Shown piece after piece: positions 1 through 64,000 of a DNA stretch of 64,000 nt. The stretch spans positions 1,141,367-1,205,366 of the forward strand of contig FN649737.1 in NCBI GenBank assembly GCA_000310025.1, written 5' to 3'. Position 1 is the stretch's first letter. Each line of letters begins with the position of its first letter. Origin of the DNA: Ectocarpus siliculosus. Its lineage: Eukaryota > Sar > Phaeophyceae > Ectocarpales > Ectocarpaceae. Both the position numbers and the translations under genes were made by a program. Under the pieces are notes generated by a model. It searched no databases and was not told the DNA's origin. It saw only the letters and a list, made by a program, of their open reading frames with translations.

Positions 1-645
1 CAAAAGCCCCTTAAAGTTTTTTGGTTTCGGGGGGGGTTTTAATCCCGGAAAAGTAATTAAGTTATTTTACCATCCCCGTAAAAAGGGTGGGGGTTTCCCA
101 TTATTTGCCACCTTTTTTGGGGGTTAAACCAAAAGTTTTAGGGTTCATTGGAAATAATTTTCAGTGGCCGGGAGAAAAAGAGATTTTTTCCTTGTTTTCC
201 TTTTTTTTTTTCCCGCCCCCCTTTTATTACTTTCGCCCTTCTTGTTCTTCTTCTTGGGGGGGGGGGGTTTCTTTTTTTAAATTTTTCCTTTTTTTGGGGG
301 GAAAAAACCCAGGATAATTTTTTGTTGGTTTTTTTTTTTTTTTCCCTCGCCCCTTTTAAGTCTTTTGTTTCCCGGTTTGTTTCCCGGGGATTTTAATCCC
401 CGAACTTCGTTCCTCTTCCCCAAAGGTTTTAAATTCCCCCACCTTTCCGTCCGGGGTTCCCCCAGGATTGGTTGTTAAAAAAAAATTTTTTTGCCCGGGG
501 GATTCCGGCCCCAGATTTTGGGGTTTTTTTTTTTATGTTATTACTTTATTCCCCCCCGGGGGGGTTATTTTTTTTTTTTTTAGGGAAAATTTTGGAATTT
601 TTTTTTTTTTCCCTTATTTTCCCCCCCGGGGGGGGGGGGGGGGCG
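1..645. other. Low-quality, homopolymer-dominated contig start
   Basis: Nearly the whole stretch is runs of a single base (T, G, C or A runs of 4 to 14). No codon structure, repeat unit or recognisable motif is visible. From about 645 the composition switches abruptly to ordinary mixed sequence. Runs of all four bases side by side are typical of an unreliable read end or badly called sequence rather than a biological satellite. Short open frames here are not supportable genes. Confidence 0.7.
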
Positions 646-2229
646 TGAGCAGACCGCATGAATGACTAATAGATTGTAGCTTTCCTTCATTACCGCCTTC
701 TTGTCGCGACAAGCAGCAGCAGCAGCAGCGTCACGGACGGTGTCTCGTCTTTCTGTCGCTAGGGTGTCTGCTTTGTACTGAACGAGATTCTCATCACACG
801 TCACACGCTTAAGTGTTCTCTTTCGTCTGCCTGCCCGCGGCCTGCGGTGTTGAGCGGGTCTTCCGGACGGGATTTTTAGTTGAGCTTTTGGCTGCATTGG
901 ACTTATGGGCCAGGTCCCGCGATTTTGTTGGCGCGGCGGCGTTTGATAGGGAGAATAGGTGCGTGTACGTGGGTTGTTGTTTATTCTGTGGTGTTCGTGA
1001 GGACAAGAAAGTGCTGAAAAAGACGGATGTATCATGTATCCATCCTCTCTGGGAAGGCCGTCACGATGTCGACGCGCCATCTGTCTATCTGCTCTAGAAC
1101 CCCCTCAAGATGACGCGCACCTGCATGTGACATGTGTGACTCCTGAAAATGCGGGGGCACAACAGCCAGGAGCGTCTGTCGACAGGTGGCTAGGTACGGT
1201 TCGTAGCACTGCTGCACAACGCAGCAGGCAAGGCCCTCACAGGTGCGAAGTTCCCTACCTTGTCCAGAGTCGTTCCGACGATCATTCCGAGGTGAAGCTA
1301 CCCTGGAAGACGGGCTCAGTCGTAGCTGCAGCATGTCTACGTCGTAAAACTTTTGCCCTCGTATTGTACACATCTAGTTGAGGGTGGTTCCAAGACGTTT
1401 GCGATCCATACAGCCGTCATCGCTGTCTGGTCTTCCTGGCGCGCGATAGAAATCTTACTTGTCCCCCTCTTGGTCCGGCTGGGGTATAGGGTAAAGGCGT
1501 GGTGTCCCATGGTCCTGCCCGACCGAGAGCCGTCATGCTGGAGCGTCTCGAGCTTAAACGTACCTTCATGCCTTTGATTTTACGTCGCCCCAAATCAGCG
1601 GTACCGCGGTTTCGCCACGACGACCGTCCTCTTAGAACATGGCTACAAAAAATTAGGTGCTAGCCGTCTTACGGACTCCCGGCCTGCATCAACAACACGG
1701 AGGGTATTTACACGACTCCATTACTTTTTACCTATCGCTTTACATCAGCGCTCACACATAGTATTTCTGCCCGGTAGGAGCTCTCTCCAATCCGTGGTAA
1801 CGCCTAAGGATTCCTCTCCCTGAGATCCCCTACCCACCCCTCCTGCGATGCTTGCCCCACGACTTTCAACGCGAGAAGAGGGCAGCACTCTCTTTCCTCA
1901 CAAGTGTACAAACGAACTACTGCTGTAGCGCTCTCCACAAACCAGGAATGGCAGCTAGAGCAAGAACCTACATACAATTTTGAATTCAACAGCAGTGAAC
2001 TCATGTTCTCGGCTGGAGTGCTCTCTCACTTCTTCCACTCAAACACACACATGTGTCCCCCAGCACGCAGCTACACCTTCTTCTTTACGAACAGCAACCT
2101 CTCCCAGCTTTACACAAAAAAACAACCAACAGTAAGTTCGATCGGCCACGCAATGTGTTACGCTACTGTCAAGCACTCCCTCCTTCTTGAGGAAGAAAAA
2201 AAAAAATCAGCGTCAGCATACAACTCTTG
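646..2229. other. Intergenic, 3' side of the RIOK3 gene
   Basis: Mixed-composition sequence with a short CAG run near 714-729. No domain or convincing exon is visible on either strand. The part next to 2230 is presumably the 3' untranslated region of the minus-strand kinase gene. Confidence 0.5.
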
Positions 2230-5074
2230 TCAGAAAATTCCAGCCTTGAGCGCCTCTTTCTCCGCCGACGTTCTTGCCCGCTCTCGCTCGCTCAGCTCAA
2301 CCTTGTCCCCCCTCCCCTCCTCCCTCTCGACATCGACCATCGTCCAACCAGCCTCCTCCTCTTCTCCGACTCCCTCTTCTTCCTCAGCGCAGTCGGGATG
2401 GCTGCCGCCCTCCTCCTCGTCTTCGTGTTCGCTCTCTTCGCTTGAGACGAAGTCGTCGCCGTTGTCGTTGCGGGCGCCCTGCTTTGATTGGCGGGAGGCC
2501 CAAGGTTCCGCCGCGGCGCACTCCGCCTGGAGCCTGTCGTCGGCGCCAATCCCTGGCGTTCCCATCAGCTGCAAGGATAACATGGTAACGTAACGACAAG
2601 GAGAAAAAAAGTGTTACGATCGATACGGTCTTTGAACCTCGAGGCGGAGAGATGGTCGCGCGGGATTGGAGCACGAGTGACGAAAAAAGGGTTGCTACGC
2701 TCAAGGGAGCCCCGTGTGTCAAAAAAGCGGGCACCTGACACCCGGAACCGCTCTCTTGGCGCACACCATCGGCATCCTGACAACCCACACACAACGCTGA
2801 CCAAAATATTCCCCGCCGAGTCCCTTCTAGTGTCACCCCCTTAGAATCGCCGTATATGTGCGAACAGCCAGCCATATCTCCAAGCAACCCTAAATGCTTG
2901 TCACCAGCGACAGTTGCCAGTTTGATGGATTCAATGTAGGACGTGCCTCTATCCTCAATTTCCCCCCGCCGGGCCACAAGCAAACGAACACAACCAAGAA
3001 TCATAAAAAACACAAAATGGCTCGCCCAGAACGCGCCACCAGTTGAGATAAGAGCGTCTCGTATTTGCCCTAGGCTCGTCTCTTATTTCCTTCATTCATC
3101 TGTGGGACAAAATTTCGCCACAACAGGGACTACGACAGTATTGAAGTGACAGGAACATCATCCTACAATAGCACCATATCCACGTGCATAAGTTTCTGCT
3201 TGTGCAAGCTTGAAGATGTTAACACCTGCCCTACTTGAAGGCTCTTACAGAAGATGCTCTGTACACGGGCGTAAGGGCGTGCGCCCCCTCACTCACCTCC
3301 AGGATGACCTCCATACCGCTCAGGGGCCGCTCTTCCTCGCCCGTACCACCACCGCCTTCGCCGGTTACATCATCATAAGCAGCGTCGTGGTCGCACGAGG
3401 AAGGGCCGCGGTAGGCCACTACGAAACGCTCCGCCACCGCTGCCTCGAGGCAGCCGGTTACTCCCTTCCGCCTGAAGAAGGACTCTACCACCGACATGTC
3501 ACGGCGGAGGAGCTCTCGGGCCTTGGGGTGTCCGGTGTCCACAGCCTGGCCCACGTCGATAACGTGGCACACCTGGAGAAAGAGAGAGGGGGGGGGGGGG
3601 GGGGGGCGGCGGAACCGATGCCGTTTCACGTTGGTACACCGCTTGTTGCCTTTCGTGCTCTGCTATGGGATTATAGATGCATCATGTTAGGAAATACTGA
3701 AACATACAACCAAAGAGAGAGTACCCGTTCGAGATAAAACGACAGCAGTCGAAGGGGATGGGGTACAATGAGTGGCAGAAAAAACGGCTGGATACTGGGC
3801 TTATTTCGCTTTTAGTATTCCTGCTACAGCATCGGTGGTTGTTTATTGTAGATGCATTTTCTTCTCGGGTTCTTGTCTCATGCTGGTGTTGAGTTTACCG
3901 CGAAACAAAAACACAGAAATTGGCCCCCGTCACCTTTTCGTGATAGAGCACATTGTACTCGGACAGGTCTGCGTGTACCAGGTGGCACTTGAGGAACATC
4001 AACCGCGCCAGCTCAAGCACCTGCGCGTAGCATCTGTTGCGGGGAGAAACGAAAGGGAGGGAGGCAGGCGGCGCGCTCAGCATCTACCACAGCAGCATTT
4101 GCTCGTACTCTACTTCGCCTACCCTACGGGCGACTTACCTCGTGGACATGAGATGGCGTCGCCATGGTCGGTCCATGGTACAAGTTTTGGGGTTGGTTGC
4201 ACCGAAAAAAAGAACACTATTGCCCCTCCCGGCGGACGCAGCCGTCCCTATTCTTCTTTCCATTCTCAGAACGACACTCCCGGTGAGTGTAACTGCCACT
4301 TATCCTTGAACACCCCTCCAGGTGCATGTAACCGTCACTATCCCTTTCTTCGCGAACTTTTCGTTGCGTTTTTCTCAACGAACCTGCGCCAGTTCGCCTT
4401 GGAGAGGTCGATCTCCCGCAGCTGCGGCGCGGGCCAATGGTCCTTCCCGATGAAGGACAGAACAAGTGTGTGCTCCCGCTGCTTGATCGGCTCCGGGCAG
4501 GGGATGCCGGCGCGGTGAAGGCGGAGCAGGTTGCGGTGCTCCTTCTTGGCCCAGATGGCGAACATCTTCTGCCGGCTCTGCTTGTTGAACCTCATGTTGC
4601 CGTACCTTTACGTAGCAAGAAAAATGTGGGAGATCGGGATAGAAAACGGCGGTCGTTTTATCATGAAGGGGTCTAGAAGGAGAAAAATGCTTGAATGGGA
4701 CTCTCAGGTAGATCTCTCGCGTTCTCCGTGTCGAAAAAACTGAACGACGAGCTCATCCCTAAGCAAACGTTACCCTAAAAAAAACACACCACAAGTAACG
4801 CACAAAAAGCAAGAAAAGACGCACACAATTCTAGTATTACTAGTCGTGCAAACTTGGCCAAGGCCACTCTGTCGATGGAGTCTGCCGTAAGACGGACGCC
4901 GTTGCTACAAGCTAAAGACACACAAAAAAACACACACCAAGCCAACATTCCCACAATAACAAGGGCCGAGCGCGTCTGCTCTTGGTCTGGTGGAGGTACA
5001 ATACTACGCACAGACCGGGCCTGTCAGGGAGTCAGGTTAGAGTACATCTGCCACAACAGTAACAACAGCAGCAT

Positions 5075-5122
<48 letters not shown>

Positions 5123-6492
5123 CATCTGTAACCACAACTACGACGAAATAACTACAGCAACAACGGCGTCAGCGAAGAAAACATCGCGAAGGCGTTCGCC
5201 CAGAGGAGAGTGGGATGGGGGGGGGGTCGCTCACCGAGGGTCCCCGTCAACGTACGCCGCACGGTTTCCAAACTCGCTGAGCGTCGTCTTGAAAATCTTC
5301 AACGCGACACCTCGGCTACCCGTCATGGCTTCGGGGTCTTCGGGTGCGAGAGCGTGGTAGACATGAGCCTCCTTCCCTGTCTTAACCATCCCGTGAACCT
5401 GTGGGTACAACACGTGGTACGGGACGAAGCCCGGCCACGGAATGGGGATCAGTTCGACGAGGGATTCCACATCAGAAGGAGCGAGGTCGGGCTTGTTCTA
5501 CAGGAAGGGGGGGGGGAGAGACAGGCGACAGACATCCACCAGGAGGAAGAGCACACCCTTCAGTACCCTTTTGAAACACATACTGTGCCCTATTTGACCA
5601 GACTGTGCCATATCTAGGGTTATCTAGTGACCACGGTAAAAAAAATTCCCTTGCCTTCAAAGAGGTACGCAGGATCGGGGAACAAAGAGAAGGTACTGGA
5701 TGGACATCACTAACGCGTGTTGAAAATTGGAGACAACAATAGCAATGAATGCCAGCAGGGCAGCACGCTTGCACGCAAAACCAGAACACGAGGCAAAAGG
5801 GGCGGGACTGCAAAAGAGGGTGGTACTATAGCTAACGACTGAAATTTCCCGACAAGAAAACAAATAACGAAACAAATATACCTCCAAGAGAGTGCCGGTG
5901 TTCTGCATCTTGAACAGGAGCAGCCTTGTCCGGGGATCCATGACCCCTTCCTGGGTAGACCTTGTGGCTGCCAGTGGGGTGCAAACAGATCAAGATTCGG
6001 GGGTTCAGATGCTTTCGGCATCCATCACAGAGAATGCTTCATTTCATCCCGGGAGGAAACCACCTGCGCAACTGCTCTCAATGCCACCATCTTGCCAAAC
6101 ACACACCACGAAAGCAAATCGCATGCCCCGGTATGCCGCCCACCGTAGTCCGCTCGTGAAAACAACCCGTTTATGTCATCACACTCTCATCACACTTTCT
6201 CACAAGCCTCACTGAGACGTGTGGTACAGCCAACTGGTGTCTACGGCGCCAAGAGGCCCGTGGTTGTCCCCGCTCCCCGCGGCGGAAAAACTGCACAGTT
6301 CCACATCTTGAGCGGGGCGTGCCTCACCGTACCGTACTGCACCGTACCGCGGCGCACCGCACCATACCACGTCTAAAACGCTAGGGAGGGTGAAAGAGGT
6401 GGTGTCTACTAGGATGGAGAGAGCCGGCAAACTCGGAGCAAGAGGGTGTGCTATTATACTACGATACCAAGCGCCAACAACCGCACACTTTG

Positions 6493-6531
<39 letters not shown>

Positions 6532-8846
6532 AAGCGTCATGAAGCCATGACGTCATCGTCGTCGTCTCCAGGCACCCACTCACCCTGCTCTACCCTGCCC
6601 CCAGCGGCCATCCCCTTCTCCTTCTTCTTGCGGATGTCACGCTTGAGACTGTTGAACGTGCGGTTGCCGAGGCGCACCCCAGCCGCCGTCAGGTCTCCGA
6701 CTCCCTCCAAGTTGGACGCGTCTCGCGCGTTCATCCTTGTGGGAGAGACACCAAGTACGAAAGGGGTGGCGTAGCGTGGGGACGGGGGGAGGTTTTAGCT
6801 TTACTCCACTACAGGAAGGCAGGGGCATGGTTTCAAGGGTATGTGTGTGGTGGTGGTCTGTTTGATAGGCGCGCAGGCGCAACGATAGCGCGTGAAAAAG
6901 AGAGAGTCCCACATACCATGTCAAAAGGGGAGAAAAAAATCACGTTGTTCGGGTCAAACACCACCACCATCACCACCACTCCTTCCCGCTGGACCTTGAG
7001 CTTCGTTTCCTCTGCCTGCCTCTGTCTGCATAGTTAGCCTTTCCCTCTCACCTCCCGCAAATGACGGCGTCGTGCTTCGACACCACCTCCCCCTCGGAGT
7101 TCTTAAAGAGCGGCATCTTCCCCTTCCTCCGGCCCCCCCCGGGGACAGCCCGAAACCCTCCCCCCCCCTCCTCCTCCTCCAAACCACCGCCTTCATCCCC
7201 ATCCTCGCGCAACTCGGTGTCCTGGGACAAGAGGTCTTCACCACCGCCGTCCATCAAAGCCTCCGCATCGGCAACTCCCCATCGTTGGGGGGGGTCCTGG
7301 GACGCCCCCCCCCCGGAGGGCCCGGTGCCCCCGGGGGGGGCGGGGGCGGCGGGGGCGGCGGCGGCGACCCTGACCTTGGAGCCGAAGGTGCCCTGTTCGG
7401 TGGCCAGGGTGGCCGCGGCGGTGGAGCGGCGCGCCTCGAACAGCCTCCTCTCTTCCTGGTCCAGCGCCAGGGCGAAGGCCATGTCACTGTCTGCGTCTGG
7501 CTGCTGGTGCTGGGTCTCATTGTCCTGGTGCTGCTGCTGCGTCGGCAACCATCGTAGTTCCAAAAACGAAGCGAACGGGGCTGAAGTCAAAGGATTCATG
7601 TGACTTGCCGTACTTCCTACGGCGAATGACCTGAATCAACTGAGGTATACATATGTAGAAACAAACCGGAGCCAATAGGGGACCTCCTGAGCCGGCGAAA
7701 AACCGGCATACATGTCGCTCCGCACCGGCATTGCAGGGATGCGAGGTCAATACACCAACGACTACGGCATGCGTTTACGTGAGTACACCCCCCCCACCTG
7801 GGACGCATCAGCAGCAGTAGCCGCCTCGAAGGCCCTCGCGTCTTCCTCGGCTAGCGCCCCCATGTCGTGCGAGAAGCAGTACTCCACGGCTCGGCTCACG
7901 TCGTTGCCGCCGCAGCGCCGCAGCGCCGCGGCCGCCCACGCCTGGTCGATCCCCATGCCCACCAGGGCCCCGATCGACTCGGCGCCTAGCGGCACGACCG
8001 CGAGGTCGGCGGCGGCGGCGGCGGCGGCGGAGGAGGAGCGGGTGGCGGCGGTATCAGCAGGCGGAGACGATGATTGCTCTTGAGACGAGGCGGGGGTAGC
8101 AGCAGCAGATGCGTTGGCGGAGCGTAGGAGGTCGGCAGCGCTTCGTCCGGGAACCCCCCATGCGCCCTGAGACGCGTTCGGGGTCTGGCGCGGGAGGGGA
8201 AGGCGGCGAGGGGACGGCGAATGGCCAAGCGGTTGAGAGAGGACGTTTAGGGTGGCGAAATGAACAGGCAGGACCGGGAGAAGAGCCGACCCGCGTCGGC
8301 CTCTCGTGCGTAAAGAGCGGCGGCGGCGGCGGAAAAAAAAAAAAAGAACAGAAATTTGGAGATCCTCTTCCACGAAGGGTACATGAAGCTTCCCAACGTC
8401 TCTCTGTTGAGGGCGATTCCCTCGACACACATTCGAGAAGAGAGAAAGGCTCAGGGAAAACAAACGGGGGTACATCCGCTTATGAACGATTCTTGCCTCC
8501 GTCCCCGGTCCGCCTATGTACCGCTCACCTGCGAGAACGAAGAGGAATCTTGTGCTCCGGGGATTGGCCACTGCTGTCGTCCGGCACCGCTTGCGTCGTC
8601 CTTGACACCGGCGTCGCCGTCGGTGCTGTTGGCGGCGCCGTCACCGCCGTACGCCTCCTGCTGCAGCTTGATGGCGAGCTGCTCGCTTTGGACCTCGAGC
8701 AGGCTCATGTTCCCAGTCGTAGTCGTTGCCAGAGTCTCAGAAGAGGCAGCAGGGGAAGAGTCCTGGCGGGAAAAGCGCAAGGTATTCACGTGTACATCGT
8801 TTACTTCTGTGTACACGGAAGCTCTGTTGGGTTGTGCTGGGGTCAT
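2230..8846 (-). CDS. RIOK3: RIO-type atypical protein kinase, RIOK3 class, with N-terminal UBA domain
   Basis: Exons (minus strand, 5' to 3'): 8529-8846, 7798-8166, 7052-7536, 6584-6735, 5882-5946, 5235-5398, 4384-4605, 3934-4033, 3297-3572, 2230-2568. Phases agree at every junction and total 2490 nt, about 829 aa; human RIOK3 is 519 aa. Exon 1 has the RIOK3 N-terminal signature (EVQSEQLAIKLQ) and exon 3 ends in SKHDAVICGR, both marking RIOK3 rather than RIOK1. The RIO kinase core is intact: P-loop KTGKEAHVYHA, lysine strand VALKIFKTT, catalytic loop VHADLSEYN and metal-binding IDVGQAVD. Exon 2 adds a UBA domain (ESIGALVGMGID to AVEYCFSHD). The last exon encodes an acidic tail. RIO kinases are cytoplasmic ATPases of late 40S maturation; RIOK3 itself is less well defined. 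The start could also be the later Met just before SLLEV. The exon 3 acceptor is the least certain junction. Confidence 0.93.
7690..7797 (-). repeat. Partial copy of the poly-C-ended dispersed repeat, in RIOK3 intron 2
   Basis: This stretch shares the terminal block of the elements at 16959-17442 and 20709-21829: a CGGCATTGCAGGGATGCGAG-like segment, then CGACTACGGCATGC, then GAGTAC followed by a C run. It is diverged and lacks most of the element body. Its C run abuts RIOK3 exon 2 directly, so the exon's GT donor lies at the junction with the repeat. Confidence 0.6.
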
Positions 8847-9820
8847 AGCCGGAGGACCAAGATCGGACTACACTGCTGCTCGGAGAACATGAGATAAGAT
8901 CTCGCCGGGGTGGTGCGGAGGAATGTCAACCTTAACCTTAATCTTGCTCGGCGGAAGCGCCGCCGCCGCCGCCGCAGCAGCAGCAGCAGCAGCAGCAGCA
9001 AGTGCCGGCTGCAGGGAGCAAAGGTGAGCTCGCACCAGACGGGATACAAACTAACAGAAACAACCTGTCGCGGTCTCGTTTTCTCCGCGCCGTCAGGAAC
9101 AGTCCACTATTCTATAGGCTAAAATCTGCCCCTCATACTGGTGCACCTGCGTGCAGTAAGCATTCAATTGACACCGCTAATAAATCAGTCTACAGCAGTG
9201 CTACTGGTGTGGGGTGCACAAACACACATCAGCGGTAGGTACTATTAAACTGCGCTCGGCGGTGGCGAAGAACCAAGAAATTGAGCCTGCCCCCCCGCCG
9301 ACATTGACGGCCTTAACTGTTCGGGCCCGCTGAGGAGACAGACTCAAACTTCAATGATGATGATGGCGTTTCCACCGCCAACAGACAGCTGTGCTGAATA
9401 CTGCTGAAGGTGATCAGACAAACTATAACTATCGTATGCATACGATGAGCCCGAAAACGAAACGGGGGCAGGGGCGGGGGGGGAGCTGGTGTGTCCTCTC
9501 TATTATACATCCTCCCTATGCAGCGGGCTGTGGGCATGCTTTGGTGCTGACAAGAGCGGGTCATGTACGTCCCGGCTATCTATACACAACCATATTTTAT
9601 CGCTTTCCCGTCCACCAAGAGCGCACGTCTATATGAAAGGTAGTAAGGGGAGAGGACCGACGGCCAAACCCCGAGGCAGGTGGCCGAGGGTGGGGGAGGA
9701 AGACGCTTTACAATCACCGCTGATGAAGCCAAGCACTGCTGCTGTTGTATTGCTCGAGAGTCCACAAAGTCCACTGCAAATGTGTTTTGTTACCGACCGT
9801 CCTGCGAGGGCTTCACTCAC
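8847..9820. other. RIOK3 upstream region with GCC/CAG microsatellite
   Basis: Presumed promoter and 5' untranslated region of the minus-strand RIOK3 gene. It contains a GCC run passing into a CAG run at about 8957-9001. No core promoter element can be named with confidence and no second coding region is recognised. Confidence 0.45.
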
Positions 9821-9879
9821 CTCCATGGGAGTCGTCGCAAAACGACGTGGCTCAAAGTAATCCAACAAGAAACCTGTCG
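9821..9879 (-). CDS. Possible isolated exon of an unrecognised gene
   Basis: On the minus strand, a strong acceptor (pyrimidine-rich tract ending in TTGCAG) and a consensus donor (GAG then GTGAGTG) enclose 59 nt that read in one frame as TGFLLDYFEPRRFATTPME. Upstream minus-strand sequence around 9.9-10.1 kb is also open but no family is recognised. It may belong to a small gene ending before RIOK3, or be chance. Confidence 0.25.
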
Positions 9880-11197
9880 CTGCAAGCAGCGGGACAAGCG
9901 AAGAAGGAGGCTGAGTGTCCGAGCTGTGAGTTCGCGGCGTCGTGGGTGCCACAGATGCTCTCCAGAGGCCGCCCGCTGTAAGAACACGAGAACGGTTCCC
10001 CGGAACGATCTGCAAAAGCTGGGGGTACGTGTACGTGCCTTCTCGATTTTGCGATGCCCCCCCCCCGGTGAGCGGTGGAAGATTGAGCATGAAGTGGCAC
10101 ATGCAACATGCACCAGCTGGAACGATAGATAGAGAGGGGACGGTTGAATGTGAGGCAACTGAAACGTGCTGGTTAGTATATTGCTGAATGCAACGTACAC
10201 AAATATGACAAGGGTTTTGAACAGGTAGGTCCCCAGGCATCGCATCCTACATATTTAGTAACGGCACGGATTTGTCTAAGAAACTCGAACATGTGCGACG
10301 AACACACGTGCAGGGTGCGGAAAATCTGTCTGTGTCGACACAGGTGGCACCCCCTAAATCACAATCGACACACGATGTGTCGTTGGGGTGCCGTCGAAGT
10401 TGAAATCTCGGTGGTACGATCCAGCAGCGGCCAGCGGCCGCCTGGTGTTGTCCAACTTCGGGAGTCCATCAGGAGGACCGCAAACAACACACAATATTCA
10501 AATTCAAAATTCGAATTCAAAACCAGGCGTGCACAGCACCCGCTCTATGGGTCTCAAAAGTTTTAAATGGCTCCTCGTCGTGTGCCCCCTTGCGAGTTGC
10601 CGCAGAGCACCACTCAACACTCACAACACACTGGCCACTCACCACCACTCGCGTCTACTTCTGCTTCCCCTCTAGGCAAAGAGAAAAGCAGTCCACACCC
10701 ACCTGACCGCGATCCGGCTGGTTATCTCTACAACAACTGCTGTTCAGAGCTGTACACACACTCGCCCACACTCACCGCTGCTGTAAAGGACATGTCACCA
10801 GAGGAAGAACAACGACCCACAGCTGCGCGGCCCAAGGACTGCAGCGTCTTGCGAGGCCTCAGCGAGCACATCTTAGATGTCCTGGCCAACCACACGACCG
10901 AGCCTGTCGGTGACTGCGGACCTCGCTCCGCCACCGGTGGTTGAAGCCCGAAGCTCTGGAGTTGACAGCCCAGCAGAAGACGTCGTCTCGGGCTTGACGG
11001 TAGGAGTCGTGGCCACCATCGCAGTACGGCGAAGGATGTCATAGAGATGGCGGTTACGGCGCTCTGCGATTTCAAGACGTCTCGAGGTTGACCGCATTAG
11101 TGGCCATCAGTCTGTTCGTGGTCGTGGTGGCACAGTCGCTGTTTTATACCAAACGCATTGTTGGAAAGGTCTTCTTCGTCCTTCTTGGGAACGTGAG
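9880..11197. other. Intergenic stretch with a nested hairpin
   Basis: No recognised gene. At about 10348-10396 an inverted pair GGCACCCC/GGGGTGCC encloses a second inverted pair CGACACA/TGTGTCG. Around 10495-10530 there is AT-rich sequence with repeated ATTCAAA words. Open frames at 10.7-11.1 kb have no identifiable domain. Confidence 0.4.
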
Positions 11198-11760
11198 TTG
11201 GACCTCCAGCATTCTAAGATCCACATTCTCCGGTACTGGATGGATTCGCCTGATCAACACCGCCAAACGAATCGCCGCTATCGGGCGATGCGTATTGGTG
11301 CGGCCACCCGCGAGATGGCGCGCGCCAAAGGTGAGCGAGCCTTGCCTTCGGGCTATTCGCTCGTCTCTCGTTCAACATGGGACCGTCGCTTCGCCAATAC
11401 TCCGCTACCTGCAGGCGCCTTCTTTTGGTACAAAGCGCGCGATGGATTCTGGTGGTTGGGGAAGATTTCTTGACCGCCTCTACCGTCCGACTTCTACGTC
11501 GTCCGCTTCTTAGACGATCCTGGCCCTGTCAAGCTCGCCCTTCCTGATGTTCGTTGCTCCACCGCTGAAACCGCCGTCTCCGGATCCTGGTGCCTCCAAG
11601 TTCACAGCGGCAGCGCTCTTTTTAAGGGAATCCTTCGCAACGTCGGCATGTCGCGTGGTGACCCTGGGACTGATTCGTTGCCTGATGACGTTGCGCGCCC
11701 GACATGCTTGGTTGTCTGTGCCTTCTGTTGCTTTTCGCATTGTTGGGTCTTCTTTAGCAC
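11198..11760 (+). mobile_element. Decayed retroelement polyprotein tail
   Basis: One frame (11198-11473) reads an Arg-rich stretch followed by GAFFWYKARDGFWWLGKIS. After a frame change it continues as YVVRFLDDPGPVKLALPDVR and then GSWCLQVH. The W/F-rich beta-strand pattern resembles the small chromo- or PWWP-like module after integrase in retroelement polyproteins. Family placement is from memory and tentative. The frame break, and the absence of integrase or reverse transcriptase nearby, mark it as a dead fragment. T-rich sequence follows to about 12.1 kb. Confidence 0.4.
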
Positions 11761-14700
11761 TATTTGGATTGTTCTCAGCGTTGTTTGGGTTGTTTTTAGC
11801 CTTGGTTGGTTTTCGCTTTCTTTAGTGCCTTTAGCGTTTGGTCACGACCTGTAGGTGTTTCGCGCCCATTGTTGTCGCTTATTCGCTGCCGTGGCGACTG
11901 CGTGAGTGGCGTATCTTCTCGTTTTTTTTTCGATACCGGTCTGTTTTATCGTTCCGGCGGTGAGATCCTTCTTTTTGTCGTTCTGACGGCCTTTGTTTTC
12001 TTCTAGCTTTCTTACTTTCTTCGTGTTTTCCTTTCTTCGGTTTCGACCTTGTTCCGGTCGTCATCGGCTTTTCTTAGCCCCGTCAGTTCCTTTAGGTGTC
12101 TTCTTGTTGTTTAGAAGAAGTCAAACGATGGTCTTGCGACCCATCGAGTGAGAGGTGTGGGAGGGTGAATTGTGCTGTTTTGGAGCTCCACATCCTCGAT
12201 ACTTTCATTTAGAGACTCGACAATAATTGCTTGCCAAGACTCCGAGGTTTTATAGTATCTGCGTATGAGAACCTCCAGGTTGGGCTAGTATTATAGGATT
12301 CAGATGTGTAGACGGAACATAGAAGAGAATGGTTCCTTCTAGAAGGCGCGGAGAGATGTAACTCCCCGCGGAAGGATAAGACAGGGGACAGGACCTAGTA
12401 GCCCCTGCTTGTACTGAGGATCCTGCGCCCCTTGGTGTCATTCCTACCGATACCCAAGGCAACAGCTACTGCTGCTGCTGCTGTTCTGCAAGAGTAATAA
12501 CAAGTGATTTCATCTTCACGGGTCAACCAGACTTCTTCACGCGTGCATACCACCACAGTACTGTGTGGCCAAGAAGATATCTGCGTGCGTGTTCGTGACA
12601 AGCCGACGCATAATAAGCAGAATAGCTTCTAGGAATAACATAAGGAGAGTTAGACAAGGCACTTTGGACTTTGTATTTGGGCGGAACGTCATTTAAGAGA
12701 AACGACGAGATTGTTTACGGATTCGACTTGAGTTTCTGACTGGGTTGGCAAACAACATCACCACACCATAAGAATAACTAGGGTAGAGAGAGACCCCCTC
12801 GTTGGCGGGCATAAATTCGAAACTACATGTAAATAAATGTGTACTTCGTTCGAGGGGGGCTCATAAAATGGCGGGGCATATGAAGCATTTCAACACGTTG
12901 AGGGCGATCCTTCTCTATTGCAGGGACTCACCCAACCCCGAAGGTGTACGAGCAAGCTCGCAGCAAGGATCTGGACGACATCGCCGTAGCCGTGAATGAC
13001 AGGGCAAAACGGCTGCGTACCTGGAGCGCCAAACTGTCAAGCTCGTTTAGACAACATTCGTGTTGCAGTAGTCTAAGATGGAGCTGTTACAATGAATAGC
13101 CGGGGGTAGCCCCGGCCTCATCTGAAGCGCTTTCCCTCTTTACCCAGGGAGGGTATGTATTTGTGGGGTCAAGGATGACGTAGTTTGGGGCGGTGATGAA
13201 GATGATTGTTCAAGTCTGGATGGAAAAGAGAGTCCATCCATCGACGACGTGGAATGAAAGAAGGGAAGAAGAAAAGAAGAAAACAAACATCATTCTCCCC
13301 GTTTTTGACTGAAGACCCACTCGACGTTCGCATTACTACGAAATAGTGTGGACAAAACAGGAGGCCGTCGGCCGTGACCATGGTATCCATGGTCGGCAGG
13401 AATTTGGGCAGGAATGGTAAGGCCACTCTTTGACAGGTAGACGGGGAAGCGTGAAGCGCCGCAAATACCCCGGTCGACAAATACGGGAGAGAATGACCGA
13501 GGGCAGGTCGGAAAATGACAATTCTGTCGGAAGACTTGTGTCTATATCTCCTTGTATTACTGTTGTTGCCGTTCTTGTTGTAGTTCAAATATCGAACCCA
13601 TTAATACGGAGAGTCGAGCCAGAGCTGCTGGCACCCTCGGCTCATTGGCGTCGAGACTTCAGAACGACTTCGTGTATGTGTTTCTCGAAAAACGACCGAG
13701 CACGCAAGCATGCGAGGGCGTCACCTTGCCTACGGGGGTAGGTGCCCTCTCGCGCTTGACACTCGGGAGGGCTAACCCTTGGACGAGGTACAAGATCACC
13801 CCCCCCCCGTGCTGGGAGGGACTTGCGGTCTGATCTCGAGGCGGTCTGTGGCTCTGTGTTTCGAGGATAAGAGGAGCGCCGTCCGACTTGCACAGCGACG
13901 AAAAGGAGGAGTAAATGTTGGCGAAGGGGGGACTTCCGTGCACGTTCGGGTGAAGCACAGCAAGATACAATACTGTGTTGAGTGAGTGTTCCGAAGCTCG
14001 CCGGGTGTGAAGGCCCCAAATCTCGTATCGCATGAAGTCTTTAGACCCTCGCCGAAAATTGCAAAGCCCTAGAGCCAGAACTCAGTGCAACTACTCACGA
14101 AGACGCAGTGCAGTCGCGCGTTGTTGCAATCAATACGGCCGAATTCCGTACGTTTTGGGAGAAGATCGACTGCGTACGCCGATCGGATTTGCCCACATGC
14201 CTCTGGTGCATTGTCTCAATTCAAATATTGGTTTTCCTTCAAGGTGTCCAAATTTGGTACTTCGCACATGGTACGGAGAACACCAACAACACAACCAACA
14301 ACAAGAATGTACGTCTGCATTTTCATGCTGTAGTAGCACACCCACAGACATGTACATGATGGGAAAAGTGAACATCTTCTAATTGTCTGCGGGGTGCGAA
14401 CAAAAGCTTTAAAAGTACGCAACAACCAATCTGTAGCAGAAGCCTTGCATGGTTACTCAAAATCATCACATTTCCCAGACTGTGTAGCGTTCTGACCACC
14501 AATCAACGCTCACCTCCTGCGCTCCCCTCCCCGCTGCTCCGTCTCGAAAGGACGCCTGGTCAATGTTCACATGACTTCAAGCGAGCATCAAAATGCCCCC
14601 CCCCCACCCACCCCCGATGTAGATCCAGGAACCGCTAATATCCCCCCCTGCTAATGGCCTTCATATGTAGGTCAGGTTCCGCTCGGTTTGAGACCAAAGA

Positions 14701-15313
14701 AAACAGCGATCACAAACTCTTTATTCACAGAGCCACCACCCACGTACAATGGCAAGAACAGCATGACCATCAACATGACGGTTCATCGAGAACACGGTTC
14801 CTCAAACGCAAACTCACAAAATTGGCTTGCGCCACATGAACAGATCGAAGGACGTCAGCAATAAGCAAAAAAATAAACACTTCCAACAAAAACACTACCG
14901 TACGGATGGTGAAAGTCAACCGCCCACTGTTGCAACTGTGTCAGGCAATCACTAAAAATCAATGGGGACTTGAACGATCAAAATCAACTTTCACGGTTCC
15001 TCCACTGGCCAACTCAAGCACTGCTGCCGAATTTGCAACGGCTAGAACCCGATCGCGACGCAAGGATTGCCGGGGGTACCCCTCCCCACCCTTCCACCCC
15101 AACTGGGCGAAAGCTGCCCCGGTGCTTGCATACAATTGTGTTGCGTCTCCAACAAATGTGACAATGCACGCCAGGGGGAGACCCGCAGTAGATGCTAGGC
15201 GAGTACATATACTCCCAGATCATCGCCGCCACCGCCGCCCACAACGCTGCGTGCTGTACTATTTTCCGCTGCGCCTAGACGTTCCTCTATCGTTCTCATC
15301 AACAGCAGCCCCT
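11761..15313. other. Gene-free stretch between retroelement fragment and the GH95 gene
   Basis: No recognisable coding exon on either strand. C runs lie at about 13800, 14595 and 14643. Short GCT/CAG runs occur near 12470. A perfect palindrome around CCATGGTATCCATGG sits near 13378. The part just below 15314 should contain the 3' untranslated region of the GH95 gene. Confidence 0.45.
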
Positions 15314-18300
15314 TCAAGGACCAGCCGCAAAAAAACGCGCCTCCTCTCCCGTCCGCAACGACTCCATGCTCACAGAATACCAATATATGCCTCCCTCGAG
15401 AACGCCTCGCTCGTTCGATGGAAACCCTGCCTCATTCTGTTCAATCACTTCGTTGCCGTCGACGTCCAACAGTACCAGCACCGCGGTCAGCTGCGTCCGG
15501 CTCAGTACTCTCAGTCGCGGTGGCTTAACGCCAAGCGGCCTGCCATGGCTCTTGTCGCCATTTCCGGCACCTGCAGCAGCAGAGGTGCTCTCCACGAGCC
15601 GAAGAGAAGCCGCAGAAAGTTCGCCCCCGTTCCATACCACATCCACTTCGTACCCGCCCCTAGTTCTCAGCCCGCGGAACGTACCGGCTGGCCACTCATC
15701 CGGCAGGGCTGGGAGGAGGCGCACATCTACGGTATCTGAGGTAGAGAGCGGGCCTTGCTCGCTTGAGCTGTTGGAAAAGAGATTGCCGGCCGCACAGGAG
15801 CCAGCGGTAGGGGGTCGACCCGATAACGACGTCGGATGGGCCAGGCAGGACGGGGGGAGGGGGATTATTCTCACTTGTTACTTGCCCTTGGTCGTTTGAC
15901 GATTGACCACAGCTCTCTCATGATAAACACTTCCTGCAGTCGGGTGTTCTTGGCGTTTCTCTGTATGTTTCCTCCATTTTCTATGCACACATACCAAAAT
16001 ATATGTTAGTCTTGTCTCCCTTCTAATTGGCATTTTGGGCTTACCACCATCTACCTCCCAGTCACAACGATTGTTTTGTCACTGTAGCAACTCTCTCATG
16101 ATAAACACCTCCTGCAGTCGGGTGTTCTTGGCGTTTCTCTGTATGTTTCCTCCATTTTCTATGCACACATACCAAAATATACGTTAGTCTTGTCTCCCTT
16201 CTAATTGGCATTTTGGGCTTACCACCATCTACCTCCCAGTCACAACGATTGTTTTCTCACTGTAGCAACTCTCTCATGATAAACACTTCCTGCAGTCGGG
16301 TGTTCTTGGCGTTTCTCTGTATGTTTCCTCCATTTTCTATGCACACATACCAAAATATATGTTAGTCTTGTCTCCCTTCTAATTGGCATTTTGGGCTTAC
16401 CACCATCTACCTCCCAGTCACAACGATTGTTTTCTCACTGCAGCCGAATTCGCTAAACTTACCTGCGCCACAATCAACGTTTTAACCATCGCTTTTTTAA
16501 TACTGTAGCACATTTTGCAATGACACGAATCTTATTATATTTTGCCTTGTCACATCGGCCATGTCTTCGAACTTTCTTCCTCCGCTGTCATGCTGTGTAC
16601 TGGTACGTCTCTTCCTCTGTTTCTTGCAAGTCTAGGTCCCCTACTCGAAATAAAACAATATTTTTCTCACAGTCCATTGGGCCATGGAGAAAGCAAGAGT
16701 TGCCGTTCTCTTTGCGTCATGGAGACTACACCTCCAAGTATTTTCTGTCGTTCGCTACCTTCCTTTCCCTTTCGGGTGTCACAATCATGACAGCGTCCGC
16801 GTATTTCCATGGCAACTCTCTTTTATCCTCCAAAGGATTCCATCCCGTATCTCCCGTTCATTACGCCTGATCTGTTGCCATGTTTTCTGATGTACTGCGG
16901 CATCCAATCATATTTCTGCTGCCTCCCTTGCTGATTTTCCCATATCCCCATGTTAGTTCCCCCCCCTCCCGGTGTTTGCCGTCGGGGTTGGGTTTTCGTC
17001 GCTTGGCAACGACGTTGTAAAACAAGCCCCCCCCCTCGGTGTTCATAATGGTGGTCGAGTAGATCATGTTGTGCGGGGTAGAGAAACCTCACTCCGCGCA
17101 AGGGGGATGATCGCACCACGTTGTGTTAAATTGGTCAAGCACCCTCGAGGCAGTTACACAGTGCTCATAACTGTCTCTGGAAGTGAATGCACCAGAAAAT
17201 AAATTAAGTCATACGCAGCTGTCATCCGTACGCAAGGAAGTAAGCACAAGATGCCCAACACCCTTAGCAAGATGCAGCGCACCCTTCATGCGACTCGCCG
17301 AATACCTCACGGCGCTTCGCGCTTGGCGATGTGAGAGCCTGGTCCGGTGAGAACCCGGCGTGCTCCGTCCCGGCTTTGTAGGGATGCGAGGTCAATGGTC
17401 TAACGACTACGGCATGCACGACTATGAGTACCCCCCCCCCCTCATGTTAGTTTTGGCTGCAAGATGTCCTTCGGGCATTGGGCCAACAGTACTCCCCTTC
17501 AACTTCCTCACACCCCTACTAGGTTTCAGTGGAAACATTCCCACGGCAAATCTATCGTATTCCTCTAATAGCTGCTGTCATCTGCACTGTTTCAGGCTGC
17601 CTGGACGACGTATCCTCTCCTTCCCTATATTTGTGTATCCTCTGGTTTGGTAAGTACGCATCGCGTCACCCCGCTACACTCGTCGTTGTATGAGCACATG
17701 GGGGGGTGGCGAAAAAGAACGACATGGAGAGAAAAAGATAACAAAGAGGTAGTGTCACCCCCTCAGTAAGGCAGCACGCCAGCGTGCATTTCCGCGACTC
17801 CTGCGGTCCGGCCACAACAGCGCGAGGATGCAAATTACCTCACCTTGCCGAATGCCGATATTGACTCTGAAGCAACATCTCGTTCACGCCCGCGAGGAAA
17901 CCAAGGTTACCGTCGATCTGAAATGCCGCCCCGTCTCCAGTGACAAGGCCCTCCTCTTTCTTTTTCTTGCTGCTCGTTGCAGTCATGGGCGAAAAACAAC
18001 AGGAACGGAAGAAAAGGAGCAGGGGGAGGGGGGGTGAGGCTAGCGCGCCATACTTCACTCTTGGAAAGAGGGGCTCCACCGACGAGCTACAACAGCATCA
18101 GTTGATTACAATCGACCACCCTAGGATTGGGAGCTAGGGTTGATAGGGAGCTACGGTTGATAAGCTCGTCCTTCGTGCTGTCAAAACAAATACTCCCGGC
18201 ACCACCTTTTTTGGGAAAGTTAGCCTGTGACCACGGGAATCGATCCCGTCAAGTGCTAGACTAGTACGGACAGAAGAAGGTACTGGGCAGAGAGAACGGA

Positions 18301-21300
18301 ACGATTTTTGATGTGAAGAGAACAACAACAACAACAACAACCTCCATTGCTCATACGAAATCGATAGGTATTCGCATAGAAACTAAAACAGGCGTGGTCC
18401 CAGGCTTCCCAGAGTGTTCCTCACTAAATACAAGACCCAGAGCGAATCTGCTTCTCGTGGCACAACAATGAAAAACTTATTGGTAGCATTAGACTACGGT
18501 AGGGGCAAAACAGAGTCCAACGCTCAAACTCGGGAGGCCTCTACAAAAAGCAGTAGATTACTTCAAGTGCCAAACGATGGTTTTGTACCAGAAGTCCCCC
18601 TGAAAATGACCTGGGCACGCTCACACTGCCGATGAATCCACGGTATGTTGAGTGTAGACGGGTATGTTGAATGTCGACGGGTCAGTTGAATGTAGACATT
18701 CCCGCTTACCAGGCACACCCACGCGTGGTAACGTCATTGCATTGTGTCGTATTCCCGCCTCGTTCGAAAAACAAACACAAGGACGCCCTAGTACAACAAA
18801 AGCTACCTCCACTCGTATCTAACCTCAAGCGCCGATTCTCTTCCTCCCGGAGTTCGTAGCAGCTAGAGCACTCCTCGAAGTCCTTGCCTCCGATTCTGCT
18901 CAAGGCAGGGTGTAGCGAGAATAGCGATCCCACGCACTGGTCGCGCAAAACACCTCTGAGGGAAGCCAGCGCCTCGGTTCCCTGAAACAGTCTGGCCTGA
19001 AGGTTCGCGAGCCAGGTCCTCGACCATGCCGTATGACCGCCTTTCGTTCAAAATTACAAAACCGGCGGAAAACATGAAAGTATACTACCACCTGTTGATG
19101 ATTCGTTGAACCTGGGTCATTTCTCGGGTAGGACACGCAGCACACAGCCTGAAATCAAGTTGAAATCACGCGGTGTTGTGGGTGGATACCCCGGCTTGGT
19201 ACCAAACACCAGTACGGAAGAGCCGTGCCTTGTATCAACAGTCAGGTAGCCAACGAAGGAAGGAATAGTTGGTTGGCACCGCATCAACACTTTGAACCAA
19301 GGTTGTAGGACCAGAGTGGCTAAGTGCAGTGCAGGTTTCATTGAGGCCGCCTGTGTGTCAAGAACTGTCGAAGGTGTCAGGCTTTGACCACGAATACAGT
19401 CCCAATCCAGTCCCAATCCAGGTAAGGCTTGCGTGTACCGTACGGAAGGCGAAGGTTCAGGTCCTTGGTCAGAAGGCAGACTTTTGCGAAATATGTATGC
19501 TGCCGCAATAAACGCCGAACAGAACGGCAGGAACACCGCGTGTAGCAATGGCAATTGTTCATGGTCACCCACCCGCATTGCTTATCTTGTACTGAACCGT
19601 AGCCGCCGCTGCGTCAAAGGCATCCTCCCCTTGAGACGGAGATATCTGGGGTCGGGAAAAAAAGGGGGGAATGTGGCATGTGAACGATATCCTGCGACAC
19701 TGTCTCAACTCGCTAGACGATCACCGTATCACTATCACTATCTACGGGCCCGGCATATGGTCCACCCGAGACACTTCTGACCATGCCACCAGCGTAACCT
19801 CGTTCCCCGGCAGAACCGACCATGGTGATCATTCCCTTTCGCCGACAACATGGCAAGGTATCGGTGTTCATCAATTGCACACCCCCCCGAAAGAACAGGC
19901 CAGCATCAAGAGCCAACCAAGCAAGGTGTTGGTTCTCTTAGTTCTCCGTGACGCAGCGGACCGCGTCTTGTGCTGGCAAGACGAGTGGTCACTTCCTAGG
20001 TCTCATGCTTTTCACGCACAACCAAAATCAATCCCACACCAAGAACGGCGACAGAGGGCGCGGAGGGGAACCTCTTTCACCGGAAACCGAACGCTTTTCA
20101 TGATCGCCAGCTACGAACTGAGTCTACCGCAGCCGCCCGGCGTGTGGAAGCACACTAAACAGAATAGAAAAAACATACCCGATGTGAGGACCAGGCTGGA
20201 GCCACTTCAACAATGGCCTTATTCAGCTTACCTTGCAAGAAAATAAACACAATTACGTGTCAGTGAGGGCCACTTGACTTGCAGCACAGGTGCCTTGAAA
20301 CTATTCCACCGGTCGAAAACCGGCCTCACCTTGTCAGACATCAATAATACGCAATGAACTACCAGCATCTCCTTGTGCGATCAGCCACCAAACACCCCGC
20401 CTTCGCACCTGAAACCCGGGGTAGAGGCCCCACAGACCGGAAAAATGTCGGTGTCCGGGATCGGGCAAATCCGACGTGTCGACGCCCCTGTACTCTCGTA
20501 TCATTCCGTCTCTTCCGACGGACGGGTGACCTCTGTTGGGAAGCTTCGAGAGCGCTTCCTGGGACCGTTCCGAAAGGCGGCGCAACCTCTCCGAAACTGC
20601 CAGGAAAGTGCTTCGCACGGGATTGTCGGTGGGGTTGACAAGGAGCTCTTCTTCTCGCCAAGGGCCTGAGTTGGGAAACGCCAGGGAACCATATAGAATT
20701 GGCGTTCGAGGGAAGGGGCGGGGGGGTGTACTCATAGTCGTGCATGCCGTAGTCGTTAGACCATTGACCTCGCATCCCTACAAAGCCGGGACGGAGCACG
20801 CCGGGTTCTCACCGGACCAGGCTCTCACATCACCAAGCGCAAAGCGCCGTGAGGTATTCGGCGAGTCGCATGAAGGGTGAGCTACATCCTGCTAAGGGTG
20901 TTGGGCATCTTGTGCTTACTTCCCTGCGTACGGATGACAGCTGCGTATGACTTACTTTATTTTCTGGTACTTTCACTTCCAGAGACAGTTGTAAGCACTG
21001 TGCAACTGCCTCGAGGAAGCTTGACCAATTTAACACAACGTGGTGCGATCATCCCCCTTGCGCGGAGTGAGGGTTCTCCACCCCGCACAACATGATCTAC
21101 TCGACCACCACTATGGTTACCGCCAAAAAAAAAACAGAGGTGAAAAAAAAACGGTAACCTGGTTGCCGAGTTCACGAAGTGAATTGGCTTCTTTTACAAC
21201 GTCGTTGCCAAGAGACGAAAACCCAATCCCGATGGCAAACACCGAGGGGGGGGCTTGTTTTACAACGTCGTTGCCAAGCGACGAAAACCCAGCCCCGATG

Positions 21301-24300
21301 GCAAACACCGGGGGGGGGTACGGGGGGGGGGGGGGGTNNNNNNNNNNNNNNNNNNNNNNNNNNNNNNNNNNNNNNNNNNNNNNNNNNNNNNNNNNNNNNN
21401 NNNNNNNNNNNNNNNNNNNNNNNNNNNNNNNNNNNNNGGGGGGGGGGGGGGGGTACCCATAATCCTGCATGCCGTAATCCTTAAACCATTGACCTCGCAT
21501 CCCTACAAAGCCGGGACGGAGCACGCCGGGTTCTCACCGGACCAGGCTCTCACATCACCAAGCGCGAAGCGCCGTGAGGTATTCGGCGAGTCGCATGAAG
21601 GGTGAGCTGCATCCTGCTAAGGGTGTTTGGCATCTTGTGCTTACTTCCTTGCATACGGATGACAGCTGCGTATGACTTACTTTATTTTCTGGTGCGTTCA
21701 CTTCCAGAGACAGTTATAAGCACTGTGTAACTGCCTCGAGGATGCTTGACCAATTTAACACAACGTGGTGCGATCATCCCCCTTGCGCGGAGTGAGGAGT
21801 GAGGAGTGAGGAAGGGGCGGGGGGGGGGGCATTGCGTATCGTAGTCAATGAGAGGTATGATCACGTGTAACTGTATTTACCTGCCTACAGAAAACTTGTT
21901 TGGTGACGGCGTTCCGATAAGTGTCCCTTGAACAAACAGCAATGACGTTGCATCTTATCGAAGCAATCAAATCCTGATCCACATGCGGATTAGACGGGAC
22001 AAGCAAACGAGCATTCGCCCATTCAACGGAAACGTTGCGACCACAGAGGAAAGCTGCGACGAAAAGATTCAAACGCCGAATTTTTAAAATATTTTTCAAC
22101 TCTACTGTTGTTTCCAGTTTCAACCGTTGTTGTCCCAATTTCCTCGGGGGTCGAAAAGTTCAGTGGATGGGTGAGATGTCCGTTTGCCCTTCAAGACTTG
22201 ACCTCGAATCTGGATATCTTTTAGGAACTGATATCTTCGATATCCCGGGGGCTGTATTCCATTTCTCCTTTCGTTTCTCGGGAAATATATTGTCTGTTAG
22301 GGAGGAATCAGTAACCAGGCCCACTCGAATGATGAATAACGCATCGATGGGTGCAGAATGTGACTGTCTTCGTGACAAAATCCTTGGACTAGACTACTTG
22401 TCCCGACACGTTCTTGTATTTCACCACTGATCGAACCACCGCCTTGCACAACAACCTCTGGCAGGCGAGCTTCATGGCAGTGCTGCTGTGGTTAACCATG
22501 GTCACGTCGTCGCATGCGCAAGAAAGTTTCTAAACTTCGGGAGCATGCCCCGCCGTTCAACCTGAGAGTAACCGCCTTGAAAGACGGCATGCCCATTGCC
22601 GATCACAGCTATCGTATCACTCGTCATCACACTGACATAACACGATTAACAAGACGGTTCCACCCTAGGTGCGACGCTCTTTTCCAACTTCGCTTCACAA
22701 CCTCGGCGACCCACGCCAACGGTTTCACGCCTACACCTCACACCTACGACCTGCATCCGCGGAAACGTCCCTGTACGACAGGCACCACATCTCCAAACCA
22801 CATGCACCAAAACTCCAGTATGCGGTTCATCACGTTGAATAAGAACATCCTCTACTTTGTAACCTCAAGCCTCGAGTCTCAAGTGATTTACCCTTGGGGT
22901 TGAAAAGCCTCGGAGCGTGTTCAGTCGCCCAGTCGGACAGTAGATCCGGCGAAGACGAGCTAGCTGTATCGAGCAGCGCTAGCCACACGGCGGCTTCCCG
23001 AGACGCGTCCACGAAGTTCTCTAGCAACTGCCGCACAATCGATACATCTTTCATATTGGGCCAAGAGGGTCCCATCGAGACCACAAAGGGGGGTGGGGGG
23101 GGCGGGGTGTGTCATTGTTGCCTGACACGGGTGTATGTGTGTACAAGGGGGGTCATGACACGACAGGCTAACGACGGTGAAAAAAATCCAAGGGATATCT
23201 GGCAAACAGCCGCCAAAAAGGACAAACTGCACCGGAAGCCGCATTTGGATTAATCATTTGGACGAATCAATACCAGACTTCAATGTTGCCGAAAAATACC
23301 ACAAAAACAATTGAAACAGAAAAACCGAATGTACGTGGCTTTACGGGAAAGCGCTTCGTTCTACCAGGGCTGTCACTCTCGTCGCACTAAATTATCTAGG
23401 CGGGAAAAGTATTGGAAACAAACCAAAGACGTGGTACGGAACAACGACGAAACGACATGCCACGCCATATGGTACGTACGTAAATTAGCGAACGAACACC
23501 GCGATGACCAATAACTACGACAAAAAAAGGTGAGAGGATTGCTTGACAGACACAACAGAAGAGGTGCTCACCGATGGCAGGACTCATGACAACAAAGGGA
23601 AACAACAGCTCGGGTGGTGGTTTTGGCTTCGGAACTGCTTTGCCGCTCTTCGCGGCCAGGGCGCGTCTGTCTTTTCCCTCGGCTGCGGCTGGAGGAGGGC
23701 GGTTCTGGAGAACGTTCTTAACGGCGGGGAGGCTGTTCTCCGGAGAGGTGCTCGGACCTGTGAGCAGGCACGTGCCGTCCCCTGTGATTAAAAGGTGGGC
23801 AAGGAGCAAGGGAGAGAGAGAGGGGGGGGGGGAGAGAGACAACATAGAGAGTCAGAGAGACAGACAGAGTCAGAGGGACAGAGGGACAGACAGAGAGAGA
23901 CAGAGAGAGACAGAGAGGCAGAGAGACCGCCAGACAGCCAGCCAGTCAGCTAGCCAGCCAGCCAGCCAGCCAGATAGGCAGACAGAGAAAAAGAGTGAGA
24001 TATACAGAGAGACAGCAAGATCTTGAATCTTTTCAACAACCACGCCAACAACCTTATGTGCTAAGGGCCGTGTCAGGAAACACGTCCGCAACCGTTTCAA
24101 TCAGCGACAGGGGCGATACTCGTGTCAACGATAAAACACCTGACAAGCGAGGAAGGTCATCAACGAAAACATTGACGACCAACCAAATTATTCAGCACCG
24201 CCGGCACCCACCTAACCCGTCGTCTGCCAAAACCATGTACTCCAGGAAAAACAAAACAGCGCCTTCGAGCACAGGCACAACGGACGCCAGCAGCACAGGT

Positions 24301-26137
24301 ACGTCTCTGCCGGGAGCAACAGGGTGCAAGGACGGGACGCGGAGTGGTTGGGATCGGGCGCGGTAGCTCTCATGAGAGGAAATCTTTCCGGGCATTGCGC
24401 TCATGAGCGGTTTGGGGGGGTTGACCTTGTCGTCTCCACCTACCATGACCATTTCAGCAGCCCCGACGTGTAAAAACGCCGAGGACCAACAGACACAACC
24501 AGCGGCGATGCTCCAAGATGTTGTTCATCGCAACGTTGTGGCGGCCCCGCAGGACTCCTTAGGCCCGCCTGACCAATCAGGTGGTTCTGCTTCACCTGGT
24601 GTACTCGTACGCCTCCCAGAGGTGGAGGGCCATCCATGCGCCGCACGTGGGACACAGGGCCCAGACCGCGTCACCGTGAGCGGCCGTCCCCCCCCACCTA
24701 TCCGTGTTGGCGTGGGAAACCCAGCCTCCGGCACGGTAGTAGCTGGAAAAAAAATATATATATATTGGCAGTAACACAATGAACGACGAAAACGACGATA
24801 GCGGACGCGAAGGTTGGGGGGAAAACCCGCGGCTGTCAACGAAGCGTCGTGAAGGGTAAGGTTTCTCTGATCACGGAGAACGTAAAGTGTTCAACAACGG
24901 TGTGCCGTGTTAGAATACCAACTTCACATTGGCCATGTCTAGTCTTACCACGTGTGTGGTTTGCTTCCTTGACAAATCTTGTCTCAACAGAGACAGCAAC
25001 ACGAAACAGGACGTGCGTGTCAAACCCCTTTGGAAGCCAAAGCCCTTCGTACTCTGAGTTGCAACACCACCACAACAGGGCGTAGAGCACTGAAACATTT
25101 GTCGACGACAGGGAGTCTTGTTCCTTGCCATGGGTGTGCTTTGTCGCTTGCCATTGTTGGCCAAGGGAAGGGCCTATACGCAGGGAGTCATGACAACATA
25201 ACTCAACAGCCCAAAGTAGAGAAGCTCCGAGAGAGCCCGGTACTCCCTACCTGTGCGCCGTTTGCCTCCCACCGTCGCTCAGCGCCTCTACAAAAGGAAC
25301 GAGGGGTGCGGCGCACTCTGGTAGCCCCGCCGTGTGTGCGCCCCAGTAGTTCATCTGGAAGAGGCATGCGCGGAGAGGGTGGGTGGGTGGATAGGCTTCC
25401 GACACAACGTTCCTAGATGATGCATAACCTAGTAGCCCTGAGCCTGTACTCTTTTCAGATGCGAGGTGGGAGGGGATTACCGGTACGCCTGCAAGAACTT
25501 TTTGGGGGTTGCCTGGACACGACCATTCTGCCACTGCTGCTGTCGATTGTCACAGGCTGGGCACGGTGTTACCATCGACAAACAAAGCGGAGGGAGTCTA
25601 CACGGTAGCAAACAAAAGCCAGCACAATCGCGATCCTAACACACGCTTTTATAATGAGCAAGGAGCGCATATTTCTTTCTTATTTCGCGCCCGGAGGGTT
25701 GTTTCCTCGCCTCTCTTGCATGGCCAAACCCACCGCATAAAACGCGTCACTCTCTTCCGAGGTGCCACAAGACAGAGAGAGAGGTTGATCAATCACAGTC
25801 ACCACCACCTCATGCTGTAAGGGTTGCTGTGCAAACTACTTGTGACGCAAAGGATGAGTCATGATTCACTCATGCGGCACCTGCAAGTTGATGTTCATGT
25901 GGTAGTCCCCTTCCCACTTGGCCTGTAGAGAGTTCGCCCAGATCCCTTGTAGGTTAAGAGGCCTTCCCCCCGGACGGCTACCGCTGATCATGAGGTACCT
26001 TCGCACGTTGGCGAGGGTCGCGAGGGGAAAAAACACGCCGATGAGGAGGCAGAGAGAGAGAGAGACAGAGAAACAGACAGAGACGGAGACAGAGAGACAG
26101 AGAACAGAGAGAAGACAGACAGAGAGAGAGAGACAGA

Positions 26138-26211
<74 letters not shown>

Positions 26212-29200
26212 TTTTCGAGAGGGGAGGGCGAAGGGTTACGACAGCTACACATACTGGCACTACGGCAGGGACGAGTGTCTCACTATCCACACCGGGAGCT
26301 ATCTGAATGACTGCATCTGCCGCTGAAGAACAAGCTGCGCATGCAAACCAAAGCGCGCTCGCCGTCTCGGTGGAAGAGGAAAAAACAGGAACAGAAGTCG
26401 GAACCATGGTTGGTTCGCGCGTAACAAGACCAATGATCCACGTTGGCAACAACTGAAGGAAAAGCGGATAAATCTTCGCGAAAGGGAAGAGGCGTCTACA
26501 TTGACAGTCTACGCATCACGACCCATGTAGAAAGAGCGACAATAAAACACGAAACAGCACAAACACGTGTAGTTAGTGCGGAAATGCGTGAGACCGAACG
26601 TGACAACATCGACGTTTTTCCTCTTGTGCACTCTCGAGGGCGGGGAGCGGCCACCACCACAGAAAAACATTGCGCACCCACACACACAGCCGGCCACCAA
26701 ACACGCCTACACTGACCTGCCGTAGTGGTACATGAGCTCCACCAGACCGTCATCCACAATCGTTCGCTCGGCCAGCCCTCCCCCCCCTCCGTTGTCCGGC
26801 CCCTGTCCCGTGATGCCCGCACCCTCCCCTCCTTTCTCAGTACACGCCTTCCCCGACCTCGCAACCCTGGTTCTGATTGGCAGACCAGCGACGCAAGACC
26901 TTGAAGGTGAAATCGACTCCCGGTCTCCCACCCCACTGTCTCCACCGTTCAATCTTCTCTCCCCGCCAGCAGCACCACCGCCAGGAACGCTGGGGCCAAG
27001 AGAGAAGTGGACACGGTCGAACAGCCCCTCCACGTCTTCGACGTGCCGCCTCCTGAGCTCCTCGAAACCCAACCCGGCCGCCGCTTCCACCCTGGCTAGG
27101 CATCGCCGTCGCAGGCCCTCCGTCTCATCATCGCCATCATCATCTCGCGCTTTCTCCTCGGTCACGACCGAAACTAACATCATAGCCTCGCTGCTCGCCT
27201 CGGCAGCGGAGAGAGCGATCCGGTGTCTTGGGGTCGGGTTCCGGGTGGGTGGTGCCTGCCCGGCATTCCCTTGTGAGGGCCCCCCGCGGGAGGGACCTTC
27301 TGCCAGCCTCGCCATCATGCCCGCGTTTCGCGCCGGGGGGCCGCCGGGAGCATCGGCCAGTCTCGCCATCATGAGCTTTTCCTCGGGAGTCTGTGGGACG
27401 GATGGGGGGAGCAAGGGGAGATTGAGTCCATGTCCTGCCTTCATGAGACTTGCAAAAGAGGATCCTTGGCGATGTCTGCACGACGGGCTGAAAGGAAAAA
27501 CTGGGCGCCATTGCTGGCTGGCTTTCCGACAAGCCAACAAAGAGATTCGGGGAAATTGTGACCTGACGCTGTGCTGAAGGAGCCCCGCTCAGACAAGTGC
27601 ATAGCACCGGTCGGGAAAGCGAAAACAAGTGTTCCATTGTTTGGGGGCAGCTGTCGAACCATACCGTCATCTCAAAACAAATCAAAGCGACGCTACACTA
27701 TCGGAGCATTTCCCCCCTACTTTCCACTAGAGAATCCCCCATGTTTCGTTTGAGGGAACGGGTCTTCAGCACCAACGGCAGAACAACGCAGCAGCCGACC
27801 ACTCGACGACGAGACTCGAAAAGACGACAGCACTTCAACTCAAGCACGAGTACACAGCATGGGGTGCGGACCTACCTCCTTGTCACCAGCAGGTCCTTCG
27901 GGACGATGTCGCTCACGCGGCGAACTCGGATCGACGTATTCCTCCGTGACGACCCCCGACCCCTCCCCGACCGACGGAAACACCGCCACACACACGTGGA
28001 AACCCATCTCGGCTTTCTCGCCGTTCCTCCCGGAGGGCCGGTAAAGACCGACGTAAGCGCCTGCGCCCCAGCCTACCGTGTCCCCGCCGGCGCCTCCGTT
28101 TTCGTGGCGTTGAGCTCGCGGGGGGGGCGGCGGGGGGAGTCGACCCGCCGTGGTAAAGTGCGATTTTCCTTGCCGTTTCGGCGTCGCCACGAGGCTGTGT
28201 ACGGGTGCACGGCCGCGCGAATTGAGGGGGGGGATGAGGGAGTGTTTGCGTCCGAAAACACATCAGATCTCATCGCTGCATGGATCAATGTTTCCCGCCG
28301 CATGTCGCTTTGATGACTTAATCGTTTGTTGGGTGTGTCTCTGCTCACGGGATCTCTCTGTACAAACAAGAGAGGGATAGACGCCGAGCGCTTCATGTGT
28401 CTGTTTTCAACAGCCAACCCCGGCGTATTTCCTCTCTGCGAAACAAAATAATGTTCTCACTCGCATAAGCCGTTTGCTTCCTCGCGTGCACCCCACCGGC
28501 CAGCGTGCCCCCGACCCCTCACCCCGCAGCTTCGAAGACAATAGCGAAAACACCAAGCAAGGCCCTAACCCGACAAAACTCTTCCCCTTCCCCTCAAGTC
28601 CACCAGTCTGTACCACACGCACGCAGCACCCAAGAAGGCAGATGCGTGTCGCACGTGCTTACCTCAAGCAGCCTCTCCCGCTCTCCTCCTCCTTGCAGCT
28701 CAGGCGCATCGCCAGCACACCGTCCACGTTGCTGGCAAACGCCTCCCTGTGGTGCACCAAGCGGCGCTCGCGCTGGCCTCTGCTCGCGCCAAAGCCGAGG
28801 CCGAGGCCGAACCCGCCGCTGTCAGGCGGACCCTTGGAGCTGAATGTGGCCTCCGCTAAAAAAAACAAGACAACGGAGACGGGGAAAACCGATGGGTGAC
28901 AGCTTGCTGCAAGAACGCTTCCGGCTGGGAAAAAAATGTGCCCGGCACAGGGACGTTATGTGTGAGACAGCGGGGTTTGGGTGAAGAAAATAGTCGAAAA
29001 CAACACGGGGGGGGGGGGGGTCACAATGGCCGGGTTCGCTTGAATCCAAGGTCAGGGAGGACAAGCCGAACTATCGAAGGCCAAAAATGGCGACTAGCGA
29101 AGGGAGAAAAAATTACGCCATACACGAAAGACACGTTCTCGTTGGACCAAAACCACGCCGGCGTCACAAAAAAAGGCAAGACAGCAGTGACGAATATAGT

Positions 29201-32200
29201 AGCCGTGAGTGAAAATCCTCGACTTCACCACCAAACAGAAACGACAGCGGGTGGTGTACACTTCGATGAGCAGCGGCTATCTACGGCTGAGAAGACAGGT
29301 TCCGGTGACGAGGGGGTAAAACACCAATACCAATACGCAGAACGAGTGTTGGCTGGACTGCAAGAAAACAATGCACGAAAACGAAAAACAAAAAAGGCAA
29401 GCACCACAGAGGCAAGGTGAGAAAAACAAAAACAAAAAAAAGTGTCGGTGCTACGTTCTTCCTTTGTGACCCCGGCTGATCAATCAAGTATACCGAACGG
29501 AGCAAACTGGCGCCAAGACTGGATTAGATTAGACTAGATTAGATTAGATTAGATTAGATGGGACGAAAACACACATACGACACACGACACACGACACTCA
29601 CCGGTGCCGTTGTTGAGGTGCAGGTGGCGAATGTACCCGTCGACGGGCCCCTCCTCCCGCTCCCCTCCCGCCTGCTGGCCGCCGCCTTCGCCGAACTCCA
29701 AGTGCAGTTCCCCCGCATACTCGAAAGACCCCACGAAGCCTTCTGGGCTGGTGGGCATGCGGCCCGCAGCCTCCTGGGCAGCGTGAACATCTCCATCAAG
29801 GAGCGATTCCCGTGCACTCCGAAACTTGTCATACCTTTGGAAGCGGACACAAACAAGGGGGGGGGCGTAGTGAGGTTTTGGGGGCAGCACGGCGGCACAA
29901 GACAAGACCAGACCGTGGCGCCCGGCACGGTATTGAGGTGGCGTCGGCGCTGCGCTGGGAATGTCTACTGCAGGTGGGGCGGCGGTGGTTATGAACTACC
30001 AGGCGCCGCTTGGTCATGGCGATCCGCGGCTGTGTCGCGGCAACGTTGCCTACCTGACTAGCGGCCAGTACCAAGAGCAGAAAGGGCACCCAACGTGGAA
30101 TAAAACCGTAAGGAAACACCGTAAAAGGAATCGGAAACGAAAGAGAACGGCCGGGGATAGTTGGGCCGTTCGCTCGGAGGGATGCAACGACACCCGGCCA
30201 GGTGCCTTGAACGCTTGAGCTGCTGGCTGGTGCTTTCGAGATTCGTGGGGCTACACGCTATGCGGTCCTTTTCCACATCATGACCGCGTCCGGCACACCA
30301 CAACATTCACCAAGCTTATGACGCATGTGACAATGAACGAACGGTGACAAAAGAGTCGTAAAACAGACGACACACCTGGAGCGAACTGTGTTAGCAACGT
30401 TCAGGGCGGGAAAAACGGCGTTCTGAATCGAACCAATACCACTACCACGGCACAAGCGCAAAGAGCAGGACGCCACCATTATTTAGCGAAAAGCACTATG
30501 TGCAAGTACATGGCAAATGGTAAGAGGCAAAAAAGCGGCGGCATTCTGCGCAAACACGGGTATGGCTAAATACGTAGACGGGAACTGTTGTTTCGAATGA
30601 CAAATCTAGCACGTCATACCCAAGTCATGTATGTAAGGTGCAAGGTGTATGTGTGTATGTATAGGCTGCCGTGTAGTTGCCCACCTGTCCGGAGACAGCG
30701 GGAAACCCGAGGTAGCCCCGCCTGCCTTAAGTTTTCCCTTTCCTGCCCACAGACTGCCATGGCTCATGAACATGGTGTCCTAAGTTTGGTTCAGAGGCGA
30801 GCACAGCAAAATGTGATAGGGAGAAAAGCACGCACAAACACCAGAGGAAGGTGAACTTTTCATACCCATCATGCTCCGAGAGATTGTCGCCTAAATAGCG
30901 TTTCCTGCGCTGTCATTCACCCAAGGATAGAGGATAGAGATAATAGAGACAATTTGCTCCATGCAAGATTGAAAAACTCTCCAGCACGATACATACGACT
31001 ATAGTATGTACTCGACGCAAGGCAGACCCGGCACGGCGACAGTGAAAAGGAAGTGATGCAGTGGTGAAGTGATGACATGAAAAGGAAGCGATGAAGTGAT
31101 GCATGGCATGTCCGACACAACGTCCGTGTCAGCTAGCTACTTTAGCTGTGAGGGGAGACAAGAGTGGCTACCGTTTTGTGTATGGTACGTGAGATTGTGC
31201 TAGAAAGCTCCAAATGGCGACCTGGGAGAAATAACTGCCGACGTAGTACAATAGATGCTCGGGAGCATCGAAAAAAACATTCGAGGAGTTGGATGCGGAG
31301 GTTTGGGACGTGTGAGATGGGTAACAATAACATTTTCAACACATAGGGGAGTCAACGAAAGGAGGGAGGGATGGAGGGAGAGCGAGAATGTAGCTTGCTC
31401 TTTCTGTCTACCTCCTTCTGTCTTCCTCCTCTCTGTCTCTCTTTCTCCCTGTCTGCCTCCCTGCCTGCCTCTCTCTCTCTCTATCTCTATCTCTGTTGCT
31501 CTCTCTCCTTCATCAATAGTTCTTCGTTATCGCACCTTAAACGTCCCCATGCCCAACATCGCCCCAAGATACCCGTTGCCCAGGGCGTAGCTCGTCGTCC
31601 AATCTGCACCAGGCTCGTCATCCCAAACGTCAAGGGCATGGACACCTATAGTAAAATAGCAGAACGGATCACAAAGAACGGCAGATATGCAAATGATTGT
31701 CCTGAGGGGTGTGTGTGGGGGGGGAGGGAGACCTGCTCCTCTCCTCCAGCGCTCTTAAGGGGCACGTCGGGATTGATTCATGTACGAGAAAATCGTCTGG
31801 CTTCGCGAGAGGAAGTCAACAACCACTTGTGGTGCAAATCGACCTCTAAATCAGCGCATGCGTCGATTGGGTCCAAAGATATCTCGAAGAACCCCTCATG
31901 TATTGGACATCTGTGGCTTGCCGTCTGGACCTGTGCAGGTTACACAGGGTCACTTGCCTGGTAGAGGTCACTGGTAGAGTTAGGCCACGACAGTTCTCAC
32001 GTGAGGACAACAGCACAACACTATGTAACATTCGACTACGACAATGGCCACAACCACGACGATGACGACAACAACTTTCAACTATGGCAACGAAGACAAC
32101 AGAAGCAACAACAGCAGCAACAATAGCAGCGACACCATTCAACGATTACCACGACGATGCCAGCAACACACGTGTTGCCCCCAATGGAAAAATTACCATT

Positions 32201-35200
32201 TTTATTTTATTTTGCAGACATTACAAATCCTGGAATCACAACCCCTGGCGGTCCCTCCGCATGGAGTTTTGAGTTATTCTGCTCTACCTCTCGCTGTGGT
32301 GCTGATCCCTAATCGTGTACATCCGATATGCCTTGCTCACACATATAGACGCCCACACCCCGATTTCTGTCAGGTTTGGTTAAGGTTAGGTGTTCAGCAA
32401 ACGACGTTGAAAGTTCGGTGCGTGCTTCCAGGCTTGGATTTCTAGTTCGAAGTATGATGTTTTCGGAGGTAGACGCATGATCGCTGTTGACGCATATCTG
32501 CTGACCACGCTGCTGACTACTTGAGCATAAACTTGAATTTGGGCCGACTTTCGCAGGCCAACTGCGCTCCCTGCAGTGCTGATCCCCAATCGCGCACATC
32601 ATAACATCGTTCTATGGTCTTTGATCTCCACTGTGGCCAAGTATCGGCGGAATCGGGGGACTGCAGTGTTTCAGCAATCCTAGGTGAAAGTTGGCTCACA
32701 CGAGCTGAAAAGGTTGCGCGCAGCAGCAGAAAGCTGGTTCAACTCAGATGTGATCGTGAGGCATTTCTCACATCCAAAGCAAAATTAAATGGTGAAAACT
32801 GCTTTCCGATGGAGGGTATGACCTGCGTGAGGTGCCTGTGTACTTTGGTGGCACGCCGAGGTCTGTGTGAGGAGCACGCGGTGGTGAAAGGACTGGGCTC
32901 AGCCATGTCCAATCTGGGGAGGGGATGAAACAAAATTGACCCCGCTGAAACCGTCGGCGTGATTTTTTGTCTGTACTTTTTTCAATTTTGTGTAGGGGGC
33001 AACACGTGTGGCAACAACGACACGCACCGGCGGGAGGCTCCGCGGCAGCGTCAGGGCAGCACTGCACCGGCGGCGGGGGGGGTTCCTTGCCGTACCTTGG
33101 CTTCGGAATGGTCTTATCTTCCTCATCTCTGACGACGCCTGTCACAGGACACAAGCAGGGGACGTATGGGGATATGGAATGGCGGGTGCTACGGGCCAGG
33201 GTCGGTTTCTTGCTGGATAGACACGAGCAGACGCCAAGCATGCTACATAGGAGTGTCACAGTAGACACTTCCTTGTAACCCCCCTCCCTCCCGCAAATCT
33301 AACAAGATGCAAAAATCTAAGGAATTATTTTCTTGCGTGCAGCCTTGGGTAGTTTGTACATGAAAATCGGTATCTGAATTTGGGACCGGACCCACACGGT
33401 GCTGTCTCCGTTGGACGGGATGGTCCAAGAACTGGGACGAGTGTGGGACGAAAACCTGTTGAACACTCGCTCGAAATCGGACAAAGTCATGCTACAATAC
33501 ACAGCTAGACTGACAACAGTGCCAAACGTGCCCGCTGCCTACCTGTCCGATAGAGCAATAAACGTCTTTGCAGTGTTGCTACGTGTCGCACTGCACGGAT
33601 CACCGACCGGCGGCAAGCCGCCTTTCGCATTTCGACTTTTGCATTCCACCACAAGCAGCACGAACACGCAGATTGATTGGGGGATACACACCTGATCTCA
33701 ACCCTGGGACACCTTCGTTTCGCGTGCCCCCCGCGTCCTTAAGCCAGCAGATCATCTCCTTCAACTGCAGGGTCCACTTGAGGCAGCGCCCGTCCCTCAC
33801 GCAGAGCGATCGACATTCCTTTAAACACGCAAAACAAATAGAATCGGTCATCAGCAATGCCAAGATGGCATGCGAGACAGAGAGCGAACAACTCCGGGGT
33901 AAGGCGTAAGGAACTAGGACCCGGGCCAACCAGGACAGTCACATCCACGAAAGATTTTCGAGCGCGCGCTGGTTCTTGTGGCCACGGGGGCTAGCTAGGC
34001 AGACACAACGACCGATGATAGTTCTAACTGATGCTATAGACTCTCCCACTTGTATTGTTCCTCCCCGCCTCATCCATAGCTCCGACCCCCGAACAACCGC
34101 AGACGCTTTGGCCTATGACCGGGCACGCTGGGGTTATGGCGGGGGGCGGGGGGGGGGGGGGGGGGAGGCGCAGCTGCACACCCAGCAGAGGATCCAGCAA
34201 CGGAATACGAACAACAGTCAAAGGCACGCTTCGACAAGGCGTTATTAAGGGTGGCGTATTTCACGATATCCGAAACGAAAAGAAACCGCGAGAGTCTCAC
34301 ACACCTTCTCGTCCTCGACGTTCAAAGGCCCGACTCCTTGTATGTCTCCTCCCTTGTAGTCGACGCTGTGGTAGACGCTTTTCAGCAGCGTAGTTTTTTT
34401 TCCTGTCGCCGTGGACGGCCTCTCCTTGGGTGTCTGAATCGAAGGGAGGGGGGGCGGGCGTTGCAGAGGGGGTGGTTGTCGAACTCCTTGGTCTACGTTC
34501 ACCTCGTCCCCGCCAGCCGCGTCGCCGCCGCCACCGCCGCCTTCTGAAGGCAGAGAGATCCTCCCTCCACCCTCTCCCATGCCCCTTACCCCTCCCCTGT
34601 ATTCTTGCGGGGCCACCTCGACAGGACGCTTCTCGTCGACGTTTTCTCGTGGTAGGCGCGTCAACTGGATCACCTGCACAAGTATTGTAGGGCGTACAAG
34701 TCTTGTGTGCAATTCACCCGCGCAATGTATCAGAAAAGCTGTCTGGGAACATCCTTGGTCGATCTTGGAATTTGGGGACCCAAAAATCCATTGGAGCTCG
34801 ACCTTTAGGAGTGCAAACACTGCGGCAAACAAGGCCGGCCGATAGTTGCTTGTTATGGAATAGGTATACTTCACGTTTCGTGGAGCCAAAACTGTATCAC
34901 TCATGGGATCCCATTCGTCAAAACACAATAAATCGGCAATGAACGATCACGCCAGCACTGGCTATGACGCGCTGAGATACCCAGCAGTCAGTGGCCACAA
35001 AAGAGGTGCCTAGTTTGGCGACAGGCCCACTCACCAACCCTGCCCAGAAGCTGAGGAGGACCAGTACTCCTGCGGAGACAATCCAGACAAGCGGGGACCC
35101 GTTGCGAGACCGCCTTCCTCCAGAGGTACGTCTACCGCAAAACAGGGCCGAGTCAAAGAGAGGGGAGATACCGAAGACACGAGAGGGATGTATGGGTGTT

Positions 35201-35274
35201 TTTGAGCATATGTGAGGCGGTGTGGATCGAGCGAGAGTAAGCACGCCGCCGATGCTTCCCAAGATCTGCGCCAA
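15314..35274 (-). CDS. Membrane-anchored PAN-GH95 glycosidase (alpha-L-fucosidase/galactosidase family)
   Basis: Exons, 5' to 3': 35035-35274, 34305-34673, 33692-33818, 31536-31645, 30685-30779, 29602-29834, 28663-28855, 27876-28026, 26717-27390, 25881-25998, 25251-25354, 24596-24742, 24212-24306, 23572-23781, 22892-23047, 20409-20665, 19573-19645, 18824-19040, 17844-17969, 15314-15767. Phases agree throughout, 4149 nt, about 1382 aa. Exon 1 encodes basic residues and one hydrophobic helix ([17 protein letters not shown]), so a type II signal anchor is likely. Exons 2-3 form a PAN domain ([10 protein letters not shown] to ICWLKDAGG). The rest is full-length GH95: [47 protein letters not shown] and the C-terminal LLPALPDEW. 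The Asn pair, Glu and Asp matching the catalytic residues of bifidobacterial AfcA are kept. Expected role: exo-hydrolysis of fucose or galactose ends on wall polysaccharide, in the secretory path or at the cell surface. Exon 1 start and the exon 18/19 junction are least certain. Confidence 0.92.
15911..16442. repeat. Tandem repeat, three copies of a 178-bp unit
   Basis: The unit beginning CTCTCTCATGATAAACAC recurs at about 15913, 16091 and 16269, an exact 178-bp spacing. Copies differ by only a few C/T changes (for example CACTTCC/CACCTCC). The array lies in the last intron of the minus-strand GH95 gene. Near-identity suggests recent expansion. No coding function is seen. Confidence 0.9.
16949..17452 (-). 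mobile_element. Short non-autonomous element flanked by a 10-bp target-site duplication
   Basis: About 484 bp bounded by C runs on both sides, with CATGTTAGTT directly repeated just outside (16949-16958 and 17443-17452). The body includes a block GGTGTTTGCCGTCGGGGTTG-like, a GCGCAAGGGGGATGATCGCA block, and the end block GGGATGCGAGGTCAATGGTC followed by GAGTAC and a C run. It is the reverse complement of the copies at 20.7-21.8 kb. It has no coding capacity and lies in the last GH95 intron. Confidence 0.75.
18204..18345 (-). repeat. Dispersed repeat, inverted partner of 37555-37770
   Basis: Shares with 37555-37770, in reverse orientation, the blocks GGGAAAGTTAGCCTGTGACC, CAAGTGCTAGACTAGTACGG and GAAGGTACTGGGCAGAGAGA, next to (AAC)n on this strand. 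On the minus strand GGATCGATTCC resembles an RNA polymerase III B box (10 of 11 to GGTTCGANTCC). It lies in the GH95 intron between exons 18 and 19, and may be a SINE-like element. Confidence 0.6.
20709..21829 (+). mobile_element. Two head-to-tail copies of the poly-C-ended element, split by a gap
   Basis: Copy one (about 20720-21335) and copy two (about 21450-21830) share long near-identical blocks with each other and, inverted, with 16959-17442. Copy one carries two tandem ~65-bp subrepeats (TTTTACAACGTCGTTGCCAA at about 21192 and 21259). The string GGAAGGGGCGGGGG occurs at both outer ends. The left end is within about 50 bp of the acceptor of GH95 exon 16. Confidence 0.7.
21338..21437. other. 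Assembly gap of 100 N
   Basis: Exactly 100 N flanked on both sides by long G runs inside a repeated element. The round number means the true length is unknown. The repeat and G run probably caused the break. Confidence 0.99.
23805..23980. repeat. Compound purine microsatellite (GA, GACA) passing into CAGC-type repeats
   Basis: GA and GACA runs with a 10-base G run, then repeated CCAG words at about 23930-23975. On the minus (coding) strand this is a long CT-rich tract just upstream of the acceptor of GH95 exon 14 (23781). Confidence 0.85.
26047..26213. repeat. (GA)n microsatellite
   Basis: Nearly pure GA from about 26130 to 26213, with impure GACA sequence before it. On the coding strand of the GH95 gene it is a (TC)n tract ending about 50 nt upstream of the exon 10 acceptor. 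Open frames of Ser-Leu or Arg-Glu repeats across it are artefacts. Confidence 0.9.
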
Positions 35275-37554
35275 CTTCGACGTCCGACCATCGTTGTCGT
35301 CCGCAACGCATCGCGCGCACGGGGTCTATTCCAGGGTTTATATCTGTCAAGACTACATAGTCTTTGGTTGTACGAGCCTACTTTCAGGACACATTTGTGC
35401 GGCGCAGTACGAACACGCCCCCGTCTACCCAGCCTGGTAGTTTCTCATTTCTTGCAAATGGTTGTCTCTAACCAAAGAGTACAAGGTTGGTTACACTTTG
35501 CCGGCTTCACGAGCGAAGCGAGGTTTCCAACCCCCGAACGACGCCCAGAAAATTCCGGTCGCTCTGCGTGTAGCCTCTGTCGTGGCAAGAACAGCGTGCG
35601 CCGTCCACAGGATCTACGATGAAAAATCTCCCAGCACACACGCGTACACAGAACCCACGCGCGAACCAACGGACCACAAAACCTCCATCGGGCGCGGAGC
35701 AATTCCCCGAGAGAACGTCAAGACTGTAGGCTATGGAAGATAGAATCTCCGCAAACACACTCTTGCTACAGTAGTAAGCGGTGCACCTCGCCAACAGGGT
35801 GGTTATTTCGGACGAGGATGAGGCGGTTCGAGGCAGAACATGCGGGGGATTTGGTACAAAGTGTCTCTTTTGCATGCAAGGGAGGCGCTGGAGATACGAG
35901 TACTGCGCAGAGCATACGTCTAGCCTACTCAACATTTGCACCGAGTTTGCATTGTTTTTGGCCAAAGGGGTCAAACACCACAGATACCTGCATATTTGTA
36001 GCTGCAGACGCCATTGCACACACTAGCTTCTATGGACACAATCACACCTGCTCTAACCGGACATAAATTGCGCAAGATACCACCCTCCCTGAACGGAAGT
36101 CAACTCTGTATATTACTCCACGACGATGAGGCTGCTGGAACTAAATCATACGTTTTCGGAAAGCTCTTAATCCGGCGGTACCAACACCGCCATTCTCGCC
36201 ACCGTCACTGTTTCTGCTGCCGGTTATCCTCCATAGCTTTGAAAATCCGACCAGGGGGTGTGGTACCTTACGCAACACAACAGTGTCAACCCTCGTGAGC
36301 GTGCAAGCGTATCATAAGGCGCTATTTGGTTGTGCAATCAGCGTATGCTCCACTGCCTCACCGAAGATGTCGACGCCGTCTCGCATATCCTCTTCCCATC
36401 CTGCGATCCATCCTCTTCTCTACCCATTCCCTGCGAGGAACGCGGCCGGCTGTGGTGCGGAGTTTGTTGCGGTGTAATTATGGCGGAGGGGGGGACGCAT
36501 TTTCACTTGATTGTACCCCCGCCGTCTATTGCCCCCCCTGCCCCACTTTTACAATACACATGAATTGCCAAATTGTAGCCGGCGGGCCAGATTTGCTCAA
36601 CCCGATCTGCTCTGCAGTGACCAATGAGGAGAGCTTCATTGCAAGTCTGGTGCGACGGACACATCCGGCAGTCGATGGATTCGTTGTGTCATGATTGTCG
36701 AAGTATTATTGCTGTATTTAGTCTAATTATATATGTCGCCGAAGAATGATCGATGACCGCGGGGGTACATAGTCTACCCCAAAAAAATGCCTCACGGCCA
36801 ACTTGTCACAGCAGTCCACAGCTGACAGCCTGCAGCCAACACCACTGCTGAGGAGATACGGCTTGTGGCGAACCTGTGCCATAGGTTACTTGCGGGGTGA
36901 GTTTTGGTGTGTCTGTGAGGTTTGTTCGTTGCAACAATAAGCAACAACGAATGAATCTACAAGCTACCACCAACGGTTCTCGGCACTTCCCTACCTACCT
37001 GCACAACAAACCATACGCACCCACCCCGTTTAGATTTCAGCCAGGGTATGCAGCGTCGATTCAGGTATGCATATAGTACCTCGATCATCAACCAAGACGC
37101 CATGACTGCTACAGTTTAACAGCATTAGAGTACAGCAGCAGTGCACCAGCTTGAAGAGCAAGCGCTGGGGGGCTGCGCTGGGGGGGCTGATGATTATTAT
37201 GTATGTGTGTGGGTGTGTGGCACAAGTAAAAAATATATATATAGTCTATTCTAGTTTGGCCGCGTCATCTACATGACTATTGTTATGATTCACGCGCTGC
37301 ATGATGAACACGCCGGGGGCAAACGGATCGGCGAGGAACCGCCACCCACACAAGCCAGCTAGACTGAGTGTGCAACGCCGTGAGCTGTGACCGCGACTCA
37401 CACCCTCCGCTGCTCTGCTGGACAGACCACCTCCTGGCTACCTGTGCCTCTACTCTCTCTCGTTTTGTGTTGGCGTGCCCCCGTTCGCTGCCGCCGAGTT
37501 TTAGAAATGAAATCGCACATGGTGCCGCGGTGCTTTGAAATTCTACCCACGCAG
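35275..37554. other. Gene-free stretch upstream of the GH95 gene
   Basis: The part just above 35274 is the presumed promoter and 5' region of the minus-strand GH95 gene. Nothing coding is recognised. A sentence GATGGATTCGTTGTGTCAT at about 36673 matches the repeats at 37.95-38.25 kb. A short AT run occurs near 37230. Confidence 0.45.
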
Positions 37555-37770
37555 CGGTGTTGTTATTATTGTTGTTGTTGTGGGTGGTGTTGTTGCCGTT
37601 GTTGTGTCTTCACATTAAAAACCGTTCCGGTTCCCCCTCAGTTACTGTCTGTTGTTGTTGTTGTCTTCCGTTCCGTTCTCTCTGCTCAGTACCTTCTTCT
37701 GTCTGTACGAGTCTAACACTTGACGGGGTCGATTTCCGTTGTCACAGGCTAACTTACCCAAAAAAAGTTA
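37555..37770 (+). repeat. Dispersed repeat, inverted partner of 18204-18345
   Basis: TTG-rich start, then CCGTTCTCTCTGCTCAGTAC, GTACGAGTCTAACACTTGAC and a GTCACAGGCTAACTTACCC block, matching 18204-18345 in reverse orientation. The copy is diverged. Both copies read similarly when translated in the matching frame, but this reflects DNA similarity and no protein family is recognised. Confidence 0.6.
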
Positions 37771-37949
37771 TACGAAAATAAAATGGACCCGAAGGGTCCG
37801 CAAGCCAATAAAAGTCAACGACAGATAGTCTAGGCTATTCCGCTCGCCTCTCTGCGCGCTATGCGAGGTAGACTAACCCTATTGGAAAAAGATAGAAACA
37901 GTAAAAAGAAAGAGAAAGAGAAAGGGAAAAAGAAAAAGAAAAAGAAAAC

Positions 37950-38255
37950 GAAACCGTAGACATACAGGTACTTTCTGACGCTATGAATTCATTGCTAATC
38001 TGTCTCAGACTCTATGATAGAGATGGATTCGTTGTGTCATATTAAGAAAAAAAATAAAAAATAAACCAAACTGTCTTCTTGTCTTGTTGAGGCTGTTACC
38101 CACAGGGAAGATCTCTCTGTGTGCTGCTCGGGAAATCGTAGAAATACAGGTAGCCTTCCCCTGACGCTATGGATCCATTGCTAATCTATCTTAGACTATG
38201 TTCTCAGATAGAGATGGATGGATTCGTTGTGTCATAATAAGAAAAAAAAAAGGAA
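37950..38255 (+). repeat. Two direct repeats of about 115 bp, each ending in an A run
   Basis: Units at about 37950-38062 and 38131-38255 share TAGAxATACAGGTA, TGACGCTATG, TTGCTAATCT, GATGGATTCGTTGTGTCAT and then an A-rich tail. The 3' A tail on the plus strand is SINE- or LINE-like. A piece of the same unit occurs at about 36673. Confidence 0.65.
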
Positions 38256-38474
38256 TAGAAGATAGAGCAGATGGAGAGAAGCAAAGGGAACGAGAAAGAC
38301 ACAGACAGAGACAGACACACGTCTTAGCGACAAACAACAAACAAACAAACAGAACACAAAACAACACAAGGCCAAGCGGGCCACTCGAGCCAGCCCATGC
38401 ACGTCATCGCTCGCGGGGGGTTGGTGCAATGGTGCAGTGCTGGGGGCGGGAGGGAGATAAGTCAAGCAAGAGGT

Positions 38475-39130
38475 TCATTTCGGCACGGTGTTTCGCGCCA
38501 CTCGGTCCGCCTCTTCGCGTTTCCTGCCTTTCCTCGCCGTCTCGTCCGCCTGCTGTACCCCTCCCACCCCCGTGGTTGTTGCCGTGTCCGTGTTGTTGTC
38601 GGGCTTCTTGTTTCGTTTGAGCGCTCGTTGTCGGCTAGCCTCCTCTTCCTTCTTATGCCAGGAGGCCATGAACCTCTTAGCTCCCTGCAGTACCCCTGTA
38701 TGCCACCGTACCCCCCGGTCCACCTTCTTCGCTGCTTCCATCCAAGTTGTTTCCGGGACTCCGAAGAAGCATGGCTCGGCGTCCGTAGATCCGTGCTCTC
38801 CTTCGAACATCTTGAGGTCGTCCTTCAGGTACATCTGCCAGTTTTGCTCCGGTTTCCCCCTGCCTGGGCCCTCCCCCCCCACCAGTTCGCCAAGCATCAC
38901 CCGTTTCGGGAGTCGTCCGTCTGGCTGCCTTACCAGCGCTCCCGCGAACAGCAGGCGCCGTTGACGGATAGTGGTTTCCACGCTCTGGCACCCTACCCTC
39001 TTCAGGGTCTGGGCGTAGGAAAGCTGCCGGTAGGTGCCCTTCTTGCGTTGGTCACCGATAACTCGCAGGAGCAGTCGGTGGTGTATCGTCCGCAACGTCC
39101 GGTATTGGTCTTGTCTGTGCAGTCGAAATT
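38475..39130 (-). mobile_element. Non-LTR retrotransposon (LINE) pol C-terminal fragment
   Basis: An open minus-strand frame reads YRTLRTIHHRLLLRVIG, then LSYAQTLKRVGCQSVETTIR, RQRRLLFAGALVR and GRLPKRVMLGEL, then WQMYLKDDLK. This order matches the conserved tail after the reverse transcriptase in LINE pol proteins (RRLxxxGHxxR, RLPxxxLxGEL, W.D.LK motifs). Sequence upstream is lost in the gap at 39206-39305, so the element may be longer. The reverse transcriptase core itself is not visible. The tail after it is Lys/Arg-rich and then stops. Confidence 0.65.
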
Positions 39131-39205
39131 ATTGTGAAACAAGGGCGATCGACGGCGACGATCGACGGAGCGACGGCGGCGCGATCGAAGAAGGCGGCCC
39201 AAGGC

Positions 39206-39305
39206 NNNNNNNNNNNNNNNNNNNNNNNNNNNNNNNNNNNNNNNNNNNNNNNNNNNNNNNNNNNNNNNNNNNNNNNNNNNNNNNNNNNNNNNNNNNNNNN
39301 NNNNN
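39206..39305. other. Assembly gap of 100 N
   Basis: Exactly 100 N between CGATCGACGG-type repeats on the left and CGACCGACC repeats on the right. The true length is unknown and the order of flanking sequence depends on scaffolding. Confidence 0.99.
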
Positions 39306-39954
39306 GAAGTCCGTACGAACCAGGCCTCCCGATCGACCGACCAACCGACCGACCGACGATCGACCGACTCGACCCAACCCAACCCTACTCTAACCTACCC
39401 TATACCGTACACAACCCAACCACAACCACAACCACAACCCAATCACAACCCGACCGACCGACTGACCGACCGACTGACCCAACCCACGCTCTACCCCCAA
39501 TCCACACCCCTACACCCAACCCAACCCCAAAACAGAACCCGACCAACCGACCGACCAAACCCACCCTGCCCTACCCTACTCCACCCCAACCCAAACACAA
39601 CCCAACCCCAACTCGACCGACCGACCGACCGACCAAACCCACCGTACCCCAAAAGACGACCCTACCAGCCGACCGACCAAACCTACCCTACCTTCTACCC
39701 AACCCAACCCAACCCAACCCAACCCAAAACACAACGACCCGACGGACCGACCGACCTACCGACCCGACCCTACCCTACGCTATTACCCTACCCAACACAA
39801 CACAACACAACACAACACAACACAAATCGCAGAAAAACACAACCCCCAACCCAACCGACCAACCGACCGACCGAGCCTACCCACGCTACCCCGACCTCAT
39901 TCCAATTCGGCCCCAAAACACAATCCGAACAACCGACCGACCAAACCCACCCTA
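39306..39954. repeat. Simple-sequence block of CGAC and CCCAA/CACAA words
   Basis: About 650 bp built almost entirely from GACC/CGACC, CCCAACCC and ACAAC words, with G only in CGAC-type words and very little T. It is not the TTTAGGG-type telomere repeat. The long open frame across it and the gap is a by-product of the composition. It stops exactly where the beta-helix repeats begin. Confidence 0.8.
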
Positions 39955-42900
39955 TTTGGAGGTGCAATCTCCGGGTATGAATCGACCGTGTCCTGTGATG
40001 GCAATGGCACCCAGTTCAGCTCCAACTCCGCTGAATCTGGTGGTGGGACTTTCTTTGCGGAAAAGTCTCGTGTTTCGTTTAGCGGAACCACGTCATTTGC
40101 CAACAACTCTGCTGCATTCGGAGGTGCAATCCTTGCCTGGTGGAACTCGACGGTGTCTTGGGATGGCGACGGCACCCAGTTCGTCTCCAACTCGGCCAAC
40201 GAAGACATATATGAAGATGGTGGAATTGGAGGTGCAATGGTTGCTTTGTGGAACGCGACCGTGTCATGGGTTGGCGACCTAACCCATTTCGAGTCCAACT
40301 CCGCTTCATATGCTGGAGGTGCAATCTACATGGAGGAATCGATCGTGTCCTGGCAGGGCGACGGCACCCAGTTCAGCTCCAATTCCGCTACGGAAGGTGG
40401 AGGTGCAATCTACGCGTATGTATCGACCGTGTCCTGGGATGGCGACGGGACCCAGTTCAGCTCCAGCTCCGCTTCAGGTCATGACGGAGGTGCAATCTAC
40501 GCGAGTCAATCGGCGAATGCGTCCTGGGCTGGCGACGGCACTCAGTTTACCTCCAACTCCGCTGAAAACGGAGGTGCAATCTTCGCGAGTTTTTCGGCGA
40601 GCGTGTCCTGCGCTGGAACCACGACTTTCAGCAGCAACGTTGCGGGGAGAGACGGTGGCGCGCTACATTTGGACAATTTGAACGCCGTGGGATTTGATGT
40701 GGCATTTTCTGACTCGACGTTCATCAACAACAGTGCACAAAACGGGGGGGCGTTGTACTCTTGTCAGACTCTCTGAGTGACTTCAACTTCACGGACGCTA
40801 CTTTCCAGAGTAACTCCGCCAGCGGTGTAGGTGGAGCGGTCGTGGTGTACAACACCGGACGTAATAGCCTCGTTCCTGTGCTATTTTGGAGGTGTACTTT
40901 CTCGGATAACGTGGCAGACATCAACGGCGGGGCTGTTGAAACCTTTGCGGGATACCAAGAGTTTCGGTCCTGTGATTTTGAGGGCAACTCAGCAGGTGAG
41001 GAGAGGCGGACCATTCCGAAGGCAATCTTTTTGTGCGGATGCCGTCGTTTGTGGATTACGTGCTGTCCGAACACCTTTCAATATTGCGTTGCACTCGTAT
41101 TCCCTAGGCACCAACCGGCCCCCATTTTTCCGTTCCGCGAGATATCGGTGGAGCTATGAGACTCGGTGGAACAGTTGATGTCATCGACTGTGCTCTCCAA
41201 CTTCGCTTACACCCGTGGATTGCCTGTTGCTGCGGTCGGGTCTGCGAATATTAGCGGTTCATCGTTCGAGGGAAACCAAGTGTCTTGCGCGATTGGCTCG
41301 TATCGAAGCGCCACAGAAAAGGTATAAAGCAAACGGCTTTTGGGTAAGTCGCTATGCTGTTCCCCGGTAGTGCTGTGTCGTGACACGGTGTCTATACCGT
41401 CGTAATTAATTCGGTGTTTTGTCGCGAATCTCTTGAACCACTCAGGTGAAACACTCCAGTCGTTGAAAGTGATATCTCTCCCACAATACCTCGCCTCCTA
41501 CTACTGTTTGAAAAGCAGGAAACCAGTGCACGCTTCGAAACAGTGTGCCTCGATTGTCCTGCTTGGGACGAGTGTTCCGGCTGCTCCATCGAAAGCGGTG
41601 ACGTCACGCCGACGTGCGAGGTGCCATTGGAGCACACCTCGGCCGACAAAGATGGCCTGACGTTGGAAGCGCTCAAGATTGGCAGACTACTGGCGTGCAA
41701 CTGCGGAAAGCGTCATCATCCTGGCGTGCTACAACGCGCGTGCCTGCAGGGGAGGAGAAACGGGGTCGGACATGTTTTGTGCCCCAGGATACAAGGGACC
41801 ATGTGAGCGCGAGGTGGCTGATAGGAACGTACGATTTTGGTTCTGATATGTCTCGGAAGGTGTGAGAACCCTTGTTTGCATCCACACGTTTCATAACCCT
41901 CTCCCAAAACCTTGCTGCCGCGTGCGCGTGCCCATGTCTACCGTTGCAGATTGCGCCGTGTGCGAAACCGGTTATTCTCCATCGCTTGCTCGTACCTGTA
42001 CACAGTGCTCGAGCTCAAGACGCCAGGGACTATCGGCCGCCGCTCTCATCGTCGCGATTGTTGTAGTCTTCGCAATTGTGACCACTTTTCAATATTTGTC
42101 GTCAACGGAGCTTGAAGACAGGAACCTGACGTGCTTGCATCGAAGGATACTTCGAGCCGTTCCCGTCCAGGCATTAAAGATAATCGTCGTCGTGAGGCAG
42201 ATTTTAACCCAGGTACGCCCTCATCGAACTAACCGGACTGTTTCGTGTTGGAGAAAACCCGGTGTGGAGCGAGGAAGCTCGATAGTAAGCCCTGAGCGAA
42301 AGGACAGGCACAGACTTTCAGGAAATGCATTGATGGTAGCACGCTGGCAGAAGGCTAAAGGCCGTGGTCGGGGGTAAGTGCCCCCGCCATGCCCTAAACG
42401 ACAACACCTGTAAATTAGCTAATGGAAATACATTTTTCTCGCGCAGTATGCTGAAGCGGCCAACGTCACCTATCCTGGCGTGTACCAAGACTTTCTGAGC
42501 GCCATCAACGTCATCAACTTCGACCTCGGTTCCGTGCTCGCAGCTGGGTGCTTATTGTCCGACATGGACTTCCACGACCGACTTTTCGTCAGTACCGTAG
42601 GACTATTGGTTGTTGCTGGATTTTTGGCGGACGCCGTGTCATGCTGATGGGTGTAGTCGTCTTCATCTTTCCAAACGATGCGGCCAAGATAGCGATTACA
42701 ATGCTCATCGCTTTCTCTTTCTTGATTACTTGCGAAATATTGTCGCCTTACACGTCTGAGCCCGACATAAGGCTTTCGCTGGGGGGTCATGTGATTGTGT
42801 TTCTCAGCATGTTTGACTTGTTGCTGCTTAAGGTGGATGTGTCCGGCGAAAGAGAGCAGAGCCAGGCTGCATTTGCTGCAGCGTTGGTGGCAGGCCACGG

Positions 42901-43150
42901 TTTGATGATTCTTGCGATTGTGGTCGAAGTGGTTGGTATATGTTGCGCTTCAGGGACGAAGCGAGTTGTCAGAGCAGCGGCGTCATCAGAGAATTTCCCG
43001 TGGTTGAGGCCACGCACAGGATCGGATGATGTGCCTGCATTTGAGAGCGCTCCCGCATCATGGCGGTCGTCCATGCGGGAAAGATCGGTGTCAGAAGAGC
43101 CCGGACCGACTCGAAGGGTTGCTGGGACTGTGATTGCTGTAGGCAGGTAG
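39955..43150 (+). pseudogene. Decayed polymorphic-outer-membrane-protein-like beta-helix gene with membrane tail
   Basis: From 39955 the frame reads about eight repeats of GGAI...VSWxGDGTQFxSNSA, a right-handed beta-helix pattern like Chlamydia Pmp proteins and stramenopile relatives. Visible exons: 39955-40995 (frame change near 40770), about 41180-41321, 41544-41802, 41950-42212, 42447 onward. Later parts carry a Cys-rich segment (CLDCPAWDECSGC, then YWRATAESVIILACYNARAC, GYKGPYCAVCETGYSP), one hydrophobic helix (AALIVAIVVVFAIVTTFQYL) and a multi-pass tail (TYPGVYQDFLSAINVINFDL; GGRRVMLMGVVVFIFP; LLLKVDVSGEREQSQ). Lesions: no start or signal peptide because repeats replace the 5' end; frameshifts near 40770, in the 41.1-41.2 kb exon and near 41680; and near 42630 the tail jumps from VGLLVVAGF straight to GGRR, losing a long stretch usual in this family. 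Sequencing error could explain one shift, not all. Confidence 0.75.
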
Positions 43151-43689
43151 ACGTTTTTGTCGTTGTCATTATCTTGTGTAGCCTGGTGGTCATGTGATTC
43201 TCGGTGCGGCGGTGACGTTGATGGCACATATCAACAGAGCTTCCTCCAGCCTGGTGGCTGTGGTTCTCCTTAGTTTTGCGGTTTTGTGTGTGTTTGTGCG
43301 TGTGTGTCGCAAGCGGGCAAGTAAATGGCTTCCTTGTTTGCGACCTGGCGTTTTCCGTTCTTTGTGATAATAAAAAGACATTTAGCATGGCTCGTATAGG
43401 TTTTTTTTGTCGAACCACTTTTCCCCCCCGCAACTGTGATTTTTCCCCCTGAGCCGGAAGGAACTTCGTCGCTTTCTTATCACACACCCCCCTGTGTTAC
43501 TGAAACAGCCCTCTCTTCTAGCCTCACCGAATGCTTCAGCAACAGGTGTCACGCTTCTCACCGATAGTATAGCAGACTAGCTGTCTCGGAAAGAAAGAAT
43601 CAGCCCCCGGCATGCCCTATGAGAGACGCTGTGACATTCTCGAACGGGTAGCCTTTCTGTGAGGTTATATATTTATGTTTTAAATTGGT
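43151..43689. other. Spacer between two decayed copies
   Basis: No gene recognised. It contains T- and C-rich runs (about 43400-43445), and is 3' to the beta-helix pseudogene. Confidence 0.4.
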
Positions 43690-43894
43690 AGTCGGGTGAG
43701 CTCCGCCGCTATTAGGCGGACCCTTCGAGCAGAATGTTGCCTCCGCAAAACGCAGGACAATGGAGACAGGTGCAACCGATGGGTGACAGCTTGTTAACGC
43801 TTCCGGCTGGGAAAAAAGAAGTGCCCGGAACACGGGGGCGTGAAGGGTGAGAAAGGGGGTTTCGAGCGAAGAAAATACTCGAAAACAACACGGA
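43690..43894 (-). pseudogene. Stray copy of GH95 exon 7 start plus adjoining intron
   Basis: On the minus strand this reads FAEATFCSKGPPNSGG, matching the start of GH95 exon 7 ([15 protein letters not shown]). The match continues into intron 6 of that gene (about 28811-29008), including GATGGGTGACAGCTTG, CGCTTCCGGCTGGGAAAAAA and TCGAAAACAACACGG. The copy has scattered substitutions and small indels, and no other GH95 exon is nearby. Confidence 0.8.
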
Positions 43895-44345
43895 GGGACA
43901 CCACCAATTCATTTGTGGATCGGTCTAGCTATCAAATCGAGCTGTAGGCTATTAAATTAATCATCGTAACCATCAATGGTCGGTCTTACGTACACACATG
44001 CATACGTACACGGGAGGGGGGAAACATCTACTTGTTCCGTTAGCGTGGACACGAAGGAGGGCTCGCGGCGAAAGGGCTTCCATCCTAGATCTGTGCACCC
44101 AATACTCTCTCCCCCCGGCCCTTCCCAAGTGCTCAAAGTTTTGCCTTTGGGAAATAGGGACAATATCAAACACGACGCTGTCGGCTTGATACAAAGGTTG
44201 AACCAACCAGAACTGGGCTCGGACGCGAGGCCTCACGTTTTTTGCCATGGTTCACTCACAACCCCGGCGGTTGTAAGATCGGGAAATATTTCACCAACAA
44301 GTCTAGTTGAAACAATGGCAGTGTTGCAACGTCTCTCTCTCGTCG
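43895..44345. other. Region 3' of the kelch gene
   Basis: A minus-strand frame at about 43973-44248 is open for some 90 codons but shows no recognisable domain. It could be 3' untranslated sequence or an alternative last exon of the kelch gene. Confidence 0.35.
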
Positions 44346-47300
44346 TTAAAGGTACGAGCCACCCTTTCCCGTTGCAAGGTACTGCCCATGCAGCGAGCGC
44401 ACCCCCGATGAGCAAGATTGGGAGGCAGTAATCGAGTCATCGAGCGCTTTCGCCGTGGCTAGCCGAGCTTTCATGCTTGTTGTTGACCGCCCCACTCTTT
44501 TCTGCGACCAACCGCCTTTGCCTAGCGGTCCCTGTCCATCAAAAATGGTTCGTAGGGTCACCACCGGGCTGTGTCTGCTCAGCCTGTCCCGCGGCACCTC
44601 AGTTCCTTTGGTTTGCAGGGAGAACTTGGCGGATGCCTGCACGGACGAATAGGGCGAACGTGCAGAGACGTCATCCATGTTCGAAAGTACGGGTTGCAAG
44701 CTAGTCCTAAGAAGCTTTTCCCGGTTTGATTCAGCAACACAATTCGCAGCTAGTGATGCCCGGCCGGTCGCCGTCATGCGCTTACCTCGTACGGGAAGTT
44801 TCGCTCTCGTTCCACAACAGATTCAGGCACCATTCCCTCCACCGCATAGTGGCAGTCTGTTCCCTCATAAATCATAGTCCACGGTGGAGATGGGGATGCC
44901 GCACGGTGGATCCTGCTACGCCGCACACCACGCTCACGTTCCCCGTCGTTCCAACGGATGTCAAACAGCCCACCAACCACACTGGTGGCCGTTATCTCTG
45001 CGGGCAGAAGGTTCGGCAGTGGCTCTCGGCCCGTTGATGCTTCGACCCTCCCTCCGCCGACGGATGAAAGCCTCTGTTGATCGTCGCTAAAGAAGGATGA
45101 GCCCTCGCTTAGCGATCCTCCGGCGAGCGAGCCGGCATCGGAAACGCTGCTCGTGGTGATGGTGCTGTTGGAGGCCGCTGCCTTCCGTTGGGCCCGACTC
45201 ATATACTCCACGAGGACGCGGTCGCCCACCTCCCACTCGCGAAAACCGCCGCTCATGTACAAGGTATACTCCAAGCGACCATCCGGCGGTTTTCCGACGG
45301 CGTCCGTGGAAGGACGGTCCCATTCCAGCCAGAGGGTCGTGCTGTTTGCGCAGCGGAGCCTTGGGGTTGGGGCAATCGTGAGCTCCTGTTGTTGTCGTGG
45401 TTTGAAGCGATGAAGCGATGTAACATAGAGGCAAACCAGTTTGAGTCGCAAGACATGGAAGCAGGCAACGTCCCCTTGGTGGAAATCAGAGACGCAAAAT
45501 AGGAGGTGTAACGTTAAGAAACCCGATAATTTCAATGTATAAACCTTGGTATGGGACACATTCCCTTGTACAGGCGTGCGTCATTTCTTGTTGACAAGTT
45601 TGGGATCGTACCACGATGGCGCTTCGGGCGTCCTCAGCGGACATGAACTCGGTCTCAGCTGCCTCGCGCGCCAACTCCAGGCCCTTTCTCATTTCCTCCT
45701 GCCTGGCGGCCCTTCGCAGGGCTTCCGCTTCAGCGGCTTCCCGTTGCTGTCTCTCCCTCTCCAAGCGCATGTGGAATTCCTCTTCAAGCCTTTCCGATCA
45801 GTTGGCACACACGGTGTGATAGCATCAACCAAATGGAGTACCACAGCAGTACAGGGCATCGTGTTTGCACGCGGGTTCCTCTGGGTTCTGTGGCAACTTG
45901 AGATGTAGACAAGCAAACGGTTGGCGCCGCTGGCGTTGTAAGAGGGCAACCAAAGCCTTCGGGTCCAAATAAGCCAGATCAAACGAGATTAAACAGTCAA
46001 GGTCGAATTGTTCGTGGTGCAACGACGACGACAGCACCACCGGCGAAACCGATCATAAAAAGCTTTCAATTTTCCGGGCGCGTCTCGCACCTCCTTTCCT
46101 TTTCGTGCGGTTGCTCAATGTCCAGCACGAGCAAGGCCCCCTTCTCGGTTTCCGCACCCAAGCCTCCGAAATACATCACGCGGTTGCCTACTGCGCATCC
46201 TGCATGCTGCCCGCGCGACTCCGGCGATGGTATCGCGTTCTGAACTTCGTCGTCTATCTTCTTCACTCTCCAACGGTTTACCTCTACGCCTGCTTCGGCC
46301 TGAACAACCTGCAAGCAGCGGAGCACTGTCGTCGTTGCGTCAGTTTTCCTGCCCGTTACAGAATGCGGTCATTTCACTGGGAATCCCTTGTGTTAAAAGA
46401 GGCTTTTTTCTGCATGAATGTTGTCGTTGCAGCAGGAACGAAGTACACGTGGTTGTCGTTCAAATGCCGATTGCGCAGAAATATCTCTATCGTTGGACTT
46501 GACATACATAGTGAACGCAATCACATGCATTACACGATGTTACCGCGGGAGAAAGCGAAAGGGATTGGCAATCAAACAAACAACCAACGGGAATCTCTAC
46601 CTAACGGACATGTCAGATTCACCACTCTTCGGTCAACAGGCGACGAACACGGTCAAAGGAAATTCAACAAGCGGCCAACGCCTCGACCACTGTTGAAATT
46701 TTATGCGCATCAACCCATTGTTGAATTTCAAGGCACTGCTGAACGTTCATGTGCATCAGCCCGTTGTTGAAACTAAAACACGGAATCAGCAATTTGCCGG
46801 GCGCCGTCCGAGTGGAAACCCTGCTGTACCTGCATTGTTCTACCCCCGGGAGCGCCAAGGGTCATTGCCCGTTGCGTGGCCTCGAACAGCGCGCGCTGGG
46901 CTCGACGAAGCTGCCCGACCGCCGCGTCTAACCTCGGCCGTATGCCTTCTGGGTGTTCCTTCCCGACAGGTGTGCTCCACCGAAGGTGGTCTAGATCGAA
47001 CACGCGTACGCTCCCTTCCACGGTTTCCACCCTCTTGGAGGTCGGAAGACAACCACCCCAGAGGACCACTTTCTGGCCAAGAACTACAGCGGAAAAGTGC
47101 ATCCGCGCACTGGGCGGCGTTGTCTTGCCCCCCCCGACGGCCGGCGGGTTGCTCACTCCCCAGATCATGTTCTCCGTGTCTAGAAACGTCATGTCCAACT
47201 CTTTGAACGGGTGCTGAGAACGGAGCTTTGCCCAGTAAGTCATCGCCGCCTGCTCGTAGAGAACCTCTCGTAGCTCCTCCTCTCGTAGGTTTGTGTCGCT

Positions 47301-49068
47301 TTCTCGAGCCGCGATTGCCGCCGCCAACTGCGCTTGCCGCCGAGCGAGACTCCGCCACCTTTCTTTCTCGGAGCGACAAGAGTCCTTTGTTCTAGACGCC
47401 CGAAACGTCGAGCCCCCTTCACAGCTGTGGCTGTCCGGGCCAGAAAGAGATTCCGCAACCAATCCGCCAAGTTCCTTGTAGCTGTCGAAAGCTCCGACGG
47501 CGATCTCGGCCTCTTCCAGCTGGTAGGCGCGGTCAACCAAGCTTGCAGCGACACGTACGCGCAGATGGAGCCGATCGTGATCCGGTGGCAGCCCCTCCTC
47601 CGCCGATGTGCTCACGCAACACCCTCCGAGCACCAGCAACTGTCCCTGGGGACACGCCAACAGCACGTGCCCGTAGCGTGCAAGAGGTGGCGTTCCCACC
47701 ACGATCTGCTCGGTCCAACGCTCGGTCTGTACGTCCCACGTCCAAACGTCGTCGAAGACCCGCTCGTTGAGGAGGTCTGCGCCGCCAAATAGCACGACTT
47801 GTTCGCGAACCTTGACTGCGGAGCTCCAGAACCTCGGCGCCGGGCTAAGGTCCCCATCGCCTTCGTTGTTCGTTCGATGCCACCGCATCTCCCTAACGTC
47901 CAGAGTTTGAGTGTCTCCCGCTTGCAGCCCGCCCTGAAGCCTGCCTCCGAACATCCACATTGTTTCCCTATCAAGGGCGAGGGCCGTGTGGCCGTACCTT
48001 CCCTCGGGTAGATCGCCGCTGGTGTCTGGGCAGTGCCAAGTGCTGAGACCAATGTTAAACACTCGAACGTCTGCGTGATAGTGCAGTGGTTGCTGCCGAA
48101 TCCCACCACCGCTAATGCCCATGGCATCACCGGCATCGTCGCAATCGCTGCTGCACGTTGGGTCTTTTTCGTCGAGGTGGGCGTCCAACGGATGGTCGGA
48201 GTTGGTCGTAGACACCCCGCCAAACACCACTAGTAGTCGAGTATCCTCTCGCAAGTTGTCCGCTCCGTTCAGTACCACCATTGTGTGCCCTGATCTTGAA
48301 GACGGACTAGAAAGGTCCACCTTTCTCCCGGAGAGCTCGTCAGCAGGTTGCGCGCACAGCGTCTCCCACCGCAGGTTCCCCAAGGATGGACCGCCTCTGT
48401 CGGCGTTGATGGTCTTGGACACCAACGGAACTGGTGTCAGAACATCCGAAATGTCGTCCAAGGCGAAATCGATATTATCCTTCGGCAGTGGGTTCAAGAT
48501 GGGGGGTCGGGCTCGGTCGTCGAGCCATTCTTTGGTGTGCTCGCAACTTCCGTGTCGTAGAGTGCACACGACGCATCTGTGTAGAGGGTCGAGAGCCGCT
48601 CCTTCAGCAGGAGCTCGATCCTTCTCCCAAACAGACAGGCATTCGTCCACCTTTATAAAAATAGCGCACGCAGCCGTACGTAGCGGAATGTTCACGGATG
48701 GGCCCTGTTGGTGGCAATGTGTCCCCCGAAGTGACTCCGGTGCTTCTTTTTCGACACAAATAACCTTCGCTGTTCTCCATGGGCGCGCGGATACAAAAAT
48801 CATGCGCTTTCTCTCCCCCCCAACTCTACTTCTGCCGCATATTTTACCCTCTCTCTCGTACCGATTCTAAGATGTCGTCTCGGAGATAATTCCGCAGATC
48901 AAGCTCGCTCTCCTCCTCCTCTCCTGAATTGTCCTCTTTGCCAACGTGATTCCCGAGTTCTTTTTCGTCCGCCCCCACATTATCCGGATGTCCTTCATCG
49001 AATGCGCAACCCTCCTGCTTCCCACCGCTCCCTTCCTCGTCATCACCCTCGTCGCTCTTCTCCTTCAT
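44346..49068 (-). CDS. Kelch-repeat, coiled-coil and fibronectin III protein with probable Tudor-like insert
   Basis: Exons: 48862-49068, about 46830-48770, 46091-46308, 45612-45789, 44786-45385, 44346-44636; phases agree, roughly 1140 aa. The N-terminus is acidic. Exon 2 carries kelch blades (RYGHTALALDRETMWMFGG, RFWSSAVKVREQVVLFGG, RYGHVLLACPQGQLLVLGG, RMHFSAVVLGQKVVLWGG); exon 3 adds GQHAGCAVGNRVMYFGG. Between the fourth and fifth is a charged helical insert. Exon 4 is a coiled coil (LEEEFHMRLERERQQREAAE). Exons 5-6 form an FN3 domain, from PRLRCANSTTLWLEWDRP to SPVVTLRT, split by VGDRVLVEYMSR ... GLFDIRWNDGERERGVRR, which resembles a Tudor/Agenet module. Kelch followed by FN3 recalls host cell factor (HCF-1) proteins, so a scaffold role, perhaps in chromatin, is possible but inferred. 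The 5' end of exon 2 (48770 versus 48803) is uncertain. Confidence 0.85.
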
Positions 49069-51397
49069 GATTCAAATCGGGGCCGTGGAGTGTCGGTTGT
49101 CGAGGAACGATTGCAGGATATTCGTCGACCGGGATCTACGAAATCTACGCCTCGATCCCACCCATTTTTTCGTAGATCGCTTGCTCTGTCTCAACCTCCG
49201 TCTCGTCGCACTCTGGAATCGCTCCTCTGGTGTTTTGTTTCATCCGCTACCACCGCTGTTGCATGCAAACGCTGCCCTGCAGGAGTCACAGATCACGATA
49301 ACAAGATCGCTTCGTGATTGGTAAGTGATATGGTTTAGGTTACCAGCATCAGTCCAGTAGTTTGGTGTGTCACAGAGTGAGAGTTGTCCTGCTGTTCATC
49401 TTCACCCAGCATCTTCTGACGGAAGGAAGCATCGGAACGGCGGAACCGAGTTGCATCTCTCAAGGTGTGCGTCCGCCTAGCGTCGGCTTCTCTGCATAAC
49501 CCAGCTCTGGAGAAGCACAGCAGTCGTGTAGAGTGACCCCATGGAACCAACCAAGCACACAAGCTTGCCTCGAACCCTTGATTCAAAAGAGCAAGAACTT
49601 CGAGCACATGTACAATGACCAAACGGCTGCTGGCACTGCTAGGCTGACGCGCCGCAGACGACGGGGCACACACCAACAGCTGCAGTGATACCCTCACGTG
49701 GGAGCCACGTAGTTCGTGCACAGCGGATCCACTGTAATACGCTGCAACCCTCGCTACACCGCCGTGCACCAAGTACGGGACTCAGCGACTCAGCGCTCAG
49801 CGCTCAGCGCCGAAAGCGAAAAAAGAAAGCGAGATGCGGCGGAACTACATGTACGCACGAGAGATTCGGAGACCGTCCGCCTCTGTCTACAGTCTACAGT
49901 CTACGGCAGTATATAACAAAGTGCAAGATTAATAAAATAACGTGGCGGAGAGTTTAGGCGGAGACCGGTAGCCTCCTTCATGGACCCCGAAAGTATTGCA
50001 GAGTAAAGAGGGCGAAGGCGCGAGCGAGACTGAGCTTGAGCGCGTAATGCTCGGGGTCCCAGTCGCATCATCTGCTTTTCTACAACTTTCGCTCATCTCT
50101 TGGCGTTCATACCGCAAGATTCGGAGAGCAGGCACCGGTCGGAAAGACGGCACCGGAGTGCCTTGAAAAAGCTATACACAAAGGAATTATTTAATTTCGT
50201 TTCCGCATCGGGGTCGGAGAGATCGGACCGGGATGCGACAAACAAAAACGAGAAAAATACATGTAGAAAAACGATCGCACCCGGTGCCATCTCTCCGTAG
50301 GTAGTCCCAGCCGGCCGTTTGTCTGGTGTAGACGGTCGGGGTCGTACCACAAGCTTGGACGAAACACACAGCATGCAAAAACATACCGACAGGATTGCTT
50401 CTTGGTGCGCGACTGTATCATGACCACGTTCCCAAACCGCTGTATAGCAGCACACAAGGCCGTTGTACGTGCGAAACCGATCGCATTCTCGTCTGTCACG
50501 GGTTTCGGGATTGCGTTGCAAAAATTGATATCACCCAGGAGCTCTATTTAATGATCTACTGTAGTCTTGGTGCAGAAGCGACAGCACCCCGCCTTACGTA
50601 ACGCTCTGTCGCAGTGCCATTCCAACCTGTGTTATGTTTGTTGTCCTCCTTCAAAATCTACGGCGGTCAATCCTGTGTTATCCTCGTGAAGGCGTAGTTT
50701 AGCCACGTACTGGTAGTAGCTCTTGGACCACGTTTGCATACGAAAAAAAACAACAACGCTGGGAGAGAAAACGCTGGTACGCTAGTAGCAATCAGCTGGC
50801 AATGTTGTAACGGAGCAGATGCTCGTAGCGACAACAATGTCGGCTGTTCAAGTTTGCATCGTTTTACGAGAGCTCGCTCGCTCGCTCCCGCTTACATACA
50901 CTCGCAAACAACCGCCATGCACGAGAGTACTGCTGTAGCGCTAGACACAACCCGTACTCCGCGCCCCATGTCCACTTAGCTCGCGCACACCAGTACCGAC
51001 GAGCTTGTAGGCGGCGCGGGTAGTTGATATGTCGGCGCTCACCTGTGAAGAGAGGTGGTGAAGCTGAAGGCAGCCTGTCACTTATGTAGGGCAAGGGATT
51101 GCCGAGCAGTGCTTTGAACCCGGGCATACATGGGAAACCGATCAAGAGCTTCGCACCCGTGCTTCTGCTCAAATCATCTTCGCTTTTCTTGATTCATGCT
51201 GGGAGAGGAAAGCACACGCGGTGTCGGGATCAACGCGCTCATTCGAGTATTTGGGGGGTGATGTCATGGCACCGGGCCACCCTGGTGCCCCAAGGGACGA
51301 TGGTCGCCTGTCGTGAGCCCTCCTTATGGCCTCTGGCTGTACCGATATTTGGATGGTGCTGTGCACTCCCACACACGTCTTGTATTTTCTTCCCACA

Positions 51398-51560
51398 ATA
51401 GCACCGCTGGTTTTGGACGCAGACTTCTCGAGTATCGGTGGGGTGCTGGCTTGGTCGCAGCAGGATGGAGAGTCGAGAAAAGCCTCTCTCTCGTGGCCTG
51501 TGCTAGAACCTCGGGTTGCTTTTCGGTGTCTTATCGTGGACAGCACCTGCTTTTGGTTAA
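51398..51560 (+). mobile_element. Possible Ty3/gypsy RNase H remnant
   Basis: The frame reads PLVLDADFSSIGGVLAWSQQ then DGE, similar to the RNase H start of Ty3/gypsy pol (vLdTDASxxGiGaVLsQ.xdG). The similarity ends soon after, and no reverse transcriptase or integrase is seen. It is short enough to be chance. Confidence 0.3.
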
Positions 51561-52276
51561 AAAAAAAACATCAGACACGGCTATCATCATGTTATTTTCT
51601 GCGTTCCTGGCGTGCTCGCTAAGGCATCAACCATCGTCGCTGTTATTGCGTCTCAATGGCTCCTCCTTGGTACACGCGGCAACTGCTTTGGCGATATATC
51701 GGGAGTTCATGGTGGACTAGCTTTTTTTTCATCGAAACGGCTAGTTTTGGTTGTGTTGTAGGTAATCGTTGTCCGGCACACGCCCGAGACTCGACCTGAG
51801 TGTGTGTTTCCCCCCTTCAATTAGCACCGGCCGCGCTAGCTGGCTGACCAATGAAAAGAGTTTTGGATTGGGACAAAACCACGCGAACACGTTTATTCGA
51901 GCGAAGCGAGATTTCTAATCTGGACCGCCGGCCGCCCGAGTTAAAAGGGCTGGCTGAAACCCAGAAAACTTGCGTGTCTGTACGCGCTTTATCTAGGTTT
52001 AACAGTATAGACTGCTTTGACTTTAGACTACAGGGGTCAGCAGACGCACTACTGTTTTTTTTTTCGGAGGACACAGCGGATTGCAGCAGAGAACACACGG
52101 CACTGCGGGCGACACCACACAGCAGGCAACACACGCACAGCAGACGGCGTACGCATAACAGGCGACACACATGCACAGCGGGCGACAGCATCTGGGCTCG
52201 ATGCCGCTGAACTCTCTGTGGTGTGATGAGGCTATGTATTGTGCTGTTGCGCATGATTTCTTTTGACCGCCGCGTT

Positions 52277-52669
52277 CAACTGTCAGCAAGTTGAGGACAG
52301 CACCACATTAGTTCTCGAAACCTAGGACGCCGATCGCCATCGCACCACTTCGAGCGTGTGATCCATTGTGGTGGCTCTGGGCGTGGTAGTTGTGTTGGGC
52401 ATTGGGTGCTGTATGTGGCGAGAGCATCGTGGCGATGTGATATCTGGTTTGGCTTTTTCGCCTTGCGATGCGGCCCGATTGCCCGGGCCAAATGAAACGA
52501 TTTGGATTCCACGCCGCCACGAAGGTCTTCCCACACACAGCACCCATGCCTAACACAACTGTCACGCCCCGAGATATCGCATTGGAGCACACGCTCGAAG
52601 TGGTGCCATGACGATAGGTGCGCTAGGTGACGAGAACTGATTTGTGTCCTGTTGTTTCGCTGGCAGTTG
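52277..52669. mobile_element. Foldback (MITE-like) element with about 150-bp terminal inverted repeats
   Basis: The left arm runs CAACTGTCAGC ... TTCTCGAAACCTAG ... CACCACTTCGAGCGTGTG ... GTTGTGTTGGGCATTGGGTG. The right arm is its diverged reverse complement (GGGTGCTGTGTGTGG, CACCACTTCGAGCGTGTG, TTCTCGTCACCTAG and CAACTGCCAGC when read on the minus strand). The arms cover most of the element, leaving a short centre near 52470-52500. No coding capacity. Clear flanking target-site duplication was not identified. Confidence 0.75.
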
Positions 52670-53435
52670 GAAAAACACCGAACAAAAAAGAGGGAACAGG
52701 GGGTTCAGCAGTATGCGGGGGGTATGTATGACCACTAAAACGGGATGTGGGCGGGGGGGGGGGTAACCGGTAGGTGAAACGTTACCTAGAGCTCTCACAC
52801 CAGCGCACAGCAGGTGTAGTACCAAGTGTGTGGTGTTTGCACTTTGTTTCCGCCCGCGGACGCACACGTCAGACGACAGTTACATCTATCAGCTGTCGCT
52901 CGTTGTAGCGACAGCTAGTAAATCTTTTATTTTAGTGTACAGCTGTGTTTGTGTGCTCTTTTCTTTGTATGGGTCGTTGTTGGCGAGTCTTTCTTGAGAA
53001 GACCAAGACCTTGGCATCGTGTGTCGCACGCTGCTTTCTCGCTGACCACGATTGCTTATGTAGTATTCTCGGGCCGTAATTCCTCCGCAGACCTATGGCA
53101 AGCTCCTGCTATTGGCTACCGCATGGGTCGGAGGGACGCTCTTATGCTCATGCGAGATCTCCGTGCGTGCATGGTGCGGGTCGGATGAAAGCGAGCGACC
53201 TCGAGCGAGGTAGAGATACAAGAAGGGGCCCGGGCTGACGATGCTGGATTTCGAATTATTCGCTCCCATTTCAAAATCGCCTGCTCATCGATGTTTCCCG
53301 TTTCTGTCCAGGTCACAACCGCAGCAGCGCGAGTTGCTCCTCCTCGTCTCGCTCAAGCAAAGGCTGCCCGTTGGTGTTCGAGGGAACCGAAGGGGACTGG
53401 CAGAGCTAGGCGTAGCAGCGGCGGAGACAGCCGCC

Positions 53436-54353
53436 ATGAGCAACAACGATGTGCTTTCGTGGAAGCGGGGCTGGATACCCAGCGCCATCGCGGTGTCTCT
53501 GCTGTTCCTGCCGCTTGAATCCGTCGGTCTTGAGGCTTTCGAGCCGGGGTGGGAGCGCGGAATAGCAGCATTCGTGGCCCTGGAGGTCGTGCGGGTGGGA
53601 GCGGTAGGGTTACTGCCGTATTGGTGGAGAGAGATCGCTAGGAGGACGGGTCCGTTGACGGACAGAAGTCGGGAGCAGTTCGGGGGGCAACTTACCTCCC
53701 TCCTGGTGTCCAGCTACCTCACCTGGAGCATCATTAGATGGGACTGGCAGCTGACGAACAAGCTGCCTTTTATTCAGACGGTGGGGGAGGACCACACGGG
53801 CGTGGTGTTCAGCCTGATGGCGATCATGCTGTCGTACATCGTGCACGACACTTGGCACCTGGTGCGGTCGTGGCGGGTGAACCGCAACCGTGTGATGCTT
53901 ATCCACCACTTCGTGTTCGCCGTCATCAGCATCATGGGGATGAGGTTCCGGCAGCTGCCGATACACATGCGGATTCACTTCATCATGTTCTCGGCCGAGA
54001 TGTCAACCCCGCTCCTCAACGGGCGTTGGCTGATGCGCCACATCGGGCTCGTCCACAAGTCCCACGTCATCATGATCGCGACTTCCTTCTCCTTCCTCGT
54101 GCTGTTCCTGGTGACAAGGATAATGTTGTACCTCTTCATGATCCTCGACATCATCCAGCTCTACGCGGAGCTGATCATGCCGATGCCCCTGCGCTCTGTC
54201 TTTCTGGGCGCGGTTGTCGTGTCGTACGTGGTCAACCTGTACTGGGCCTGGCTCATCATTGGCGCGCTGTTCGGGAACGAGGGCAAGCGGAGGGGGGGTC
54301 CAACGCTGACAGTGAACCACCCAGACACGCAGAAGAAGTCGAAGGACGCATGA
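53436..54353 (+). CDS. TLC-domain (TRAM/LAG1/CLN8) multi-pass membrane protein
   Basis: A single exon of 305 aa from ATGAGCAACAAC. An upstream in-frame Met at 53241 would add 65 residues of no recognisable character, so the later start is preferred. Several hydrophobic helices are visible (for example IPSAIAVSLLFLPLESVGL, FSLMAIMLSYIVHDTWHLV, MLIHHFVFAVISIMGM, VIMIATSFSFLVLFLV, SVFLGAVVVSYVVNLYWAW). The TLC signature is clear: SYIVHDTWHL, then the His pair in LIHHFVFA, then FSAEMSTPLLNGRWLM, which corresponds to the E.StPFlN.RW motif of TLCD-type proteins. The C-terminus is basic and cytosolic-looking (KKSKDA). It is not an obvious ceramide synthase because no Lag1p region was seen. Likely a lipid-related membrane protein of ER or plasma membrane, by family. 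Confidence 0.9.
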   Translation: MSNNDVLSWKRGWIPSAIAVSLLFLPLESVGLEAFEPGWERGIAAFVALEVVRVGAVGLLPYWWREIARRTGPLTDRSREQFGGQLTSLLVSSYLTWSIIRWDWQLTNKLPFIQTVGEDHTGVVFSLMAIMLSYIVHDTWHLVRSWRVNRNRVMLIHHFVFAVISIMGMRFRQLPIHMRIHFIMFSAEMSTPLLNGRWLMRHIGLVHKSHVIMIATSFSFLVLFLVTRIMLYLFMILDIIQLYAELIMPMPLRSVFLGAVVVSYVVNLYWAWLIIGALFGNEGKRRGGPTLTVNHPDTQKKSKDA

Positions 54354-56668
54354 CGGAACCTTCTCGGGTCATGCCACAGCCTACGTAATTTTCTATTTGG
54401 ATCTTGGAAGAGAGATGGTTTTGTACCGCGTCCGTGCCCCGTGCTTGTTGGTGATAGGCTTGTGCATTCGGATCGTGTGTGTGCTTGTTTCGTGCTCTCC
54501 GGAGAAAGTCTTTAGGGTGGGAGGTGGGGGGTGTTGATGGTTGTCCTACCCTTTTGTGTGTTGACCGAGATAATTTAAGCAAATTTTGTGTTACGTTGTA
54601 GGGAGAGCTGATGATGTGGAGTAAATTAAGTCGCGACCTCTTCGCCCGTACGTTACGTGGGCGACGATGGTGGTGTGGTCGGGAAATCGTTTTTTTTTCA
54701 GATTTTTTTTTTGTCAAAGGGCAGGGCGTTGAGGCCGTTCGGACAACACGTTGTAGGCGGTTGCGCCGTTCATGAGTTTGTAGGTCGTGGGTTCTACACG
54801 AAGGACGCGCTGTTCGCTTCGCGACTGCGCTATGCAACCACCGATGTGGTGGGGTCGGAGTGCTACTTTCATCGTGCAGGCTTTTCTTGGTACGTTTGCC
54901 TATCGCTCGGCGATGTCACACCCCATTTTGCGCGCCTGGAAAAAAATTATTGAATCTTCTTTGTTTTTTCGGCTGTGTTGCCCTAATCTCCCCTCGTTCT
55001 AGACGTCGCTTAGCGTCCGGCCGAGGCGAAAATGCACATAACGCACGTCTGATACACTTAGTGTGCCGTAGGATGTGATGAGCTGTGAAAGATTTCTGTG
55101 TATGCATACAACGGCCTGCGAATGACAGCTGTTTTACGGTAGCAGTCTACTCTAGACTTCAAGGTAAAAGACGAAAACAGTCGAGGGCGAACAAATGTTA
55201 ATGTTCGCGTAGATTTTTATGCGGTGCAACATCAATATGCATATATATGTGCTTGGTACACTGGTCTGCCACACAAGTTTCACAAGGCAAACATGCTTCT
55301 ACAGGGCCCAGTCCTGCGTCGCAGATGTACATGTAGTGTCATCGCAAAGTCTGCCGTTGCAATGGCAGAACTGATTGATGGTTGAAACTTGCTGCTCACG
55401 AAAAGTATTAATACATGCCCATGACATGCATCTTACAGCTCTAGACTTTGCAGTTGGCAAGTTATCACCGATCGCCTCCTGGAGATTGCGCACATCTCAA
55501 TCAACTTGAGCTGATGTTTATCTAGCCGAAGAGTTCCGTGCATTTTCGACGATAACGACATGATGACCACAGAATGCCGACAACGAAAGATCTTTGGGGC
55601 AATAACAATGCCTTGGAACCAGGCTCGGCTCGGCTACGAAAGATATACTGCTAAGTAGCATTATGTTTATTTAAGCACAACGCGCGTTTCTGTCCTTTCT
55701 GTCTTGACGGTGCCTGGTTGAGGATATAACGACATGGATCGGTCGATACGATCAAAACAGCACTAGACCTCGCTATGTACCAGCTACCAGCTGTCCCCCC
55801 CCCCCCAAACCAAACCGCTCTGCCTCCCTCCCCAAGAAAAAAAAACAGGCGAATAAATCCCGAACCAAAAAATTGATGGAACTCCTCAAAAACGTTCTCC
55901 GTCCAACGGCGCACAAGCCGGCAGCAGGTCCCCGGGCTCCCAGCCACTCTCTACACAGTGGTACAAGGCCATTGCGTGGTGCATAAATCATGAGGGTGGT
56001 GGGGATCATTCGGAGAGGAATTTCCTCCAGCAGGTGCGCTCAACCCTGCAACGCGCTGCTGCTTTGTCTTTGATACAACATGCGCTATTTGTCACTCACT
56101 TGCACCATGTGCTCAATGCTGTACAGCAGAACATAGAGCAGCACGCCTACAACGCTGCGACACATCAACAAAGCAGGTGTTAGCCGCTCTCCCTCGCCCC
56201 TCTGTACTCTTACTCTTTGCGTGCTATTAACTGAAAATATATTAGAATTGCTGCTTTAGCAACACTATGTCGGCTACAGCAGTACACATGTGCTCTCTCT
56301 CTCTCTCTCTCTCGTGCAATTGTTTGCGTATCATGCGAAGAATCGGCGATGCTCTGCTACATTTGTCGTGCTGTTACTGCTGTACACGCAGTTATACCAA
56401 GATGACTGTTATAGTGCGGCATGCACGTCGGCGAGACGACCGTGTAGCCGAGCGCCTACAGCACCGACACCACCGCAAGCCGCCCAACACCTCTCTCTCT
56501 CTCCCTCTCTTGTACGTAATGGGCACCTTCTACAGACCAAGGTTGGCTTATGCTGGCCCCGATCTTCCTTATGGCCTTCCCTCTCTGCACACAGCAGTAG
56601 TAAAGGCACGAACGGGAGGTTGAGCTACAAACATACTGCGGTCGCGGCTAGGTGCATGTATCGGATAA
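54354..56668. other. Intergenic stretch between TLC and mL45 genes
   Basis: Nothing coding is recognised. T runs at 54687-54713, a C run at 55795-55806 and a (CT)n tract at 56290-56312 are the visible landmarks. The right part holds the promoter and any 5' untranslated exon of the mL45 gene. Confidence 0.45.
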
Positions 56669-59600
56669 ATGCCGACGTATGCCGGCAGACAAATGTTTTG
56701 TAGTGCGCACCCCAAAACCGCTCGTCCAACTCCACTTCGCAGCTCGCGCCTGGGAGAGGTGCGCAGCTCCGGCGGCATCTTTGACCCTTACGTGTACCGA
56801 GGGGCCGGGGGTAAAGGCCTTCCTCCGATGATGAGCAGCGAAGGCGTGAGGGAAAGGCTCGGCATCATGCGGAGCCACCTCAAGTCGGGAGTGTGTGCGG
56901 GAATCATCCAGGTGCATTACGGCTTTGCCTACTGCTCTCCCATGTTCGTTGTTGTTAAGTTGTGAGAAGCTGTGGGCCGGCAAAAATTCATGTAATACCG
57001 CTACTTCACTGCGTCTTTTGTTTGAAGTGTTGCCACACGAATCGCTCCGCTCTGCTCTGTCGCACTGCCGCCTGACGCGTATCCGCTCCGCTCCGTGCCG
57101 TGAGGTTTCATTCGATTTGACAGACTGAGAGCACAAGGGTCGTCCTAGGGCGGAGTGGTCTAGAGCTATTATAGTTCTTCGAAGTGTGTGATGAACTCAT
57201 GAACTCATAAGCGATTGCCAGAGTTCTTATATAAAAGTGTTAACGCAATGCTAAAGTAGAAACCAACAGCAGAAATGTTTGGGTACTGTAGGTGTATCGA
57301 TGTGGGGTATGGTGGCTGTTGGCTACGCTTCGATGCCATTGAGTAAGCTGGTGAACTCTCGCTTTCATCTCTCGGGGCTTCTTATGGGCGGTATTGTCCG
57401 GTCGCAAGACCGGGGTGGTGGTGTCATTGGTGCCCTTCAAACACGGTGCGTCTCGCAAGCCGCAGTTCCTTGTTCGATGTCCCGAACCCAACGTGAATCA
57501 CGGTATGTATCATTATGTGTACCGTCGGTGTGTGATATGATTTTTAGTAAGTTTTTCTCCGACGTTGCTCCCTTCACCAAAGCCGCGTTTCGCGCGTTTT
57601 TTGCACTCTACAAGAGTAGCGATAGCGCTCCCAGTAACTAATATCTCGGTCGGTGGAGAGGTTCTACTTCTTCCACGAAGAATCCTAAGCAGCAGTAGGA
57701 AGGACCATTCCTCCTGCTACACACACCCAAGCAGATGTGCACAGGATGGGGACCGGTAATTTTACCGAAGAACGACCAGTGTTAGTGTGAAAGCAATAAC
57801 GCCCACCCTTACGCATTGAAAACTTACATATTTCCCTTCCCTTGACAGCGGTATCCTCCCCCCCCCCCCCAATCCCACCTCTCTCCCGCCAAACGACCGG
57901 ACTGGCCGCTTCAGAAGCACGTGCCGGACTTCCACGTGTCCAAGTTCCCTCCCGTGGCCAACCAGATCTTCAAAGATTTCTTCGAGGCGCACCGAAAAGG
58001 AGACACGCGCGCGCTTGCGGGCCTGACTACGGAGGAGCTGTACGCTAGCTTGAAGGTGGCAAGGCCAGAGTTAATTCCCCCGATTTGTGCGTGCTCACCT
58101 AACCTATGCATGCGATGCCTGGAGGCAACGCTGTTTGCGCTGGTGTGATGCTTTGTCCGTGCGTACCATAATGACCCAGAAGACCGTGTGGAGAACTGTG
58201 TAATAGACTACAGCTAGCCGAGAAATTAGCCGAGAAATTTGTCGCTCGTCTTCTCTTCAAGTACGTATGTCAAGGCGTTCGTCCTCCTTGACTGGGGGCT
58301 CCACGCTGTGTGCGCGCGGCCTCTAAACCTCGCTCGACACAAATCAAAGACTGGAAAAAATATCCACGCACAGCAGCTCCGTACGAACCTCTTCGTCGGT
58401 TCTCGTCCGTCACATGCTCAACTTTTTTTGTTTGTGTATGTATCAGGGTGAGATAAAATCTTCCAAGAGTAGGGGAGCACAGCGAGCCGCGTTTCGATTG
58501 GTGGACTTCAAGGAGCCTACGACGGTGCTTCAAATGCGGGTTGACCGCAAAAAGCACATCTCTCCGAAAGAGGGCTGGGGACAGGCAAGCTTCTGGGGAT
58601 GGGACATTTCTGTGGTGTCTCCTAAAGTGGTTTTTCTGCGGATTTCCGTTGTCAGGGGGGCGAAGCTGTGCGATCGAAGGCGGTCACAGCTGTGCAATAC
58701 AATACTACAGCAGTACCGTGCCCACCGTCTGTAGAGACGCTTGTTGAGGGAGATATATACTTTGGTGTGCTGCTTTTCGAGTAGAAAAAGCTTGGCTGGT
58801 CCGATAGCGTGTGTGGTTGGAAAGGCCACTACCAGGCGTCGACAACGTGGGTATACGACCTACTGCACACCTCTCCTTGGGAGCGGCCTCGCCTTCTTGG
58901 TGAAAGGAAGGTGTGAGATTTCGCCACTCTGCCCGGATCTTGTCGCCTCGCCCCAACGACCCCTGGTTTTGTCCCATCGATCAAATCGAATCGAATCGAA
59001 TCGAATCGGCCAGGTGACCTGCAGATTGTGCAGCGAGCGACAGCTGCTGGTCGTGGACGCCAAGGGGAACGAGGTTGAGGCTAAAGCGGACGAGGATGCA
59101 ACGACGGCCCAAAACGTCACCGTCGGTACGTGTCGTTGGACGTCACCGAGGCGTCCCGTCCCATGAGCCGTCATTTCGGGTCGATGGTTCTCGATTATTT
59201 TTTATTTCCGACAGGCTGATTGGCATGGCAAACTTCTCGTGGCGCAGCCCGTGTGTTTGGGTGTTGGTGGGAAATGCACTATATGCACTATCTGCACTGT
59301 AGAAATCCTTGTCATGCGATTATCTCTCCGCTTATAACACTCAGGGCTGGTCTTTGAGTTTGCCAAGGCCTCTGCACGATTGATTCTCCAAGTATGTCGC
59401 TGTGACGCGTCGATCGGCGAGCGATTGCCAGGCGGCTGCCTTTTTACAGTTCGGGCGAGCGCCAGAGGCAAATGCTGTCAGGCTCGGTAAATGATCTAGT
59501 CGATCAACTTCTGATGATGATGTTCGTCGATCAACTTCCTCGGCCCTTTGTACCACTGCTGTCGACGTTCGTCGGTGCATTTTGTTTTTTTTTCACTTCA

Positions 59601-59877
59601 AATCAGCGTTCACAGCACTGGTGCCGTTTGGTCCAACCCGTGGTCATGGCCACTATTAATACCACCCTCACCGCCACCCTCCCCATATTCGACCAATTAA
59701 CTAACTCCCTCTTGGCCGCCCTGTCCTGTCCTGTCCTCAGGTGTATTTGAGGCGTTTTTCGGGGACTCCGCGGGAAGGTGGAGGCTAGCGCTCGTACAAG
59801 AGTTCGCGGAGGCGCCCGCAGGCGCAACTTCTGCTACCGGGAAGACGAAAAAGTCTCCGCAAGCGCAAGCACAGTGA
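56669..59877 (+). CDS. MRPL45: Mitochondrial large-subunit ribosomal protein mL45 (Tim44-like fold)
   Basis: Exons 56669-56911, 57915-58055, 58447-58584, 59014-59125 and 59741-59877 join in frame for 771 nt, 256 aa (human mL45 is 306 aa). The order of conserved segments follows mL45: GIFDPYVYRG with a helix MMSSEGVRERLGIMRSHLKS, then FPPVANQIFKDFFEAHRKGD, then AAFRLVDFKEPTTVLQMRV, then QVTCRLCSERQLLVVDAKG, then VFEAFFGDSAGRWRLALV. The N-terminus is rich in Arg, Ser and Ala and lacks acid residues at first, consistent with a mitochondrial presequence; Met at 56693 is an equally good start. The protein binds near the polypeptide exit of the mitoribosome at the inner membrane. Intron 3 appears to use a GC donor (58585). 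Confidence 0.88.
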
Positions 59878-62342
59878 CACGGAGCATGGTTCGATCGCTG
59901 CTGGCATCTGCGAGTCGTACTTTCCATTAAAAGACTGCACCGTCCGTATTGATTGGGGTGGGGGGTTGTCCGAGCGAACAAAATGAGATGTTTCGCGGTA
60001 GGGCGTGTGGTTGCCAACTGGAAGGAGCCACGCAAGCGTGTGAATGAATGAGGCTCTCGAGAGAGAGAGAGATACAGCTGGCGACATATAGGTGTTCACG
60101 TGGTTTACTCGTTGTTGGCATTGATCAACCAGCGGTGTATCCATGGCAGGCTTACACCCTCCGGTCGCCCCGGTGGTCTTGCGGATAGCTTCGTAAACGT
60201 ATTAAATAGTAACAGGTTGGAGTTCGATTCTCTCTTCGGAGTTATGAAAAGCCTTGCAAATTTGCGGTTGGAAAACAATTAATTCGTGGGTTCATTGTTA
60301 CAAAGCGAAGCAACCCGCAGAAGCAGCACGAGTGTAGTTTGGTGTCTTCACTTCACGCCGAAACTCAGGCTGCGGAGAGCATACGCCTCACGCAGCCAGC
60401 ACTGGATAGTTGCTGCTGCTGCTGTTAAAACCATTCGGAACTTGACCAAGTACAAGTAGTACTTGTTCTTCTGGATGCAATTGAGGTGAAGAAAGTCCAA
60501 TTCACATTGACATTTGATCGATCAGAGGCCCACAAGGAGGTACAGACACAAAAAGAAATCTTGGAACAGGTCCACCAACCGTGCAACGAACGAATTCCTA
60601 ACAAATAAACGATGCTAAATACACTGCACAAACCAAGCACACTACAGCACCTTCTTATCTCTCGCACCCCAGACGCCGGGAAGTGTTCATGTTGGGACGA
60701 AACCAACCCCTGGATGTATCAGAAGCGCTTCACAGATAAGGTCAAGAACAAAAACTCCCATGTAAGATCACACATTCCTCCTAGACAGCATCTATCCCCA
60801 GCACCGATACGATGGTTGTTGGTGTACTAAGGTCCAACACCAACTTGCTCGCGATTGCAACAAGACCCTCAACGAGGGCACCATTTCGTCTCGGGTGTAC
60901 CCTAACACTGGCACTGTGGCCGGAATCGCGTCCTATCCTCTAGACTGACCACTTCCGCAACCGCTGCTACGGAGACCGCCGTCAAGTAGGCAAAAGCATA
61001 AGCGTAAGCATATGAGGTCGAAATCGAGGTTGTTGATCCTGATGTCACAGCTTCAAAGGTGCCCACGCCTTCCCGACGCAAGCATCGCACACGACGCTGA
61101 TCGTACAACAACTTTCACTTCTATTCTAGGGAATAATAGAAACGCGTCAGGGCTACGATAGCACACACCTTAAACAACCGAGAAAGCAAAGTACCGAAGA
61201 CGTGCTACGGTGCGTACGTCGCTGATTGAAACGCCACAACAACTGAACTAAGAAGAAACGCCTTCAAATAAGACGCACCTTGAAGGGTGACAATAAGAAA
61301 CAGGTAAACAACAAGCCGGTGGACTTGTGTTGTTAACTAACAAAGCACCTCGAACAAGACACAAAACAAAAACAACGTACAACACCGAAGCGCGGCGACA
61401 AAACACAATGTGCGACAGGCTAAACACGGTGGATGTCAAATCAGCCGTGTGTGCAACGGCAACCAACAAAGGAATCTCGCGCGAAGGCGACAAAATTAAA
61501 ATCACGAACGCAGTCACATACTGAAGTAGGAGAGAAGGGAGAAAGAACCCTCCTAGTTAAAAACGACATCACACGTGCGTACTTCACCAAATTGTGCGTT
61601 CTAATGGCAGCCCGCGTGTTGTCGAGTCTAAAACCGGGAGATAAAAGAAGTCCCGTCTACACACCATTGGCACGTACCAATGTTATTGGCACGTACCAAT
61701 GTTACTGTTTCCTCCAACTGTACGGGGGCGAAAACGCGAAAACAAAATCGGACGCGCGACATGAACGTCTTTCTGGTCCGGAAACGAACACACCGTGCTT
61801 GCTTGTTGTACATCTGTCCACAGCTGCACCGGGCTCGCCGTTGACGATTGTTACAGGTGTCTTCTCTAATGCGTACTAATAGACATCGTTACATCGAGAA
61901 TGCTGATACTGATGTGGTATGCAATATCCAGCGTGAGCAGGGCGGGTGCGCCTGAGATGGCCTGACGTGTCCCTCGCGAAAGAACTTTATGGCAGCGGCA
62001 TCCCGATCAAGCTTCGGCGTTAGGAACGGGTGTCAAGACATACAGCGCGAAGAGGGGAGTACGGCGGGACAGGTTGGAGAGTAAGCACCTCGTCGAGATC
62101 GACCGTGAGAGCTTGGTGCACAGCTGCAGCAGCTTCCTCTTCGACGGAGAGCCAAAAGCAAACGGCTCGCATTGGACATGGGGAGTTTCGTCGCTTTCAA
62201 CCAAACACCGCCGTTCAGGCCATTCCCTACAACATGTTGTACTCGTTCAACCATTGAGGTAACTAACCTACGGGACATGGCATTTAGGGACGGTAGGCTG
62301 CTCAAGACAGGCCGCGCCTGCTGCAGTGCTCGCTCGACTGAC
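59878..62342. other. Intergenic stretch between mL45 and the glucanase gene
   Basis: No gene recognised. It contains a tRNA-like segment (60166-60246), a GA run near 60057-60072, a GCT run near 60411 and a direct repeat of TTGGCACGTACCAATGTTA (about 61667-61704). The last exon of the minus-strand glucanase gene probably lies in 62.0-62.3 kb but could not be fixed. Confidence 0.4.
60166..60246 (+). other. tRNA-like segment, probably tRNA-derived remnant
   Basis: TGGTCTTGCGGATAGC resembles the D arm and A box of Glu/Asp-type tRNAs (TGGTCTAGCGGTTAGG). About 45 nt later AGTTCGATTCT resembles a B box. The acceptor ends pair only partly, with one mismatch and two wobble pairs, and no anticodon stem forms. 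It is not a believable functional tRNA, but could be the head of a SINE. Confidence 0.3.
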
Positions 62343-64000
62343 CTGGCACGTCGTACACGTCGTGGTTCTCGGTGGACGCCAGCTTCAGGTCGTCCAGCCA
62401 CAGCCCGGACAACGTGGTCTGGCTGTAGTCGAATTCTGTGAGCTGCACCACCTGGAGGTACGCATCTTCGCCCCCCCTGAAAATGGCCGCGTAGTGGGCC
62501 GGCGACTGCGCGCCCGACATCAGCAGGGCAACAAGGGGAGGGGGAGGGGGGGGGAGGCATGGGGTATGAGGGTTGCGGTTTACTACTAAAACAGTTTCAT
62601 GAACCCATGAGCTAGCTTCCAAGTTGTGTTTTCGTGGTGGGGGGTCGAAAGGAAAGGAGTATGCACACTTCTGGCCCGGCGCGTCCGAAGCGTACGGGAG
62701 CGGTGACACTTGCAAACACCGTTCTTGCTCTTTCGACTAGGACCCACTCCTTACCGATGGCCTGTTGAAGTATTTGCCGTGCCCGGGGGCGCCGGTTCCC
62801 TTGAAGTCGTACACCGTCGTGAACATCATGTCGGCGTGGTCGACGCCGATGACCGCTTCCACGATGTCGAACTCCCCGCAGCCCCCGTTCCCACCGGCCC
62901 CTCGGCAGTTGCACCCGTACTGCGCCGTTCGCACCACCTGCGCACGGTGCCAACAAAACGGGAATTCGTTGCTCAGACAAAGTTGGAGCAATTTGGTTGG
63001 TAGCTGCGGAACGTGACAACAACAGTACCCGTTGGTAGTGTCCACGGTATCCAAAAGAGCCGCATCGACGGCAGTTGCCCGGTGATCAATGTCAAAACTA
63101 AAACAAGAAAAAAACGGGGCAGGCAACATGCCCGTGTCTCGCCTTGCTGTTCAGAGCCCACACAGCCGGACGGTTCCAGGTGCAGTCGTCGAATCCCTCA
63201 GTGCCGCAGTGCGGCATGTCCACCTCGAACACCATCACCTTGGAGCCGTCGAGGCCGCCGCTCCAGCCCTCCATGCCCGTATCTCGGTAGAACCTGATCG
63301 ATCACGCGCGTGCGGCAACGACCAGGCGAAGGTTGTAAAAAAAGAAAATTGGGTTTGGGTTTGGGTTTCGTCTGCCTTCTTCCTTCCTATCGGGCGAGAC
63401 TCTCCTCTGGAAAAGCGAGAGAGCAGAAGAACATACCCTACTGTACCCTCTTGTTGGCACGCAACCGTTTCGAAAAAGCGACGTGAATGCTCTTCTACGC
63501 CAACGAAAAACCCTTGCAACAAAACAGTGCACACGGGGGTCACCCGCATGAGGGAGGGGAGGGCGGGTGACCTATATCTAAAGGACACTGTGTGCGGAGA
63601 CAAGGCATCGCGCTCGCTCATTCACTCACCCGCACGTAGAATCATCCGCACACTCCGTGCTTGTCATGATGTTCACGCCCTGATCGCCGCCCAACACACC
63701 GCTAAACTGCTTGGGCTCACTCGCACACGAGCTGCCCTGAGAAATACAAACAAGCCGGGCGGGGGGGGGGAGTAGAGCACGGCCCGAGTCAGCCGAGCTA
63801 CCAAGCAGCGGGCAAAATTCATACCGCGGTCGTTCTCTCAACCGTTTTGCTGCGAATTCCGCATGAAGTGGATCGCGTCTGCCAGCAGACTTTATGTTTC
63901 GTGTCTCGACGACGAACAGAGGACACGTGAAAACACGTCCATGTACACAGAGCCGCACAACGTTTGATGCGCAGGAAGATTACCAGCCGCGTGCTTACCG
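62343..64000 (-). CDS. TOS1/GH16-like putative beta-1,3-glucanase or transglycosylase, partial
   Basis: Exons visible: 63630-63736, 63143-63293, 62755-62937 and 62343-62505, with agreeing phases. The gene continues past the right edge, since a GTAAGC donor sits at 63998, and one or more 3' exons below 62343 were not resolved. The protein reads FSGVLGGDQGVNIMTSTECA, then DGSKVMVFEVDMPHCG, NRPAVWALNSK, RTAQYGCNCRG, GCGEFDIVEAV and GKYFNRP, then AYLQVVQLTEFDYSQ. This matches the order of motifs in yeast Tos1 and related DUF2401 proteins (PAIWxLNAxIPRTxQYG, CGExDIFE, DYFxRP). EFDIVE keeps both Glu residues of the GH16 signature. Expected to be secreted and to act on beta-1,3-glucan; substrate is by family only. 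The intron after NSK appears to use a GC donor (63142). Confidence 0.83.

Follow-up and report, generated by a model that had tools for sequence, protein, structure and literature searches.

Our results showed that a stretch of 64,000 nucleotides from the brown alga Ectocarpus siliculosus (assembly GCA_000310025.1, contig FN649737.1, positions 1,141,367 to 1,205,366), here called the window, encodes a PAN domain followed by a GH95 enzyme. The domain set, the conserved catalytic residues, and the compatible splice borders and phases are observed in the sequence, and the PAN and GH95 parts very probably form one gene. The reading that we favor, with some reserve, is that the product would be a single exo-α-L-fucosidase of the secretory pathway or the wall, with the PAN holding the enzyme near its substrate or a partner.

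Structure of the gene

The model consists of 21 exons on the minus strand, from 35131 to 15314, which together give a single open frame of 1,428 codons and a stop; the 4,288 coding bases are distributed across 19.8 kb. It comprises 17 GH95 exons, two PAN exons, a hydrophobic exon, and a linker exon (33138-33028), and it ends at the stop TGA 15316-15314. When the linker exon is left out, the frame has 1,391 codons. GT/AG borders were found at all 20 introns, and the phases are compatible throughout.

An earlier note, made from the letters alone, had described a protein read through 20 exons with no phase conflict. At the level of the gene this observation is sound: the exons join with neither a stop nor a conflict, and the exon coordinates and span that it named agree with our set minus 33138-33028. 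This exon was apparently missed, the count being 21, and the start was overstated (see below).

The exons are listed here with their window coordinates. GH95 exons 2 to 6, 8 to 10, and 12 to 15 are each based on the joined frame and the GH95 alignment; for the others, the evidence is given in parentheses.

35035-35131, minus: anchor exon, basic stretch and then a hydrophobic helix, candidate signal anchor (good donor, weak acceptor, neutral codon usage, no in-frame ATG)
34305-34673, minus: stalk exon, encoding a stalk rich in Pro and Gly and then the beginning of the PAN (codon score 0.26 per codon versus −0.05 and 0.00 in the other frames)
33692-33818, minus: second PAN exon, four Cys in ECRSLC, RC, and CW (joined PAN_4 match; weak codon score)
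33028-33138, minus: linker exon, acidic and Pro-rich, 37 codons, 111 bases, phase 1/1, possibly optional (splice and codon scores)
31536-31645, minus: GH95 exon 1, start of the N-terminal domain (joined frame, GH95 alignment, solved relatives)
30685-30779, minus: GH95 exon 2
29602-29834, minus: GH95 exon 3
28663-28855, minus: GH95 exon 4
27876-28194, minus: GH95 exon 5, insertion relative to prokaryotic GH95
26717-27390, minus: GH95 exon 6, end of the N-terminal domain, long insertion, start of the barrel
25881-25998, minus: GH95 exon 7, HxNxN with His codon 25901-25899 and Asn codons 25895-25893 and 25889-25887 (alignments)
25251-25354, minus: GH95 exon 8
24596-24742, minus: GH95 exon 9
24212-24306, minus: GH95 exon 10
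23572-23781, minus: GH95 exon 11, general-acid Glu in SPEN, codon 23740-23738 (alignments)
22892-23047, minus: GH95 exon 12
20409-20665, minus: GH95 exon 13
19573-19645, minus: GH95 exon 14
18824-19040, minus: GH95 exon 15
17844-17972, minus: GH95 exon 16, FQIDGN with Asp codon 17914-17912; a possible alternative acceptor lies 3 bases on, past the initial CAG (GH95 alignment)
15314-15767, minus: last exon (GH95 17), C-terminal domain and stop TGA (joined frame, Pfam, GH95 alignment)

The introns also contain repeats. Copies of a repeat of some 360-400 bp, about 95% identical, occur at 20715-21115, at 21440-21797 and, inverted, at 17044-17441. The first two flank a 100-N gap (21338-21437) in the intron between 22892 and 20665, and the inverted copy belongs to the last intron. 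At 7717-7795 there is also a short, diverged piece of this repeat. In the last intron, a 178-bp unit is further repeated three times in tandem (15910-16444), the copies being about 98% alike.

Domains and active site

The Pfam search with the joined protein gave PF22124 (catalytic, in two stretches, 1.6e-103), PF14498 (N-terminal, 5.4e-23), and PF21307 (C-terminal, 7.8e-13), all over their curated cut-offs. PAN_4 was found at residues 136-182 (1.1e-7, 38.5 bits versus a cut-off of 27; 1.2e-9 with the joined domain alone), and the domain assignments proposed before from the letters, PAN_4 and GH95, were thus confirmed by profile. PAN_1 reached 20 bits, slightly below its cut-off of 21.4, and NCBIfam gave no match. 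The sequence has the three-part GH95 layout of an N-terminal beta domain, a barrel, and a C-terminal beta domain. The GH95 region had been called complete; this holds for the domain set, with its three Pfam parts, and needs the qualification that long low-complexity insertions are present and that the catalytic domain falls into two Pfam pieces. The PAN/Apple assignment is based on the family profile over cut-off together with the four core Cys (ECRSLC, RC, CW), and this domain weakly matches the apple domains of plasma kallikrein (3.4e-5), spread across several repeats.

The solved GH95 relatives include 2rdy (5e-71), 4ufc (2.2e-63), FucOB 7znz (1.2e-43), and AfcA 2eab (1.9e-41). At an E-value of 0.01 or lower, nine distinct solved sequences were matched; seven are named as GH95 or fucosidase, and two have no such name. 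In the alignment with 4ufc, counted by hand, the Glu of SPEN corresponds to Glu501 and the Asn residues of HMNIN to Asn372 and Asn374, and catalytic roles have been assigned to these three residues (PMC4491172). The catalytic residues align with those of five GH95 proteins. In the six-row alignment, the Asp of FQIDGN is invariant, and the archaeal row has Asp at the site of the first catalytic Asn. The two catalytic Asn (HxNxN / TxNxN), the acid Glu in SPEN, and the Asp in FQIDGN are all present in the algal sequence, and by these active-site residues the predicted enzyme is a regular GH95.

Junction between the PAN and GH95 parts

The earlier note had taken the Gly codon formed by 33692 and 31645-31644 as support for a single protein. 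The codon is as stated; on its own it is no proof of the junction because a Gly results with or without exon 33138-33028. With the exon included, G33692 and the GC at 33138-33137 make one Gly codon, and G33028 and the GT at 31645-31644 make another.

Exon 33138-33028 is the top-scoring candidate in its intron. Decoys were scored over 12,748 bp of GH95 introns: a single one came level with or above the exon in splice score, and none matched it in splice and codon scores together.

Alternatively, a short PAN protein made of anchor, stalk, and PAN could be encoded by one gene and the GH95 part by a second, which would start in 31.6-33.7 kb. The PAN exon and the linker exon can each read on to a stop (33600 and 32768, respectively), and ATG 33241 is in frame upstream of the linker exon, whose donor is good. 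Only two introns of the model are longer than the one of 1,382 bp between the linker exon and 31645, where a gene border could therefore lie; these two (2,226 and 2,076 bp) both contain repeats, and one has a 100-N gap. Against this, the phases are compatible across the whole 31.6-33.7 kb interval, and the linker exon joins both parts, its splice and codon scores being equaled jointly by no GH95-intron decoy. In its own open frame, the GH95 exon has no ATG upstream of 31645. We also considered the 58 ATG-donor combinations from the PAN exon to 31645. In none of them does a passable donor go together with a leader hydrophobicity above 1.8, so a stand-alone GH95 would probably be without a secretion signal. 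The one combination that extends exon 33138-33028 upstream to ATG 33241 has a leader hydrophobicity of 1.47. Two genes are improbable on this evidence, and the fitting phases, the 58 start combinations, and the scores of the linker exon support the single PAN-GH95 protein that had been proposed.

Start of the gene and probable membrane anchor

The signal anchor described in the earlier note stood in part. After basic residues, the anchor exon encodes a helix with hydrophobicity of up to 2.27 over 19 residues, which could belong to the cytosolic tail and signal anchor of a type II membrane glycan enzyme; on the other side are the points that follow. The frame of this exon is open from 35325 to 34918 and contains no ATG, and position 35274, which had been given as the end of the span, is an in-frame TTG. 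The acceptor score is 0.2 (−0.2 to 10.5 for GH95 acceptors), and the codon score is neutral, 0.00 per codon. The codon score of the second PAN exon is weak as well, 0.12, with 0.10 in another frame.

A soluble secreted or differently anchored form would place 35131-35035 outside the message; translation would then begin elsewhere, ATG 34904 and an exon still further upstream being examples. The lack of an ATG, the neutral codon score, and the weak acceptor of the anchor exon are in line with such a form, and ATG 34904, which shares the frame of the stalk exon, has a moderately hydrophobic stretch after it (1.66). However, 34904-34674 scores as non-coding (−0.38 per codon), the donor of the anchor exon is fair (5.9; 5.0 to 10.7 for GH95 donors), and this exon fits the stalk exon in phase 0/0. 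We consider the soluble form rather unlikely. An N-terminal membrane anchor on the PAN-GH95 protein is likely, and the start would then be supplied by an upstream exon. ATG exons able to splice to the anchor exon occur at 35.9-37.1 kb, e.g., at 36411 or 36399, and the scores single out none of them.

Prokaryotic relatives

In the prokaryote collection, at least 592 stretches matched a pattern, 585 encoded relatives, and 80 loci were retained. A quick tree was built with 81 rows, and in it the alga grouped with two rows from Clostridia MAGs and one from Asticcacaulis (SH-aLRT 91 and 82). The algal GH95 branch is long (2.32), so its place in the tree is unsure; the long branch could indicate a relaxed or changed function.

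Bacterial GH95 enzymes had been said usually to lack a PAN, and this agrees with the Pfam scan of 55 prokaryotic proteins, two of them archaeal, taken from 76 complete ORFs: none had a PAN at E 0.01, and all 55 had the three GH95 parts. Compared with these scanned relatives, the predicted PAN-GH95 protein belongs to a known family but shows a new domain arrangement.

We also considered whether the gene was recently transferred from bacteria. This is unsupported, with a best identity of 36% over the tree columns, the long branch, and 20 introns, in a comparison that covered prokaryotes only.

Substrate specificity

The GH95 family contains an L-galactosidase as well as fucosidases, and one site is polymorphic between them, being Thr370 in the L-galactosidase and His419 in AfcA (PMC4491172). 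The Ectocarpus protein has His at this site. Among 80 prokaryotic rows, obtained from 86 loci by selecting ORFs of more than 600 codons with MNYW, 17 have His, 48 have Thr, and 15 are outside this pattern. A Thr enzyme can be a strict fucosidase, and since the His/Thr site alone does not fix specificity (PMC8245568), the leaning to a fucosidase rather than an L-galactosidase is only a mild one.

It is possible, though we doubt it, that the protein is instead an α-L-galactosidase or a GH95 whose function has changed to sulfated or other glycans. The L-galactosidase within the family, the long branch, and the large insertions are consistent with this, whereas the His shared with AfcA and with 17 of the 80 relatives points to a fucosidase, at a site that is not decisive.

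GH95 and PAN domains elsewhere in the genome

When the GH95 catalytic profile was searched against the 189-Mb genome, all six among the matches listed fell in the PAN-GH95 gene, as did all 12 among the matches listed for a query of 575 protein residues. The GH29 profile had no match in the 189-Mb genome in this exon-wise search, which can miss split genes. This absence is weak because the same kind of search missed the N-terminal domain of the present gene and its own PAN (E 0.01). PF14498 had no match in the genome, despite the presence of the domain in the PAN-GH95 gene, because exons were searched one by one, and the PAN of this gene, split by an intron, scored only E 1.66. Apart from its own four exons, a query from the anchor to the linker found weak matches at two places only (0.013 and 0.079), and hence no clear paralogue.

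The PAN_4 search of the genome gave two exons over the cut-off, on C27 and C1, neither in the PAN-GH95 gene, and PAN_1 gave the same two. The first is the last exon of L100 (C27, about 378729-383017; 730-5018 of L100), modelled as a protein of 680 residues with a basic tail, a hydrophobic stretch (by eye), a sulfotransferase-like part, and the PAN. Pfam gave PAN_1 at 1.6e-7 and sulfotransferase at 0.012 and 0.015, both below cut-off, and the sulfotransferase-like part had no relative in the PDB. Sulfotransferase exons are present in the genome. Like the PAN-GH95 gene, L100 combines a likely carbohydrate enzyme with a single PAN and a hydrophobic stretch at the N-terminus, but it is sulfotransferase-like and its PAN is C-terminal. 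One of its introns is apparently GC-AG (exon end 3286).

The second exon, whose frame closes with a stop, is in L099 (C1, 1256-4649) and comes after exons that read RVLIVDAGQIFFQANPFDI and GVDAGLHDYLLY. These two exons may resemble a glycosyltransferase; Pfam gave no relevant family for the L099 exons. Of the weak PAN exons (L103-L105, L107-L109, and L112), three appear by eye to be half PANs, and the rest do not. These three, L104, L105, and L109 (C17:30645, C2:6145580, and C27:2153265), are sub-threshold and resemble PAN halves cut by an intron, and more PAN genes may exist.

Taken as a module, the PAN would be N-terminal on GH95 and C-terminal on the sulfotransferase and perhaps on the glycosyltransferase, which, from three genes, is a hint. 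A broader proposal, which we regard as speculative, is that the PAN is a shared targeting module on membrane-anchored enzymes that build or trim the sulfated fucose-rich matrix, as one machine in which this GH95 would be the only exo-fucosidase.

Neighboring frames and other observations

Other frames in the window encode a RIO kinase domain (3234-3662, minus), a Kelch propeller (46776-48866, minus), a TLC domain (53214-54350, plus), and a YJL171C/Tos1 cell-wall protein domain (62740-63150, minus). After a 100-N gap (39206-39305), the stretch 39206-40773 holds a PTDRPTD-type simple repeat together with Chlamydia PMP repeats (1e-20).

One light-harvesting protein encoded in the genome matches fucoxanthin proteins; its best match is FCP17 of 9ygv (2e-97), and the next is at 2.1e-57. 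RuBisCO, in contrast to this family, gave no match when searched in the genome. Eighteen light-harvesting matches with identical E-value and score (7.0e-35) are on contigs C92, C232, and C488, mostly several kilobases apart, and two more matches are on C11 and C18. The matches with identical scores could be due either to recent amplification or to an assembly effect.

Discussion

We propose a protein with, in order, a probable N-terminal hydrophobic anchor, a Pro-rich stalk, one PAN, a short acidic and Pro-rich linker, and a complete GH95. The GH95 part would most likely cut terminal α-L-fucose, or perhaps L-galactose, off the alga's own glycans by an inverting mechanism. Glu945 would be the acid, Asn811 and Asn813 would activate water, and Asp1255 would assist (residues are numbered with the first full codon of exon 35131 as 1, which is not the true start). 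For the PAN, a glycan or a protein partner is the probable ligand, and we infer that this domain would retain the enzyme at the Golgi or the cell surface.

AfcA, the α-1,2-L-fucosidase of Bifidobacterium bifidum (2eab), is alike in its GH95 sequence and in the His at the polymorphic site; the Ectocarpus gene differs from it by the long insertions, 20 introns, probable anchor, and PAN. To our knowledge, AfcA has no PAN, and AXY8/Fuc95A of Arabidopsis has neither a PAN nor an anchor. AXY8/Fuc95A is likewise a eukaryote's own GH95 that trims wall fucose, and AXY8 acts on xyloglucan (PMC4052742). Among stramenopiles, a GH95 is also found in Blastocystis, where it is described as prokaryotic-type, laterally acquired, and present in two of three subtypes (PMC5608401); the two are set side by side here by description only. 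CBEL of Phytophthora is another stramenopile PAN/Apple protein tied to cell-wall carbohydrate, but it has CBM1 and no enzyme; in oomycetes, PAN domains accompany CBM1 in wall lectins (PMC3532174). A Pythium survey, in the part available, states that the oomycetes studied have no GH95 and mentions another group's report of GH95 in Phytophthora (PMC3772060).

Among the titles and abstracts listed on GH95 or glycoside hydrolases in brown algae, Ectocarpus, or stramenopiles, or on PAN, none names a brown-algal GH95. In a survey of brown-algal matrix genes, the GH families of brown algae and sister taxa number 21; GH95, fucosidase, and GH29 have no mention in its available text, and its supplements may list GH95 (PMC11468063).

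According to the accessible part of a 2026 review, no glycosyltransferase, sulfotransferase, or sulfatase of brown-algal fucoidan synthesis or remodelling has been fully characterized, and both of the mentions of “fucosidase” there refer to engineered enzymes (PMC13380512). The PAN-GH95 gene is a candidate means by which such an alga would trim the fucose-rich sugars of its own surface. As the sole GH95 found in the genome, with an intact site and a binding module, it is a concrete target for knock-out and assay, and the link through the PAN to a sulfotransferase-like gene provides a handle on finding its partners.
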